Program-made: the position numbers and the translations under genes | Notes under the pieces: generated by a model | Told to the model about the DNA's origin: nothing | The model's input: only the letters and a program-made list of their open reading frames with translations | Databases searched by the model: none | Assembly: GCF_011009015.1 (NCBI RefSeq) | Contig: NZ_CP048878.1 | Location: 1,587,001 to 1,651,000 of the forward strand | Direction: 5' to 3' | Source of the DNA: Spartinivicinus ruber | Lineage (GTDB): Bacteria > Pseudomonadota > Gammaproteobacteria > Pseudomonadales > Zooshikellaceae | DNA: 64,000 nt | Shown: piece by piece, positions 1 through 64,000 of the stretch | Layout of the letters: each line of letters starts with the position of its first letter | How positions within the stretch are numbered: position 1 is the stretch's first letter

Positions 1-770
1 AAATACCTGATGAGGTAAAAGTAACCGGAAAAGTGGGTACTTATTACTATGTATTTAATACGCGTAAAAAGCCTTTCGATGATGTTCGAGTGAGAAAGGC
101 GCTATCTTTAGCAATTGATAGAGAAGTGATTACTGATAGAATCTTAGGTCAGGGTCAGTTACCAACCTTTAATTTCACTCCAAACAATGTTGATGGTTTT
201 ACTCCACCAGCTAATCCCTATTCCAAAATGACTCAGAAGGAAAGACTGGATCAAGCCATTAAGTTACTTAAAGAAACAGGTTATGATAAAAATAACCCAC
301 TCAAACTTACTCTTCTTTACAATACTGATGATAACCATAAGAAGTTAGCAATTGCTATATCTTCAATGTGGAAGAAGTCTCTTGGTGTTCAAGTAACACT
401 AGAAAATCAAGAATGGAAAACCTATCTGGATAATAAACGATTAGGTAATTTCGAAGTGGCTAGGGCTGGTTGGATAGGCGACTATAATGAAGCCTCTACC
501 ATGTTAGATTTGTTAACGACTGATAATGCACTGAATGACTCTAAATATAACAATAAGGAATATGACCAACTTTTAGCGAAGGCTAAAACGGCTGATGACC
601 CCTCACAATACTACACTAAAGCAGAGGCTTTAATAACTAGAGATATGCCTGTTGCTACCATTTATCAATATGTTACTCCGCGCCTAGTTAAGCCTTATGT
701 TGGAGGCTATCAGGTAAGTGCGACAGGCTCTTTGTATACAAGAGACTTTTATATAATCGCTCAAAAATAG
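1..770 (+). CDS. oppA: OppA-type peptide-binding protein, C-terminal part
   Basis: This is the 3' part of a periplasmic oligopeptide-binding protein (SBP_bac_5 family), the substrate-capturing subunit of a peptide ABC transporter. The reading frame is open from the window edge (first full codon at base 3), so the N-terminus and signal peptide lie outside. The visible 255 residues carry the family-typical FNTRKKPFDDVRVRKAL stretch and a C-terminal lobe ending FYIIAQK. It lies just upstream of oppBCDF on the same strand, so peptide uptake is the likely role. A hairpin between oppA and oppB could explain higher oppA expression, as is common for this operon type. The precise peptide preference (OppA or MppA) cannot be told. 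Confidence 0.93.
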   Translation, partial: IPDEVKVTGKVGTYYYVFNTRKKPFDDVRVRKALSLAIDREVITDRILGQGQLPTFNFTPNNVDGFTPPANPYSKMTQKERLDQAIKLLKETGYDKNNPLKLTLLYNTDDNHKKLAIAISSMWKKSLGVQVTLENQEWKTYLDNKRLGNFEVARAGWIGDYNEASTMLDLLTTDNALNDSKYNNKEYDQLLAKAKTADDPSQYYTKAEALITRDMPVATIYQYVTPRLVKPYVGGYQVSATGSLYTRDFYIIAQK

Positions 771-790
771 CCACATAATAAATTACTAAT

Positions 791-821
791 TCCCTGGTAT
801 TAAAACAATGCTAGGGATTTT
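791..821 (+). terminator. Attenuator-like hairpin between oppA and oppB
   Basis: TCCCTGGTATT (791-801) pairs with AATGCTAGGGA (807-817), with two G-T wobbles and a 5-nt loop, and is followed by TTTT. It sits 20 bases after the oppA stop. A partial terminator here would favour oppA transcript over the membrane and ATPase genes. The role is inferred. Confidence 0.5.
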
Positions 822-850
822 GCCATAATAATAAATGAGCGAGAGTAGCA

Positions 851-1774
851 ATGCTTAAGTTAATTATTAGGCGGTTTGGTGTCGCGATACCTACCCTATT
901 GGTATTAATTACAGTTTCATTTATTTTGATGCATGCCGCACCAGGTAGCCCATTTTCTTCGGAACGCACTTTGCCAGCTGAGGTATTAGCCAATATCGAA
1001 GCTAAGTACCATCTAAACGAGCCCTTATGGAAACAATATTTCATCTATTTAGGTGATTTATTACAAGGTGATTTAGGCCCATCTTTTAAATATAAAGACT
1101 TTACTGTCAATGAATTGTTAGCTCAAGGTTTTCCTGTTTCGGCAAAGTTAGGACTTGTTTCCTTTGTTGTGGCAGTAGTATTTGGTATTGCCTTTGGGGT
1201 GGTTGCTGCGTTAAGGCAAAATACCTGGATTGATTATACCAGTATGACTATTGCAATGACGGGTGTTGTTATTCCTAGCTTTGTATTAGCACCATTATTA
1301 ATTCTAATTTTTTCCATTACTTATAAAATATTACCAGCAGGTGGCTGGAATGATGGTGGCTTTAAATACTTAATATTGCCCGTAATTGCCATGTCTACTC
1401 ACTATATATCTGCTATCGCCAGGATTATGCGGGGTAGTATGATTGAGGTGTTACATAGTAATTTTATTCGTACGGCTAAAGCGAAAGGGTTACCCGCTAG
1501 CCAAATTATTTTTAAGCATGCGCTACGCCCAGCACTACTGCCGGTGGTGTCTTATTTAGGGCCTGCTTTTGTTGGGATCATTACCGGTTCGGTAGTCATC
1601 GAAACTATTTTTGGTCTGGGTGGTATAGGCCAACTGTTTGTTAACGGAGCACTTAACCGTGACTACTCTATGGTAATGGGGCTGACAATAGTCGTTGGGG
1701 TACTGACTATCATGTTTAACGCGATAGTAGATATTTTGTATGCCGTTATAGATCCTAAAATACGTTATTCCTAA
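851..1774 (+). CDS. oppB: Oligopeptide ABC transporter permease OppB
   Basis: Inner-membrane permease (BPD_transp_1 superfamily) of the oligopeptide importer, 307 aa, the usual OppB length. It starts MLKLIIRRF with the N-terminal membrane helix typical of OppB/DppB, followed by a 'GSPF' periplasmic segment and several further hydrophobic helices. The EAA-type cytoplasmic loop that contacts the ATPases is visible near residues 205-225 (FIRTAKAKGLPASQI). It ends with the usual DPKIRYS tail. Spacing to oppC is 27 bases, consistent with one operon oppABCDF. Confidence 0.95.
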   Translation: MLKLIIRRFGVAIPTLLVLITVSFILMHAAPGSPFSSERTLPAEVLANIEAKYHLNEPLWKQYFIYLGDLLQGDLGPSFKYKDFTVNELLAQGFPVSAKLGLVSFVVAVVFGIAFGVVAALRQNTWIDYTSMTIAMTGVVIPSFVLAPLLILIFSITYKILPAGGWNDGGFKYLILPVIAMSTHYISAIARIMRGSMIEVLHSNFIRTAKAKGLPASQIIFKHALRPALLPVVSYLGPAFVGIITGSVVIETIFGLGGIGQLFVNGALNRDYSMVMGLTIVVGVLTIMFNAIVDILYAVIDPKIRYS

Positions 1775-1801
1775 AATAATAAAATACTATGAGAGATAGC
1801 C

Positions 1802-2710
1802 ATGCTTGCTTTAACAAAAAAAATCGAGTCGTTGCAGCAGGCTGCAACGGAAGCAGATATAAAAGGCCGTAGTCTTTGGGAAGATGCCTGGCGTCGCTTT
1901 ATTTCAAATAAAGCGGCAATAGCCAGTTTAGTTATTTTGTTGCTGATCAGTATTCTAACTATTGTAGGGCCACTATTAAGTGAATTTGCTTATGATGACA
2001 CTGATTGGCTGGCAATGAATGCCGCGCCTTCAGTTGAAAGTGGTCATTATTTTGGTACCGATCCTCTTGGTCGTGATCTATTTGTAAGGGTTATGATGGG
2101 AGGGCAAATATCTCTGATGGTTGGAGTAATGGGCAGCCTGGTTGCTGTTGTTGTAGGTACACTGTACGGTGCTATTTCCGGTTTTGTTGGAGGTAAGCTG
2201 GATAGTTTTATGATGCGTACTTTAGAGGTTCTTAGTTCTTTCCCCTTTATGTTTTTTGTTATTTTATTGGTTACCTTTTTTGGCCGAAATATACTCTTGA
2301 TATTTGTTGCCATCGGCATGGTATCTTGGCTTGATATGGCCCGGATTGTCAGAGGACAAACTCTTAGCCTTAAAAACAAGGAATTTATTGAGGCAGCTCA
2401 TGCTTGTGGTGTTAGAACCAACAAAATTGTTACTCGACACATCGTGCCTAATGTGTTGGGTGTGGTTGTGGTTTATGCCACTTTATTAGTGCCTAGCATG
2501 ATTTTGTTTGAATCCTTTTTAAGTTACTTAGGGTTAGGTATTCAGGAGCCGCAAACCAGTTGGGGAGCACTTATCTCTGAAGGGGCGAAAACTATGGACA
2601 TCACTCCCTGGCAGTTACTATTTCCTGCCAGCTTTCTTGTACTGACTCTGTTTTGTTTTAACTTTGTGGGTGATGGATTAAGAGATGCATTGGATCCTAA
2701 GGATCGCTAG
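1802..2710 (+). CDS. oppC: Oligopeptide ABC transporter permease OppC
   Basis: Second inner-membrane permease of the peptide importer, 302 aa. The N-terminal cytoplasmic segment with the 'SLWEDAWRRF..NKAA' pattern is typical of the OppC_N domain, and is followed by the transport domain. The 'GTDPLGRDLF' motif near residue 90 is characteristic of DppC/OppC proteins, and the EAA loop (EFIEAAHACGV) lies near residue 195. It forms a heterodimer with OppB. The gene is followed by a 102-base gap before the oppD start, without an obvious terminator, so the operon probably continues. Confidence 0.95.
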   Translation: MLALTKKIESLQQAATEADIKGRSLWEDAWRRFISNKAAIASLVILLLISILTIVGPLLSEFAYDDTDWLAMNAAPSVESGHYFGTDPLGRDLFVRVMMGGQISLMVGVMGSLVAVVVGTLYGAISGFVGGKLDSFMMRTLEVLSSFPFMFFVILLVTFFGRNILLIFVAIGMVSWLDMARIVRGQTLSLKNKEFIEAAHACGVRTNKIVTRHIVPNVLGVVVVYATLLVPSMILFESFLSYLGLGIQEPQTSWGALISEGAKTMDITPWQLLFPASFLVLTLFCFNFVGDGLRDALDPKDR

Positions 2711-2812
2711 CCCGGAAGTTTCACTGGATATCAAAAATTCTGGGCAATCTGTTAAACAGCTTGCTTTATTTTTGGAAAAGCCTTGGTGTTTCAAAGGCGA
2801 GAGGAAGGTGGC

Positions 2813-3811
2813 ATGAGTTTATTAGATGTACAAGATTTACGGGTAGAGTTTGAAACACCTGATGGAATGGTAACAGCAGTAAATAGCTTGAACTTTTCAC
2901 TATCTGAAGGTGAAACTTTAGGAATTGTGGGTGAGTCTGGCTCAGGTAAAAGCCAAACGGCTTTTGCCTTAATGGGATTGCTTGCAAAAAATGGCTATAC
3001 CTCAGGCAAAGCCTTATTTAATGGTAAAGATATTTTGCAATTGACTAATGCAGAATTAAATAAGGTCAGGGCTGAACAAATTGCAATGATTTTTCAGGAC
3101 CCAATGACATCGCTCAACCCTTATATGAAAGTGGGAAAACAATTAGCTGAAGTATTGATCTTACATAAAGGAATGGATAAAAAATCTGCCAGGGCAGAAT
3201 CGATAAGGATGCTAGAGGCTGTTCATATCCCAGAAGCACATAAACGAATAGATATGTACCCCCATGAATTTTCTGGGGGTATGCGTCAACGTGTCATGAT
3301 TGCAATGGCGCTATTGTGCCGGCCTAAACTGCTAATTGCAGATGAGCCTACTACTGCGCTTGATGTTACAGTGCAGGCACAAATTTTAACTTTATTGAAC
3401 GAGTTGAAGCTGGAGTTTAATACTTCTATTATTATGATCACCCACGACTTGGGAGTGGTCGCTGGTCTGTGTGATAAAGTACTTGTGATGTATGCTGGGC
3501 GTACTATGGAATATGGTGCAGTGAATGACGTATTTTATAAGCCTACTCATCCTTACACGAAAGGTTTGTTAGCATCGATACCTGACTTGGTCGCAGACCA
3601 GGATGAGCTGCCAACCATTCCTGGTAATCCACCCAATTTATTAAATTTACCCCAAGGTTGTCCTTTCCAAGACCGTTGTGGTTATGTGTTCGATCGTTGT
3701 AGGCATACGACACCTGAACTGAAGACTTTTGATGGCTATCGGCAACGGGCATGTCATTTACAACAAGAGGCTGTGCAGCAAAAAAATAATCAGCAGGAGG
3801 TGATGGCATGA
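2813..3811 (+). CDS. oppD: Oligopeptide ABC transporter ATPase OppD
   Basis: Cytoplasmic ATP-binding subunit of the peptide importer, 332 aa from the chosen ATG. The ATG at 2813 is preferred over an in-frame TTG at 2783 because GAGGAAGG lies directly in front of it and MSLLDVQDL is a normal OppD start. Walker A is GESGSGKS, the ABC signature FSGGMRQR and Walker B LLIADEPTTALD. The C-terminal extension carries the oligopeptide-ATPase Cys motif (CPFQDRCGYVFDRC), which binds a 4Fe-4S cluster in homologues. Its stop overlaps the oppF start (ATGA), indicating translational coupling. Confidence 0.95.
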   Translation: MSLLDVQDLRVEFETPDGMVTAVNSLNFSLSEGETLGIVGESGSGKSQTAFALMGLLAKNGYTSGKALFNGKDILQLTNAELNKVRAEQIAMIFQDPMTSLNPYMKVGKQLAEVLILHKGMDKKSARAESIRMLEAVHIPEAHKRIDMYPHEFSGGMRQRVMIAMALLCRPKLLIADEPTTALDVTVQAQILTLLNELKLEFNTSIIMITHDLGVVAGLCDKVLVMYAGRTMEYGAVNDVFYKPTHPYTKGLLASIPDLVADQDELPTIPGNPPNLLNLPQGCPFQDRCGYVFDRCRHTTPELKTFDGYRQRACHLQQEAVQQKNNQQEVMA

Positions 3812-4815
3812 TGGCAGCGTCGGAAAAAGTAATCGTACAAGTCAAAGACCTTAAAGTTCACTTTAAAGTTGACAATAAAGGCGGTTGGCCTTGGCAGCCA
3901 AAACCTACTTTAAAAGCGGTAGATGGCGTTAGTTTTGATATTTATGAAGGTGAGACCTTAGGGGTTGTTGGCGAGTCTGGCTGTGGTAAATCTAGTTTAG
4001 CTAGGGCGTTGATTGGTTTAATTCCATCCCATTCAGGTTCTGTATTATGGCTAGGAGAGGATCTTACTCAGTTAAATCAGGAGGCGTTAAGGGAAAAGCG
4101 ACAAGATTTACAGTTTATTTTTCAAGACCCTTTGGCTTCTCTTAATCCCAGAATGACTATTGGCGAAATTATTGCTGAACCATTGCAAACCTTTTACCCG
4201 GATATGAGTAAAAGGCAAGTAGAAGAAAAAGTTAAAGCCATGATGAATAGGGTAGGGCTATTACCGAATGTGGTGAACCGTTATCCCCATGAGTTTTCTG
4301 GTGGTCAATGTCAGCGGGTTGGTATTGCCAGAGCATTAATTTTAGAGCCTAAACTGGTAGTTTGTGATGAGCCTGTGAGTGCTTTAGATGTATCAATTCA
4401 AGCCCAAGTGGTTAACTTGCTAAAAGAACTTCAGAGGGAAATGAAGCTTTCTCTAGTATTTATTGCTCATGATTTAAGTGTAGTTAAGCATATTAGTGAT
4501 AGGGTAATGGTGATGTATTTGGGGAATGTGGTGGAGCTGGCGAGTAGTAAAGATCTTTACACTAATCCTATGCATCCTTACACCCAAGCACTATTATCGG
4601 CTGTACCACTTGCTGACCCAGAAAAGGAAAGAAATAAACAGGCGCAAATTTTAGTTGGTGACTTACCATCTCCGATTAATCCACCAAAGGGGTGTGTTTT
4701 TTGCACTCGCTGTCCTATAGCAGAAGCTCGTTGTCAACAGCAACGACCTATTTTACAAACATTTGGTAGCAATCATCAGGTGTCTTGCTTAAAAGTAGTA
4801 GATGGTAGCTGTTAA
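3808..4815 (+). CDS. oppF: Oligopeptide ABC transporter ATPase OppF
   Basis: Second ATPase subunit, 335 aa, pairing with OppD. Visible are Walker A GESGCGKSS, signature FSGGQCQRVG, Walker B LVVCDEPVSALD and the C-terminal Cys motif CVFCTRCPIAEARC. Two ATG codons are adjacent (3808 and 3811). The first overlaps the oppD stop by four bases, and GGAGG lies 7 bases upstream. It is the last gene of the opp operon; a palindromic terminator follows after 27 bases. Confidence 0.95.
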   Translation: MMAASEKVIVQVKDLKVHFKVDNKGGWPWQPKPTLKAVDGVSFDIYEGETLGVVGESGCGKSSLARALIGLIPSHSGSVLWLGEDLTQLNQEALREKRQDLQFIFQDPLASLNPRMTIGEIIAEPLQTFYPDMSKRQVEEKVKAMMNRVGLLPNVVNRYPHEFSGGQCQRVGIARALILEPKLVVCDEPVSALDVSIQAQVVNLLKELQREMKLSLVFIAHDLSVVKHISDRVMVMYLGNVVELASSKDLYTNPMHPYTQALLSAVPLADPEKERNKQAQILVGDLPSPINPPKGCVFCTRCPIAEARCQQQRPILQTFGSNHQVSCLKVVDGSC

Positions 4816-4842
4816 GTAATAGCAATAATTTTTATAGATATT

Positions 4843-4870
4843 AATAACCCGAGTATATACTCGGGTTATT
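4843..4870. terminator. Palindromic bidirectional terminator after oppF
   Basis: The 28 bases are a perfect palindrome: AATAACCCGAGTA pairs with TACTCGGGTTATT around a short AT centre, with T-rich sequence on both outer sides. It lies between oppF on the plus strand and the convergent PP-loop gene on the minus strand, so it probably ends both transcripts. Confidence 0.85.
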
Positions 4871-4881
4871 TCCTCTGTTCT

Positions 4882-6054
4882 TTAACCAATCCATTCAATT
4901 CTTACTCGATAGCTGCGCCATGGAGCAGTTGAAAATCGCTCCATTATTTTTTTAGTTAAATTGAATGTTAAAAGATGAGCTAACTTATAGCTATGTAACT
5001 TAACTAAGTAAAGCCACATTATCCGTTTTAACTTCATTTCTATCTGTTGATTATTCGTTTTGTGGCTTAACTCAATTAGTTCTCGAACAAAATTTTCAGC
5101 AACTATATTGTTGGGTTTTAGATACTTGAGCTGATTAATTATATTAACATCAGGAAAAGCACTAGTGGTTTTATTAGTTAACTTAAATACTAATAATGTT
5201 CTTATACACTTTGAGCATTGACCACAATTACGATCGACATATTTCCAGCATACTTGCAAATCATCATGAAATTTTTTTTGCTCTATAATAGTTAATGTTT
5301 TTTCAACTCGAGTAGCTTGTAGTCCATCATGAATGATACTAACTGATTCTGTACTCCACATTGGGTCAGCTATAGGGTGGGATCCCCAAGGGAATAGTGT
5401 GTTATAAGTAAATGAAGAGGGAATAAATACTTTAGATAGTGGCAGGCTGATTCCAAGTGAGGCCATGGTAATACCATGCTGAAACTCATTAGAAATTTTC
5501 TTTTCATTTATATATTCACGAACGTTATTCTTTATCACAACTAAAGACTTATTGTGTTTTTGAGCTATATTATTAAGCTTTTTGATAATAGCTTTATGCT
5601 GGTCAACCGGATCAAATTGATCAAACCCAGTTAAGAAAATAAGATAGTCAATTTCATCAAAATGTGAAATTAGGGTGAAAGTGCTATCAATCCCACCAGA
5701 AAAAAAGCTACCGGATTTCTGATTTTTGGGTTTATTAGTTATATCTTCGTAAATAGCCGCATTGATAGCCACGGGTTGTAGCTTGGGGTTCCAGCAGTGA
5801 TAAACTTGTTGAATCTCATAAACTTTTTTAAATAATAATGGAGATATCTTTAACGGTGAAGCAATAGTAATATCCTGTTGACTAACCATTGCTTCTAATA
5901 GTGCTGCGCCTAAGAACATTTCTCCAGGTAAAGTGGGAGAAACGTGTTTAGGTATTTCAAACCAAATTTCATCATCATTCAATGTAGCTGAATGGCGAAT
6001 GGTTGTGCCTAAATCTTGACTGATATAATTGGAAATGATTAACTGTTTATTCAT
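4882..6054 (-). CDS. PP-loop ATPase with QueC-like Cys cluster, function unknown
   Basis: A 390-aa protein with a clear PP-loop nucleotide-binding motif SGGIDS at residues 119-124 and a CGQCSKC cluster at residues 277-283, resembling the zinc site of QueC/ExsB-like enzymes. Such enzymes adenylate a carboxyl or carbonyl substrate before adding nitrogen or sulfur. The segment GSHPIADPMWSTES is distinctive of an uncharacterised family that I associate with surface-polysaccharide loci, from memory only. It overlaps the ATP-grasp gene by four bases (ATGA) and is last in a four-gene minus-strand cluster with a flippase. I infer an adenylating or amide-forming step on an envelope glycan or its precursor. 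It is not true QueC, since the N-terminal 110 residues differ. Confidence 0.75.
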   Translation of the reverse strand: MNKQLIISNYISQDLGTTIRHSATLNDDEIWFEIPKHVSPTLPGEMFLGAALLEAMVSQQDITIASPLKISPLLFKKVYEIQQVYHCWNPKLQPVAINAAIYEDITNKPKNQKSGSFFSGGIDSTFTLISHFDEIDYLIFLTGFDQFDPVDQHKAIIKKLNNIAQKHNKSLVVIKNNVREYINEKKISNEFQHGITMASLGISLPLSKVFIPSSFTYNTLFPWGSHPIADPMWSTESVSIIHDGLQATRVEKTLTIIEQKKFHDDLQVCWKYVDRNCGQCSKCIRTLLVFKLTNKTTSAFPDVNIINQLKYLKPNNIVAENFVRELIELSHKTNNQQIEMKLKRIMWLYLVKLHSYKLAHLLTFNLTKKIMERFSTAPWRSYRVRIEWIG

Positions 6055-7136
6055 CGGTCGATTGCCAACTTACATTTTATAGAGGGAATTCTGGCAAAGG
6101 CTGCTCCATCTTTGTCAGGACATACATTGGTTTCTACCAGTACCGGCCCGTTCTCAGTCATTGCTATATCCAGGCCAGCAAACTGTAAGTTAGGTAACTT
6201 ACGTAGTACTTCACAAGAAAACGTTACAATCTCATGCCATCTATCCAAGATATAGCCAGCTAATAAAGTGCCATTGTCTGGGTGGGATGAGAAGTTATTG
6301 CGGACAGGGGTATTGGTAATAAGCCCTGGTTGAATTTCGCCAGTATCTATATTAACAGGACACATAATGCCACCACTATCTCCATTATCAACCTGAGAGC
6401 CTACCCGTCCTACTCGAAAATAAGCACCAATAACTTCGATTTCTCTGCTCTCTAATACCCATACTCGTACTGTGTTTAAACTGCTATCGTTATATTTGGC
6501 ATAAGCAGTACTTTGTTGTATGTACTTTTCAATAAGTAAATCTGTTTTACTAATATTATTAGTTAAGTATTGAGTAAATTCTTCAATAGTAAATTCCTTT
6601 TCAGAAAATATTTTTTTTAGCTTTATTTCACCATTCACTACTTTAATATGACAAGCAATAAACCCGTGACCACCCCAGCCTTCAATAGGTTTGAAACACA
6701 ATGTATTATCTAGGTTACTTACGAGTAATTGACGAAACTGTTCAAATGTTGTTAAAGGATTATCATCTGTGTCAAAGCCTTTGGTTGGGTGGTAATAGCC
6801 AATAAATGCTGCTGTGGGAATTTTTAAAAATTGATACAAAGCTTTTTCATTAAGTTTACTTTGTGTTAGCTTTCGGTATTCTGGCGGGTTCAGTATATCC
6901 AGCACAGCAGTATATTCTTTACTGGAAAGATGTGCATCGCGTTGTTGTGATGGGAAGTCGTTTCGTGCCATGCCAGCAAGTAAATAATAGTTAGGCCCTA
7001 TTCCATGGCTAAAGTAAATGTGCAGTGCGTCTGTAAGCAAGCTCAGCAAAGGCTTTTGGGTGATGTGAGCCTCTTGTCGAAAAAGGACAATAGTTTGCTG
7101 TAATCTGCTGAGTAAACTTCCCTTAACGGAAATCAT
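6051..7136 (-). CDS. ATP-grasp protein (sugar-transfer-associated type)
   Basis: A 361-aa ATP-grasp enzyme of the kind annotated 'sugar-transfer associated ATP-grasp'. The nucleotide-binding lysine region is FKPIEGWGGHGF (about residues 147-158), followed by LLIEKYIQQ and the metal-binding end DIAMTENGPVLVETNVCP near residue 325. ATP-grasp enzymes make acyl-phosphate intermediates and usually form amide bonds. It starts at an ATG preceded by AAGGA with good spacing. It overlaps the PP-loop gene and follows the 305-aa unknown gene by 98 bases. With the flippase upstream, it probably modifies an undecaprenyl-linked glycan or another secreted molecule; the substrate is unknown. Confidence 0.75.
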   Translation of the reverse strand: MISVKGSLLSRLQQTIVLFRQEAHITQKPLLSLLTDALHIYFSHGIGPNYYLLAGMARNDFPSQQRDAHLSSKEYTAVLDILNPPEYRKLTQSKLNEKALYQFLKIPTAAFIGYYHPTKGFDTDDNPLTTFEQFRQLLVSNLDNTLCFKPIEGWGGHGFIACHIKVVNGEIKLKKIFSEKEFTIEEFTQYLTNNISKTDLLIEKYIQQSTAYAKYNDSSLNTVRVWVLESREIEVIGAYFRVGRVGSQVDNGDSGGIMCPVNIDTGEIQPGLITNTPVRNNFSSHPDNGTLLAGYILDRWHEIVTFSCEVLRKLPNLQFAGLDIAMTENGPVLVETNVCPDKDGAAFARIPSIKCKLAIDR

Positions 7137-7234
7137 ACAAGATCCTTTTGAATAGATAATAAAAAGTTTTTTCTTTGTTTTAATGCCGAGGCTTTATTAA
7201 TTCATGAGAGACTAGAGGCTGGTGAACAACTTGC

Positions 7235-8152
7235 TTAATCTAAAGTTACAAGCTGGTTTGTTAAGGTTTTTTGAGTGTTTTGTAATTTTTTTGCCCACTT
7301 GAGTAAAGCCTGCCTTGGCCAGATAATAACGTAGCATTTTGGTGTATATTGTCCATTATTAAATGCCTGTCGACGCTTATTTGATTTTATCAAGCTATCA
7401 CTGTTTTCTCCTTCTGTTTCGGCATAAAAGCTAAAGCCACCATTTTTGATAATCAACTGTTGTACATATTCTAAATGAGGGCTTATTTTGCTTATTGCTG
7501 GATCATAAAACCAGCTACCACCTATTAAACCATTAATTTGTGGGTTTAAAATAAGCATGTCTGCTAGGAGTAGGCAGGTGTTTTGCCAACCCTCTGGGGT
7601 AAATTCTTCCAGCTCTTCAAGGTGAGTATGTAATCTAAAAAAATTTTTGAGGGATCGAGTATGAGCCTGCATATTAATAAACTTGAGTGCCTGGCTAAAT
7701 CCACCACTAATTACAAGAGCCCGCTGAATAGAAGAATAAGGCTCAACCAAGCGTGCACCTGCGGGAAATATACGGCCAGAACATAACGCTAGGTCTTTTA
7801 AATAGCAATCATATATGCGCTTTTGATCAGATGAGATATTGATAATCCGATGAAAGCTGTATGTGAACTTTTTTATAATAGCAGGACTGACCTTGAATTT
7901 AAGTGACTGGGTATTAAATCTTTGGATTAGGTAAAGTAATAATGTATGTTGGTAAAGTGAAAGGGTGTTTACACTAAAGTTATCATGAATTTTTTTCCAC
8001 AAATTCGTGACACTCCCAGGCAGGTAAGTATAGGGTGCTTCATGGGGTAATTGCTGTAATATTTGTCTTGTAGATTCTAAAGGATAAGTTATAAGAATAT
8101 CTGGAGTTTTTTGTTGTATTTTTTCTAAACAAGCCTTTAGTTGACTTTGCAT
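7235..8152 (-). CDS. Hypothetical protein of flippase/ATP-grasp cluster
   Basis: A 305-aa soluble-looking protein that I cannot assign to a named family. There is no signal peptide or membrane segment. Features that look conserved are ARLVEPYSSIQRA near residue 137, GGSWFYDPAISKISPHL near residue 211, a Lys/Arg-rich SNKRRQAFNNGQYTP near residue 258 and a C-terminal WPRQALLKWAKK. The GxSWFYDPA..SP pattern suggests an enzyme rather than a structural protein. It starts four bases after the flippase stop and lacks an obvious ribosome-binding site, so it is probably translated by coupling. Position between the flippase and the ATP-grasp/PP-loop pair suggests the same pathway. Confidence 0.65.
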   Translation of the reverse strand: MQSQLKACLEKIQQKTPDILITYPLESTRQILQQLPHEAPYTYLPGSVTNLWKKIHDNFSVNTLSLYQHTLLLYLIQRFNTQSLKFKVSPAIIKKFTYSFHRIINISSDQKRIYDCYLKDLALCSGRIFPAGARLVEPYSSIQRALVISGGFSQALKFINMQAHTRSLKNFFRLHTHLEELEEFTPEGWQNTCLLLADMLILNPQINGLIGGSWFYDPAISKISPHLEYVQQLIIKNGGFSFYAETEGENSDSLIKSNKRRQAFNNGQYTPKCYVIIWPRQALLKWAKKLQNTQKTLTNQLVTLD

Positions 8153-8156
8153 TATT

Positions 8157-9692
8157 TTAACTAAGTTTTAATTTTAGTGCTGATAGTTTAGGTTTAACTA
8201 ACTGAATAATAATGGCTTCTGCGCCAGTTGGTTGTGATGCAGAGGAAGCTGTTTGTAGAGGATAAGTGAAATACCATAAACTAAAATGGCAGATACTATA
8301 AATGGCCAAGCCGATAATGGCCATTACCGACATCGTTAGTAAGTTGATAAAAAAGTTATCATGCAGTGGAAACCATGCGTTTAACAGCAATAAACAACCC
8401 GTCAGACAAATTGCCGCTAAAACAGTACGTGTCAGTGGCCATAATAGTTGTAGTATTGGTAAAGTGAGTAATCGACAACTAGTGACTAGGCTTAACAGGG
8501 TTCCAAAAATTGCAGTTGCCAGAATGCTAAGTAAAGCTTCTAATATTTGATTTTGAGTAATAAAGTAGCTGAATAAGATAACTCTGATTACTCCTTGTAT
8601 GAACAAGATAGCGGTGACTATTTGTGGCTTTGCCAGAGCATAATAAATTGAAAAAGTGGCTCCGGTAACTAACGAAAATGCTCCAGAAAGGCAAAAAATC
8701 TTTAACATCCACGATTCACTGAGCCATTTGTCACTTAATAAAATGATAACAAAATATTCATTTAAAATGGCAAGGGTAACGGCAATAGGAACACCAAAAA
8801 ATGCAATCATTGAAATGCTATTAAGAAAGACTTGCGCTAATTGATGTCTATCATTTGTTAGTTTTGAATAGCCTGGAAATAGCGCTTTTTGGATGGGTAG
8901 TACTAACTCAACTGTCGTGATATCAGCCACTTCTTTCATCATTGAGTAGTTGCCTAACACTTTTGTGTTTAATGAGCTACCGACAATTAGCATCATCAGG
9001 CGGTTATTGGTGAAACCGAGAATGTTTGTAAATAACATCCATTTTGAAAAATTTAATAAACTCCGCCAGCTTTTTAGAGATAGGGATGGGCGATAGTCAC
9101 TCATGATGAAACTGAGGAGAAGGCCTGCTAAGCTATTAGTAATCATGCCAAGAATTAAAGCCCAATATGATTTTAGTAAAACACCTGCTGTGACGGTTAC
9201 TATAAAAGACAGAATCTTTTTACTGAATTCAAAATGAAACTCTTTTTTCAGTTTTAGCTCTTTGCGGAAATTGACAATACCAATATTGGTAAACCCTTGT
9301 AAAATAGCCATCACTGCTAAACATGGAAAAATTGAGGTGAGTTGGGGTTCATTAAATAGAGCTGCCATCGGATGACTGCCTATTAGTAGGCCTATCGCAA
9401 TAAACAAGCCCATTAATATATTCAGGCTCCAGGCCGTGTTGTAATCTTCTTTAGTCGCGTGTTGATTTTGTATTAATGGCAGGTCAAAGTTAAAGGTCGT
9501 GATTACATCCAAAATGGCATAAAAACTCATCGCAAGTGCCACAATTCCATAATCTTCAGGAACAAGCAGTCTTGCCATAATAAACAGGCTAATAATGCTT
9601 AACAAGCGAACGCAAAGCCTTAGGAAAACCATCCAGACTGCGCCAATGCCCATTTTTTTAGTTATACTAGAGTCGTCCATTAAATGAATCAT
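8157..9692 (-). CDS. Wzx/MOP-type polysaccharide flippase
   Basis: A 511-aa inner-membrane protein with about 12-14 hydrophobic helices and the N-terminal pattern MGIGAVWMVFLRL...ISLFIMARLLVPEDYGI typical of the MOP flippase superfamily (Polysacc_synt_3). These proteins move undecaprenyl-linked oligosaccharides or lipid II-like substrates across the inner membrane. The ATG at 9692 is preceded by AGAGGTG at correct spacing. It heads the four-gene minus-strand cluster. No glycosyltransferase, polymerase or ligase gene lies nearby, which is unusual for a Wzx locus. Confidence 0.88.
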   Translation of the reverse strand: MIHLMDDSSITKKMGIGAVWMVFLRLCVRLLSIISLFIMARLLVPEDYGIVALAMSFYAILDVITTFNFDLPLIQNQHATKEDYNTAWSLNILMGLFIAIGLLIGSHPMAALFNEPQLTSIFPCLAVMAILQGFTNIGIVNFRKELKLKKEFHFEFSKKILSFIVTVTAGVLLKSYWALILGMITNSLAGLLLSFIMSDYRPSLSLKSWRSLLNFSKWMLFTNILGFTNNRLMMLIVGSSLNTKVLGNYSMMKEVADITTVELVLPIQKALFPGYSKLTNDRHQLAQVFLNSISMIAFFGVPIAVTLAILNEYFVIILLSDKWLSESWMLKIFCLSGAFSLVTGATFSIYYALAKPQIVTAILFIQGVIRVILFSYFITQNQILEALLSILATAIFGTLLSLVTSCRLLTLPILQLLWPLTRTVLAAICLTGCLLLLNAWFPLHDNFFINLLTMSVMAIIGLAIYSICHFSLWYFTYPLQTASSASQPTGAEAIIIQLVKPKLSALKLKLS

Positions 9693-9844
9693 TCATGGGC
9701 ACCTCTAAGTTTATAGGTGCCCTTGCGTCATAAAGTTTTAATAGTAAGCCGAGTTTGGAAGGCCAATATATCATACGCTTACTTTTATTTGATAGGACTT
9801 TTAAAACTAAGTAACAACTGAAGTACTAACTAATAACATTATTA

Positions 9845-9868
9845 CCTCCTTACTAATCAGTAAGGAGG
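9845..9868 (-). terminator. Hairpin downstream of PA4642-family gene
   Basis: CCTCCTTACT (9845-9854) and AGTAAGGAGG (9859-9868) form a 10-bp stem with a 4-nt loop, 48 bases beyond the stop of the minus-strand gene. There is no long T run, so it may be a terminator or mRNA 3'-end structure. Confidence 0.5.
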
Positions 9869-9915
9869 AGTAGTCTTTCACGCCTATATAACTATTAGAA
9901 GGTTATTACTATTAT

Positions 9916-10215
9916 TTATTGTGCGCCAGCTTGTTTTAAAGTATTGATATAATGTTCTGCTTGTTGGTGGCTACTGATAGTGGCTAGGAATGTTTCACCT
10001 TCTTTACTGGTGGCGTTAATGTCATGCCCTGCGGTAATAAAAATTTGTAGGAAACGAGCAAAGTCATCTTCGCGTAAAGCACGATAAGCTTTGGTGAGGA
10101 TATGATAGTCGTTGTTTACATCATCGTGAGATTTAAGAGTTAAAAGGTCTTTTAGTCTTTCATCAGAAACTTCTTCACCAATTACTTTTTGCTTGTCTTT
10201 TTTCATTATGAACAC
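9916..10215 (-). CDS. PA4642-family conserved hypothetical protein
   Basis: A 99-aa protein whose N-terminal KKDKQKVIGEEVSDERLK and following ADYH/KAYRALREDDF pattern match the small conserved Pseudomonas protein PA4642 as I remember it. The C-terminal half (FARFLQIFITAGHDINATSKEGETFL) looks like a single ankyrin-like repeat. Function is unknown. A second in-frame ATG three codons in (10206) is an equally plausible start (MKKDKQ). In Pseudomonas the PA4642-PA4646 region also holds hpt and upp, so the neighbourhood is conserved. Confidence 0.8.
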   Translation of the reverse strand: MFIMKKDKQKVIGEEVSDERLKDLLTLKSHDDVNNDYHILTKAYRALREDDFARFLQIFITAGHDINATSKEGETFLATISSHQQAEHYINTLKQAGAQ

Positions 10216-10415
10216 ACCGACTTAAATACAAAACTAGATTTTATCAGGCTTAAAATAACTAAGGAACACTTGAGAAATATTCTTAAGTGTTTCTAAGCCA
10301 TCATTGGATGAACAGGACTAAGAGGTAGTATACGACTTGAGATAATAGCCAAGCTATGGCTCAAGTCATATTTTAAACGGTAGGCGAAGAGTGGTATAGG
10401 TACAGTGTGTTTAGT

Positions 10416-10970
10416 TTAGTGGCCTTTTAATGCGTAAATACCGGGTGCATTACGCCAGTAACCTTTGTAGTCCATCCCATAGCCGAAAATATAGCGATCC
10501 TCAATTTGTAAGCCAATATAGTCAGCGTCAAGTTCAACCCCTTTACGGTCATGTTTTTTCTCGACCAGAACAGCTGTAATTACTGACTTAGCACCAGCTT
10601 TTCGACAATAGTCAACAATGGCTGCTAAGGTATGACCTTCATCCAATATATCATCAATGATCAGAACGTTCCGATCATTCATTTCAGTATTTGGTTTTAC
10701 CAGCCAGTTTAATTCGCCTCCTCGTGTTTCATTCCGATAGCGAGTAGCATGGATATAGTCTATTTGCAGAGGAAAGTTCAGCTTGGTCAAGAGTTTGCCA
10801 CTGGTGACTAAGCCACCATTCATAATACAGAAAACCAGTGGGTTACTGTTAGCTAGATCAGCTGTGATAGCTTGTCCCATGCGGTCGATGGCTGCTTCAA
10901 CTTCTGTATTGTCGTATAAACAGTCAGCTTCAGCATACACCTCTTTAATATGGTCAAGATCAACAGGCAT
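10416..10970 (-). CDS. hpt: Hypoxanthine-guanine phosphoribosyltransferase
   Basis: Purine salvage enzyme converting hypoxanthine or guanine plus PRPP to IMP or GMP; 184 aa from the chosen start, the usual size. The PRPP-binding motif VLIIDDILDEGHTL is clear near residue 100, and the family segment FCIMNGGLVTSGKL lies near residue 48. The ATG at 10970 (MPVDLDHIKEVY) is preferred to a more upstream in-frame start because TGAGG precedes it by 9 bases and the extra N-terminal residues are not family-like. It is divergent from upp across a 402-base region. Confidence 0.93.
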   Translation of the reverse strand: MPVDLDHIKEVYAEADCLYDNTEVEAAIDRMGQAITADLANSNPLVFCIMNGGLVTSGKLLTKLNFPLQIDYIHATRYRNETRGGELNWLVKPNTEMNDRNVLIIDDILDEGHTLAAIVDYCRKAGAKSVITAVLVEKKHDRKGVELDADYIGLQIEDRYIFGYGMDYKGYWRNAPGIYALKGH

Positions 10971-11372
10971 GAATGGGGACCTCACTAAGCGTTGGGTAAG
11001 TATGTAATACAATAACCAAATCGTTAAACCAGAAACCAAGGGCCCTGGTGAAATCTCTTCTAGTATAATGTACTTGTCAAAAGGGGTAATTTTACCTTTG
11101 TAAGGGACCTTATACTAGATATAAAGGGCGCAACCATACTAAGGATTAGCCATTTGAGCAAGCTTTTTCTTGGTTTAGCTAAATATATGATCTGGGTGAT
11201 TTTTGAGCAATTAAATTGCTAAATGTCGTATGTGTACACTCTTCGCTGTGGGTCTATATGATATTGATGTCATGAAAGTTATCAAAAACTTGAGCAAGGG
11301 GTAAACCTCACTTAAAGTATGGGCAATACAATGCATGATAAACGAATTGACTAATAACAAGCAGAGTAAATC

Positions 11373-11999
11373 ATGAAAGTTCATGAGATTAAACACCCTT
11401 TGGTACAGCATAAACTTGGTTTAATGCGTAAAGAGGGAATTAGCACCAAAGGGTTTCGTGGGTTAGCAAGTGAAGTTGGGTGCTTGCTTACTTATGAGGC
11501 AACTAAAGATTTACCATTAGAAGATAAAGAAATTACAGGCTGGGCAGGAAAGGTCACTGTAAAACAAATAAAAGGCAAAAAGATTACGGTAGTGCCTATT
11601 TTAAGGGCAGGCCTTGGCATGTTGGATGGGGTTTTGGAGTTGATTCCCAATGCAAAAGTCAGTGTGGTAGGGCTTTATCGTAATGAAGAAACCTTAGAAC
11701 CTGTGCCTTACTTTGAAAAGCTGGTGAGTAATATAGATGAACGGATGGCTTTGATAGTAGACCCAATGTTAGCAACAGGTGGTTCAATGGTAGCTGCTAT
11801 TGAAATGCTAAAAAAAGCCGGTTGCCATGAAATCAGGGTCTTAGTGCTAGTTGCTGCTCCTGAGGGAATAAAAAGAGTCACTGAAGCGCATCCTGATGTT
11901 GAAATTTTTACTGCAGCCATTGATGAGAAGCTTAATGAAAATGGCTATATCATCCCAGGATTAGGGGATGCTGGGGATAAAATTTTTGGTACTAAATAA
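11373..11999 (+). CDS. upp: Uracil phosphoribosyltransferase
   Basis: Pyrimidine salvage enzyme making UMP from uracil and PRPP; 208 aa, exactly the usual length. It starts [16 protein letters not shown]. The PRPP loop is [14 protein letters not shown] (about residues 126-139), the motif [14 protein letters not shown] lies near residue 74, and the uracil-binding C-terminal [17 protein letters not shown] is intact. It is transcribed alone in the window, divergent from hpt. A long imperfect hairpin follows 15 bases after the stop. Confidence 0.97.
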
Positions 12000-12013
12000 A
12001 CTGTAGGCTTTAT

Positions 12014-12083
12014 AAGGGGTGTGCACGAAATAACTTGCCAGCTTTTTGTTCTTAGGTGGAAGTTATTTCGTGCACGTTCCCTT
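12014..12083. repeat. Long inverted repeat downstream of upp
   Basis: Two perfect 16-base arms, GTGCACGAAATAACTT (12021-12036) and its complement (12060-12075), flank a 23-base spacer. Outside them AAGGG/CCCTT pairing extends the stem imperfectly to 12014-12083. It lies between the convergent upp and aldehyde dehydrogenase genes. No T run follows, so it may be a bidirectional transcript end or a small palindromic repeat. Confidence 0.6.
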
Positions 12084-12100
12084 GATGCTTAGTAATGACA

Positions 12101-12134
12101 ACAAACCCTAAAAATCATTCGCGAAGAGTATAAC
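12101..12134 (-). repeat. Dispersed intergenic repeat, copy B
   Basis: Read on the minus strand, this carries ATACTCTTCGCGAATGATTT followed by TTAGGGTTTGTT. It matches the copies at 14233-14292 and 32337-32375 with only a few differences. It sits just downstream of the aldehyde dehydrogenase stop. Confidence 0.55.
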
Positions 12135-12159
12135 TATTGTCCAGTCATTTTTTTGCAAT

Positions 12160-13737
12160 TTATTGATTACCTCTATCCCGTTGTGCCTCTTTTTCCAGGG
12201 CCAAACCTGTTTTAGCCAGTTTAATGAGTTTGATCCAAGAAGGGGTAAATAAAACATCAATTAATTGTTGAAATAACTGATACTTTTGTCGTGTGTAAGG
12301 AAACCAGTTGGGTTCAATTTTGCTCGATTGTTTGTCAATTAATATAGATTTACTTCTGGTGAAAGCCAGCAGACCTTCTTTACCTTTGGCTCTGCCAAAA
12401 CCACTTTGTTTGACACCACCAAATGGTAATGCTGGGTTACCCTCGGTTAACATGACATTATTAATTGAAACTGCTCCCACTTGAATTGCATTGGCCAGTC
12501 GTCTTGCTCTGTCAATATCACGGCTCCATATACTGGCACTTAAACCATAAGGCAGTTGGTTAAGTTCTGTGGCTAGCTGCTTCTCGTCATCAAATGGTAA
12601 CAATGCGATGACTGGGCCGAAGGTTTCCTCTTGATATAATTTCATTTCTGGTGAAATATTACTCACTAATGTGGGCGGGAAAAATCGACCTTTTTCATTA
12701 AAAGTATTACCACCAGCAATAATGGTTGCGCCTTTTTCAATTGCGTCGTCCAGTTGCTGCTTAACAATCTCTAGTTGAAAATCAGTTGTCATGGCTCCTA
12801 TGTCTGCATCACCCTGATCGCCCGTATTAATCACTAGTGGCTGTACTGCGGTTGTGAGTTGCTCAATGAATTGCTCAAAAATATCCTTATGAATACAAAG
12901 CAGTTCTACTGATGTACAAGATTGCCCGGCATTTGTTAAGCCTCCCCATAAAGCGCCTGCTACTGTACGTTTGATATCGACATCAGGGAAGACGACCATA
13001 GCATCTTTTCCCCCCAGTTCTAAATCAACTGGAATGATATATTGGGATGCTTTTTTTAGAATGGCTTTGCCAGTGCGAGTGCTACCAGTAAAAAATATTT
13101 TATTGGGTTTTTCATCAATCAGCTTTTCTGCTGTAACGCCTGAGCCATAAACTACTTTTAGGCTTTGCTTTAATAATGGAGAAATAGCACAAATTTCTTC
13201 AATCAAACCAGTAAGGGGAGTATGTTCAGAGGGCTTAAAAATAATACTGTTTCCAGCTAAAAATGCCCCGGTAATAAATGTCATAGCAATATGAAAAGGA
13301 TAATTCCAAGGGGCAATAATTAAAACTGTACCATAAGGCTCTTGCTGAATATAAGACTTTTTACCGAGTAATGATATTGGTGTTGATACTTTACGAAGTT
13401 TAAGAATTTTATGGGCATTGGCTTTATTCCAGTGTAAGTTATCTAAAACTCCCAGTACTTCTGAAACAAGAGCGTCTGTCCTGGACTTGCCGGTATCTGT
13501 AACAATTCTAGTGCAAATTGCTTCTTTATTTGCTTTTATATAACCAATAATTTTGTCAATTTCTGCTGCTCGTTGACTAACAGAAAATTGTTGTAAATCT
13601 TTTTGGGAGGATCTTAGTATTTGGTAGATTTTTTTAATTTGAGAGTCAGAAGCTTCTTGAATTGTAATTGACTTTCTCAATTTTAGGTAGTCGTCAGTCT
13701 GATGTGTTTGCTGTTGAGAGGGAGGTTTAGGTGACAT
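12160..13737 (-). CDS. Aldehyde dehydrogenase (NAD(P)-dependent)
   Basis: A 525-aa aldehyde dehydrogenase superfamily enzyme oxidising an aldehyde to its acid. The substrate-funnel motif FKPSEHTPL, cofactor motif FFTGSTRTGKAI, general-base glutamate in LELGGKDA, and catalytic Cys in NAGQSCTSVE are all present, as is EETFGPVI. The overall pattern and hydrophobic C-terminal tail resemble class 3, fatty or coniferyl aldehyde dehydrogenases. The ATG at 13737 is chosen because AGGAA lies 8 bases upstream; a TTG two codons earlier lacks this. It is the last gene after a GMC oxidase and a small partner, so it probably removes the aldehyde made by the oxidase. Confidence 0.9.
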   Translation of the reverse strand: MSPKPPSQQQTHQTDDYLKLRKSITIQEASDSQIKKIYQILRSSQKDLQQFSVSQRAAEIDKIIGYIKANKEAICTRIVTDTGKSRTDALVSEVLGVLDNLHWNKANAHKILKLRKVSTPISLLGKKSYIQQEPYGTVLIIAPWNYPFHIAMTFITGAFLAGNSIIFKPSEHTPLTGLIEEICAISPLLKQSLKVVYGSGVTAEKLIDEKPNKIFFTGSTRTGKAILKKASQYIIPVDLELGGKDAMVVFPDVDIKRTVAGALWGGLTNAGQSCTSVELLCIHKDIFEQFIEQLTTAVQPLVINTGDQGDADIGAMTTDFQLEIVKQQLDDAIEKGATIIAGGNTFNEKGRFFPPTLVSNISPEMKLYQEETFGPVIALLPFDDEKQLATELNQLPYGLSASIWSRDIDRARRLANAIQVGAVSINNVMLTEGNPALPFGGVKQSGFGRAKGKEGLLAFTRSKSILIDKQSSKIEPNWFPYTRQKYQLFQQLIDVLFTPSWIKLIKLAKTGLALEKEAQRDRGNQ

Positions 13738-13758
13738 AAGCAATATTCCTGATGGTTT

Positions 13759-14199
13759 TTATAGAAAGTTTTTCTCAGGGTGCTGCCGGGTGATTGGCTG
13801 GCAATTGATGTGATAGCCAATCGCATCATGAACTCCGCTAGTATTCCTATAAGGACCAGCAAGATCACTATAATATAAACTGAAAATAAGACCTTTTAGT
13901 CCCCAGAATCCTAGACGGCATTGCTGGCCAATAAAACCAGGGGCATTGCTGAAAGTGTCCAATAATACTATAAACTGTGGAATAAAGTTTCTTGGTACGA
14001 ACGATAGTAAGCTTAATAAGACTTTTAAATCTTTTACATTTTGTGTAGGAGTGAAGCTTAGTACTTCGTCAATATGATGTAGGCAACCTGTATCACTAAA
14101 TGCAGGTAATTGTCCATAGCCTGGAGCAAAAATATCACCAAGTTTTTGTAGTGCGCTAAGTTGCCGAATTGATAATTGATGAGAAATGATAGTCTTCAT
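13759..14199 (-). CDS. Small protein paired with GMC oxidase
   Basis: A 146-aa protein without a clear signal sequence. Pattern: ISIRQLSALQKLGDIFAPG-like N-terminus (here LSIRQLSALQKLGDIFAP), then a central helical region with LLSLLSFVPRNFIPQF and a C-terminal GLKGLIFSLYYSD. This arrangement resembles the small gluconate-2-dehydrogenase-subunit-3-like partners found beside GMC flavoproteins, but similarity is weak by eye. It lies 164 bases after the GMC gene and 21 bases before the aldehyde dehydrogenase, so an accessory subunit role is inferred. Confidence 0.6.
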   Translation of the reverse strand: MKTIISHQLSIRQLSALQKLGDIFAPGYGQLPAFSDTGCLHHIDEVLSFTPTQNVKDLKVLLSLLSFVPRNFIPQFIVLLDTFSNAPGFIGQQCRLGFWGLKGLIFSLYYSDLAGPYRNTSGVHDAIGYHINCQPITRQHPEKNFL

Positions 14200-14232
14200 T
14201 GTACTTGTATTTTTATACAGAAAGTTTTACGG

Positions 14233-14292
14233 ATATACTCTTCACGAATGCTTTTTAGACTTTGTTACCAGTACCCTTCGCTGAGAGTATAT
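14233..14292 (+). repeat. Dispersed palindromic repeat, copy A
   Basis: A 60-base unit with imperfect terminal inverted repeats, ATATACTCTTCACGAA at one end and TTCGCTGAGAGTATAT at the other. The left half matches copies at 12101-12134 (minus) and 32337-32375. It lies in the gap between the GMC oxidase gene and its small partner. Confidence 0.6.
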
Positions 14293-14363
14293 ACCTGTTT
14301 AATTTGCACTTAAAAATAAATCATGAATGGTATATATTAAGCTTGTTTAACTTATATATACCC

Positions 14364-15812
14364 TTATAAAGCGTTCTCAAACCAGGGTGCTTCTTTAGTG
14401 TGAATTGCAACAGGAGTAAAGCCTGCTAAGTCTAAAATAGTTTGGCTAGCTCTATGGGCTAATGCCATAACTGATAAGGACGGATTTATACCCGGTGCAC
14501 AGGGAAATACGGAACTATCTACAACATGAATATTATCGTAACCAAATAGCTGGAAATTTTCATTAATAACAGCATGTTTGGGGTTAGTGCCAATAGCGCA
14601 GCCTCCCATTAAATGTAACCCGATTGGCATATGAGGTTTATAAATTGCATTGGGGTTGAGGCTAGCAAAAATATTATACACTTGCTCCATACCTGCCATG
14701 GCCTTTTGGTTGTCAAGATCAGATAGAGTTTTATAAATTTTCAGTTGTCCTTTTCGGGTTAGTTTTATCTGGCCAGGGTTTTCGTCCCGAATGGCGACTT
14801 CGATACAAGCTAAGTGACGATAACGCTGCATAAACTGATGGTGAGAAATTCCATAGCCTGATTTCATCATAGCAATGGCAATCGGGCCTCCAAATACATT
14901 TTCTAACTTAAAGCCCTGTTGACGAAACCTTTGATCTGCAGACTTTAATGCTTGAAAAGCACCTTTATGGGCATCCACCGGGTCTGGCATGTCGGCGAAA
15001 AGCATATATTGTGGATGACAAAAAAAGCCTTTTCCTAACGCAGGCAAGGATTGGCCGAAACCAGATGTTAATAAAAGTTCAGAGCTGCCTAGAGCACCAG
15101 CAGCAACAATTACACGTTTGGCTCTGACCTGAATGGGTTGATTGGCTTGAAGCCCATAAATAACAACTTGTGGTTTGCCGTAGATGATTTGTTGTGCATG
15201 GAATTGATCTATTAAATGAACACCTTGTTGTAATGCTTTAGGTAAAAATGTAACCACCATGCTTTGCTTAGACTGACGATTACAGCCGCCTAAACAAACA
15301 ATACAATCATTGATGTTATGGTTATGGCACTGACTTTGACCACGCCTGAGTGGTGCATATTCTAAATGATTATGCTCAAACCCTTTTGCATAGAGGCGGG
15401 CATTACCATTCCAATGCTGCTGAGGAATGACTTCAAGCCTAATGTGTTGCTCTATCTGGCTATAATGTTGATTGAATTCTTGACTCGTAAACCAGTTAAT
15501 GCCTGAATGTTGTTTAAAGTGATCAAATGCAGCTCGGTCAAAGCGGTCAAGTAAACATTGATTGACAATAGTGCCTCCACCAACCACTTTGCCCCTTAAA
15601 AATAAAATATTCGCTTGCTTATTTAGTTCCATGCCTCCTTGCCAAAATAATTGGCTGTTAGCATGTAATTCATTGGTTGGGTATTGACCTACAGGAGTAT
15701 TTTTACCTGCTTCTAGCAAGCAAACACTAGCGCCAGACTTGCTTAAAAAATAACTAAGCGTGCTGCCAGCAGCTCCAGTGCCAATGATGGCGAAATCATA
15801 TAGTTTGTTCAT
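14364..15812 (-). CDS. GMC-family FAD-dependent alcohol oxidoreductase
   Basis: A 482-aa glucose-methanol-choline oxidoreductase. The N-terminal FAD fold has GTGAAGSTLSYFLSKSG near residue 11, and the motif GKVVGGGTIVNQ lies near residue 74. A four-Cys segment (C-x-N-x5-CIVCLGGC, about residues 160-180) is typical of the long-chain alcohol oxidase/cholesterol oxidase-like branch. The C-terminal catalytic block with HLMGGCAIGTNP, VVDSSVFPCAPGINPS and MALAHRAS is intact. No signal peptide is seen. With the downstream aldehyde dehydrogenase it forms an alcohol-to-acid route, probably for long-chain or terpenoid alcohols; the substrate is inferred. Confidence 0.88.
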   Translation of the reverse strand: MNKLYDFAIIGTGAAGSTLSYFLSKSGASVCLLEAGKNTPVGQYPTNELHANSQLFWQGGMELNKQANILFLRGKVVGGGTIVNQCLLDRFDRAAFDHFKQHSGINWFTSQEFNQHYSQIEQHIRLEVIPQQHWNGNARLYAKGFEHNHLEYAPLRRGQSQCHNHNINDCIVCLGGCNRQSKQSMVVTFLPKALQQGVHLIDQFHAQQIIYGKPQVVIYGLQANQPIQVRAKRVIVAAGALGSSELLLTSGFGQSLPALGKGFFCHPQYMLFADMPDPVDAHKGAFQALKSADQRFRQQGFKLENVFGGPIAIAMMKSGYGISHHQFMQRYRHLACIEVAIRDENPGQIKLTRKGQLKIYKTLSDLDNQKAMAGMEQVYNIFASLNPNAIYKPHMPIGLHLMGGCAIGTNPKHAVINENFQLFGYDNIHVVDSSVFPCAPGINPSLSVMALAHRASQTILDLAGFTPVAIHTKEAPWFENAL

Positions 15813-16615
15813 GGGATTTATTGTTCTTATTCTGTCATTAACAGACTACAAAACTGGTACTGTAGTTTAATTGATTAAATAATACTATTGTGCATAAAGA
15901 CTTAAAATAGAATATAACTTATGACAATTTTATATAATGTTTTAGTTTGTTGTCAGAATCATCTATAGCTAAGTTTACTGTAATCTATCTGTCATAAAAC
16001 TTTTTAAACTCGAATATATTAAACTTACTTCAACAGATATGGCTAAAAATAGCAAGGAAAATAGAAAAGCGTATAAACGTCCATTGCGTTTTTGGACTAA
16101 AGTAAATCAGTAAAATGGCAATACATTAATTTAATGAGGCTATTAGTTCATATTTTTAAAACCCTGTTTTTATATAAGGAAAATAGGATATTGGTAAAAC
16201 TATATCTTGGGTTAAGTTATACTTTCTCAAAAAATAAATATCTGAAAACCAAATAACTATCCATCCATCTTAGTTGTCACTGATAAATTATTAATCGCCA
16301 ATATGTTATATTATTGTTGCAGTTTTTAGCATGATGGTTCTGGGGCGAGATTTTTGAAGTTTAAGAGAATAACTTCCTGGCAGCATCAGCAGGAAAAGTC
16401 AAGATACATTGCTTGATAACTAAAAAGTAACTGTTAGTCAAAACACTTGGTCTGGTGTAGTAGCTTCCAGTGCTAACAAGAGTAAGTAGTGAGACTGATA
16501 AAACAGCCACCAACTGTTTTGTATCACTATAAATCTTGTTTATATATTTTACATGCAATGTAATGCTTGTGAATTAAATCAATATAATGTGTTGAAATAA
16601 CACGAGTTTTTAGGG
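15813..16615. other. AT-rich intergenic region, no gene found
   Basis: About 800 bases between the divergent GMC oxidase and PEP-CTERM genes. It is very AT-rich with frequent stops in all frames. I see no convincing gene or RNA. An inverted repeat GTGTT-N5-AACAC (16589-16603) near the downstream promoter could be a protein-binding site. Confidence 0.5.
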
Positions 16616-16632
16616 TTGGTACCCTACATGCA
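16616..16632 (+). promoter_or_regulatory. Sigma-54 (-24/-12) promoter of PEP-CTERM gene
   Basis: TTGGTACCCTACATGCA has GG at 16618-16619 and GC at 16630-16631, exactly the 12-base register of RpoN promoters, and matches the consensus TTGGCAC...TTGCA at TTGG, AC and TGCA. It lies 60 bases before the start codon, predicting a leader of about 50 bases. PEP-CTERM genes in exosortase bacteria are known to use sigma-54 promoters with the PrsK/PrsR system. Confidence 0.7.
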
Positions 16633-16692
16633 ATAAGGAATGCACGTAGGCGGCTTGAAAAGCTATCGTTAATATCCTTGAGGGAAACCCTA

Positions 16693-17562
16693 ATGAACTT
16701 GAAATCTTTTGCTAAAACAGCTTTATTTTCAGCTACTTTGTTAGCACCTTTCACAGCTTCTGCATCTTTATTGCATTTTGACTTAATTCCTAGCACTGGT
16801 ATTTTTCAAAATGTATTAGACACTGATGGTGCTCCTATTGTAGCTACTAATACAGACTTAGGCGCTTCTTTTGAAAGTGAGTTAGTCTGGTCTGATGAAG
16901 GGGGTACTTCCAGTAGTTTAACCCTAAATACTATTAAATCAGTGGATATTACTACTGCAGGTAGCCCAGCATTACTGTCAACTATTACCCATAACAATAT
17001 GGTGCTGCAAACACCAGTAGCAACTTTGGCTAGTGGGCAAATATTTGGTGGTTTGAATTTAAGTAGTATGTTCTCGCTTGGTGAGGGAAGATATAAAGAA
17101 CTGCCTGGTAGCCCTACATTAGGTGAAGTAGCTGAAATGGTATTGGCTAGCCCTGATACACCAGCAATGTTGCCGGGTGCAGACATACCCAACTCTATCT
17201 TGAGCTTATTTAATTTCGTCTTTGATGAAACACTCAATAATGCATCTCCATGTCCCTATGGAGATCCAAACCCATGTGATGATGCATTCACAGCATTTTT
17301 ATTAGGAGATATTCCACTACCCATTCAAATTAAACTGATTATTGATAGCGAAGCTTATATGCTGACGATCTTTAATACCATAAATGATCCTACTGGTGAT
17401 TTTGCTAATGCTATAATGGATCAAATGTTTATTACAATGGAAGGTGAAGAAACAGTTCTATATACCTTTGCTCAGTTGATGTATGTCCCTGAGCCTGCCA
17501 GCTTAGGTATATTAGGACTAGGGTTGTTAGGCATGGCAGCAAGGAGAAGATTGTTAAGCTAG
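16693..17562 (+). CDS. PEP-CTERM surface protein (THxN-like)
   Basis: A 289-aa exported protein. The N-terminus is a Sec signal peptide (MNLKSFAKTALFSATLL...) with a likely cleavage after ASA near residue 22. The C-terminus is a classical PEP-CTERM sorting signal: VPEPASLGILGLGLLGMAA then RRR, which exosortase recognises and processes before surface attachment or release into exopolysaccharide. A THNN motif near residue 109 suggests the THxN family of PEP-CTERM proteins. The ATG at 16693 is preferred to an in-frame TTG at 16678 because GAGG precedes it at good spacing and it begins the signal peptide. No exosortase gene is in the window. Confidence 0.9.
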   Translation: MNLKSFAKTALFSATLLAPFTASASLLHFDLIPSTGIFQNVLDTDGAPIVATNTDLGASFESELVWSDEGGTSSSLTLNTIKSVDITTAGSPALLSTITHNNMVLQTPVATLASGQIFGGLNLSSMFSLGEGRYKELPGSPTLGEVAEMVLASPDTPAMLPGADIPNSILSLFNFVFDETLNNASPCPYGDPNPCDDAFTAFLLGDIPLPIQIKLIIDSEAYMLTIFNTINDPTGDFANAIMDQMFITMEGEETVLYTFAQLMYVPEPASLGILGLGLLGMAARRRLLS

Positions 17563-17586
17563 CTTCAAAGCAGAAGTTAACTACTC

Positions 17587-17614
17587 AAAGCGCAGCTTAC
17601 GCTGCGCTTTTTTG
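17587..17614 (+). terminator. Rho-independent terminator after PEP-CTERM gene
   Basis: AAAGCGCAGC (17587-17596), loop TTAC, GCTGCGCTTT (17601-17610) followed by TTTT. This is a strong 10-bp stem with a T run, 24 bases after the stop. Confidence 0.95.
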
Positions 17615-17659
17615 TTTGTGAAGTTGAATTTAAGAGTTTGTAGAAAGTAGATAGCACAT

Positions 17660-18921
17660 CACTGCTGTCCCATAAGATTGAAACAAAAAAGGCTTAAGTC
17701 CCCATAAGTTGTTACAATGAGAGTGCAACCAAACACTGCAAAACCAGAGGATTTAAGCCTTGGCTCATCGTAACACAATCTTGCACCAAATACTTCAGTT
17801 GCTTTCTAGACATGAGTTTGAATCACTAGCCAATCAGCATCATACGGGTCAACGGCTACGTAAAATGACTCGGTGGGGGCAGTTTGTTGCGCTATTATTT
17901 GGTCAACTCTCAGGTCGCAATAGTTTGCGTGACATCATTGATCACCTATCGATTCAGCAGCATAAACGCTATCACCATGGTATTGGAAATATCACCAGAA
18001 GTAGTTTGGCCCGTGTCAATGAACAGCAACCCGCTACGCTTTATGAAGCCTTGTTTTATAAGTTATTAAATAAATGTCATCATCATCGGCCAGGGCATAA
18101 GTTTCGTTTTAAAAATCCATTGTATTCTCTTGATGCATCAGTGATCGACTTGTGTTTATCCATGTTTCCTTGGGCAGATTTTCGAAAAAGTAAAGGTGCT
18201 ATCAAGTTACATGTTGGGTTTGATCATAATGGCTACTTGCCTGCATTTATGAGTATTACTGAAGGGAAATGTCATGAAATACAGATAGCACGCAGCCTTG
18301 ATCTCCCCAAGGGGAGTATTCTTGCTGTAGACCGTGGCTACACTGATTATCGCTGGTTTAATACTTTAAATGAGCAAGGAATCTTCTTTGTAACCCGACT
18401 AAAAAAGCAAGCCAAATACCGTGTACTAAAGCGCCAGCCTACCGACAATAGCAGTACAGTCACTTCTGATCAGCACATTCAGTTGACTAGCCAACAAGGG
18501 GCTGTTTATAAAGGTCATTTACGTCGTATCGGTTTTAAATGCCCAGAGACTGGCAACCAATATTACTTTTTAACTAATAATAGTAAGCTCGCAGCCAGCA
18601 CCATTGCAGCTATTTACAAAGAACGCTGGAAAATAGAGCTATTTTTTAAGTGGATAAAGCAAAACCTAAAGATAAAATCGTTTGTCGGTACCTCTAAAAA
18701 TGCCGTGTTAACCCAGATATGGGTAGCCATGTGTGCTTATTTGCTCGTCGCTTATCTAAAATTTTCTCATGGAATAACACTATCGATCACTCAAATAGCT
18801 CGACTCATGCAACTCACTTTGTTTGAGCGTAGAGAGCTTAAAGCATTATTTACACCCTCACCACCGAATAATACAGATGATCATAAGCAAATGAGGATGC
18901 TGTAAATGTGGGACAGCAGTG
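17660..18921 (+). mobile_element. Intact IS4-family insertion sequence
   Basis: A 1262-bp element. Terminal inverted repeats are CACTGCTGTCCCA at 17660-17672 and its exact complement at 18909-18921. It is flanked by identical 9-bp direct repeats ATAGCACAT (17651-17659 and 18922-18930), the target-site duplication. One transposase gene fills the element. Perfect ends and duplication suggest a recent insertion, downstream of the PEP-CTERM terminator. Confidence 0.93.
17760..18905 (+). CDS. IS4-family transposase
   Basis: A 381-aa DDE transposase, apparently complete. The N-terminal domain (HQILQLLSRHEFESLANQH) is the DUF4372-type found in this IS4 subgroup. Catalytic residues are D125 in LDASVID, D191 in VDRGYTD and E293 in the Y-x2-R-x3-E-x6-K signature (Y286 to K300). 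The start appears to be TTG at 17760 (MAHRN when decoded as Met), with AGAGG about 8 bases before it; no earlier ATG is in frame. The stop lies 16 bases inside the right element end. Confidence 0.92.
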   Translation: MAHRNTILHQILQLLSRHEFESLANQHHTGQRLRKMTRWGQFVALLFGQLSGRNSLRDIIDHLSIQQHKRYHHGIGNITRSSLARVNEQQPATLYEALFYKLLNKCHHHRPGHKFRFKNPLYSLDASVIDLCLSMFPWADFRKSKGAIKLHVGFDHNGYLPAFMSITEGKCHEIQIARSLDLPKGSILAVDRGYTDYRWFNTLNEQGIFFVTRLKKQAKYRVLKRQPTDNSSTVTSDQHIQLTSQQGAVYKGHLRRIGFKCPETGNQYYFLTNNSKLAASTIAAIYKERWKIELFFKWIKQNLKIKSFVGTSKNAVLTQIWVAMCAYLLVAYLKFSHGITLSITQIARLMQLTLFERRELKALFTPSPPNNTDDHKQMRML

Positions 18922-18998
18922 ATAGCACATATATTTGAATATTATCAGCGGTAAATTAAACTGTAAGATAAGCTAATTACTTTCATTAGGCTACTAAA

Positions 18999-19739
18999 AT
19001 GTATAAAATATTATTGACCTGGCTAATTTTTTTACCAGTTTTAACTTCAGCTGAACCGATTTCTATATCTACAGGAGAGTGGCCACCTTTCACAGACTCG
19101 AAAGCTAATAACCATGGAATAGGCCTCCAAATTGTTAAAGAGTCATTTGGTAATGTAGGGCATGATGTGACATTTAAATTTTTTCCTTGGAAAAGAGCAT
19201 ACTCAGTTGCTAAAGACGCTGAATATCAAGCCAGTGCTATTTGGGCAAAGAATGATGATCGAACAGTAGATTTTTATTACTCTGATCCTGTCATAGATAA
19301 TGAGACTGTCTTTCTGTATTTAGAAGGAACAGTGTTTAATTGGGAAACACTAGCTGACTTAAAAAAATATAAAGTAGGAATTACAACAGGATATAGTTAT
19401 GGCCAAGAATTTGATACTGCAGTTAAGAACTCTGTATTTTCAGTAAGTACTATCACGAGTGACTTGCAAAATATTAAGAAACTATTAGCCGGTCGTATAG
19501 AGGTTTTTCCAATTGAAATCAATGTAGGCTACTCAATCATAAAGTCCAACTTTCCAGCTGATAAAGCAGCTAAAATAAAACATCATCCCAAAATACTAAA
19601 TACAAGCCCTACATACTTGATAGTCCCTAAGAAGTTAGGTGAGGAAAAAGCCAAAAAAATTGTTAATGACTTTAATAAAGGCCTAAGTATGTTGAAAGAA
19701 AAGGGACGTTATAAAGAAATTCTTAATAGTATTAGATAA
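18999..19739 (+). CDS. Periplasmic substrate-binding protein, SBP_bac_3 type
   Basis: A 246-aa exported protein with a signal peptide cleaved after TSA near residue 18. The mature protein begins ISISTGEWPPFTDSK, the pattern of amino-acid-type solute-binding proteins, with IGLQIVKESF, then SAIWAKNDDR and FYYSDPVIDNETVFLY and a C-terminal FNKGLSMLKEKGRYKEI. No permease or ATPase gene is adjacent, so it may serve a distant transporter or act as a sensor-like orphan. The ligand cannot be predicted. It ends shortly before a hairpin shared with the convergent lpxR-like gene. Confidence 0.85.
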   Translation: MYKILLTWLIFLPVLTSAEPISISTGEWPPFTDSKANNHGIGLQIVKESFGNVGHDVTFKFFPWKRAYSVAKDAEYQASAIWAKNDDRTVDFYYSDPVIDNETVFLYLEGTVFNWETLADLKKYKVGITTGYSYGQEFDTAVKNSVFSVSTITSDLQNIKKLLAGRIEVFPIEINVGYSIIKSNFPADKAAKIKHHPKILNTSPTYLIVPKKLGEEKAKKIVNDFNKGLSMLKEKGRYKEILNSIR

Positions 19740-19743
19740 TACT

Positions 19744-19766
19744 AGCCTTTGGTTCAAAGGGCTTTA
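19744..19766. terminator. Hairpin between convergent genes
   Basis: AGCCTTTG (19744-19751) pairs with CAAAGGGCT (19755-19763) with one bulged base, followed by TTATTAG. It lies right after the binding-protein stop and before the end of the convergent LpxR-like gene. Confidence 0.5.
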
Positions 19767-19794
19767 TTAGATTAGTGAAGCTTTAAACTAACAA

Positions 19795-20838
19795 TTAAAA
19801 TAGTTGCCAAAAAGATACTGATAAAGAACCATAGCTGTGAGAGTGTGGTTGTTTTTTAAACTCTCTAGTGCGAAATACTTTGGCAAAAGATAATTTTACA
19901 TTCTTTATAGTAACACTGAGCCCAATAGAAGCATCCGCAACCCATGGCTCTTTGTCAACAGAATGGCTATCTCTGAAGGTATTGCCATCAAGAAAAATAT
20001 CTCTACCTACCAGGCGAGAGTCAACGGAAGCAAATAGATGGATGCCGAATCCATCTGTTAATTTCCAGCCTTTACCTGGAGCACTATTATCTCCTCCAGG
20101 TCGTACTGACGAAGTGCCAAAGTCATCAGGAATTTTCCAACCACCACGAACCTCAAAACCAGCATTTAAATAGGTTGATACATTACCTAAAGCACCACCA
20201 GCGTGTAATACCGCGTCGTAACCTATACCATAATTAGCTGTTTGTGAAATAAATTTATGCTTATGTTCATAAAGCGCAATAAAGCCTGGTTCATTTTTTA
20301 ACTGATTATCCCAACCATTAAACTTGTCAAATCCTCTTAAATCATGGATAAAGTCTTGAGTTTCTTGGGCAAAAGAAAGTGGGCCAACAACACCAAAATT
20401 CAGTTCAATAGTATCTAATTGATATTCTGAACGAGCGTGATAAGCGGCACCAAAATAAAGCCACCCTGCATAAGGACGCTGATCGTTGATTAGGTCTTTT
20501 CGCGCTATATCTTCAGGGGTATACATGACTTGGGCAAAAGATAATACAATATTATGATTAACTTTCATTTTAGGGTGAAAGAAAGTTAGTTGCTGGTTGA
20601 TGTAACTAAACCAGTCAGGAAATTGTTCATCTTCCTCGAAACTTTTTAAATTAGGAGAAACTAAAGAAAATCTGGTGCCGTTGGTATAGTTTTGATCTGT
20701 TTCAGCAAATAAGTCATTTTCAAAATAAAAGTTGCCCGTCCATAGTTTTTCTGACTCTGCATAATTTTTTTTTGAAAAAAAGCATAAATATAGAGTGACT
20801 GTTACCAGTAATATTTTATTAATGTTACAGAAAGGCAT
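19795..20838 (-). CDS. LpxR-like outer-membrane lipid A deacylase family protein
   Basis: A 347-aa protein of the DUF2219/LpxR family. LpxR removes the 3'-acyloxyacyl group from lipid A in the outer membrane. A signal peptide (KILLVTVTLYLCFF, cleavage near residue 28) is followed by GNFYFENDLFAETDQNYTNG, the strongly conserved N-terminal block containing the Asn/Asp and Thr positions important in LpxR. Alternating amphipathic strands fill the rest, and it ends on an aromatic residue (FWQLF), as outer-membrane beta-barrels do. No lipid A biosynthesis genes are adjacent. Function as a lipid A deacylase is family-based. Confidence 0.85.
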   Translation of the reverse strand: MPFCNINKILLVTVTLYLCFFSKKNYAESEKLWTGNFYFENDLFAETDQNYTNGTRFSLVSPNLKSFEEDEQFPDWFSYINQQLTFFHPKMKVNHNIVLSFAQVMYTPEDIARKDLINDQRPYAGWLYFGAAYHARSEYQLDTIELNFGVVGPLSFAQETQDFIHDLRGFDKFNGWDNQLKNEPGFIALYEHKHKFISQTANYGIGYDAVLHAGGALGNVSTYLNAGFEVRGGWKIPDDFGTSSVRPGGDNSAPGKGWKLTDGFGIHLFASVDSRLVGRDIFLDGNTFRDSHSVDKEPWVADASIGLSVTIKNVKLSFAKVFRTREFKKQPHSHSYGSLSVSFWQLF

Positions 20839-21300
20839 ACTTAAATCTTCTGTTGTTAAAATCCTAACTAGTATAGTAGAGAAGCTCGTTATATAAATAC
20901 TATAAGTAGATGAGAAACTATATTCGATAGATATTATATGGATGTTTCTGTTACATAAACTATTTTTTGTATAGTCGTCACTTATTGGTAAGATAATCCA
21001 GTGAGATAATGTTTGTGGTGCTAGTGACTGTTAATGTGATATATCGCTACTTTATTTTGTTGCTAAGCTTATGTATTTGAATAAAAAATAATTGAATGTT
21101 GTTCGAAAAATACTAAAGTTGTCGTGTTTATTTGCGTGAATAATTTGATGCCAAAAAAATGGTATTCATTGTGAGTAATAAGTATGTAGCAACTGCAAGT
21201 GAATTCAATTTTTGTCTATCATTGAATACTTTTTTGAAATTATGGGAAGAGTATAAACTCATAATCACAAAAAAATGTTATAAGCTGTAATATTAAAAAT
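20839..21300. other. AT-rich intergenic region, nothing recognised
   Basis: About 460 bases upstream of the LpxR-like gene and before the decayed sigma factor. It is strongly AT-rich with no frame long enough to suggest a gene; it presumably includes the promoter of the minus-strand gene. Confidence 0.4.
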
Positions 21301-21307
21301 ATCCGTC

Positions 21308-21636
21308 CTTGGTTGAGTTTTAATGTATTGACCTATATAGAAACAATCAACGCCAATCGACATTAGTTAAACAGGTATTATGTTTGCCAGACATGCTGCT
21401 CTTTGTTACCAATAGCAGTGAGGATTTAGAAGATTTTACTATTCAAAATGATAACTATGAACAAGTTATGCAATGTCTTAATAGGTTACCAGAAAACTTA
21501 AAGTCAGTCCTTGTCTATCGGTTTATTGAAGGGGAGGTACCCTGAAATTGCCTTTCGGCTTAACCCTGCCCAGCCTACAGTAAGAAAACATATTCAGCTT
21601 GGGCTGAGTAAACTCAAGCAGCTTGCGGTAGCGTGA
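21308..21636 (+). pseudogene. Decayed ECF/FecI-type sigma factor remnant
   Basis: Translation in two frames gives a recognisable sigma-70 region 4. The first frame reads CLNRLPENLKSVLVYRFIEGE and then stops at TGA (21543-21545). Shifting by one base near 21536 continues YPEIAFRLNPAQPTVRKHIQ and then LGLSKLKQLAVA before a stop at 21636. The EIA...TVRKHI helix-turn-helix pattern is FecI-like. Upstream, a short stretch resembling the end of region 2 is broken by further frame changes, and no full N-terminus remains. No FecR or TonB receptor gene is nearby. It is a non-functional remnant. Confidence 0.65.
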
Positions 21637-21789
21637 CTGCTTTCAAGTAAGTGGGAAGGGGAGGGACTAAACAGGCTAACTTGCTGCCCTTAATTCCATT
21701 TAGTATGTAGGCGACTTGGGACAGCAAGCTAGTGGGTTACTGCAACCATAAATGGATCTGTTTTCTTTTATATTAGTTGCTTTTTGATG

Positions 21790-22020
21790 TTAATTCACTT
21801 GTTCTGCCAGTTGTCTTACTGCTTTTAAGGCTATGGGCTCAAGCTCTGACTGACGCTCTTGCAAACCTTGAATGATTTGGTCTTTCATTGGTCTTGCCCA
21901 GAACCGGTTGATGTGGTTAGCCACGGCAGCTGCTGCCTGTTCTGGGGCATGCTGGTGAGACAAATTGGCAGCAATATGGTTGGCCATATTAATTAGCTTT
22001 TCGAGATGAGTGTTACTCAT
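21790..22020 (-). CDS. fdsD: Formate dehydrogenase delta subunit FdsD
   Basis: A 76-aa protein matching FdsD, the small subunit or chaperone of soluble NAD-dependent formate dehydrogenases. Typical features are the N-terminal LINMANHIAANLSH, the conserved AAAVANHINRFWARPMKDQI block and the C-terminal LEPIALKAVRQLAEQV. It is the last gene of the fdsG-fdsB-fdsA-fdhD-fdsD operon, 60 bases after fdhD. The protein probably assists cofactor insertion or assembly; its exact role is less settled than that of the other subunits. Confidence 0.9.
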   Translation of the reverse strand: MSNTHLEKLINMANHIAANLSHQHAPEQAAAAVANHINRFWARPMKDQIIQGLQERQSELEPIALKAVRQLAEQVN

Positions 22021-22080
22021 TGATAGTGCTCCATAATTGATTTAAGTATTATTTAGCAATTTAATTTGTAGTTGTTATTT

Positions 22081-22992
22081 TTATTTATATGCTTGGTTAT
22101 AGATTACATGCCGATTGCCGCGAGCGAAAGCAATTAAATTCAATCCTGCGTACTTTGCCTGACGAACGGCTAAATATGTAGGAGCAGAGGCAGCAACTAA
22201 CGTACAAACACCAAGCTGACAAGCTTTGTGAACCATTTCATAACTGGCACGGCTAGAAACAAGTACGAAACCTGTGGTGGTATTAATACTGGACCGTGCT
22301 AGTGCACCTAATAACTTATCTAAAGCATTATGTCGACCAACATCCTCTTTCACCAGCTGTATGTTTCCAGTAAGGTCACACCAGGCTGCGGCATGAACAG
22401 CACCTGTTAAAGTACGTAAATGTTGATGTTGGGCTAAAGTATTTAAACCAACTTGTATTGAATTATGTGTTGGTAATGGTTGGGGAGTAAGAGGCTTAAC
22501 TTGCTGTATAGCTTGGTCTAGTGACTCAACACCGCAAAGCCCACAACTGGTTCTGCCGGCAAGTTGGCGACGTTTGTGCTTTAATTGGTTAAAGCATTGT
22601 GAGGCAAGGTTTATCGCCACTTCAAGTCCCTGTGAGTGGTTAATAATGTTAATGTCGTATATAGCTTCAACTTTGTCTGCAATCCCTTCAGACAGGCTAA
22701 AGCCTAAAGCAAAATCTTCTAAATCTTGTGGTGTTACCATCATTACTGCATGAGATATCCCATTGTAGCTCATGGCAATGGGGATTTCCGCCGCAACTTC
22801 ATCTTCAAACTGTTGTATACAGCCCTGCTGCCACTCAGTAATTTCCATTGTCTGGTGGCTGAGAGTGTAGTCTGTTAGCTCACTGTTTATCAAACTGCTA
22901 TCCAGTGAAAAATCATCTTGCCATTGGCTTTCCAAGGCTTTGTTGACTTTGCTCAAACTTACAACAGATAATTTATTATTCAAGTTGCTCAA
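22081..22992 (-). CDS. fdhD: Formate dehydrogenase sulfurtransferase FdhD
   Basis: A 303-aa FdhD/FdsC protein, which transfers sulfur from a cysteine desulfurase to the molybdenum cofactor before insertion into formate dehydrogenase. The catalytic double-Cys motif is RTSCGLCG near residue 158, followed by the conserved VKEDVGRHNALDKLLG block and SSRASYEMVHKA. The N-terminal 50 residues are more variable than usual. It sits between fdsA and fdsD in the operon, 27 bases after fdsA. Confidence 0.94.
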   Translation of the reverse strand: MSNLNNKLSVVSLSKVNKALESQWQDDFSLDSSLINSELTDYTLSHQTMEITEWQQGCIQQFEDEVAAEIPIAMSYNGISHAVMMVTPQDLEDFALGFSLSEGIADKVEAIYDINIINHSQGLEVAINLASQCFNQLKHKRRQLAGRTSCGLCGVESLDQAIQQVKPLTPQPLPTHNSIQVGLNTLAQHQHLRTLTGAVHAAAWCDLTGNIQLVKEDVGRHNALDKLLGALARSSINTTTGFVLVSSRASYEMVHKACQLGVCTLVAASAPTYLAVRQAKYAGLNLIAFARGNRHVIYNQAYK

Positions 22993-23019
22993 ATTAAAAC
23001 ACCACTTAAAGCCTTACTT

Positions 23020-25863
23020 TTATGAATTTGTTGGTAAAAACTCCAGTTGTTGTTCAGTAAAACGTTGAAACTGCTGCTGCCAGTTAGATGGCTTGGCTAC
23101 TTTGCTAACTTGCACCGCAGTTACCTTATACTCTGGGCAGTTGGTGGCCCAGTCTGAGTTATCTGTGGTTACTACATTGGCACCACTGGCTGGATGGTGG
23201 AAAGTAGTGTACACCACACCAGGTTGAACGCGCTGAGTGATTTTGGCACGTAATACTGTCTCACCTGCACGACTTTTGATGCCTACCCAGTCACCCTCAT
23301 TAATACCACGATCTTCGGCATCATGTGGATGTATTTCTAACAGGTCTTCCTGGTGCCAGGAGACATTTTCTGTGCGACGGGTTTGTGCGCCAACATTGTA
23401 TTGGCTAAGAATACGACCAGTAGTGAGCAATAAAGGAAACTTCCGGCTAGCACGTTCTTCAGTGGCCACATATTCAGTGATAGCGAACCAGCCTTTACCT
23501 CTCACAAAGGCATCAGTATGCATAATTGGAGTACCAGTGGGCGCGGACTCATTACATGGCCACTGAATGCTGCCCAGCTTGTCGAGCTTTTCATAGTTAA
23601 CACCAGTAAAAGTTGGCGTGAGTGAGGCAATCTCATCCATTATTTCTGATGGGTGGTTATACTGCATCTCATAACCAAGTGCTTTGGCTAATGCTACAGT
23701 GACCTCCCAGTCTTCTTTACCCGCTAAAGGTGGCATGACTTTACGTACCCTTGATATCCGTCTCTCGGCATTAGTGAAGGTACCGTTTTTTTCTAAGAAA
23801 GATGCACCGGGTAAAAATACATGGGCAAACTTGGCGGTTTCATTTAGGAAAATATCCTGCACTATCAGACACTCTAAGCCTTTTAATGCAGCCTCTACAT
23901 GGTGGGTATTGGGGTCAGACTGAGCAATATCTTCTCCCTGGCAATAAAGGGCTTTAAATTCACCATTAATTGAGGCGTCAAACATATTAGGGATGCGTAA
24001 GCCCGGCTCATTATCGAGAGTAACCCCCCAGACCTGCTCAAACTGTTGTCTAACTGTATTATCTGATACATGTTGATAGCCGGGTAATTCGTGAGGGAAA
24101 CTGCCCATATCGCAGGAGCCCTGCACGTTGTTTTGGCCTCTTAATGGGTTAACCCCCACTCCTTCACGGCCTACATTACCTGTTAACATTGCCAGGTTGG
24201 CAATGCCCATTACCATGGTAGAGCCTTGGCTATGCTCGGTAACCCCTAACCCATAATAAATCGCACCATTATTGGCCTTTGCATAAAGCCGCGCAGCCTG
24301 ACGCAATTCTTCGGCGGGAATGCCGGTAATATCCTGGGTGTTTTCTGGTGAGTGGCGCTCATTACTAATAAATGTTTGCCACTGTTTAAATGCCTCTGTA
24401 TCACAGCGCTTAGCAATAAACGATGGGTTATGTAGTCCTTCTGTGCAAATGATATGGGCCATTGCATTAATAAACGCTACATTTGTGCCAGGCCTTAGTT
24501 TTAGGTGATGGGCTGCTTGGATATGGGGGCTTTTTACCAAATCAATCTGACGCGGGTCCACTACAATTAACTTTGCGCCTTCCCTTAACCGTTTTTTCAG
24601 TTGCGAGCCAAATACAGGGTGGCCATCTGTGGGGTTAGCCCCAATTACCATGACAACATCGGCATATTTAACTGAAGCAAAGGTTTGGGTACCGGCAGAT
24701 TCCCCTAAGGTCATTTTTAACCCATAACCAGTTGGGGAGTGACAAACCCGGGCACAGGTATCCACATTGTTGTTGCCAAATACGGCACGCACTAACTTCT
24801 GGACTAAGAAGGTTTCTTCGTTAGTACAACGAGAGGAGGTGATGGCCCCTATACTACCGCGACCGTATGTATGTTGAATGGAAGACAGTTTGTCAGCTGC
24901 AAATTGCAGTGCCTCTTCCCAGCTGACCTGCTGCCATGGCTGGTCGATTGACTCGCGAATCATTGGGGTAGTTATGCGGTCTTTATGGGTAGCATAACCA
25001 AAGGCAAAACGACCTTTAACACAAGAGTGCCCCTGGTTGGCTTGGCCCCCCTTATACGGCATCATCCGGATAACTTGGGTACCTTTCATTTCGGCTTTAA
25101 AGCTGCAGCCGACACCACAATAGGCACAGGTTGTCACTACACTGTGTTCTGGCTGACCATGCTCAATAACACTGTTGTCCATTAAGGTAGCAGTGGGACA
25201 GGCTTGCACACAAGCGCCGCAGGAGACACATTCTGAATCCATAAAGGCCTGGTTTTGCCCAGGTGAGACTTTTGATTCAAAGCCGCGGCCTTGAATAGTT
25301 AGGGCAAAAGTACCTTGCACTTCGCTACAAGCTCTGACACAACGAGAGCAGACAATACATTTGCTGGGATCAAAGGTGAAATAAGGGTTAGAAGTGTCCT
25401 TTTCGGCAGCTAAGTGATTATCGCCATCAAACCCGTAACGCACTTCTCGTAATCCAACATCCCCTGCCATATCCTGTAATTCACAGTCACCATTACTGGG
25501 ACAAGTGAGGCAGTCGAGGGGATGATCAGAGATATACAGCTCCATCACGTTACGGCGTAATTTAGCGAGCTTTTGCGTTTGGGTGTTAACCACCATACCT
25601 TCGGCTACAGGTGTTGTACAAGAGGCTGGGTAACCACGACGGCCTTCAATTTCCACAGCGCATAAACGGCAAGAGCCGAATGCTTCCAGTGAATCGGTAG
25701 CACATAATTTTGGGATATTAATATCAACTTCAGCAGCTGCTCTTAGTATGGATGTGCCTTCAGGTACGGTAACAGAAACGCCATCTACCACCAAACTAAC
25801 TCGTTTTTCGGATAGCTTGGGGGGAGTGCCATAATCTTTATTGGGATCAAAATATTCTAACAT
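23020..25863 (-). CDS. fdsA: NAD-dependent formate dehydrogenase alpha subunit
   Basis: The 947-aa catalytic subunit that oxidises formate to CO2. From the N-terminus: a 2Fe-2S ferredoxin domain (KLCATDS..FGSCRLCAVE, about residues 53-70), the His/Cys 4Fe-4S site (DHPLDCLTCPSNGDC), two 4Fe-4S ferredoxin motifs (CIVCSRCVRAC and CVSCGACVQAC), the catalytic-domain 4Fe-4S motif (CAYCGVGC) and the bis-MGD domain. The metal-ligand region reads CARVCHSPT, so the active site uses cysteine rather than selenocysteine. The C-terminal molybdopterin-dinucleotide-binding domain contains LTTGRILSQYN. The gene follows fdsB by two bases, so the subunits are co-translated. Confidence 0.96.
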   Translation of the reverse strand: MLEYFDPNKDYGTPPKLSEKRVSLVVDGVSVTVPEGTSILRAAAEVDINIPKLCATDSLEAFGSCRLCAVEIEGRRGYPASCTTPVAEGMVVNTQTQKLAKLRRNVMELYISDHPLDCLTCPSNGDCELQDMAGDVGLREVRYGFDGDNHLAAEKDTSNPYFTFDPSKCIVCSRCVRACSEVQGTFALTIQGRGFESKVSPGQNQAFMDSECVSCGACVQACPTATLMDNSVIEHGQPEHSVVTTCAYCGVGCSFKAEMKGTQVIRMMPYKGGQANQGHSCVKGRFAFGYATHKDRITTPMIRESIDQPWQQVSWEEALQFAADKLSSIQHTYGRGSIGAITSSRCTNEETFLVQKLVRAVFGNNNVDTCARVCHSPTGYGLKMTLGESAGTQTFASVKYADVVMVIGANPTDGHPVFGSQLKKRLREGAKLIVVDPRQIDLVKSPHIQAAHHLKLRPGTNVAFINAMAHIICTEGLHNPSFIAKRCDTEAFKQWQTFISNERHSPENTQDITGIPAEELRQAARLYAKANNGAIYYGLGVTEHSQGSTMVMGIANLAMLTGNVGREGVGVNPLRGQNNVQGSCDMGSFPHELPGYQHVSDNTVRQQFEQVWGVTLDNEPGLRIPNMFDASINGEFKALYCQGEDIAQSDPNTHHVEAALKGLECLIVQDIFLNETAKFAHVFLPGASFLEKNGTFTNAERRISRVRKVMPPLAGKEDWEVTVALAKALGYEMQYNHPSEIMDEIASLTPTFTGVNYEKLDKLGSIQWPCNESAPTGTPIMHTDAFVRGKGWFAITEYVATEERASRKFPLLLTTGRILSQYNVGAQTRRTENVSWHQEDLLEIHPHDAEDRGINEGDWVGIKSRAGETVLRAKITQRVQPGVVYTTFHHPASGANVVTTDNSDWATNCPEYKVTAVQVSKVAKPSNWQQQFQRFTEQQLEFLPTNS

Positions 25864-25865
25864 GT

Positions 25866-27479
25866 TCAGCAGCCTCCCGTTTTGGTATTAGTCGGCTGAA
25901 AATCGTCGGGGAAATGATTAAGCGCGCTCATTACTGGGTAAGGGGTCATTCCACCCATGGCACAGAGTGAGGCATGGGTCATGGTATCGCATAAGTCTGT
26001 CAGTAATACGGCATTGGCCTGGGTATTGTCACCTGCACGAATTTTATCGATGACTTCTACACCACGGGTGGAGCCTATTCGGCAAGGTGTACACTTGCCG
26101 CAGGATTCCTCTACACAAAATTCCATGGCAAAACGGGCTTGTTCTAGCATATCAACTGTGTCATCGAATGCGACAATGCCACCATGACCTACCATTGCAT
26201 CAATTTCCATAAAAGCTTCGTAATCTAAAGGGGTATCCCATTGATGCTCAGGCAAATAGGCACCTAATGGTCCACCTACTTGTACGGCTTTTATCGGGCG
26301 ACCAGTTAATGTGCCAGCACCGTACTCTTCCAGTAACTCACGTAAACTGATGCCGAAAGCTAGCTCTATCAGGCCACCTTGCTTGATATTGCCTGCTAAT
26401 TGAAAAGCTAGCGTACCGCGAGAGCGGCCCATACCGAAATGCTCATAATAAGCTGCCCCCTTTTCTAAAATAATAGGCACAGTCGCGAGGGATAACACGT
26501 TGTTAACAATAGTGGGTTGGCCAAATAAACCTTCAATAGCAGGAATAGGGGGCTTGGCTCTGACTAAACCACGCTTGCCTTCTAAGCTTTCCAGTAGCGA
26601 GGTTTCTTCACCACAAATATAGGCACCTGCGCCTAAGCGTACTTCTAAATCAAAGCTGAAATCACTGCCTAAAATATTGCTTCCAAGATAGCCGTGTTGA
26701 TAGGCCACAGCTATTGCTTTATTCAACATTTGGTTGGCATGGGGGTATTCTGAACGTAAATAGATATAGCCTTGGCTTGCCCCTGCGGCGATACCAGCAA
26801 TGGTCATCCCTTCGATTAATGAAAATGGATCTGCTTCCATGATTAGTCGGTCTGCAAAGCTGCCAGAATCACCCTCATCAGCATTACAGACAATATATTT
26901 TTGCTCAGCGGGGGTGTCTAATACCGTTTGCCATTTAATGCCTGTAGGGAAGGCAGCACCGCCACGCCCACGTAAACCTGACTGTTTTACCTCATCAACA
27001 ATGGCTTGTGGGCCAACTTCCAAAGCTTTTTTTAAACCGATATAGCCTTGATGAGCTGTATAATCTTCAATGGAGGCGGGTTTGATTATGCCTGCGCGCT
27101 GAAAGGTTAATCGCTGCTGTTTTGATAGATAAGGAATTTTTTCAGTTAAGCCTAAATACAAAGGGTGTTGTGGATCACCTGATAAAAAATTGCACTCAAA
27201 TAATGAAGTAACATCTTCTGGTTGAACTGGGCCATAGGCTACTCGGCCATCAGCGGTTTCCACTTCAACTAAAGGTTCTAGCCAAAATAACCCTCTGGAA
27301 CCATTACGTATTAACTGAAAATTAGATTGATATTCCTCAGCTTGTGCTTGAATAGTTGCAGCTACCTGATCGGCACCAACAGAAACTGCAGTAGAGTCAC
27401 AGGGCACAAATACTCTAATAGAGGAGGGCTGACCAGTTGGTTGCGAAGTTGCTGTAGTTGTTTGAGTTAATGTGGTCAT
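25866..27479 (-). CDS. fdsB: NAD-dependent formate dehydrogenase beta subunit
   Basis: The 537-aa diaphorase subunit, homologous to NuoF, which passes electrons to NAD+. An N-terminal extension of about 140 residues precedes the flavin domain. FMN/NADH sites are visible as SGLRGRGGAAFPTGIKW, CNADEGDSGSFADR and GAGAYICGEETSLLESLEG. The 4Fe-4S ligands are in CGKCTPCRIG and the later CDTMTHASLC. Its ATG overlaps the fdsG stop by four bases, showing translational coupling. Confidence 0.96.
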   Translation of the reverse strand: MTTLTQTTTATSQPTGQPSSIRVFVPCDSTAVSVGADQVAATIQAQAEEYQSNFQLIRNGSRGLFWLEPLVEVETADGRVAYGPVQPEDVTSLFECNFLSGDPQHPLYLGLTEKIPYLSKQQRLTFQRAGIIKPASIEDYTAHQGYIGLKKALEVGPQAIVDEVKQSGLRGRGGAAFPTGIKWQTVLDTPAEQKYIVCNADEGDSGSFADRLIMEADPFSLIEGMTIAGIAAGASQGYIYLRSEYPHANQMLNKAIAVAYQHGYLGSNILGSDFSFDLEVRLGAGAYICGEETSLLESLEGKRGLVRAKPPIPAIEGLFGQPTIVNNVLSLATVPIILEKGAAYYEHFGMGRSRGTLAFQLAGNIKQGGLIELAFGISLRELLEEYGAGTLTGRPIKAVQVGGPLGAYLPEHQWDTPLDYEAFMEIDAMVGHGGIVAFDDTVDMLEQARFAMEFCVEESCGKCTPCRIGSTRGVEVIDKIRAGDNTQANAVLLTDLCDTMTHASLCAMGGMTPYPVMSALNHFPDDFQPTNTKTGGC

Positions 27480-27979
27480 TGGACCTCCACAGCAACGGTT
27501 TGCATTTTATCAACTAACTGGTTGAACTTAGTGGCTGTCATTCGGCCATGGATATCATTATTCACCCTGACTGATGGAGAGCAAGCACAGTTACCCAGGC
27601 AATAAACTGGCTCTAGTGTGAAAACGCCATCTAGTGTGGTTTGGTGATAATTAATACCTAGGGTTTGCTTGATGGTTTGTTCTAGTTGTCGGCTACCCAT
27701 GGCCTGGCAGGCTTCAGCACGACAAACCTGAATAACATACTCGCCACAAGGCTTGGATCGGAAGTGGTGATAAAAGCTAATCACTCCATGGACATCCGCC
27801 TGAGATAGATTAAGCTTGTCAGCAATCAGTGGCACGGCATCGGAAGGAATATAGCCCAATTGATCCTGGATGCTATGCAAAATAGGTAGCAACGCACCGG
27901 GTTTGTCTTTTAATGAGTCAATCGACTTTTCAACTAATTGCCGGTCCCAGCTAGAGTTACCCTGCATTCTGTTCCTCAC
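27476..27979 (-). CDS. fdsG: NAD-dependent formate dehydrogenase gamma subunit
   Basis: The 167-aa NuoE-like subunit with a thioredoxin-like 2Fe-2S domain. The ligands are in QVCRAEACQAMG (about residue 102) and YCLGNCACSPSV (about residue 143). The N-terminal helical part includes LLPILHSIQDQLGYIP and HGVISFYHHF, typical for this family. It is the first gene of the fds operon; a bulged hairpin lies 77-111 bases upstream. Confidence 0.95.
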   Translation of the reverse strand: MRNRMQGNSSWDRQLVEKSIDSLKDKPGALLPILHSIQDQLGYIPSDAVPLIADKLNLSQADVHGVISFYHHFRSKPCGEYVIQVCRAEACQAMGSRQLEQTIKQTLGINYHQTTLDGVFTLEPVYCLGNCACSPSVRVNNDIHGRMTATKFNQLVDKMQTVAVEVQ

Positions 27980-28055
27980 CTTGGTTAAACCACGTTCATT
28001 GGTGCATACCCATTGATACTCAAGGGTTTGTTATTGTTTTTCAATCTTGGAAGGG

Positions 28056-28090
28056 TAAACGGCAACTATGCAAACCTGCATAGCCGTTTA
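28056..28090 (-). promoter_or_regulatory. Bulged hairpin upstream of fdsG
   Basis: On the plus strand TAAACGGC-aac-TATGCA, loop AACC, TGCATA-GCCGTTTA forms a 14-bp stem with a 3-nt bulge. It lies in the 352-base region before the fds operon and has no T run. It could be an operator or leader structure; no known riboswitch consensus is recognised. Confidence 0.4.
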
Positions 28091-28331
28091 AGACATGACA
28101 ATAGTTAATTAAGACACTTATGATTTGTTTATTTAACCTGACGTTTGGTGATAGTTTGATTTGATAATCATTTGCATTTATTGGGTGATAATGAAAAACA
28201 TACCAATTGAAACGACCTAAAATAAAAATAGCAATTACTAGAACAATATCGTTGTTAAACTTAAAAATAACAGATAATGGGCGACCTATATTAGGCTGAA
28301 TTTTAGTTTATTTTTATATTTAAACAGTTTT

Positions 28332-28718
28332 TTATGGAACATTGAGTAAGTCGTCTTTTAATAATTGTGTATTAATAACGCTGCCTTGCTCAAAGGGAGT
28401 GTCAAAAATACATGGAAATAATAAGTGTTTGTCAAGCATTTCAATTACATCAGTTAGTAATATATCTAAGCTAAATTTAATAGGTTTAAATTGTTGCCAA
28501 TTTTGAATAGCACAAGCAAGTGCAAAAGATTCATTTGGCCAAAGCGGAAATAATTGATAACCGCTGGCATAGTTTATAGCCCAATGGCCTTTGTATAAAG
28601 TCCAAACTTCTTTATTGATCGCTACCTCCTTCATGAAATATTGATATCGTCTCAAGCGAGATAAGGTTGTTATTTTATTTAACTCATCAGTTAATGGAGA
28701 CCGCATAGATAACCCCAT
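28332..28718 (-). CDS. DUF2750 domain protein
   Basis: A 128-aa protein fitting the DUF2750 family: RYQYFMKEVAINKEVWTLY, then GHWAINYASGYQLFPLWPNESFALACA, and a C-terminal LFPCIFDTPFEQGSVI. The conserved order of an aromatic N-terminal helix, the 'PLWP' motif and the 'F.TP' segment is typical. The family has no established function and often occurs as a lone cytosolic protein. It stands alone on the minus strand between the fds operon and the EamA gene. The first codons (MGLSM) leave the exact start open between 28718 and 28706. Confidence 0.75.
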   Translation of the reverse strand: MGLSMRSPLTDELNKITTLSRLRRYQYFMKEVAINKEVWTLYKGHWAINYASGYQLFPLWPNESFALACAIQNWQQFKPIKFSLDILLTDVIEMLDKHLLFPCIFDTPFEQGSVINTQLLKDDLLNVP

Positions 28719-29054
28719 TTATACAATTTAAAAAATGGAGCATGTCAGCCCCATAAAGTTAGAGGACTAATATATAGAAACACTTTACAGCCGATTAATA
28801 GAAATAAAATAACTCAAAGAAACTATTGAGTTAATACAACAGATTTGGTTAGTCAGTTGGCTTTAAACAACGCAAAACTAATGTTGAAGTGAATGATTAG
28901 TGCTGCTATAAATGCTGTTAAATGCCGACAGTACTTGCTAATAACATTACCTGTCGTGTGTTCACTATAAATTGGTATAGTAGTCTCAGGCAATACATAA
29001 ATATTATGAAAAATATTCATATATTGGGTGTATGGTTGTCGGGCTGACGGAGGG

Positions 29055-29921
29055 TTACATAGTTGCTAATTTCTCTCGACTAATAATCACCACTGCTGTT
29101 ACGACCATAAGGCCTCCAGCCACTCGATATAAGTTCAGCTCTTCATTTAAGATTAATACTGCAAGGATAATAGTGACTATAGGTTCTAGCGTAGATAGGA
29201 TAGCAGTATCTGAAGCGCCAATTATCATATTACCTAAATTAAGTGCAAGAATGGGAATGACTGTACTAAAAATAATCAAACCTGCTGTTGCTAGCCAGCC
29301 ACTGCTTTGTTGAGGTAGTTTAACCTCGCTGGTTATTAAGGCTGTAATGGTGTACGTTAATGCTGCACCGATAAAAATGTAAGTAGTACTAGTGATAACA
29401 TCTTTGTTGGTTAAATAGTGATTGGATAATATAATATAAACTGCATAGCCAAGCGCAGCAGCTAAACTTAGTAAAATACCTAATAGGCTTCCTTCTGGCA
29501 CTCTACCTACTGCAAAAAACACCCCTATAAGAGCAATGGCTAAAGCTGTGACTTTTAGTTTTGTTAGTAGTTCTTTGAACAAAAACCTAGCGATTACTAT
29601 TACAAAAACTGGAAATAGATATAGTAGAATAGCCACTAAACTTGCTGAAGCGTATTGCATGGCTGAGAAGTAACATAATGCAATTGTAGCATAGACAAAG
29701 CCAAGGCATATACTTGGCCAGCAAAGCTTGTTCATAGGTTTTTTTTGTAGGTGAAGAACCATTAGTAAGCAGGCGGCTGCACCTATAAATCTTATCCATA
29801 AGAGCCCTGTCGGGTTTGCTCCTGTTGTATATATTACTGAAGCAAACACTGGTTGAAAGGCAAATGTGATTGCAGCAAATAAGATGTAAAAGGCCCCTAA
29901 TGGCCATGATCTGGTTTTCAT
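29055..29921 (-). CDS. EamA/DMT-family membrane exporter
   Basis: A 288-aa inner-membrane protein with ten predicted helices in two EamA halves. The start MKTRSWPLGAFYILFA gives a first helix directly. An in-frame start 30 codons upstream (30011) would add a non-family extension and nearly abut the divergent gene, so it is rejected. The second half carries the conserved VIPILALNLGNMIIGASDTAILSTLEPIVT stretch (split here only for description), with the typical 'EP' pair before the last helices. Members export amino acids, metabolites or drugs; the substrate is unknown. Confidence 0.85.
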   Translation of the reverse strand: MKTRSWPLGAFYILFAAITFAFQPVFASVIYTTGANPTGLLWIRFIGAAACLLMVLHLQKKPMNKLCWPSICLGFVYATIALCYFSAMQYASASLVAILLYLFPVFVIVIARFLFKELLTKLKVTALAIALIGVFFAVGRVPEGSLLGILLSLAAALGYAVYIILSNHYLTNKDVITSTTYIFIGAALTYTITALITSEVKLPQQSSGWLATAGLIIFSTVIPILALNLGNMIIGASDTAILSTLEPIVTIILAVLILNEELNLYRVAGGLMVVTAVVIISREKLATM

Positions 29922-30032
29922 AAGCTCACTTAAAATGAAAAGCTTTCTATACGAAAACAAAGGTATAGTGCATGTCTGTTTAAGACATAGCTTTGCCTGA
30001 AAAGCTAACAAACATTAATAAGGGTTAATTCT

Positions 30033-30698
30033 ATGACTAATAAAATACCAATGGGAAAACACTGGTCAAAAGTTGAATATCTCCACCAATCAGTGACAAA
30101 CCCAAATATTCATATTAAAGGAACACACAGTTACTATAGTGACGCCTGGACGGGTGGTTTTGAAGAGTCTGCTGTACGTTATTTGTACGGTGATGCATAT
30201 AGTCGGGCTACTTGGAAACCTCAGTGGAAAAATGATCAACTATATATTGGTGACTATGTTTGTATTGGTGCAGAAGCGGTTATCTTGATGGGAGGAAATC
30301 ATACCCATAGAGTGGATTGGTTTAGCCTGTATCCTTTTGGTGACAATATTATTGATGCTTACCAAGGAAAAGGTGATACAAAAATAGCTGATGGTGTATG
30401 GATTGGCATGCGTGCTATGATTATGCCTGGTGTGAAAATTAGTGAAGGGGCTGTTATTGCATCTAATGCAGTGGTGACAAAAGATGTATCTCCATACTCT
30501 ATAGTGGCAGGCAACCCAGCTAAAGTCATTAAGATGCGCTTTCCTCAAGTTATTATCGAACGCCTGTTAGCCTTAAAAATTTATGACTGGCCTGAAGAAA
30601 AATTTAATGCAGTGCAGCAATGGATATGTGCTGATAATATTGAGCAACTTGAATCTGCTTTGATAGCTTATGAGAAAGAGAAAAGTATAGAGGGTTAA
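30033..30698 (+). CDS. CatB/Vat-like xenobiotic O-acetyltransferase
   Basis: A 221-aa left-handed beta-helix (hexapeptide-repeat) acetyltransferase of the XAT class, using acetyl-CoA. The catalytic His region is GGNHTHRVDWFSLYPF (about residues 89-104). Hexapeptide turns follow (IADGVWIGMRAMIMPGVKI, EGAVIASNAVVTKDV) and the C-terminal cap has VAGNPAKVI. Relatives include chloramphenicol (CatB) and streptogramin A (Vat) acetyltransferases, but chromosomal members often have other or unknown substrates. The gene is divergent from the EamA exporter and converges on cheD with a 4-base overlap. Confidence 0.88.
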   Translation: MTNKIPMGKHWSKVEYLHQSVTNPNIHIKGTHSYYSDAWTGGFEESAVRYLYGDAYSRATWKPQWKNDQLYIGDYVCIGAEAVILMGGNHTHRVDWFSLYPFGDNIIDAYQGKGDTKIADGVWIGMRAMIMPGVKISEGAVIASNAVVTKDVSPYSIVAGNPAKVIKMRFPQVIIERLLALKIYDWPEEKFNAVQQWICADNIEQLESALIAYEKEKSIEG

Positions 30699-31330
30699 AA
30701 CAGTTCTACATCACCTTGTGTAGGTTTACAGTTTATTGATTGAATATACTCAGCTTCACGCTGTTGAATAGTATTGTTGTGTAAGGAGCGCAGCTTTTTC
30801 ATTTTGACAGAGCCAGAGTCTGAAAAATACAAGACTTTTCTCGGATATATATCCCCCAAATCTTCAGCAATGACTTGGAGATTTTCATTGCTGAGATAAC
30901 TTTTAACAAAGTCTATATTGCGTTTACCAATATTGGTCATATTTTGCAAAACTTGTCCACCACCAAAAAGCTTAATCTCCAAATTTCGTTTACTGCCACC
31001 ATGCTTGAGAATTTCATTAATTAAATATTCCATTGCCCAATTACCATAACGCATTGATGAGTTAGTCTCAGTCGCATTGGATGTTTCACCACTTAAATCA
31101 CCTGGTGACGGTAGCATAAAATGATTCATACCTCCAACTTTGATATTTATATCCCGTATACAGGCAGAAATACAAGAACCAAGTACTGTACAAATCATTT
31201 CACCATGCGTGCTAACATAAAATTGTCCGGGTAATATTTTTGCTGTTGGGATATTCCAGCGTTTGTCCCAATATCGGTTAATATTTTCAAACCCTATTAA
31301 AGGATTAGGTAATTGAGGCTGCATATTCAT
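30695..31330 (-). CDS. cheD: Chemoreceptor glutamine deamidase CheD
   Basis: A 211-aa CheD protein, which deamidates or modulates methyl-accepting chemotaxis proteins. The active-site Cys lies in CTVLGSCISACIRD (about residue 53), with the His in GGMNHFMLP (about residue 69) and Thr/Ser-rich following segment, and FGGGQVLQNMTNIGKRN further on. It starts 10 bases after the end of the split cheR gene, so cheR-cheD are an operon. No cheA, cheB or receptor gene is in the window. Confidence 0.9.
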   Translation of the reverse strand: MNMQPQLPNPLIGFENINRYWDKRWNIPTAKILPGQFYVSTHGEMICTVLGSCISACIRDINIKVGGMNHFMLPSPGDLSGETSNATETNSSMRYGNWAMEYLINEILKHGGSKRNLEIKLFGGGQVLQNMTNIGKRNIDFVKSYLSNENLQVIAEDLGDIYPRKVLYFSDSGSVKMKKLRSLHNNTIQQREAEYIQSINCKPTQGDVELF

Positions 31331-31340
31331 ACTACTATCT

Positions 31341-32186
31341 CTAGTTGATCTGTTGGTATATAGTGCGGCCTAATGGTTTAAAGTACCTATTATTGTTATG
31401 TAAATTTTCAGAGTGTCCAATAAAAAGGTAACCATTAGATTGTAGTATTTTTGCATATCGATTAATTAGCCTTTTGCGGATTTCCTGATCAAAATAAATC
31501 ATGACATTACGGCAAAATATAATGTCGAATTTGCCACGCATTGGCCATTCGTGAAGTAGGTTTAATTGGTTAAATGTTATTATTTTTTTTAAAGAATCTT
31601 TCACTTTTACTTGGTTATCATTAGTTCTATCACAGAACCACTTTTTCAACCTTGGTTCGCTAACCGTTTTAAGTTGGTCTTTCCGGTAAATACCTGATTT
31701 AGCATGATTAAGTACATTTGAATCTAAATCCGAAGCTAAAAGTTTAGTATTCCAGTTAGGGTTGATCATTTCTCGCATAATGATAGCAATGGAGTATGGT
31801 TCCTCACCGGTGGAGCACCCTGCAGACCAGATACGAACTCGCTTGTCATGCTGGTGTTGACGAATGACTTCAGGAATTGCTGTTTTTTTTTAAAATTCAA
31901 AATGATGTGGCTCACGGAAAAAAGAAGTTAAATTAGTGGTAATGGCGTTGACAAACTCTTTATGCTCTGTATTGTTTTCTTTCTTAAGTAAGTCACAGTA
32001 TTGCGAAAATGTTTGTAACTTTAGGGAGCGTAAACGTCGAACAAGACGACCATAAATCATGTCTCTTTTATGCTCACGCAATTTAATCCCAGTAATATTA
32101 TAAGCGATTGTCTGAATGAAAGCGAAGTCATTATCGCTCATAGGAAATTCGCGGCTTAAATAATCATTTTTAGTGTTAATTGTCAT
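31341..32186 (-). pseudogene. cheR: CheR methyltransferase gene with one in-frame stop
   Basis: Both halves of a CheR chemoreceptor methyltransferase are in the same frame, separated only by a TAA at 31890-31892. The first half has the N-terminal domain (KLREHKRDMIYGRLVRRLR) and ends TSFFREPHHFEF. After the stop the frame continues KKTAIPEVIR, then WSAGCSTGEEPYSIA (SAM-binding motif I), FDIIFCRNVMIYFD and the C-terminal FIGHSEN block. A leucine codon TTA is expected at the stop position, so a single T-to-A change would explain it. No indel is needed. The product is probably inactive unless the stop is read through. The start used is ATG 32186; an ATG at 32141 is also possible. Confidence 0.8.
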
Positions 32187-32336
32187 GTTGTTGCAACGTA
32201 ATAACAATGGCGATGATAGGGCATTATATCTAGGTTTTTTGAGTATAGGTTATAAAGTTAAGATATAGCATGTAGTGTAGTATCTTTATGACAGTATATT
32301 TATAGGTATGAATATTAGTCAGATATTATAAGTGGG

Positions 32337-32375
32337 GTATACCCATTCAAGAATGATTCTTAGGCTTTGTTATCT
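32337..32375 (+). repeat. Dispersed intergenic repeat, copy C
   Basis: GTATACCCATTCAAGAATGA then TTCTTAGGCTTTGTTATC aligns with the copies at 12101-12134 (minus) and 14233-14292, sharing GAATG, TTAG and TTTGTTA with one single-base indel. It lies in the cheR-NRPS gap. Confidence 0.5.
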
Positions 32376-32920
32376 TCATTTCTGATTACCAAGGATAATG
32401 AGAATGCAGTTAAAAGTATTATGACATGGATGTCATATATTAGCGCAATGCGGGGCAATTGCCGAGGATCATTTAACTGTCACCCTGTCTGCCTATTATC
32501 TATAGGGTTATGGGGGTGTCGTCACTTAAAGGCTTCCTCACTTGGGTATATTTAATAGGTTGTAGAGTTGCACAGTTAATGACGATTGATCACAATAGTG
32601 TAACAATAGCTTATTAAATCAACATAAAACCAATTTATGATAAATAGTCATTTAATTTGTGTCAAAGCTTAGCTTAATAGCTAATATACGATATTTTTTA
32701 GTTAAATATCAGGAAATTAACAACTTAATTGATATATTTGTTTGTGGTTTTTCCTAAAAAAGAAAATTTTCTTTTGTTGTTTTATAGGATTGTCATAACC
32801 AAGGCCAAAAGTAAATGTTTGCTATTGATGTTGAGCAATACATATTTTTTTAAATAATATTGAATAAATCAATTTACTAATTGTCGAATAAAGCCGAAAA
32901 TAGACAAAAACCTCACTGTT

Positions 32921-32932
32921 AGACAATTGTCT
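32921..32932. promoter_or_regulatory. Palindrome AGACAATTGTCT upstream of NRPS
   Basis: A perfect 12-base palindrome 139 bases before the NRPS start; TAGACA also occurs 20 bases upstream at 32901. The size and position fit a repressor or activator site. The role is inferred. Confidence 0.35.
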
Positions 32933-33070
32933 GGTAAGTCATGGAGTCATCTTTGCTATCAAGTGAAGTGGAGGCTTTGTGTATTTCTATGTAAATAGTC
33001 ACTAAGAAACTATTGCAAAGAAATCCAGTTTAAAACCTGTTGTAGTGTTAGTATAAATCAAGGAAATGAA

Positions 33071-36000
33071 ATGGTTGCTTGTATTAATTTACACCTTTCT
33101 CAAGAAGAAGTATTTTTTGATCAAATTGCAAACCCCAAGACTACTCAATGGAATATTGGTAGTAATGTAAAAATAAATGGTCAACTTAAGCCTGAATTTT
33201 TAATGCAAGCAATAACTTTCGTAGTTGAGAGTTTAGATATATTTAAGTTTAAAGTTAGCGAGGATGAGGGAAACCCATATTTATATAAAGATCCTTTGAT
33301 TAATATAGATTATCGTAATCAATTAGACTTTAGTAGAGAAAAATTCCCAGAAGATAAGGCTAAACAGTTTATTCGAGACGAGTTTGATACCAATTTTGAA
33401 CTGCTTTCCGGTAATTTATATGAGTTTTATTTATTGAAGCTATCTGATCAGGAATATTGGTGGTGCTCACGTTTTCATCATATTTTAATCGATGGTTTTG
33501 GTATAGCTATTTTTTGTAAAACAGTGGCTAAACTCTATACAAGTCTTGTACAAGGCAAGCCTGCCGGCGATCTACAGCATAATCTGTTTGCATACTTGGA
33601 TTCAATCAAAGAGTCCCATTTTTATTATAATTCTAGTCAATATCAGCAGGATACAGTTTATTGGAGGAATAAGTTTAATACTGTTCCCGAGAAGTTGCTT
33701 GCGAAAAAATATAGTCAACAATTGTTTATTAGTGAAACGATTGATATTGAAATAGCTAAGCAGGATAGAGAGCAACTGGAGCAATTTAGAAGCACAGCTA
33801 ATATCAGTTTATTGCAAATGACGCTTGCTGCGTTGGTTATTTATTTCGATCGTATAACAGCTCAACAGCCACTGGTATTTGGTATACCATTACATAACAG
33901 ACTGAGTAAAAAGCAACAAAAAACAGTAGGCATGTTTACTTCGTTGGTACCTTTTTGCTACCAAATGGGTGATTCAAAACCAATAGATGCTTTATTAGCA
34001 GAAATAAAAAACACCCGAAAACAAGACTTTCCTCATCAACGCTACCCATTAGCTCATTTAAAAAGACAGATGATTGAAAAATTTGGTCAAAGTTATGAGT
34101 TATTTGACGTTGCAGTAAACTACGGCAAGTTTGATTATCAATTAGAGTTTGATGGACTTGAATCGACTGTTCAACAAGTAATTAGTCGAAAAAAATCATT
34201 GCCTCTACATGTTTTTTGGTGTGACTTTGGTCAACACCAACCGTTAACGCTAAAAATTATCTACCGGAATGATTATATGGATGAGCAGGAAGCAACACTT
34301 TTTGCTCAGAGAGTTATCCATATTTTACAGCAGCTAGTTACTAAAACTGATTGCCTTACTAGTGATATTGAAGTGATTAGTGCCTCTGAGCTGCAATTAA
34401 TCCAATCTTGGACTCAACCAAAACAAGTTTTGAGTGAAGAACAAAGTATTTTTAATAATAAGCAGATTCAGACTTTATTTGAAGAGCAGGTTGATAAACA
34501 ACCTGACTCAATAGCTGTTGTATTTGGTCAACAACAACTGACTTATTATGAGCTCAACTCTAAAGCTAACCAGTTGGCTCACTATTTAGTTGAGCATGGG
34601 GTTCAAGCCGAAACTTTGGTGGGGCTGTGTGTTGAACGCTCTATTGATATGGTCATTGGAATGTTGGCTATTATTAAAGCAGGTGGTGCTTATTTACCAA
34701 TTGACCCTAGTTATCCTAAAGAAAGACAAGCCTATCTATTAGAAGACAGTCGGCCGATATTAATACTCACCCATAGTAACTTATTGGCGGAATTACCTGG
34801 TTTTAATGGCAGAATATGTTGTCTTGATATTGAGTGGCCAAAACTTAAGCATTACGCCAAGACTAACCTACAGGTTTCTAATAGTTTAAATAGTCTTGCT
34901 TACATCATTTATACATCTGGTTCTACCGGTAAGCCTAAAGGCGTGTGTGTTGAACAAGCAGGTATTATTCGTCTGGTGAAAGCAACTAACTATGTAGCAC
35001 TATCACCAACAGATGTTATTGCTCAAGCATCTAACCATTCTTTTGATGCAGCCACCTTCGAAATCTGGGGGGCTTTATTAAATGGAGCTAAATTGGTATA
35101 TATCAGTAAGTCTGTGTTACTACTACCTGAAGCACTTAAAGCACAGTTAAGTCGGGATAATATTACGACTCTTTTTATGACAACGGCGCTTTTTAATGCA
35201 GTGGTCGAACAACAGCCTGATACATTTAGCCAATTAAAATATTTAATATTTGGTGGTGAGGCGGCCTCAGTCACCCATGTTAATCGTGTTCTAGATAATG
35301 GTAAGCCAGCGCATTTATTAAATGTATATGGCCCAACAGAAAATACAACGTTTAGTACTTGGTATGAAATACAGGGACAGCAGCAGTCATATCCTATTGG
35401 TATACCTTTGGCATATTCCAGCGCCTACGTGGTAGATAAGCACAATAATTTTTGCCCTGTTGGAGTTGCGGGTGAATTGTTGGTTGGTGGATTTGGAGTT
35501 GCTCGAGGTTATTTAAACAGGCAAGAATTAACTGCTGAAAAATTTATTAATAACCCATTTAATTCTGTGGAAAATGAGCGGCTGTATAGAACAGGGGATT
35601 TAGTGTGTTGGTTGCCAGATGGTAATTTGGAGTTCTTAGGACGTATTGATAACCAAATAAAACTCCGTGGATTTAGAATTGAGCTTGATGAAATAGCAAG
35701 CTTATTAAAGCAACATGAACAGGTCAAAACAGCAACTGTCTTAGTTCGCGAAGATCAGCCAGGGGATAAACGTTTAGCTGGTTATGTTGTAACGGCGAAT
35801 ACAAATAGCTCCCTCGAAACAGAACTGTTGCAGCATTTGGCAAACCAATTGCCAGAATATATGGTACCTGCAGCTATTGTCGCTTTAACCGAGTTTCCTC
35901 TAACTGAAAATGGCAAGATTGATCATCAGTCACTTCCCAAGCCTGATTACAACTTAGTTAATAATATGGTGACGCCAAGTAGTGAGGTAGAGAAATCTCT

Positions 36001-39000
36001 GGCATTAATTTGGCAACAGGTATTGGGTATTGAGCAACCACTTAGCTTACATGATCATTTCTTTAATTTAGGTGGGCACTCTTTATTGGCAGTAAAACTA
36101 GCCAGTCAAATACGCCATCAGTTCCAAGTGGATATTGGCATTGAAACAGTCTTTGCCCAGCCAACCCTTGGTGCTTTGGCTAATATTATAACAGCAACAA
36201 ACACAACAGTATTATCTAGAATTAATGCTACTGATCGTTTAGCTCCTTTGCCTTTGTCCTACGCGCAGCAACGCTTATGGTTTATTGACCAAATGGAAAA
36301 GGGCAGTCAGCAATATCATATACCAATTACCTATCATTTGTCTGGCAACTTAAATATAAAGGCATTATCTCAAGCTTTTATCAAGTTAATTGAGCGCCAT
36401 GAATCATTAAGAACAGTTTTTAAACTGCTAGATGATGAAGCACGACAGTATGTGCAAACATTACCAGAAAATTGGCAGTTAACTGTCACTGACTTACGAA
36501 CGGCAACCATTGAAGAAAAACAACAACAGCTCGATACTTTGAAGAAACAGTTGCATAAGCTACCATTTGATTTAAGTCAGGACTTAATGTTGCGGGCACA
36601 TTTAATTAGATTGATAAATGATGAAGCACTGTTGTTAATAACAATGCATCATATTGCATCTGATGGTTGGTCTGCAGAAATTTTAATTAAAGAATTAAAC
36701 CACCTTTATAATAGTTTTATAGAAAACCAAAATAATCCCCTGCCAGAACTGACAGTTCAATATGGGGACTATGCTATTTGGCAGCGGGAGTGGTTGCAAG
36801 CAGAACGACTGAAAAAAGAGCTGGCTTATTGGCAACAACAGCTGGCAGGAGTACCAGAGGTACATAACTTACCATTAGATAAGCCAAGGCCTACTGTACA
36901 AAAGTATCAAGGGAAGCGAATTGAGCAGATTATTCCTGCTGCCTTAGCGGACAAATTTGAAGCCATCTGTCGAGATCAAGAAGCGACCTTATTTATGGGC
37001 TTACATGCGGTATTGTCCATATTAATTAACCGTTATAGTGGTGAATCGGATATTGTAATTGGTACGCCTGCTGCTAACCGGGAGCAAGCTGAAGTTGCGC
37101 CATTAATCGGTTTTTTTGTTAATACCCTGGTATTACGAGCAGATTTGTCCGGTGATATTAATTTTAAACAATTATTGGATCAGACTAAAAAAACGGCATT
37201 AGCTGCTTATGCTCACCAGCAATTGCCATTTGACACTCTTGTAGAATACATACAGCCTGCTCGCAGCTTGGGTTATCATCCATTATTTCAGATTGTTTTA
37301 GCGTTACAAAATAACCAACAAGCCAAATTACAGTTAACAGAGGTACAGGCAGAATTACTCAAGCCTGAATTATTTACGGCTAAATTTGATCTAATGTTAA
37401 ATGTTGAAAAAAGCTCATCGGGGTTTGCTTTATGGTGGGAGTATAACACAGCTTTATTTAATCATAATACAGTTGAGCAACTAGCAAGTCATTTTAATCA
37501 ATTAATTGAACAGCTAGTATTATCGACTGATCGTCCATTTAAAGAGTTGTCCTTATTAAGCGAGGATGAACAGCAACGTTTATTAACACAATGGAGTAAT
37601 AGTCAGTCTATTTGTCAGGCAAGCGAAACTATTCATCGTTTATTTGAGCGGCAAGCATTAAAGACGCCGGAAGCTATTGCGGTTGTTGCTGAAGGTGAGC
37701 AATTAACGTATCAGGCACTTAACCAGAGGGCAAATCAACTTGCTCATTATTTGCGGGCTAGCGGTGTTGATACCGAAACTTTAGTAGGACTATGTGTTGA
37801 ACGCTCTATTGATATGGTAGTCAGTATTTTAGCTATTTTAAAAGCAGGTGGTAGTTATCTTCCGCTTGACCCCAGTTACCCTAAAGAACGTTTGGATTAT
37901 ATATTAGAAGACAGTAATCCACTTTTATTGATTACACAACGTAATTTATTAAATCATTTTCCTGATTATACTGGTTTGATTACTTACATAGATACAGACT
38001 GGCCAATCATTCAAGCATACACTGGACATAATCTGACGAATATTTCGGAAATAACCAAGCTTGCTTATGTTATTTACACATCTGGTTCAACAGGTAAGCC
38101 TAAAGGCACCTTAGTTAGACATAAAGGGGTGGTTAGATTAGTTATTAATAACCAGGCATTGCCATTTTTATCTCCTGAAACAGTCACCATGCAATGTGCT
38201 TCAATCGCATTTGATGCAGCAACATTTGAATTATGGGGGGCATTATTAAACGGTGGTCGAGTAGTGCTTTATAGTGAAGAGATGGTTGATATTAAGCTGT
38301 TAGAATCAATGATCAACCAGTATCAAGTGAATACTATGTGGCTTACAGCAGGTTTATTTGACCATTTTGTTCAGCAGGTAGATACGCCACTCAATTCAAT
38401 GCAATATTTGCTGGCTGGTGGGGATGTGCTTTCACCTGAGTCGGTTCATCAGCTTTATCAGGCTTATCCCAATATTCAGGTGATAAATGGGTATGGTCCC
38501 ACAGAAAATACCACGTTTACTTGCTGCTACTCGGTGCCACGTGATTTTAATCAAAACCAGGCATTGCCTATTGGCAAACCGATTAGCGCCACTCATGTAT
38601 ATGTATTAAATGATGCACTTGATTTATTACCCACAGGGGCTATTGGTGAGCTTTATGTTGGGGGCGATGGATTGGCCAAAGGCTATTTAAACCAGACAGA
38701 ATTAACCGCAGAAAGATTTATACGACATCCATTTAACAGTGATCCTCATGCCTGGTTATATCGTACAGGTGATTTAGTGCGCTGGCTGCCTGATGGTAAT
38801 TTAGCCTTTGTTGGGCGAGCTGATCACCAGGTAAAAATACGTGGATTTCGTATTGAGTTAGGGGAAATTGAAGCATTAATTGCAGCTTGTGAGCAAGTAC
38901 AAGAAGTTGTAGTGATTGCCAGGGAAGATCGACCAGGAGATAAACGACTAGTTGCTTATATTGTAGCGGAGCCAACCATCAACTTTACTGTATTCAAAAG

Positions 39001-42000
39001 ACAGTTAAGCAAACAGATGGCCTCTCAATTACCTGAATATATGGTGCCTACTGCATTGGTGGCATTAACAGAGTTACCTTTAACTACTAATGGAAAAGTT
39101 AATCGTAAAGCATTACCTAAACCAGATTATCGTAATGATGCTGCATTTATTAAACCAGTTAGTCCTACACAAATAGCACTAGCACAGTTGTGGAAACAAG
39201 TGCTTGGTATAAATGAGGAGTTGAGTCTGATAGATAACTTTTTTGGATTAGGCGGACATTCGCTATTAGCTGTAAAATTAGCAGGTTTAATCCGCAAGCA
39301 GTTTAAGCTGGAAGTGAGTGTTAGAGATATTTTTGCATTTCCTACTTTGGATGGATTAGCTACGAGCCTTGAGCAGGGAAGCGTAACTCAATTAATTAAT
39401 TCAGATAATCATGTCACTATTCATAAAACTAACCGGTCGGAACCATTACCACTATCTTATGCACAACAACGGTTGTGGTTTATAGATCAAATGGAAGAAG
39501 GCAGTGATCAGTATCATATGCCTTATTTATACCGGTTAACTGGACCTTTAAATAAAGAGGCATTATCACTAGCATTTAGGAAGGTTTTACAGCGCCATGA
39601 AAGTTTAAGAACAGTGTTTAAACTTATGAATGGTGAGGCTCGACAGTATGTGCAAGCATTACCAGAAAACTGGCAACTGGTGAGCTCGGATTTACGAGAC
39701 CAATCGTATGCGCTACAACAAAAGCAGCTTGAAAAAATCAAACAACAAATACATAAAACTCCCTATGACTTAAGTCATGATATAATGTTGCGTGCTCATT
39801 TGGTACAGCTAAAAAGCCAGGAAGCATTACTGTTAATTAATATGCATCACATTGCTTCTGATGGTTGGTCAATGGGAGTGCTAATGAATGAGCTTAATCA
39901 ATTGTATGCTAATATTTGCAAAGGTAATTCAGTAGAAAAAAACTTACCTGAATTAGCCATTCAATATGGTGATTATGCTGTTTGGCAAAGGAACTGGTTA
40001 TCTGGTCAATTGTTAGAGGAAAAATTAGACTATTTGCAACAGCAGTTACAGGGTATTCCTGAGGTACATAATTTACCATTAGATAATCCAAGGCCAGCTG
40101 TACAGCAGTATCGTGGCAGCCATTTTGTGTATGAGTTAGACCCCATATTAATCAAGCAGTTTAAGGCCTTATGTCAGGCTAAGGGGGCTACTCTATTTAT
40201 GGGATTGCATGCAGTATTGGCATCCTTGATTAGCCGTTACAGTGGTGAAACGGATATTGTTATTGGTACTCCGGTAGCTAATCGGGAACAATCAGAGGTT
40301 GCTACGCTGATTGGTTTTTTTGTTAATACGCTAGTATTGCGTAGTGACTTGTCTGATGAAATAAGTTTTGATGATTTATTAATACAATCTAAACAGACTG
40401 CATTAGCAGCCTATACTCGTCAGCAAGTGCCCTTTGATCATTTAGTGGAACGACTAAAACCGTCACGTAGTTTAAGTTACCACCCAATATTTCAAGTAAT
40501 GCTGGCTTTACAGAATAATGAGCAGGTAGCACCGGAATTAGATAACATTACAGCAGAATTAATTAGACCTGATTTTCCTGTGGCTAAGTTTGACTTAACG
40601 TTAGTAGCGGAGGAAAGAGAACATAGCTTTGTTTTAACCTGGGAATATAACACAGCAATTTTTAAATGTAGCACTATTGAGCAGTTTGCTAAGCATTTTG
40701 TTAAGTTATTAGAGCAGGCTATTATCACACCTGATATGCCAGTAATGCAGTTGCCATTATTATCTAAACAGGAAACTGAACAGCTACTGGCTGACTATTC
40801 TAGAACGGTTTGTACGACTGTTAATACCAAAATTTTGGGCGGCAATAATGGTATACATCATCTTTTTGAACTGCAAGCTTATAATACGCCAACGCAAACT
40901 GCAGTGGTGTTTGAAGCTCAACAGCTGAGCTACCAGCAATTAAATGAAAAAGCCAATCAACTAGCCCATTATTTAATGGCAAGAGGTGTTACCCCTGGTA
41001 CGTTTGTGGGGATTTGTTTAACCCGTTCTTTAGACTTGATTACGACGATTTTAGGTATTTTAAAAGCGGGTGGTGTTTATGTCCCACTAGATCCAAACTA
41101 TCCACTCGAGCGCTTATCATTTATGGTTGAAGATAGTAAAGTTAAGTTTATTCTGATGAATAAAATGTTAACTGATGCTATACCTCTTGATCAGATACAA
41201 ATTAGTGAGTCAAATATTATTTATATAGACGATTTGCAAGTTACTGATCAACTAGGTAAATGTCCTGTTACCAACATTACTGATGAAAAAGTAAATGTAG
41301 CTGCAGCTGACTTGGCGTATGTGATTTATACATCTGGCTCTACAGGGAAACCAAAAGGTACATTAGTTAATCATAAAGGTTTGGTAAATATTCTCCAAAG
41401 CCAAAAGGAAAATTTGCAGTTATCAACCACTAGTCGGGTATTACAATTTGCTTCAATTAGTTTTGATGCTGCTACCTGGGAATGGAGTATGGCGCTTACG
41501 TCGGGTGCAACCTTATATTTATTTCCACAGGCGATGATTGTTTCATTGGAGACACTATCTGAACAAGTCGCTAATTTTCAGTTGACCCATGCTTTATTAC
41601 CGCCAGCGGTATTGCCTTTGTTAAATGAAAATAATTGGCAGTCGCTAAAATGTTTAATTATTGGAGGGGATAGTTGTCCGTTAGATTTAGCCAAACAATG
41701 GTCTAAAGAGCGCATTTTGCTTAATGCCTATGGACCGACTGAAGCAACTATTTGCGCAACGATTGCTCAAATTACCGAAAATGATTCAGTAATGCATATT
41801 GGCAAACCTTTTACTGGGGTAGAGGCTTATGTTCTGGATAAAGCTCAACAACCAGTACCAATTGGTGTTGCTGGTGAGCTTTATATTGGTGGTGTTGGGG
41901 TTGCTAGAGGTTATTTGAATAGACCTGAGCTGACAGCAGAAAAGTTTATTCAGCATCCATTTAATAATGATCCATCAACTCGATTATATGCAACAGGTGA

Positions 42001-45000
42001 TTTAGTGCGTTGGCTACCCGATGGCAACCTTGCTTTCATGGGAAGAATTGATCACCAGGTAAAAATACGCGGATTTCGTATTGAGTTGGAAGAAATTGAA
42101 GCCCTGATATTAAACCATGAAGGAGTAAAAGAAACTGTAGTCATTGCTCGTGAAGATCAGCTAGTTGATAAACGATTGGTTGGGTACGTTGTTGTTGATA
42201 CCTCTCATAGTTTTGAAATGATTAAGCCTGACATTATGCAGTTGCTATCTGAGCAGTTACCTGAGTATATGGTGCCTGCAACCTTAATGGAGGTTATGTC
42301 ACTACCCCTAACACCTAATGGGAAAGTTGATAGAAAAGCTTTACCTAGCCCAGTTTATCAGGGTGAATCCTCTATTGTTGAGCCGACAACTGAGTTAGAG
42401 ATTGCCCTAGCTGGTTTGTGGCAGAAGGTATTAGGAACTGACGATACAATCAGTCTAAACCATAACTTCTTTGGGTTAGGTGGTCATTCATTATTAGCTG
42501 TTCGTTTGAGTGGTTTAATACGTCAAATGTTTAATGTGGATATAAGTGTAAGAAATATATTTACTACCCCTACACTCGGATCACTGGTCAAAGCTATTGA
42601 ACAAGCACAGGTGAGTGAGCAGCCAGTTATTAAGCCTGTCGACCGGTCACAACCTTTACCTTTATCCTATGCCCAGCAACGGTTATGGTTTATTGACCAA
42701 ATGGAAGAGGGCAGTCAGCAGTATCATATACCCTTTATTTATCAGATCACTGGCCACTTGAATAGTGATGCATTATCCCAGGCATTTATTGCATTGTTAA
42801 CTCGCCATGAAAGCTTGAGAACTGTTATTCGTTTACATGAGGGTAAAGCTGCACAGGTTGTATTAACTTTAGCGGAAGACTGGTCTTTACCAATAACGGA
42901 TGTGAGATATCAGTCTAAAAATTTACAACAAAAACAGATTAATTCATTAAAGGAGCAGTTGCATAAAGCACCATTTGATTTAAGCCAGGATTTAATGTTA
43001 AGGGTACATCTAATCAGAGTGTCCAATGATGAAAATTTATTATTAATGACGATGCATCACATCGCGTCTGATGGATGGTCCGTTGGTGTTTTAATTGATG
43101 AATTAAATCAGCAATATAATAATTTAAGTCAAGAAAAGGCCATGGAATTATCTGAATTAGCCATTCAGTACGGTGACTATGCTGTGTGGCAGAGACAATG
43201 GTTACAAGGCGAAGTACTTGAAAAACAACTGACTTATTGGCAGCAGCAGCTGTCGGGTATTCCTGAAATACATAGTTTACCTTTAGATAAGCCTCGACCA
43301 GCTGTTCAACAATTTAATGGTGAACACCATTTTTGTGAGATAGATGCAGAGTTGGCTAAGCGTTTTAAAGCATTATGTCAAACGCAGGGCGCCACATTGT
43401 TTATGGGGCTTCACGCTGTATTAGCCACTTTACTAAGTCGTTATAGTGGTGAAAGTGATATTGTGATAGGTACGCCTGTAGCTAATCGTGAACAGGCAGA
43501 AGTCTCTGCATTAATTGGTTTTTTTGTCAATACATTAGTTTTGCGTTGCAATGTATCTGCAGAACTCAGTTTTAATGAGTTGTTAGGTCAATGCAAACAA
43601 ACAGCATTAGCAGCTTATGCTCATCAGCAAGTACCATTTGATCATTTAGTTGAAACTTTACGGCCAAGTCGAAGCTTGAGTTATCACCCTGTTATTCAGG
43701 TAATGTTAGCGTTGCAAAACAATCATAGAAATGAATTACAGTTTAATCAATTAACAATAACTAGTGAACCATTGGCATTATCTACCTCATTGTTTGACTT
43801 AACGTTAAATGTAATAGAAAAAGAGGGCAAGTTTATCTTATGTTGGGAGTATAATACTGATCTATTTCTTGACGAAACTATTGAAAATTTAGCTCGCCGG
43901 TTTGAAAAGATTATGACCTTTGCTACTACAAAGCCAGGTCAAGCAGTTTTTAAGTTACCTATACTGACTAATTATGAAGAACAGCAACTCATTAATATTA
44001 ACCAGCAACAAGCGCTGTTGCCTAACAATGAAAGTAATGCTTGTATTCATCAACTATTCGAGCAAGTAGCTGACCAATATCCACAGTCAATAGCTATTGT
44101 TTGTGGAAGTCAGACATTAACTTACTCAGTATTAAATAGCAAAGCTAATCAATTGGCTCATTATCTTCTGGAACTAGAGGTTAAACCTGATGATATAGTC
44201 GCTATTTGCTTGGAACGATCAATTGATTTAATGATTGCAATTATCGCAACGTTGAAAGCTGGTGGCGCTTATTTACCTTTAGATCCTACTTATCCCGATG
44301 ATCGTATAAATTATATGTTAGAAGATTCAACTGCAAAGCAGTTGATTACCACTAAGTTATTATCGAAGAAACTTGGTTGTAATAGTCAAAACGTGGTATG
44401 TATTGATGAAGAATTTCTCATGCAGCATGTTGTTGCTTTACCGGTAACTAATATTAATCTTGAAACTATTAATGTAACGAATAATCACTTGGCTTATTTA
44501 ATATATACTTCTGGCTCTACTGGTTTACCCAAAGGTGTGATGGTGGAACATCATTCGTTAGTTGACCATATTCAGGAAGTTATTAATGTTTATCAGGTTT
44601 GGCCACAGGATCGGGTATTACAGTTTTTTAATATTGGCTTTGATGCTGCAACGGAGCAGTTTTTTGTAAGCCTCGTATCTGGTGCCACATTGTATCTACA
44701 TGATAAAGGGCTAATCACTGATAAAGAGTTTGCTAAGCTATTGTTACAGGATGAATTAACTCATATTGACTTGCCACCGTTATATGCAAAGGAAGTATTA
44801 CTACCTTATATTAATGATATTGAATTCTGGCAACAATCCAAACTACGAAATGTAATTGTTGGAGGAGATGTTTTACCTGCTGATTTCGCTAGAGCCTGGG
44901 CAACGAGTAAAGCTAATTTACACTGCCAGTTAATTAATATTTATGGACCGACTGAAGCAACAATTGCATCGACCTATTATGTTGTTCCAGATAATATAAA

Positions 45001-47095
45001 TTATCATTCAGTTCCTATTGGTATTAATACATCAGGCTCTAAGTTGTATGTGTTGGATCAATATCAATCACTAGTGCCTATTGGAGTACCAGGAGAGCTG
45101 TATATTGGTGGCAAAGGGGTTGCAAGAGGATACTTAGGTAAGTCAGAGTTAACAGCAGAAAAGTTTGTTATGGATCCGTTCACAGATCCTGATGGAAATT
45201 CAAATGCAAAAATGTATCGTGCTGGAGATAGGGTGCGCTGGTTACCTGGTGGTAATTTAGAGTTTTTAGGACGAATAGATAATCAGGTTAAAATACGAGG
45301 TTACCGGATAGAGCTGGGTGAAATAGAAACTCAACTTAATTTACATGACTGGGTGACAGATACCGTTGTGGTGATCCATGGTAATGAAGGTGAAGAAAAG
45401 AAAATAGTTGCTTACTTGGTTATGAATGATGCTGTTGATAATGAATCATATCAGCAGATAATAACTTGTCAGAAAATGTTGCAAAGAGAGCTTGAAGTTT
45501 ATTTAAAACAACGCTTACCGGACTATATGATTCCTAGCTGTTTTCTAGTGATTGATCAGATACCATTAACTCCTAACCAAAAGGTTGATCGAAAAGCATT
45601 ACCTGATCCTGTTTTTGCTATTAGTCAGCTTGTAATAGAAAGTGCCGAATCACGCTTAGAGCAACAGTTGTTGACGATCTGGCAAACAGTGTTAGATGTG
45701 AATAAAGTATTTGGTGTTACGGATGATTTCTTTTCTTTAGGTGGCCACTCAATTCTAGCTGTGCGACTGGTTGCTGCAATTAATAAACAGTTACTGTTTA
45801 AACTGACTATTCAGCAATTATTTGCTAACCCTTCGGTTAGGGAATTAGCTTATTTTATTGAAGGCACTAACAAACAGCAAAAAGATCAAGAAAATAGGAA
45901 AAATTCTCTTGAGTATCAACAGGTAAAAATTGAGGATAATTTAGTAGCAGCAGTACCAGATTTTACTGTTCTTCCTAATCACTCAGTTGGTAATTTTAAT
46001 CATGTTTTGCTAACTGGTGTGACAGGCTTTGTTGGTGCCTATCTATTAAATAAAGTACTTACTCAGTGGTCGCAGGCAAACTGTTATTGTGTAGTAAGAG
46101 CTAGCGATATCAATGTAGGTTATATAAGGATTAAGCAAAACCTAGAAAAATATGGATTATGGGAAAGTGCCTATAATGAACGAATTACTGTTATATTAGG
46201 TGATCTTAATCAGGATAAGTTAGGATTAGCGGAGCACTTATGGGAAGCATTGGTAGAAGAGATTGATTTAATTATTCATAATGGTGCATGGGTTAATCAT
46301 TTATTGCCCTACCAGCAGCTGAAACCTGCTAATGTTAATGCAACGTTATCTTTAATGGAGCTAGCTAGTAAAGGGTGTCATACTCGGTTTACTTATATCT
46401 CAACAACTGGTGTATTTAGTAGCCAACTAGGTCGGGATCAGGTTTCAGAAGTAACTTCTATTGAAAATGAAAGACAGTTAGCACACTCGGGATATGGTGC
46501 TTCGAAATGGGTAGCTGAAAATCTATTACTTGCAGCTCAACAAAAAGGACTGGATTTATTGATTTTTAGATTAGGTCGAGTGGCAGCTGATAGTAATACT
46601 GGACAAGGTGCACCTGAAGATGTAATAGGCCGTTATTTACGCTCTTGTATGTTATTGTCAGTTGTTCCTGATAGCTCATTTGAAGAAACCTTAATTACGG
46701 TTGATACAGTAGCTGATGCAGTCATTAATTTAGTTAGTAGGAAAAGGTTAGAGCAACGAATTTTTCATTTAATAGGTAATCAAGTAGTTGATTGGAACCA
46801 AGTGCTAATTAAGAATACGGCTCTAAGTCAGGTAAGTTGGCAGCAATGGTTAGCCATTGCTAAGGAGGCGGCTAATAAAAATAGTCATTTACCTGTTGCA
46901 CCCTATTTACACGGTATTTTTGATAGTACGAATAAAGCAGTTGGTTTTGCTATTAATCAGGAATTAACTGAGAAAGTACTTATCGAACAGGATGTCAATA
47001 TTTCAAGAGTGACGGATACCATGTTGAGCCAGTACATTAATTTATTAGCTGAAATGGTTGAAACTATAGAGGTAATTGACGTTATTAATGAATAG
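33071..47095 (+). CDS. Four-module non-ribosomal peptide synthetase with terminal reductase
   Basis: A 4674-aa NRPS with the order C-A-T-C-A-T-C-A-T-C-A-T-R. Condensation motifs are HHILIDG (H136) in C1 and HHIASDGWS near residues 1192, 2258 and 3327. Carrier serines are S1004, S2064, S3140 and S4227 (LGGHS motifs). Ten-residue adenylation codes read by eye are DAFFIGVTFK (module 1, Ile/Val-like), DAFWLGGTFK (module 2, Val), DAWLIGAICK (module 3, Leu or aromatic, uncertain) and DAEDIGIIAK (module 4; two acidic pocket residues suggest Lys/Arg/Orn). The end (from about residue 4310) is a thioester reductase with GVTGFVG, YISTTGVF and YGASK, so release as aldehyde or alcohol is expected. C1 differs from the other three and may acylate the first residue. 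No epimerisation domain, thioesterase, MbtH or phosphopantetheinyl transferase gene is nearby. AAGGA precedes the ATG. Confidence 0.95.
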   Translation: MVACINLHLSQEEVFFDQIANPKTTQWNIGSNVKINGQLKPEFLMQAITFVVESLDIFKFKVSEDEGNPYLYKDPLINIDYRNQLDFSREKFPEDKAKQFIRDEFDTNFELLSGNLYEFYLLKLSDQEYWWCSRFHHILIDGFGIAIFCKTVAKLYTSLVQGKPAGDLQHNLFAYLDSIKESHFYYNSSQYQQDTVYWRNKFNTVPEKLLAKKYSQQLFISETIDIEIAKQDREQLEQFRSTANISLLQMTLAALVIYFDRITAQQPLVFGIPLHNRLSKKQQKTVGMFTSLVPFCYQMGDSKPIDALLAEIKNTRKQDFPHQRYPLAHLKRQMIEKFGQSYELFDVAVNYGKFDYQLEFDGLESTVQQVISRKKSLPLHVFWCDFGQHQPLTLKIIYRNDYMDEQEATLFAQRVIHILQQLVTKTDCLTSDIEVISASELQLIQSWTQPKQVLSEEQSIFNNKQIQTLFEEQVDKQPDSIAVVFGQQQLTYYELNSKANQLAHYLVEHGVQAETLVGLCVERSIDMVIGMLAIIKAGGAYLPIDPSYPKERQAYLLEDSRPILILTHSNLLAELPGFNGRICCLDIEWPKLKHYAKTNLQVSNSLNSLAYIIYTSGSTGKPKGVCVEQAGIIRLVKATNYVALSPTDVIAQASNHSFDAATFEIWGALLNGAKLVYISKSVLLLPEALKAQLSRDNITTLFMTTALFNAVVEQQPDTFSQLKYLIFGGEAASVTHVNRVLDNGKPAHLLNVYGPTENTTFSTWYEIQGQQQSYPIGIPLAYSSAYVVDKHNNFCPVGVAGELLVGGFGVARGYLNRQELTAEKFINNPFNSVENERLYRTGDLVCWLPDGNLEFLGRIDNQIKLRGFRIELDEIASLLKQHEQVKTATVLVREDQPGDKRLAGYVVTANTNSSLETELLQHLANQLPEYMVPAAIVALTEFPLTENGKIDHQSLPKPDYNLVNNMVTPSSEVEKSLALIWQQVLGIEQPLSLHDHFFNLGGHSLLAVKLASQIRHQFQVDIGIETVFAQPTLGALANIITATNTTVLSRINATDRLAPLPLSYAQQRLWFIDQMEKGSQQYHIPITYHLSGNLNIKALSQAFIKLIERHESLRTVFKLLDDEARQYVQTLPENWQLTVTDLRTATIEEKQQQLDTLKKQLHKLPFDLSQDLMLRAHLIRLINDEALLLITMHHIASDGWSAEILIKELNHLYNSFIENQNNPLPELTVQYGDYAIWQREWLQAERLKKELAYWQQQLAGVPEVHNLPLDKPRPTVQKYQGKRIEQIIPAALADKFEAICRDQEATLFMGLHAVLSILINRYSGESDIVIGTPAANREQAEVAPLIGFFVNTLVLRADLSGDINFKQLLDQTKKTALAAYAHQQLPFDTLVEYIQPARSLGYHPLFQIVLALQNNQQAKLQLTEVQAELLKPELFTAKFDLMLNVEKSSSGFALWWEYNTALFNHNTVEQLASHFNQLIEQLVLSTDRPFKELSLLSEDEQQRLLTQWSNSQSICQASETIHRLFERQALKTPEAIAVVAEGEQLTYQALNQRANQLAHYLRASGVDTETLVGLCVERSIDMVVSILAILKAGGSYLPLDPSYPKERLDYILEDSNPLLLITQRNLLNHFPDYTGLITYIDTDWPIIQAYTGHNLTNISEITKLAYVIYTSGSTGKPKGTLVRHKGVVRLVINNQALPFLSPETVTMQCASIAFDAATFELWGALLNGGRVVLYSEEMVDIKLLESMINQYQVNTMWLTAGLFDHFVQQVDTPLNSMQYLLAGGDVLSPESVHQLYQAYPNIQVINGYGPTENTTFTCCYSVPRDFNQNQALPIGKPISATHVYVLNDALDLLPTGAIGELYVGGDGLAKGYLNQTELTAERFIRHPFNSDPHAWLYRTGDLVRWLPDGNLAFVGRADHQVKIRGFRIELGEIEALIAACEQVQEVVVIAREDRPGDKRLVAYIVAEPTINFTVFKRQLSKQMASQLPEYMVPTALVALTELPLTTNGKVNRKALPKPDYRNDAAFIKPVSPTQIALAQLWKQVLGINEELSLIDNFFGLGGHSLLAVKLAGLIRKQFKLEVSVRDIFAFPTLDGLATSLEQGSVTQLINSDNHVTIHKTNRSEPLPLSYAQQRLWFIDQMEEGSDQYHMPYLYRLTGPLNKEALSLAFRKVLQRHESLRTVFKLMNGEARQYVQALPENWQLVSSDLRDQSYALQQKQLEKIKQQIHKTPYDLSHDIMLRAHLVQLKSQEALLLINMHHIASDGWSMGVLMNELNQLYANICKGNSVEKNLPELAIQYGDYAVWQRNWLSGQLLEEKLDYLQQQLQGIPEVHNLPLDNPRPAVQQYRGSHFVYELDPILIKQFKALCQAKGATLFMGLHAVLASLISRYSGETDIVIGTPVANREQSEVATLIGFFVNTLVLRSDLSDEISFDDLLIQSKQTALAAYTRQQVPFDHLVERLKPSRSLSYHPIFQVMLALQNNEQVAPELDNITAELIRPDFPVAKFDLTLVAEEREHSFVLTWEYNTAIFKCSTIEQFAKHFVKLLEQAIITPDMPVMQLPLLSKQETEQLLADYSRTVCTTVNTKILGGNNGIHHLFELQAYNTPTQTAVVFEAQQLSYQQLNEKANQLAHYLMARGVTPGTFVGICLTRSLDLITTILGILKAGGVYVPLDPNYPLERLSFMVEDSKVKFILMNKMLTDAIPLDQIQISESNIIYIDDLQVTDQLGKCPVTNITDEKVNVAAADLAYVIYTSGSTGKPKGTLVNHKGLVNILQSQKENLQLSTTSRVLQFASISFDAATWEWSMALTSGATLYLFPQAMIVSLETLSEQVANFQLTHALLPPAVLPLLNENNWQSLKCLIIGGDSCPLDLAKQWSKERILLNAYGPTEATICATIAQITENDSVMHIGKPFTGVEAYVLDKAQQPVPIGVAGELYIGGVGVARGYLNRPELTAEKFIQHPFNNDPSTRLYATGDLVRWLPDGNLAFMGRIDHQVKIRGFRIELEEIEALILNHEGVKETVVIAREDQLVDKRLVGYVVVDTSHSFEMIKPDIMQLLSEQLPEYMVPATLMEVMSLPLTPNGKVDRKALPSPVYQGESSIVEPTTELEIALAGLWQKVLGTDDTISLNHNFFGLGGHSLLAVRLSGLIRQMFNVDISVRNIFTTPTLGSLVKAIEQAQVSEQPVIKPVDRSQPLPLSYAQQRLWFIDQMEEGSQQYHIPFIYQITGHLNSDALSQAFIALLTRHESLRTVIRLHEGKAAQVVLTLAEDWSLPITDVRYQSKNLQQKQINSLKEQLHKAPFDLSQDLMLRVHLIRVSNDENLLLMTMHHIASDGWSVGVLIDELNQQYNNLSQEKAMELSELAIQYGDYAVWQRQWLQGEVLEKQLTYWQQQLSGIPEIHSLPLDKPRPAVQQFNGEHHFCEIDAELAKRFKALCQTQGATLFMGLHAVLATLLSRYSGESDIVIGTPVANREQAEVSALIGFFVNTLVLRCNVSAELSFNELLGQCKQTALAAYAHQQVPFDHLVETLRPSRSLSYHPVIQVMLALQNNHRNELQFNQLTITSEPLALSTSLFDLTLNVIEKEGKFILCWEYNTDLFLDETIENLARRFEKIMTFATTKPGQAVFKLPILTNYEEQQLININQQQALLPNNESNACIHQLFEQVADQYPQSIAIVCGSQTLTYSVLNSKANQLAHYLLELEVKPDDIVAICLERSIDLMIAIIATLKAGGAYLPLDPTYPDDRINYMLEDSTAKQLITTKLLSKKLGCNSQNVVCIDEEFLMQHVVALPVTNINLETINVTNNHLAYLIYTSGSTGLPKGVMVEHHSLVDHIQEVINVYQVWPQDRVLQFFNIGFDAATEQFFVSLVSGATLYLHDKGLITDKEFAKLLLQDELTHIDLPPLYAKEVLLPYINDIEFWQQSKLRNVIVGGDVLPADFARAWATSKANLHCQLINIYGPTEATIASTYYVVPDNINYHSVPIGINTSGSKLYVLDQYQSLVPIGVPGELYIGGKGVARGYLGKSELTAEKFVMDPFTDPDGNSNAKMYRAGDRVRWLPGGNLEFLGRIDNQVKIRGYRIELGEIETQLNLHDWVTDTVVVIHGNEGEEKKIVAYLVMNDAVDNESYQQIITCQKMLQRELEVYLKQRLPDYMIPSCFLVIDQIPLTPNQKVDRKALPDPVFAISQLVIESAESRLEQQLLTIWQTVLDVNKVFGVTDDFFSLGGHSILAVRLVAAINKQLLFKLTIQQLFANPSVRELAYFIEGTNKQQKDQENRKNSLEYQQVKIEDNLVAAVPDFTVLPNHSVGNFNHVLLTGVTGFVGAYLLNKVLTQWSQANCYCVVRASDINVGYIRIKQNLEKYGLWESAYNERITVILGDLNQDKLGLAEHLWEALVEEIDLIIHNGAWVNHLLPYQQLKPANVNATLSLMELASKGCHTRFTYISTTGVFSSQLGRDQVSEVTSIENERQLAHSGYGASKWVAENLLLAAQQKGLDLLIFRLGRVAADSNTGQGAPEDVIGRYLRSCMLLSVVPDSSFEETLITVDTVADAVINLVSRKRLEQRIFHLIGNQVVDWNQVLIKNTALSQVSWQQWLAIAKEAANKNSHLPVAPYLHGIFDSTNKAVGFAINQELTEKVLIEQDVNISRVTDTMLSQYINLLAEMVETIEVIDVINE

Positions 47096-47116
47096 GTGAA
47101 CTAATCTCTAGATACG

Positions 47117-47154
47117 GGGCATAAAGGAAGTTATTTTCAACTTCTTTTATGCCC
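47117..47154. terminator. Hairpin terminator between NRPS and GspE-like gene
   Basis: GGGCATAAAGGAAGTT (47117-47132) and AACTTCTTTTATGCCC (47139-47154) form a 16-bp stem with one G-T wobble and loop ATTTTC. It lies between convergent genes and probably ends both transcripts. Confidence 0.75.
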
Positions 47155-47202
47155 AAATAATTTCCAAATATCAAGCTTAAGGTATGCTGGTAAATATTTA
47201 GG

Positions 47203-49038
47203 TCAAGCCCTTCGCAAATGGCTTTTTGCTGGCTTATTGATATCTATAATGACTCGTGGCTCTGTAGGTATTCGATAGACAACCTCATCTAAAGAAGTTA
47301 TGCCTGCTTTGGCTTTATTCATTGCATCTGTAAATAAAGGAGTCATTCCTTGTTTGATGGCATAGTGATAAATTTCCATGCCCGTATTTCCTTTTAAAAT
47401 CATATCCCTAATGTATTCATCTACAATCAGTAACTCAAAGACGCCTACTTGTCCATAATAACCTCGGTGATTACATTTCTCGCAGCCGCTGGATACGAAG
47501 TAACGTCCACCTCCTAGTTGGCTTTCAGTTAATCCTAATACTTTGAGTCGTTTTTTGCTTAAAGAATCACGCTTTTTGCAATGAGGACATAAAACACGGA
47601 TTAGTCGCTGAGCTAGTACGACTTGCAATACATCTGAAAGAATAGATGCTGTAGCACCTAATGATAATAAACGTGGTACAGCGAAGGCTGAACAGGTGGC
47701 ATGAAGTGTTGAAAAGATTAGGTGACCAGTTGCTGCAGCCATAATAGCTGTTTCTGCAGATGCTTGATCAAGAATTTCACCTAATAGAATAATATCCGGA
47801 TCCTGTCTTAGCACATCTTCAAAAGCATCGTCAAAACTATAGTTTTTGAAAAAATCTACATGAATTTGATTTATGCCGCGCATTTGGTATTCAATAGGTG
47901 ATTCTAAGGTCATTATTGAGCAGTCATCTCTATTTAAATATTCTAAAGCAGCATAAATAGTGGTAGTTTTACCACTCCCTGTAGGACCTACAACCAAAAT
48001 TAGCCCTTGTTTGGAGTTTAAATGAACAATGAGTTTATCATATTCTTCCTCACTCATACCAAGGTCAGTTAGAGACAGAATACGCTTATTTTTGTCTAAA
48101 AGTCGCAGTGCAAATCTTTCCCCATAGATGCTGGGCACTGTTGCAATTCGAATATCTACTCCAGTATCCACGACATTTTCATAGGTGAAGCTGCCATTTT
48201 GTGCTTGCGTTTTTAATGTTGGTTGTAGCTTGGCCATTACCTTTAATCGATTAAAAAAACGTGACTGAATGATTTTAGGTAGATACCACTGCGTTGCTAA
48301 AATACCATCTTTTCTTAACCTAACCTTAATCGCATCTTCGTAGGGTTCAATATGTATATCAGTTGCCCCAATATAGATGGCATAGTCAAAGATTTTTTGG
48401 ATTAAAATAGAAACACCAATTTCACCTACTTTGGGTACTTCTGCCTGTTTAGTGAAAAGTGAAATCTCTCGTTGTAGTGCCTGGCCAAGAGGCTCAGTCC
48501 AAATACTCACATGAGGCTCTATGTCTTTTTTGCCTGTCACTTCGTCAATTGTTTCTTCAATAACATCATTAAAATCTTTGCCTTCAGCATAAGGATAGTG
48601 TCTGACAATGGCCCGAAGAATGGTTTTAAAATAACAGACATGGCGCTTGATTGCTTTACCACAGCTTTTTTCTAACTCTTCTACCAGCTTATTATCTGTT
48701 GGATTAGACATGGCTACATGGACATGTTCGTCTTCAAGCTTAAACGGAAATACGATATTTTTAAGTACTAATTCATTGGAGAATAAATTAAATAACTCTT
48801 CTGGAATAGTGCGTTGTGTAATCTCATAGAGAGGATCGGTTACAGGGTAGCCAGTCACTTCAGATAGTACCTCATTTAGCTGTTCAACCGTTAGCAAATT
48901 GAGATCATGAAGTACTTCATAAATCAAGTTATCTGAATAGCTGGTAATGATTTTTGCCTGAATAAGCTTGGAAGGGGATATCATATTATTTTTTGTAATA
49001 TAATCAATAACGGCTGCTTCTAATTCTTCATTGGTCAT
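47203..49038 (-). CDS. GspE/PilB-family secretion ATPase, orphan
   Basis: A 611-aa hexameric secretion or pilus ATPase. An N-terminal T2SSE_N-type domain (about residues 1-150) is followed by the catalytic part with ATDIHIEPYE, Walker A GPTGSGKTTT, and the zinc motif CPHCKK...CEKCNHRGYYG. Two usually conserved boxes differ: the Asp box reads TLESPIEYQM (normally EDP) and the Walker B/His region reads LLGEILDQASAE (normally GEIRD). The ATG at 49038 is chosen because GGGAG precedes it by 8 bases; an upstream TTG is less likely. No pilin, GspF/PilC or secretin gene is adjacent, so it may be a divergent regulator-like paralogue. Confidence 0.85.
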   Translation of the reverse strand: MTNEELEAAVIDYITKNNMISPSKLIQAKIITSYSDNLIYEVLHDLNLLTVEQLNEVLSEVTGYPVTDPLYEITQRTIPEELFNLFSNELVLKNIVFPFKLEDEHVHVAMSNPTDNKLVEELEKSCGKAIKRHVCYFKTILRAIVRHYPYAEGKDFNDVIEETIDEVTGKKDIEPHVSIWTEPLGQALQREISLFTKQAEVPKVGEIGVSILIQKIFDYAIYIGATDIHIEPYEDAIKVRLRKDGILATQWYLPKIIQSRFFNRLKVMAKLQPTLKTQAQNGSFTYENVVDTGVDIRIATVPSIYGERFALRLLDKNKRILSLTDLGMSEEEYDKLIVHLNSKQGLILVVGPTGSGKTTTIYAALEYLNRDDCSIMTLESPIEYQMRGINQIHVDFFKNYSFDDAFEDVLRQDPDIILLGEILDQASAETAIMAAATGHLIFSTLHATCSAFAVPRLLSLGATASILSDVLQVVLAQRLIRVLCPHCKKRDSLSKKRLKVLGLTESQLGGGRYFVSSGCEKCNHRGYYGQVGVFELLIVDEYIRDMILKGNTGMEIYHYAIKQGMTPLFTDAMNKAKAGITSLDEVVYRIPTEPRVIIDINKPAKSHLRRA

Positions 49039-49208
49039 TACTGCACTCCCCAACTACATACTACTGCTTATGATGCGATAAAGATTATGAGTAATAGAAA
49101 GATAGCAGTTAATATTGAAAGCCTCTATTTTTAACTTATATTCCTGCTTTGATATTTTACGCTGCTTTTCTGATTACCAGGGCTTCTATAAGTTAGTTTT
49201 TTATAACT

Positions 49209-49808
49209 TTATAGTTCAACCTCATCAAGCAGTGCAGATACATTTAATACTTCAGGAGACTCCACCTTACCTCTTGGAGGGGTTATTCCATTAAGAAAGT
49301 CATACATTTGTTTGGTAATCATGTCAACTATTTTTATTTCTATTTGTTTGGTATCGTTGAATTTTAACGATGAAAAATAATGCAGATCATCAATGGCATT
49401 TTCACACAGTTCATTAGCATAAACTTTGAGTAAACAGCAGTTGGAAGAAAGAGTGTCTTCTAATTGGGCAAAGTTAAAATATTCTGTAGAGGGCAGAGCA
49501 TGGTCGGGGTTTAAGTTAATTGGCTTTTGATTAATAGACTTGCTGACTTTAATTTCTTCAAATAAAGAGAGTGAAAACTTGATTGGTCGCTCCGTTGACT
49601 CATTATTTTTATCCACAAGGCTAATAAAAATATTGTAATGATTTGTTGATATTCTTTCAAAGTAAATGTCGCTATATATAAATAAATTTTTGAGAGACTT
49701 TTTTATTGAATATATTGCAAGTTTGTTAATTTTTTTTATTCTTTGTGATACATAAAACTGCTTATACCAGTAGTCTATAAAATAGTTTGTATTATATTGA
49801 CTATCCAT
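49209..49808 (-). CDS. Hypothetical protein upstream of GspE-like gene
   Basis: A 199-aa protein without signal peptide or membrane segment that I do not recognise. It has a Lys/Ile-rich N-terminal half (about residues 20-45) and an acidic C-terminus (NVSALLDEVEL). An FNFAQLEDTLSSNCCLLKVYANELCENAID segment is helical. It is on the same strand as the orphan GspE-like ATPase and 170 bases upstream of it, so the two could form an operon. No promoter between them is obvious. Confidence 0.6.
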   Translation of the reverse strand: MDSQYNTNYFIDYWYKQFYVSQRIKKINKLAIYSIKKSLKNLFIYSDIYFERISTNHYNIFISLVDKNNESTERPIKFSLSLFEEIKVSKSINQKPINLNPDHALPSTEYFNFAQLEDTLSSNCCLLKVYANELCENAIDDLHYFSSLKFNDTKQIEIKIVDMITKQMYDFLNGITPPRGKVESPEVLNVSALLDEVEL

Positions 49809-49913
49809 GTTCTTTAGTTATACCTTGAGCAGCCGCTTAGCTGTATATCCTTTATTGAGTTAAGGAGTATTAGCTTGAGTATATACTTAATACAATAACA
49901 GAGGAATAGTAAT

Positions 49914-50060
49914 ATGAATCAGCAACACCTTGAATTTCATTCAGTGAAAGAAATTAACCTGTTTTCAGAAGGTGCTGGTAAGTATTGATATCGACTAGTT
50001 TTAGAACAAAGCTCTTATCTATTATGGTATGCAGATAAGCCCATAGATTGGTTTTCATGA
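49914..50060 (+). pseudogene. Possible small broken gene
   Basis: An ATG with a good ribosome-binding site (GAGG, 8 bases upstream) opens a 24-codon frame (MNQQHLEFHSVKEINLFSEG...) stopped by TGA at 49986-49988. The same frame then continues 23 codons to a TGA at 50058-50060. This could be a small gene with a nonsense mutation or chance. No family is recognised. Confidence 0.25.
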
Positions 50061-50586
50061 TGTGAGACAGCCCTTACTAAAGTGATTGCATAAGATAAAC
50101 CCCTATTTTTATCAAGTAGTTATGTAATTTGCCATCGGTGTTATGTGACAAGTATAAGGCAACTGGTGAATTATCTTTGTCAATTTGTCACAAATTTTAT
50201 TTGTAAGCAGAGCGTTATGCACACTAGTAATACAGCTGACTCCCACCATGTTGACTTCTTTATACTGTCCATTGGTCATAACAGTAGATGAATCAACAAC
50301 ATCACTGATTATAATCAGCCAGTTATCGGGGGCTGGTGAAAAATGGTTGGTACTAATAAAATCAGAAAACTTTGTAAATGAAGGTAAATCTTGATAAAAA
50401 GTCAGGTAATGACTTTGGCATTCTGGTTGTATGGATTATTATCAATTTAGTTTAAGTTTATATTAACTTATTGTTATTCCTCTCAACAGGTAAGCCACTC
50501 GATTACCGCACTATGGGTATATATAACTTAATTTAGTCTATTGGAAGTCTATGTGTGAATGGGATAATGGGATGGAATACTTAGGT
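50061..50586. other. AT-rich stretch, no supported gene
   Basis: Short overlapping frames on the plus strand have no family features or ribosome-binding sites. Nothing further is recognised here. Confidence 0.4.
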
Positions 50587-50928
50587 TTAATCAAACCAAA
50601 TAGTGATATTAACCTTTAAGCCTGGCTCTTTAAGGTTGTTTTCTATTCTGTTTGCTTGTTCACTTTCTATTTTTAATGAGTAAGGCTCGTTGATATCGAT
50701 AGGAGAATTATCTAATTGTAAGGTGATTTTAGGCTTTTTGGGAAGCTTATCATTAGTAGGGGCTTTATTTTCTTGCTCCTTAGCGGAGTTGAAGGTGTAT
50801 TCGAGAGCTGGTTGGGCAAAGCATGAGAATGAAGTTATATTAGTAAAAGCGCAGCTAATTAAAATAAAAATTCTAAGTAAACTAGGTTTTCTCTTGAGTA
50901 ATTGGCTTTTTGTAGGGGGGAAGTGCAT
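50587..50928 (-). CDS. Small predicted exported protein
   Basis: A 113-aa protein. Residues 1-38 look like a signal peptide: basic KRKPSLLR, hydrophobic IFILISCAFTNITSF, then a possible cleavage after CFA. The mature part is hydrophilic, Lys/Asn/Glu-rich, and ends in a beta-like LKVNITIWFD. No family is recognised. It stands alone, and the composition matches its AT-rich surroundings, so the gene call is tentative. Confidence 0.5.
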   Translation of the reverse strand: MHFPPTKSQLLKRKPSLLRIFILISCAFTNITSFSCFAQPALEYTFNSAKEQENKAPTNDKLPKKPKITLQLDNSPIDINEPYSLKIESEQANRIENNLKEPGLKVNITIWFD

Positions 50929-51148
50929 TCCATTAGTCCCTTTGGAAGTTGTTATTTTTGGTTTTAATAGTACTTTATTGATTGATCTTTAAAAGGAAGT
51001 GTGCACAGTTTTTAGACAAACTTTGAATAAATAATATGGAGTATAAGTAACCTGTATCACTTTTACTCCATGTTCTATTTCTTAATCGCGAATAATTAAA
51101 TATTAGTTTATCTGTAGTCAGGATGATGTAGTAAGTACGGTGTTATCT

Positions 51149-52147
51149 CTAGCTGTCAATGAGTATGTGGTTTAAGTAAAAACCTCCCACTAATAATAAT
51201 ATAAATAAGATAAGTGCTAACAATATAGGCTTGGCACCAGCGGATTTAATTGCTTTCCAGTGGGTTTGCATACCTAAGGCTGCCATGGCTATTGCTAATA
51301 AAAACTGACTGGTTAATTGGAAAGTGCCAAGAACGAATGGTGGGATTGTAGCATAAGAATTGATACCTGCTGTTACAATAAAACCTAAAACAAACCATGG
51401 GATGGTAATTTTAGTTTTACTAGACATATTATTAGTTGTTGTTTTATCAAGCTTACCTAAGATAACAGTTAGCATCAGGATAAAGGGTGCCAGTAGCATT
51501 ACCCGGATAAGTTTGACGACAACCGCTGTTTGCATGGCATTTTGACTAATGGTTTGACCAGCCGCTACTGCTTGGGCTACTTCATGGGCGGTGCTGCCAA
51601 TGTAAATACCAAATGCTTGTTCTGATGTGCCAGAAAATTGATAAATAATGGGGTAGCTAAACATGGCTAAGGTGCCAAATAAAACTACAGTGGCAACCGC
51701 AATGGTGACGTGTTGCTGTCGGGCTTTAATGGATGCTTCGGTTGCCAGAATAGCGGCAGCACCACAAATGGCACTGCCAACAGAAGTTAAAATTGCCATA
51801 TCACGGGGCAGTTTAAACAGTTTGATACCGATAAATGAGCCGATACTGAAAATAATTAAAATAATAAATATATCCAATAGTAATGCTTGCCAACCAACGG
51901 CAATAATTTGCTGAAAACTTAAACTGAAACCAAATGAAATAATGCCTAATCGAAGCAATTTTTGTTGGCAAAATTTAATAAATAATAACGCTTGTGAGTT
52001 GGGCTGATGCTGGGGAAGATGGCCAATAGTGGTACCTAAAATAATAGCTAAAGGTAGGGCACTTAAGCCAAGCTGGCTGAATAAACTGGTTTGTGCAAGC
52101 CCAATTGCTGTGATAGCAAGTAAGGGGAGTAGGAGAGCAACTGGCAT
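51149..52147 (-). CDS. YeiH-family putative sulfate export transporter
   Basis: A 332-aa inner-membrane protein with about ten helices, matching the YeiH/UPF0324 family. Characteristic motifs are LGLSALPLAIILGTTIGH near the N-terminus (about residue 27), the Gly/Ala-rich VGSAICGAAAILATEA (about residue 127), and YIGSTAHEVAQAVAAG (about residue 180). Family members are proposed to export sulfite or sulfonate-derived anions. The divergent LysR-type gene starts about 200 bases away; the same arrangement with YeiE occurs in other gammaproteobacteria, so regulation by that protein is likely. Confidence 0.9.
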   Translation of the reverse strand: MPVALLLPLLAITAIGLAQTSLFSQLGLSALPLAIILGTTIGHLPQHQPNSQALLFIKFCQQKLLRLGIISFGFSLSFQQIIAVGWQALLLDIFIILIIFSIGSFIGIKLFKLPRDMAILTSVGSAICGAAAILATEASIKARQQHVTIAVATVVLFGTLAMFSYPIIYQFSGTSEQAFGIYIGSTAHEVAQAVAAGQTISQNAMQTAVVVKLIRVMLLAPFILMLTVILGKLDKTTTNNMSSKTKITIPWFVLGFIVTAGINSYATIPPFVLGTFQLTSQFLLAIAMAALGMQTHWKAIKSAGAKPILLALILFILLLVGGFYLNHILIDS

Positions 52148-52348
52148 TGTAACAACCTCAATATCGAGAGCGTCATAAAATTACTAGACGCTTTACCTTT
52201 CACAACAGTTTCTATCTAAGGGGCGATAAGTTTCTACTGTTTAGCTAAATACTGAACTACGATTTTATGCTCTGTATAAATATAAGAATAATGAATGTTT
52301 TTAATATAATATATAAGATAAACCGAACAATTATAGTCTAGAGTCATT

Positions 52349-53224
52349 ATGAGTGTTTCGTTAAGACAACTGCGTTTATTTGAGGCAACTGCTCGACTTG
52401 GCCGATTAACGGCAGCGGCTGATGAGCAAGCCATGAGCCAATCTGCGGCTAGCCAAGCATTGAAAGAGCTAGAGCTGTCGTTGGGCTATCCCTTATTCAG
52501 TCGGATAGGGAGGGAGCTGGTGATTACCGATGCTGGGCGGGATGTGTTAGTCAAGGCCCGCCAAATTACCGATATGGTTAATGAGTTGCAGACGGTACCA
52601 ACCAGCGAAATAACAGGGGTTTTACGGGTAGTAGCCAGCGAGACCATTGCCTCGTTTTTAATGCCTAAATTACTAGCTGAATTTATAGCCACTCATAAAC
52701 AGGTTAAGCCTGAACTGAAAATAGCCAATACTCAGGATGTGATTGAAAAATTAGATAAAGGTCAGGCTCATATTGGTTTAATTGAAGGGCCTGCTATTCA
52801 TCAGTGTCTTACAATAAAACCCTGGCGTCAGGATCAACTGGCAGTATTTTGTCATCCGGAACACCCACTAGCTAAAAAAGGTAAACTAACTATTAAGAAT
52901 ATACAACGTGAGCCGTGGGTTTTGCGCGAGCTAGGTTCTGGTACGCGAGCAGTATTTGATGCAGCAGTTGAGCGAATTGGTGTACAGCTAACACTAGGGC
53001 TAGAACTTACCCGGCATGAGGCAATTAAACAATCAGTTAAAGCAGGATTAGGGCTTGGTTGTCTTTCTCAATTGGCTATAGCGGATGAAGTGGCTGCTGG
53101 GCAATTAGTTGTGCTAAAAACACCGCTGGACTTAACCCGACGTTTTTCATTACTTAGTAGCGAAAATAATTATTTAAATACACCTGCCCAGGGGTTTATT
53201 AAGTTTCTTGAAAAGAATGCTTAG
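52349..53224 (+). CDS. LysR-family regulator, YeiE-like
   Basis: A 291-aa LysR transcription factor. The N-terminal winged helix-turn-helix spans about residues 5-64 (LRQLRLFEATARLGRLTAAADEQAMSQSAASQALKELE, given here in outline only), followed by the linker and a LysR substrate-binding domain (about residues 90-290; VASETIASFLMPKLLAEF, HPLAKKGKL, LGLGCLSQLAI). Divergent position to a yeiH-type transporter gene matches the known yeiE-yeiH pairing, and YeiE relatives respond to sulfite. It probably controls the 201-base intergenic promoter region and itself. Confidence 0.9.
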   Translation: MSVSLRQLRLFEATARLGRLTAAADEQAMSQSAASQALKELELSLGYPLFSRIGRELVITDAGRDVLVKARQITDMVNELQTVPTSEITGVLRVVASETIASFLMPKLLAEFIATHKQVKPELKIANTQDVIEKLDKGQAHIGLIEGPAIHQCLTIKPWRQDQLAVFCHPEHPLAKKGKLTIKNIQREPWVLRELGSGTRAVFDAAVERIGVQLTLGLELTRHEAIKQSVKAGLGLGCLSQLAIADEVAAGQLVVLKTPLDLTRRFSLLSSENNYLNTPAQGFIKFLEKNA

Positions 53225-53309
53225 TTAATGGTGACGTTATCTATATATCTTTATGAACTTTGTTCACCTTAAAGGGGGCGGTATGAATGGATAAGTTTTA
53301 GTGTTTTAC

Positions 53310-53582
53310 CATTAGGAAGCCAATTATCAATCCAACCCAACAACTCATTCACAACTATGATGCTGCTTTTAATACCGACAATATGACAACCTTTTTATCG
53401 CTTTTATCAGATGATGTAGTTCATGATATAAATCAGGTGGTCGTGAAATAAATAAGGAAGCATTTGCTGTATTTATGGATTGTATGAATAATCATTACCG
53501 GGAGCAGCTGACAGATATCGTTATTATGTGTAACGAAGATGGCCATCACGTCAGTGATGAGTTTTATGCTAGGGCCTGTTAA
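53310..53582 (+). pseudogene. Broken SnoaL/NTF2-like gene
   Basis: Plus-strand frames spell a SnoaL-like (ketosteroid-isomerase type) protein: LIHNYDAAFNTDNMTTFLSL then LSDDVVHDINQ, a frameshift by one missing base near 53433, then GREINKEAFAVFMDCMNNHY and REQLTDIVIMCNEDG before a stop at 53581. The C-terminal third of the family fold is absent. The start is also unclear. A pseudogene is the best call. Confidence 0.65.
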
Positions 53583-53670
53583 CACTAGTTGAAATACCTA
53601 CAGTGCAGGGTATTTACCTAACTAAGCAAAGTGTAAACTACCCCGTTTGAAGCTTTTTAAGAGAACAGCA

Positions 53671-54361
53671 ATGAGTAATATTCAGTCAGAAATTTATGAA
53701 ATAAACAAAGCTTTTACTCAGAAGTACTGTTATGACCATGTCTATTACTTAAACTTCTCAAAAGGTCATGCTACTTTAGATTTATTTGCTGGATTTGGGA
53801 GAGTGAGTAACTACCTAGCAAATCAAGGTATTGATCTGGAAGCTGTTGAACTGCTTGAAAATTACTCAAGACATATTCAGTTGCCCAGTTCTAAAATTCA
53901 TACCTGTGATGTATTAGAATTTACTCCAAAGAAAACTTTTAATAGGATTATTTCAGGGTTTAATTCATTTTGCCTTTTGACTAAAGATTGGGAAATAAAA
54001 GCCTTTTTTACAAAGCTTGATTCATGGTTAGCAAAAGACGGGCTTGTTTCGTTGAGTTATTACCATCAAGATTATTGGCATACTATAGAAAAATTTACTT
54101 TTCAGTATAAGGGAAAAATCGCTTTCTATAGACCTCGTTATGATTTATCTGAAAGAAAAAAAGGCAGAGGCATTTGGATTGATGAATTTCTGGTTGATGG
54201 AGAGCTTGTGCTGATTGAGTATCATACAATCTATCAGCGACATAGAGCCATTTTTGAGTAGAACAAACTTAGAAATAGTTGGTGTTGTTGAAAACTTCAA
54301 TAAAAAAGAAGAGGAAATTGATGAACTAGGGTGGGTAGATTTTGTTTTAAAGAAAAAGTAG
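53671..54361 (+). pseudogene. Class I SAM methyltransferase with C-terminal frameshift
   Basis: The first frame from ATG 53671 encodes 196 residues of a SAM-dependent methyltransferase: TLDLFAGFGRVSNYLANQGI is motif I, AVELLENYSRHI follows, and FNRIISGFNSFCLL is motif IV-like. This frame ends at TAG 54259-54261. A shift of one base near 54235 instead continues SDIEPFLSRTNLEIVGVVEN and FNKKEEEIDELGWVDFVLKKK to a stop at 54359-54361, giving the expected C-terminal strand. The intact gene would be about 230 aa. The truncated form retains the SAM site, so partial function cannot be excluded. ATG 53671 (MSNIQSEIYEI) is preferred to TTG 53647. Confidence 0.7.
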
Positions 54362-54404
54362 TAGTTGTTATTATCATCAATTTAAATTGAACATGATTAA
54401 TACA

Positions 54405-55443
54405 AATTCCTAATTATCATCATACCTAAGCTATATTTAGTAGCTTACCTGGTAGTGGAGGTGTTCTCAGTGCTACAAATGCTAGCCTAGGAATAAATTC
54501 TACTAAGCTAAATCTTCGATTAAATCGATACTGAAATTCAGCAAGATAACGTTGTGCATATTTAGCGCGAATAGCATGATAAGTACTACGTAAAGCACTT
54601 TTTAAGTTTCCAAGGATGGTGTTAACCCAATAAAATTCAGGTTCCTCTACTGATGCACGACCACCACCGCATACAATTTTATCATGAAGACAACCTGCTT
54701 CTATGACACCATTAAAACAGGCCAGTCCATCGGAGATTACGGTACTGCCCTTGGCCAAATTCTGCCTACTCCAAGCCGTTATCTCTTCTTTATTAAACCC
54801 TTTTAAAATGCTCAGTTTAATTCGTGTCGGTTGACCTTGTTTTGTTGTTTCTACGGCTGCTACAAAAGGTATTTTCCCATCTGCTCCCCTACCTCTTTTG
54901 CAACCTGTACGCTCACCACCAAGATAGGCATCATCAATTTCAATAAAACCCGACAATTGCTTGGTGCCTTCTCTTTCTTGCATCACTTTCATGAGCTTAT
55001 GTTTCATTCTCCAGGCAGCTTGATAGGAAATACCTAAATGGCGATGTAATTCTATGGCTGATATACCTTTTTTGTCTTGGGAGATCAAATACATCCCTTG
55101 GAACCAAGTCTTTAATGGTAATTTGGTTGATTCAAAGATAGTACCTGCAGTTACAGATGTTTGCTGGTGACATTTATAGCACTGCTGAAGCTTTCTAGTA
55201 GTGAGTTGACAGCATTTGTCGTATCCACAATTGGGGCACTGAAAACCTTCTGGCCATCGCAATTTGTATAAGGTATTAAAGCATTGTTCTTCTGTACCAT
55301 ATTGTTTGAGAAACTCGTTTAAACTCAGGCCTTTTTGAAATTGAACTTTGTTGATAGCCATTATTTATACCTTCTCAATTAAGTTTCCATGCTGTTCAAA
55401 TATACAGCAGTTAATGGCTTAGGTATAGTGATAATTAGGAATT
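54405..55443 (-). mobile_element. IS1595-family insertion sequence (ISXO2 type)
   Basis: Ends are near-perfect inverted repeats: left AATTCCTAATTATCATCATA then CCTAAGC (54405-54431), right the complement with two differences (55417-55443). One transposase gene lies between. I could not find a convincing target-site duplication, so the exact ends are uncertain by a few bases or the copy is old. Confidence 0.8.
54426..55361 (-). CDS. IS1595-family transposase
   Basis: A 311-aa ISXO2-like transposase, apparently full length. An N-terminal zinc ribbon (CPNCGYDKC..CYKCHQQTS, about residues 42-70) precedes the catalytic domain with FIEIDDAYLGGERTG (first Asp, about residue 143), STVISDGLACFNG (second Asp) and YWVNTILGNLKSALRSTYH carrying the Asn replacing the usual Glu in this family. 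It closes with YLAEFQYRFNRR. The stop codon is inside the left inverted repeat of the element, as is common for compact insertion sequences. Confidence 0.9.
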   Translation of the reverse strand: MAINKVQFQKGLSLNEFLKQYGTEEQCFNTLYKLRWPEGFQCPNCGYDKCCQLTTRKLQQCYKCHQQTSVTAGTIFESTKLPLKTWFQGMYLISQDKKGISAIELHRHLGISYQAAWRMKHKLMKVMQEREGTKQLSGFIEIDDAYLGGERTGCKRGRGADGKIPFVAAVETTKQGQPTRIKLSILKGFNKEEITAWSRQNLAKGSTVISDGLACFNGVIEAGCLHDKIVCGGGRASVEEPEFYWVNTILGNLKSALRSTYHAIRAKYAQRYLAEFQYRFNRRFSLVEFIPRLAFVALRTPPLPGKLLNIA

Positions 55444-55603
55444 AGTATGTATTGTGAAGGTGCTTCTAGGAAATCAGTTGTTTCTGGTTTTTTTAGAAGT
55501 GCACTATAGTCGATAGTGGTAACAGCATAAATTCTGAGACTTTAACTTTCATGAAACGGCCATTGGTCTCTATAATAACAATGTACTGCTATATAGTTTG
55601 CGG

Positions 55604-55930
55604 ATGCATATAATGAATAATGGCAAGCTTCATATTGATAAAGAAAGATTAATGAAGTCATTTACAGATGGCTTAATCTTCGTCGGTATACTTGGAATAA
55701 GTAAGCTTATAAATAAGATATTAAATAACCAGTTTATAGTTTTAGAATTTATTATTGAAATTATAGTTTTTCTCTTTGTTTTTACAATAATAAGCTATCT
55801 GGTTTTATCGATTAATTCTAAAACAGAAGCTAAGCCTGAGCTTTCAAAACCTATGTCCTGGGTTGCATCTCCTTTTATTTGGGTTGGTGTGCCTACGTTA
55901 ATAATATGTATTTATATTATAGTTAATTAA
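55604..55930 (+). CDS. Small predicted membrane protein
   Basis: A protein of about 108 aa with three hydrophobic segments: GLIFVGILGISKLI, FIIEIIVFLFVFTIISYLVL and the C-terminal IWVGVPTLIICIYIIV. No family is recognised. The start could be ATG 55604 or 55613; neither has a strong ribosome-binding site. It lies next to the IS1595 element in a region with several broken genes. Confidence 0.5.
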   Translation: MHIMNNGKLHIDKERLMKSFTDGLIFVGILGISKLINKILNNQFIVLEFIIEIIVFLFVFTIISYLVLSINSKTEAKPELSKPMSWVASPFIWVGVPTLIICIYIIVN

Positions 55931-56040
55931 CAACATTACTCACGCTAAATGTATTTTAGTTAATTTATGTGTTACTAAAATACTTAGATAGGAAAAAATA
56001 AACTAAAGGATAAAAACTGTTATAACTAAAGTCTGAATGT

Positions 56041-56090
56041 ATGGGGTAACAGGGTATTCTGTAGCGGCGATGAATACCTTGTTACTCTAT
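56041..56090 (-). terminator. Long hairpin downstream of gatB
   Basis: GGGTAACAGGGTATTC (56044-56059) pairs with GAATACCTTGTTACTC (56072-56087) with two G-T wobbles; three more outer pairs extend the stem to 19 bp. It begins 9 bases after the gatB stop on the minus strand. No long T run is present. Confidence 0.6.
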
Positions 56091-56098
56091 ATGGGACA

Positions 56099-57544
56099 CT
56101 ATCCCTTCAATTTTTCCCTTAACAGTTTATTTACCACCCCTGGTTCTGCTGCTCCACGAGAAGCTTTCATTACCTGGCCAACAAAAAAGCCGATCATTTT
56201 GCCTTGTTTGGCTTCATCAGCACTGCGGTATTGTTCAACTTGTGCAGTATTATTGGCGATAACTTCATCAATCATACCTTCAATGGCTGAAGTGTCGGTG
56301 ATGGCTTTTAAGTTGCGTTTTTCGATGATTTCATCGGCTGAACCTTCGCCGTTCCACATGGCTTCAAAAACAGTTTTGGCGCCTTTGCTGGAAATAGTTT
56401 CGTCTTTTAAGCGGATTAGCATTTCGCCTAGCTGTTTTGCAGAAACCGGGCTTTCGCTGATTTCCAGCTGGTTTTTGTTAAGACGACTGGCCAGTTCGCC
56501 CATGACCCAGTTAGCTGCTAATTTCGGGTCTTGGCATTGCTTGGTGACAGCCTCAAAATATTCGGCAGTTTCGCGGTTGGCAGATAGAACACCTGCGTCG
56601 TATTCACTCAAGCCTAACTCATCAATAAAACGTTGACGTTTTTGTTCAGGGAGTTCAGGAAGTGAATTTCTTACTTCATTTAAAAACTCAACAGAAAGTA
56701 CCACGGGTAATAAGTCAGGGCAGGGGAAGTAACGATAATCGTTGGCTTCTTCTTTGCCGCGCATAGAACGGGTTTCGTCTTTTTCGGAATCATACAGGCG
56801 GGTTTCCTGGATGATTTTGCCGCCACTTTCCAATACATCAATATGCCGTTCAATTTCAAAATTAATGGCTTTTTCAATAAAGCGGAAAGAGTTGACGTTT
56901 TTTATTTCTGTGCGAGTGCCCAATTTTTCGCTGCCTTGCGGGCGAATGGAAACGTTGGCATCGCAACGCATGGAGCCTTCTGCCATGTTGCCATCAGATA
57001 TCCCTAAGTAACGGATAATCGAATGAATAGTTTTTAAATACGCAACGGCTTCTTTGGCTGAACGTAAGTCAGGGTCAGAAACAATTTCCAGTAATGGCGT
57101 ACCAGCCCGGTTTAGGTCAATACCTGTCATGCCATGAAAATCTTCATGTAAAGACTTCCCTGCATCTTCTTCCAAGTGAGCACGGGTAACGCCGATCCGT
57201 CTAGTTTCACCGTCATCTAAAGTAATATCCACATAACCAGGACCCACTATTGGTAAGTCCATTTGGCTGGTTTGATAGCCTTTAGGAAGGTCTGGGTAAA
57301 AATAGTTTTTTCTAGCAAAAACATTACGCTGATTAATTTGCGCATGAATTGCCATGCCAAACATCGTTGCCATTCTCACTACTTCTTGATTGAGCACAGG
57401 TAAAATACCTGGTAGCCCTAAGTCAATAGCACATGCTTGGGTATTAGGTTCTGCACCAAAAGCGGTACTGGCACCAGAGAAAATCTTGGATTTTGTAGCG
57501 AGCTGAACATGAATTTCCAGCCCAATAACAGCTTCCCATTTCAC
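56099..57544 (-). CDS. gatB: Asp-tRNA(Asn)/Glu-tRNA(Gln) amidotransferase subunit B
   Basis: The GatB subunit (481 aa) of the amidotransferase that converts misacylated Glu-tRNA(Gln) or Asp-tRNA(Asn). The start is a GTG at 57544 giving (M)[14 protein letters not shown], with AAGGGG directly upstream; the ORF is open further upstream but only into gatA-overlapping sequence. Conserved blocks include [41 protein letters not shown] and the GatB/YqeY tail domain ([11 protein letters not shown]). It follows gatA by 11 bases in the gatCAB operon. Confidence 0.96.
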
Positions 57545-57555
57545 GATAAATCCCC

Positions 57556-59013
57556 TTATGCCTGAATTGCTGTTGGTAATTGTTGATGCCAATTAGTTTG
57601 TTGCTGATATTGGTGAGCAATATTTAATAATTTAGCTTCGGCGAAATAGTTACCGATTAACTGCATGCCAGTTGGCAACCCACCAGCAAAACCAACGGGA
57701 ATCGACATGGCTGGTAAGCCTGCTAGGTTAGTGGAAATGGTATAAATATCCGACAGATACATTGCAACAGGGTCATTGGATTTTTCACCTAACTTAAATG
57801 CTGGGGATGGGGTAGTAGGGCTGGCAATAATGTCTACATCGTTAAATGCTGCCACAAAATCATTTTTAATTAACCTTCTTAGTTTTTGTGCTTTGATATA
57901 GTAAGCATCGTAGTAGCCAGCAGATAGTGCATAAGTGCCTACTAAAATACGACGCTTCACTTCCGCACCAAACCCTTCAGCACGACTGCGTTTATATAAG
58001 TCTTCTAAATCTCCTGGGTTTTCACAGCGGTGGCCAAACCGTACACCATCAAAACGGGATAAATTTGATGAGCATTCTGCAGGGGCAATGACATAGTAAG
58101 CGGGTAAGGCCAGGTCGGTGTTTGCTAAACTGATTTCTTTAACCGTGGCACCAAGCTTTTCTAATTCTTTGATAGCTTGCTCAATATTAGTGGCAATTTT
58201 ACTATCTAACCCTTTAGAAAAATACTCTTTGGGTAAGCCAATTTTTAAACCTGCAATACTATCGTTAAGACTGGCAGTGTAATCAGGTACAGGCTCATTT
58301 GCACAAGTTGAGTCTTTCTCATCAAATCCTGCCATGATGTTCATTAATAAAGCGGCATCTTCAGCGGTTTGGGTCATTGGGCCTGCTTGATCAAGGCTGG
58401 ATGCAAAGGCGATCATTCCCCAGCGGGATACCCGGCCATAGGTGGGTTTTAGCCCTGTTAGACCACAAAGTGCAGCGGGTTGGCGAATGGAACCGCCTGT
58501 ATCTGTACCTGTAGCCGCTGGTGCCAATCGGGAAGCAACAGCTGCAGCGGAACCACCGGATGAGCCACCTGGGATGCAGTCTAATTGCCAAGGGTTTTTG
58601 ACTGCACCAAAGTAACTGGTTTCGTTAGATGACCCCATGGCAAATTCGTCCATGTTGGTTTTACCCAACATTACACAACCTGCGTCTTGGAACTTTTGTG
58701 AGACAGTTGACTCATAAGGAGCAATAAAGTTGGCGAGCATTTTAGAACCACAGGTCGTTTTAATGCCGTTTGTGCAAAAAATGTCTTTGTGAGCTATTGG
58801 AATACCCGTCAATAGGCCTGCATTGTTATTTGCACGGCGATTATCGGCTGCTTTGGCGGTGGCTAGTGCGTGGTCTTCTGTAACACTGATAAAGCTGTTT
58901 AGCTGGCTATCGAGCTGTTTAATCTGGTTCAGGTATTGCTGGGTTATCTCAACACTAGAAAATTCGCCTTTGGCTAATCCAGCGGCCAATTGCGCTACGG
59001 TTTTGTTTAACAT
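57556..59013 (-). CDS. gatA: Asp-tRNA(Asn)/Glu-tRNA(Gln) amidotransferase subunit A
   Basis: The 485-aa amidase subunit releasing ammonia from glutamine for the tRNA-bound transamidation. The amidase-signature triad is visible as Lys in [11 protein letters not shown] (about residue 76), and the Ser pair in [13 protein letters not shown] with [12 protein letters not shown] following. It has the normal length and N-terminus. It is the middle gene of gatC-gatA-gatB. Confidence 0.97.
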
Positions 59014-59085
59014 GGTAATGTTAGATCCTAAAACGGGGATTGATACTGAAAATGTCAGTGCTGTTGCTCTGTAAAGTGCAATCCG

Positions 59086-59373
59086 TTATTCGATTACCTT
59101 TGGCACTAGATACAAGCCATTTTCAGTAGCGGGAGCAGTTGCTTGAAACGTTTCCCGTTGGTTGGTTTCAGTCACTTTATCAGGCCTGAGCCGTTGTTCC
59201 ATTTCTAGAGGGTGAGCTAATGGTTCGACATTATCCGTATCCGCTGCTTGCATTTGGTCTATCATAGCTAAAATTTGCGTTAACCCTTCTGTAGTGTTTG
59301 CAATATCTTGCTTGTTGATAGCGATGCGTGCCAGATGGGCGATTTTTTCAACATCAGTTTGGTCAAGGGCCAT
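59086..59373 (-). CDS. gatC: Asp-tRNA(Asn)/Glu-tRNA(Gln) amidotransferase subunit C
   Basis: The 95-aa GatC subunit that stabilises the GatA-GatB complex. It starts at ATG 59373 ([19 protein letters not shown]), preceded by GGAGAG; the reading frame is open further upstream but that part is not family-like. The C-terminal [19 protein letters not shown] and [15 protein letters not shown] are typical. First gene of the gat operon, divergent from mreB. Confidence 0.96.
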
Positions 59374-60996
<1,623 letters not shown>

Positions 60997-61046
60997 TCAA
61001 AACCAATAGGACAAGGTAGTTCTTAAGCAAGTTTGGTTGATAAAGT

Positions 61047-61071
61047 AGCCCCGCTAAGTCGGGTGCTTTTT
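61047..61071 (+). terminator. Rho-independent terminator after mreB
   Basis: AGCCCCG (61047-61053), loop CTAAGT, CGGG-t-GCT (61060-61067) and then TTTT. A 7-bp stem with one bulged base and a short T run, 50 bases after the mreB stop, suggesting mreB is partly uncoupled from mreCD. Confidence 0.7.
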
Positions 61072-61111
61072 CTCAGTAGCAACGGAGGTTGTCAATAACT
61101 GCTTACTTGCT

Positions 61112-61120
61112 TGCTATAGT
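61112..61120 (+). promoter_or_regulatory. Possible extended -10 promoter for mreCD
   Basis: TGCTATAGT matches the extended -10 pattern TGnTATAAT except for one base, 114 bases before the mreC start and after the mreB terminator. No convincing -35 is seen. Confidence 0.3.
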
Positions 61121-61233
61121 GAGTCGTTACCTTGATGGCTGCTAGCTAGCAATGACCGGTATAAAAATGCTAGTGGAATGCAGTGTATCTGTTACCTCCC
61201 GTAGTAATAAAAGGCAAATAGTGGGAGTCGCCA

Positions 61234-62136
61234 ATTAAGCGGATATTTTCTAAACAGCAATCGCTTACTGCACAGCTGGTATTCTTTATCGTGCTGTCAG
61301 TCAGCTTGATGCTTGCTGAACAAAGATTTCATGGTCTGGATAGTGGCCTAAACAAGGTTAGAGCTTGGTTGACTGTAGTCGCCACGCCTGTCCAGTGGGT
61401 GGCTGATTTGCCTGCACAAATGTGGGGGATGGCTGATGATGCTCTGAAATCCCGTAAAGAGCTGATTCTTGAAAATGCTAAATTAGAAGCTAAAAATCTA
61501 CTGCTTGAGCGGCGCCTGCAAAAGTTGGCTGCTCTTACCGCTCAAAATATTCGTTTAAGAGAATTACTGAACTCCTCAAAGCTGCTTGATGAGCGAGTAT
61601 TGATTGCCGAGCTGGTGGGGGTTGACCCAGACCCTTATACCCATCAGGTCATTGTCAATAAAGGCTCCACAGATGGTGTATTTGTTGGGCAACCATTACT
61701 TGATGCTAGTGGTTTGATGGGGCAAGTCATTTCAGTCAGCCCTTTTTCCAGTCGGGTGCTACTTATTACTGATGCTAATCATAGTTTACCTGTTCAGGTA
61801 AACCGAAATGGTGCTCGAGCAATTGCTGCTGGATCAGGTAAGCTGGATGAGTTATTACTTCGCCATGTGCCTGATAATGCTGACATCCGAGAAGGTGATA
61901 TTTTAGTCAGCTCAGGCTTAGGGCGGCGTTTTCCTGTAGGCTACCCTGTAGGCAAAGTCATTGAGGTTATACATGACCCTGGTAAGCCTTTCGCTATCAT
62001 CAAAGTAAGACCTTCTGCAAAGCTGGATCGCAGTCGTCATGTGTTATTGGTATTTAGGGGCAAAGAAGCTAATGATAACCGTGATGTGATTGCAGTGGAT
62101 GAAACTCAAGTAAGTGAACCGCTTAATGTCAACTGA
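61234..62136 (+). CDS. mreC: Rod-shape protein MreC, apparent ATT start
   Basis: Bitopic inner-membrane protein (300 aa) linking MreB to the periplasmic wall machinery. The N-terminal sequence IKRIFSKQQSLTAQLVFFIV followed by LSVSLMLAEQRF aligns with E. coli MreC (MKPIFSRGPSLQIRL), placing the initiator at ATT 61234. GGGAG lies 6 bases before this ATT, and a TAG closes the frame 12 bases upstream of it without any ATG/GTG/TTG between. The first standard codon, GTG 61291, would remove the basic tail and half of the membrane helix. A coiled coil (about residues 75-115) and the beta-domain with DPDPYTHQVIVNKGS, ITDANHSLPVQV and SSGLGRRFPVGYPVG follow. It overlaps mreD by 11 bases. Confidence 0.88.
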   Translation: MKRIFSKQQSLTAQLVFFIVLSVSLMLAEQRFHGLDSGLNKVRAWLTVVATPVQWVADLPAQMWGMADDALKSRKELILENAKLEAKNLLLERRLQKLAALTAQNIRLRELLNSSKLLDERVLIAELVGVDPDPYTHQVIVNKGSTDGVFVGQPLLDASGLMGQVISVSPFSSRVLLITDANHSLPVQVNRNGARAIAAGSGKLDELLLRHVPDNADIREGDILVSSGLGRRFPVGYPVGKVIEVIHDPGKPFAIIKVRPSAKLDRSRHVLLVFRGKEANDNRDVIAVDETQVSEPLNVN

Positions 62137-62614
62137 TCGACCCCGGGGCCGCCTGGTTATTTGGACGACAATATTTTTTGCGTATGTGTTGAGCTTGTTA
62201 CCCATGCCATCCTACTTGGAGTTAGGGAGGCCTGAGTGGTTAGCTATGGTTGTGCTGTATTGGGCGTTAGCATTGCCTGATCGCATTGGGCTAATGATTG
62301 CTTGGATTGTTGGCTTAATGCTTGATGTGATGCAAGGTGTGTTGCTTGGGCAAAATGCACTGGGCATGGTAATTGTTGTGTATGTGGCTCATAAACTACA
62401 TCGGCGCATGCGAATATACCCTTTATTACAGCAGTCTATGGTGGTATTTGTGGTGATTGGAATTTACCAAATGCTTAATCTGTGGGCTAAATCCTTCAGT
62501 GGTCGTACACCTCCTAACTTATTGTTTTTGTTGCCAACGGTTGTCAGTGCCTTATTATGGCCATGGTTGTTTATTTTGTTACGTGATATAAGAAGGCGTT
62601 ATAAAGTTAACTAA
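62126..62614 (+). CDS. mreD: Rod-shape protein MreD
   Basis: A 162-aa inner-membrane protein with five to six helices. The ATG at 62126 (MSTDRPRGRLVIW) matches the N-terminal length of Pseudomonas MreD; a GTG four codons earlier is possible. Family-typical parts are LPMPSYLELGRPEWLAMVVLYW, the DVMQGVLLGQNALG motif and a basic tail (RDIRRRYKVN). It overlaps the end of mreC, so translation is coupled. Confidence 0.93.
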   Translation: MSTDRPRGRLVIWTTIFFAYVLSLLPMPSYLELGRPEWLAMVVLYWALALPDRIGLMIAWIVGLMLDVMQGVLLGQNALGMVIVVYVAHKLHRRMRIYPLLQQSMVVFVVIGIYQMLNLWAKSFSGRTPPNLLFLLPTVVSALLWPWLFILLRDIRRRYKVN

Positions 62615-62665
62615 AGAGGGAGTTGCATTTACTTCGGGCTACACCCTCAAATACTAAGAATAGGT

Positions 62666-63271
62666 ATGGACGTTCCAAGTATTTATTTAGCATCTCAATC
62701 TCCCCGCCGTCGAGAACTACTAGAGCAAATTGGGGTCAGTTACCAAGTAATTGCATCAGACGTTAATGAAACTCCTTTGCTTAATGAGCATCCACAACAC
62801 TATGTAGAGCGTATTGCTGAGTCCAAGGCGGAAGCTGGTTGGCAGTTATTGAAATCCAGTGGACTAGCACAGCGACCAGTGTTAGCTGCAGATACGGCAG
62901 TTGTATTAAATGGAGTGATCCTAGGAAAGCCCACTTCTATTGCTGATGCTAAGGCTATGCTAACTGAGCTGTCGGGTAAACAGCATCAGGTGATGACAGC
63001 AGTAGCTGTAGTTAATGCTGAAACAACAAAAATCACTACCAGTATTACCGATGTGCTTATTAAGCCACTCACAGAAACATTAATAGACCAATATTGTGCT
63101 ACAGGAGAACCTGATGATAAGGCAGGTGCTTATGGTATTCAGGGCTTAGGTGCGGTATTAGTTGCAGGCATTAAAGGTAGTTACAGTGGGGTAGTAGGGT
63201 TACCATTAACCGAAACGGCGCAACTGTTGGCGCAGTTTGAGGTAGATGTCTGGCAAAGCCATGGTATTTGA
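62666..63271 (+). CDS. maf: Maf/YhdE nucleoside triphosphate pyrophosphatase
   Basis: A 201-aa Maf-family house-cleaning enzyme that hydrolyses non-canonical or surplus dTTP/UTP to the monophosphate. Visible motifs are YLASQSPRRRELLEQIG at the N-terminus, LAADTAVVLNG with the catalytic Asp, LGKP, LSGKQHQVMTAV and DKAGAYGIQGLGA. The SPRRRELL variant and the overall alignment with YhdE (not YceF) suggest the dTTP/UTP type. The mreD-maf-rng order is conserved in Pseudomonas relatives. Confidence 0.94.
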   Translation: MDVPSIYLASQSPRRRELLEQIGVSYQVIASDVNETPLLNEHPQHYVERIAESKAEAGWQLLKSSGLAQRPVLAADTAVVLNGVILGKPTSIADAKAMLTELSGKQHQVMTAVAVVNAETTKITTSITDVLIKPLTETLIDQYCATGEPDDKAGAYGIQGLGAVLVAGIKGSYSGVVGLPLTETAQLLAQFEVDVWQSHGI

Positions 63272-63326
63272 AATAATGCTAAAGAATTGTCCTTAATTAA
63301 TGGTTCCTGACAATGTAGGAAAAGCC

Positions 63327-64000
63327 ATGTCCGAAGAAATACTAATGAATATCACCCCAATGGAGTCTCGTGTGGCGGTGGTGGAAAATGGCGTTTTACA
63401 AGAAGTGTATATTGAACGAACTCAGCGGCGTGGCATTGTCGGGAATATTTATAAAGGCAAAATAGTGCGGGTGCTTCCGGGAATGCAAGCTGCCTTTGTC
63501 GATATAGGGCTAGAGCGGGCTGCATTTATTCATGTCAGTGAAATAGCGCCAAAGAATGATGTTAAAGAAAGCGAGGACTCAACCGAACCCCTGATTTATG
63601 AGCTGGTCCATGAAGGTCAGTCGCTGGTGGTGCAGGTAACCAAAGACCCGCTAGGGACAAAAGGCGCTAGGCTAACCACCCATATTTCTATTCCTGCCCG
63701 CTACCTGGTGTATATGCCTGATACTAACCATGTGGGTATTTCGCTAAGAATTGAAGACCAGGAAGAGCGGGACCGGCTTAAACAGTTAGTTGAAAATGCT
63801 CTAGTGGCAGAGCAGGCTGAAGAAAAAGGAGGATTTATTCTCCGTACAGCAGCTGAAGGAGTTGGAGCAGAGGAAGTTGTAGCTGACATTCGGTTTTTAC
63901 ATCGGTTGTGGGAGTCAGTTTCAGAAGCCATCAAAGAAGTAAAAGCACCAGAAGCCGTTTATGAAGACTTACCACTGCACTTACGTACTCTGAGAGATTT
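63327..64000 (+). CDS. rng: Ribonuclease G, N-terminal part
   Basis: The 5' part (225 codons) of RNase G (CafA), an endoribonuclease that matures the 5' end of 16S rRNA and cleaves mRNAs. ATG 63327 is preceded by TAGGA and gives MSEEILMNITPMESRVAVVE (start only). The S1 RNA-binding domain region RRGIVGNIYKGKIVRVLPG, then MQAAFVDIGLERAAFIHVSEI, is clear from about residue 36. The frame is open at the window end. Confidence 0.94.
   Translation, partial: MSEEILMNITPMESRVAVVENGVLQEVYIERTQRRGIVGNIYKGKIVRVLPGMQAAFVDIGLERAAFIHVSEIAPKNDVKESEDSTEPLIYELVHEGQSLVVQVTKDPLGTKGARLTTHISIPARYLVYMPDTNHVGISLRIEDQEERDRLKQLVENALVAEQAEEKGGFILRTAAEGVGAEEVVADIRFLHRLWESVSEAIKEVKAPEAVYEDLPLHLRTLRD

Follow-up and report, generated by a model that had tools for sequence, protein, structure and literature searches.

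An apparently stand-alone nonribosomal peptide synthetase of Spartinivicinus ruber with a predicted, reductively released basic tetrapeptide product

What does a lone synthetase gene make, how is its product released, and how did it come by its modules? These questions are raised by a gene of Spartinivicinus ruber, a red marine bacterium described for its prodiginines, whose genome of 6,687,090 bases lies in four contigs (contig 1, 6,361,125 bases). The window analysed here, a stretch of 64,000 nucleotides (NZ_CP048878.1, positions 1,587,001 to 1,651,000), holds a single open frame from an ATG at position 33071 to position 47095 on the forward strand that encodes a nonribosomal peptide synthetase (NRPS) of 4,674 aa. 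The main text of the genome paper on strain S2-4-1H contains none of the terms NRPS, nonribosomal or antiSMASH (PMC7484904). The synthetase is apparently uncharacterised; peptide aldehydes released by reductase (R) domains are already known, and we do not propose a new system. In this study, we consider it probable, with some reserve, that the enzyme makes acyl-L-Ile/Val-L-Val-L-(Leu/Phe)-L-(Arg/Lys), released reductively, and that it gained two of its four modules within Spartinivicinus. One gene would thus specify a candidate inhibitor of trypsin- or cathepsin-type proteases, namely an acylated tetrapeptide that is basic at P1 and ends in an aldehyde (or alcohol).

Architecture, conservation and genome setting of the synthetase

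The Pfam matches (four Condensation, four AMP-binding, four AMP-binding_C and four PP-binding stretches, and one terminal NAD_binding_4 match at residues 4314-4551) give the order C-A-T-C-A-T-C-A-T-C-A-T-R, which bears out the original prediction of four C-A-T modules ending in a reductase. The HHxxxDG motif is intact in all four C domains (residues 136, 1193, 2259, and 3329) and LGGHS is intact four times (residues 1000, 2060, 3136, and 4223), the last copy marking the T4 carrier domain (45638-45865, approximate) that stands ahead of R. The R domain (45938-47092), assigned from its motifs, Pfam, and the R tree as an NAD(P)H-dependent thioester reductase, carries GVTGFVG at residues 4316-4322 and Y4475xxxK4479, so that the GxxGxxG and YxxxK motifs predicted to be intact are indeed present; their three glycines, Tyr, and Lys are invariant among five aligned R domains. 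Both features that place a protein among NRPSs with reductive release were therefore found, namely C-A-T modules whose core motifs are intact and, at the end of the protein, an NAD(P)-binding R domain that keeps both of its motifs.

Two named families were considered and set aside. The protein scores 3135.9 against the NCBIfam model for AusA (NF047350; cut-off 2500), but this score is summed over six stretches and the architecture differs: AusA, which has two modules, no starter C domain, and the residue order Val then aromatic, stands against four modules, a starter C domain, and a last code of the basic type in S. ruber. The score against the MxcG model (NF038078), 2026.6, lies below the curated cut-off of 2300.

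In an orthologue search across the whole family (five genomes), both congeners were found to carry full-length orthologues of 4,653 and 4,651 aa (with the start chosen by us), 72.3% and 72.5% identical to the S. ruber protein over 4,647 and 4,645 aligned residues, respectively. An intact frame of 14 kb kept in all three Spartinivicinus genomes, S. ruber included, is not due to chance. Between the two congeners dN/dS (Nei-Gojobori) is 0.116 overall, 0.124 for A4, and 0.150 for R, with a range of 0.070 to 0.169 across nine domains; the gene is maintained by purifying selection, which extends to A4 and R. Comparisons of S. ruber with its congeners, at a dS of about 1.6, are near saturation and are weak evidence on selection. 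This conservation across the genus, and the two-module relative in Zooshikella described below, go beyond the original prediction.

The synthetase seems to stand alone, its gene making up the whole locus. Upstream lie an EamA transporter gene (29055-30011), a CatB-like acetyltransferase gene (30033-30698), and genes for CheD and a CheR-like protein; downstream, on the opposite strand, lie genes for a PilB/MshE-like ATPase and a 199-aa protein. The EamA and acetyltransferase genes are also upstream of the NRPS gene in one congener (G001), and the acetyltransferase gene is at C16:37121-37753 in the other (G002). Each Zooshikella genome has orthologues of the acetyltransferase (70%) and of the ATPase (67%), which lie on different contigs from the NRPS; these two genes have thus probably long adjoined the site without belonging to the pathway. 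For EamA, the Zooshikella stretches compared gave no match. We thus rejected a dedicated cluster formed with EamA and the acetyltransferase, both of which look like old neighbours, the case being weaker for EamA. The earlier statement that the gene has no dedicated cluster and no adjacent MbtH gene agrees with this survey: the neighbours include no recognisable pathway or MbtH gene, and the sole MbtH match in the genome is far off (C1:3305220; 33.3 bits, profile positions 1-38 of 53). Two PPTase-family (PF01648) matches are present in the genome. Among 20 neighbouring proteins, Pfam recognised none of the capreomycidine- or ureido-forming kind expected in a cluster for an antipain-like ureido tetrapeptide aldehyde.

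Several features of the surroundings deserve mention in their own right. The CheR-like gene (31341-32207, reverse strand; assigned by eye) is split into frames of 145 and 105 aa, and its counterpart in G001 is one frame of 280 aa (L023:1833-2675); CheD, which adjoins it in S. ruber, has no match in the G001 stretch compared. Beside the NRPS gene, G001 encodes a protein of 2,202 aa that carries RTX calcium-binding repeats (L023:2952-9560, reverse strand). A frame in G002 with a start that is similar by eye (L025:8701-14001, forward strand) is cut at the end of the stretch, and no such frame occurs at the corresponding place in the S. ruber window. Further away, an NAD-dependent formate dehydrogenase-like set (22081-27979, reverse strand; 2Fe-2S, 51K, and molybdopterin subunits and FdhD) has a G+C content of 43-48% against about 36% around it and was possibly acquired. 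Transposase genes flank the NRPS region without adjoining it, at 17760-18905 (forward strand; DDE_Tnp_1 with DUF4372) and 54426-55361 (reverse strand; IS1595 family).

Pocket codes, condensation domains and the predicted peptide

The four pocket codes that had been read by eye were all reproduced in a MAFFT alignment of the A domains, namely DAFFIGVTFK for A1 (34433-35950), DAFWLGGTFK for A2 (37613-39130), DAWLIGAICK for A3 (40838-42355), and DAEDIGIIAK for A4 (44033-45610; all A-domain limits are approximate). The code columns follow GrsA numbering as placed by motif anchors. The tenth letter, K, was added by default; the corresponding lysine of motif A10 was confirmed in five Spartinivicinus and Zooshikella synthetases, and each of the four S. 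ruber A domains has it. The congeners share the codes of A2, A3, and A4, and their A1 code, DAFFLGVTFK, differs by one I/L exchange.

Published codes bear on the first three residues. The Ile/Val positions of cyanopeptolin carry DAFFLGVTFK, and DAFWLGGTFK, identical to the code of A2, is listed as Val; the earlier likening of A1 and A2 to Ile/Val and Val pockets thus holds. The code DAWCIGAVCK, which accepts Leu and Phe, is close to that of A3, and we therefore predict Leu or Phe at the third position. The exact codes of A3 and A4 were not found in the full text searched, which left supplementary tables outside its scope, and DAEDIG matched an eggshell proteome alone.

For the last residue, a 2025 survey of 37 Arg domains reports the majority tendency D-(A/V)-E-D-(I/V/L)-G-A-(V/I)-(T/D)-K (PMC12283262), with which A4 agrees at eight of ten positions, differing at 322 (I) and 331 (A). 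The same genome encodes a myxochelin-like synthetase with the code DAEDIGTVVK, which matches A4 at seven of ten positions; its use of Lys is suggested by homology, as MxcG uses Lys (PMC8400222). In the A tree, A4 joins A2 of Zooshikella (SH-aLRT 97), then a DAEDIGAITK domain of another Gammaproteobacterium (80), and at the next step out DAEDIGTVVK and DVEN(I/V)GGITK domains (93, under the 95 mark). In raw identity A4 is slightly nearer to its own A3 (44%) than to Zooshikella A2 (41-42%) or the DAEDIGAITK domain (42%), and is 32% identical to the myxochelin-like A domain, so that it is the tree and the code that place A4 in the basic clade. The code and the tree nevertheless support the basic C-terminal residue of the original prediction, and a basic residue 4 is well supported by the A4 code. 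Arg and Lys fit the pocket about equally; we would give Arg about an even chance, Lys roughly one in three, and all other residues together a small remainder.

The condensation domains bear on the other end of the peptide. C1 (33071-34390; Pfam match 33089-34396) has three structures of RzmA-Cs as its best PDB matches (7c1k, 7c1h, and 7c1p), with EntF fourth and VibH also matched; the latter two take aryl donors from carrier proteins. RzmA-Cs is described as a starter domain that takes acyl-CoA (PMC7804268). C1 is set apart from C2-C4 in both C trees and groups with C1 of Zooshikella (99/98 in the 25-row tree); it thus falls nearest the starter C domains that accept acyl groups, away from the LCL type, which supports a predicted acylation of the first residue. 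If C1 instead used an aryl donor of the 2,3-dihydroxybenzoate type, the product would be siderophore-like, as the matches to EntF and VibH might suggest, as might the myxochelin-like C-A-T-R synthetase of the same genome, whose C domain falls on the C1 side of the C tree. However, no aryl-acid gene was recognised beside the NRPS gene, C1 is closer to that of Zooshikella, and its best matches are to an acyl-CoA starter; we regard an aryl donor as highly improbable. The myxochelin-like synthetase, present in all three Spartinivicinus genomes, is followed by a gene resembling, by eye, that of a siderophore-interacting protein (L030:4455-9703).

With acyl-CoA as the favoured donor, C1 would load a group between acetyl and a medium-chain fatty acyl and pass it to the first residue, and modules 1 to 4 would add L-Ile/Val, L-Val, L-Leu/Phe, and L-Arg or L-Lys. 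C2 (36242-37570), C3 (39428-40750), and C4 (42638-43990; all limits approximate) begin with LSYAQQRLWF and carry HHIASDG, a pattern of the LCL type, as their place in the trees also suggests; Pfam finds no fifth C-like (epimerase) domain in the protein. Given the starter C1, the LCL-type C2-C4, and the lack of an epimerase domain, all residues should remain L and an acylated all-L tetrapeptide is predicted.

The trees on which these placements depend differ in breadth. A contig search confirmed 122 relatives, the best 80 of which were analysed; codes are missing for those without an R motif (4) or an A motif (9 more). The A tree holds 91 of 176 A-domain rows, L033 and L034 being left out as duplicates of G004 and G003, and L039, L045, L048, L050-L074, and L077-L112 being represented by one row per distinct code. 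The first C tree holds 59 of 70 candidate stretches, with Mx000 in twice; the second is a hand-picked set of 25, to which L041 and L047 gave no rows. The quick A, C, and R trees carry SH-aLRT support alone and gave warnings of long branches and uneven letter make-up.

Reductive release and comparison with known systems

Among solved structures the R domain is closest to that of MxaA (183 bits; 37.6% identity over 306 columns), ahead of a polyketide synthase R domain (154), a carboxylic acid reductase (94), a mycobacterial NRPS R domain (85), and AusA (66); the cyanobacterial R domains compared are 32-38% identical to it. In the R tree (46 rows, including two partial ones from the PDB), the R domains of S. 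ruber and Zooshikella form a clade of their own (99) that is not joined to MxaA. Domains of the Dieckmann type (R*) have lost the catalytic Tyr of YxxxK. Release by such a domain, as for tetramates, was ruled out by the presence of Y4475 and K4479, and the expectation of a reductase outside the Dieckmann-type group is upheld by the retained Tyr, the R tree having been built without an R* reference.

The favoured outcome is release of an acyl-tetrapeptide aldehyde, basic at P1, through NAD(P)H-dependent reduction of the peptidyl thioester by R. Serine or cysteine proteases of the trypsin or cathepsin type would be expected to react reversibly with such an aldehyde to a hemi(thio)acetal. R domains are described as transferring two electrons to give an aldehyde or four to give an alcohol (PMC12783407), and we take the aldehyde as the default expectation and the alcohol as a real rival. 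A four-electron reduction would make an acyl-tetrapeptide alcohol (argininol or lysinol) the main product. The closeness of MxaA speaks for it, a paper title in a reference list tying that enzyme to primary alcohols, as does MxcG, which yields both aldehyde and alcohol (PMC8400222). However, the identity to MxaA is just 37.6%, the R tree keeps MxaA apart, and the aldehyde is formed first in either case; on balance we think an alcohol as the main product possible but rather unlikely.

It might also be that the aldehyde is an intermediate and that the Lys amine or Arg guanidine closes on it to give a cyclic imine or carbinolamine, as R-domain aldehydes can proceed to cyclic imines (PMC7586950). 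The basic side chain predicted from the A4 code would allow this, but no cyclisation or oxidation enzyme was recognised beside the NRPS gene. Argininal hemiaminals, moreover, are in equilibrium with the aldehyde. We hold a cyclic main product to be quite improbable, and return to the aldehyde as the expected form. Reductive release to a basic peptide aldehyde, as originally proposed, is thus supported as a prediction by the domain order, the codes, and the intact R domain, and no identical characterised cluster with another product was found in the literature searched, MIBiG lying outside its scope.

The predicted compound would belong to a familiar chemistry. Leupeptin is acetyl-Leu-Leu-argininal and is comparable in its chemistry, as an acyl peptide with a basic aldehyde. 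Spumigins and aeruginosins that carry argininal are known from cyanobacteria. Their basic aldehyde terminus is of NRPS origin, as predicted for the S. ruber product, whereas spumigins are described as mimics of D-Phe-Pro-Arg, unlike the peptide predicted here (PMC6266488). In the Streptomyces group of omicsynin, deimino-antipain, and chymostatin, an R domain likewise forms the C-terminal aldehyde, and omicsynin analogues without it lost antiviral activity; these compounds are ureido tetrapeptides made with other genes in the cluster, in contrast to one protein with a starter C domain in S. ruber, and omicsynin has Arg as its second residue and not its last (PMC12783407). The myxochelin synthetase MxcG and the myxochelin-like gene of the S. 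ruber genome (L030:4455-8786) resemble the present synthetase in the predicted release by R after a basic residue, and the code DAEDIGTVVK has the letters DAEDIG of A4; they differ in having a single module and an aryl donor, and in the low A-domain identity given above.

In a sample of 369 gammaproteobacterial genomes, 45 (S. ruber included) match A4-T4-R at E <= 1e-100, and the listed match extends into R in 12 of these (S. ruber included). No close orthologue was found in this sample, in whose listing neither congener nor Zooshikella appears; the best proteins outside are 37-38% identical, the top score falling to another Gammaproteobacterium, G120. Its NRPS (L152:42-10583) has the order A-MT-T-C-A-T-C-A-T-R, with a Pro-type code, DVQYIAHVVK, in the middle A domain and DAEDIGAITK in the last, and is an independent example of R preceded by an Arg-type last code. 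This layout is close to X-Pro-Arg chemistry such as that of spumigin (PMC6266488). For G120 an N-methyl-X-Pro-Arg product, either aldehyde or alcohol, is predicted; as its frame begins close to a contig end, the frame may be incomplete.

Two-module relatives and the history of the modules

Zooshikella harenae (G004/L028) encodes a C-A-T-C-A-T-R protein of 2,643 aa by Pfam, and the corresponding NRPS of Z. ganghwensis (G003/L026) appears in its draft genome as frames of 518 and 2,091 aa. The broken Z. ganghwensis gene (L026:10712-18723) may reflect a pseudogene or an assembly error. The Zooshikella codes are DALFFG(I/V)(I/V)CK followed by DAEDVGAIAK, the latter of the acidic-pocket type. These synthetases differ from that of S. 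ruber in having two modules and not four, and their R domains are 40-42% identical to its R domain; from the starter C through both A domains and the internal C to R, their parts have counterparts in the S. ruber protein in the same order.

The trees give this correspondence its detail. Besides C1 and R, which group with their Zooshikella counterparts, A3 joins Zooshikella A1 (95) and A4 joins Zooshikella A2. The weakest link is that of A3, which is 41% identical to Zooshikella A1 and 48% identical to a cyanobacterial Phe-type domain. A1 and A2 are mutual sisters (89), 51% identical, that group with several Val-type codes and lie away from the Zooshikella A domains (37% identity). C2, C3, and C4 stand together (100/98) as sister to the single internal C domain of Zooshikella (98/98), and a tree joining that domain with C4 alone was rejected (p-AU 0.0145), in a test that was chosen once the quick tree was known. 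Given the matches in order to C1, A3, A4, and R, two modules (Ile/Val and Val) appear to have been inserted in Spartinivicinus: a two-module ancestor of the form Cs-A-T-C-A-T-R would have acquired a further block of two modules, placed after the starter C and ahead of A3. The simplest reading is an insertion of A1-T1-C2-A2-T2-C3 at that place, with the C copies arising by duplication.

The opposite course, in which the two-module form arose by loss from a four-module ancestor, would be open if gene conversion among C2-C4 had made them mimic late duplicates, and the two genera alone available and the long branch to the Zooshikella C domain leave it some room. It is, however, at odds with the position of the Zooshikella internal C as sister to the whole C2-C4 set and with the rejection of the tree that pairs it with C4, within the limit on that test just given. 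We judge loss to be unlikely and keep to a gain of modules.

With gain as the preferred direction, there is about an even chance that the Zooshikellaceae enzymes form a series in which a fixed warhead end (A3-A4-R) and an acyl starter (C1) were kept and two Ile/Val modules were inserted, turning a maker of dipeptide aldehydes into one of tetrapeptide aldehydes. If this is true, the predicted contacts with the protease grew from P2-P1 to P4-P1, and the pair records a natural experiment in module insertion with reductive release kept working. Engineers report that module insertion of this kind, with reductive release retained, is not yet generally applicable (PMC7586950); with two modules in one genus and four in its sister, the pair may serve as a natural model for adding modules to synthetases that end in a reductase. 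A 2018 study of Z. ganghwensis VG4 lists a single-ORF, seven-domain NRPS found by PRISM, with a predicted structure of 3-hydroxydecanoyl-Phe plus a 2-aminohexanoic acid (PMC6127377). This is probably the Zooshikella two-module gene, so that the two-module form has not gone wholly unnoticed.
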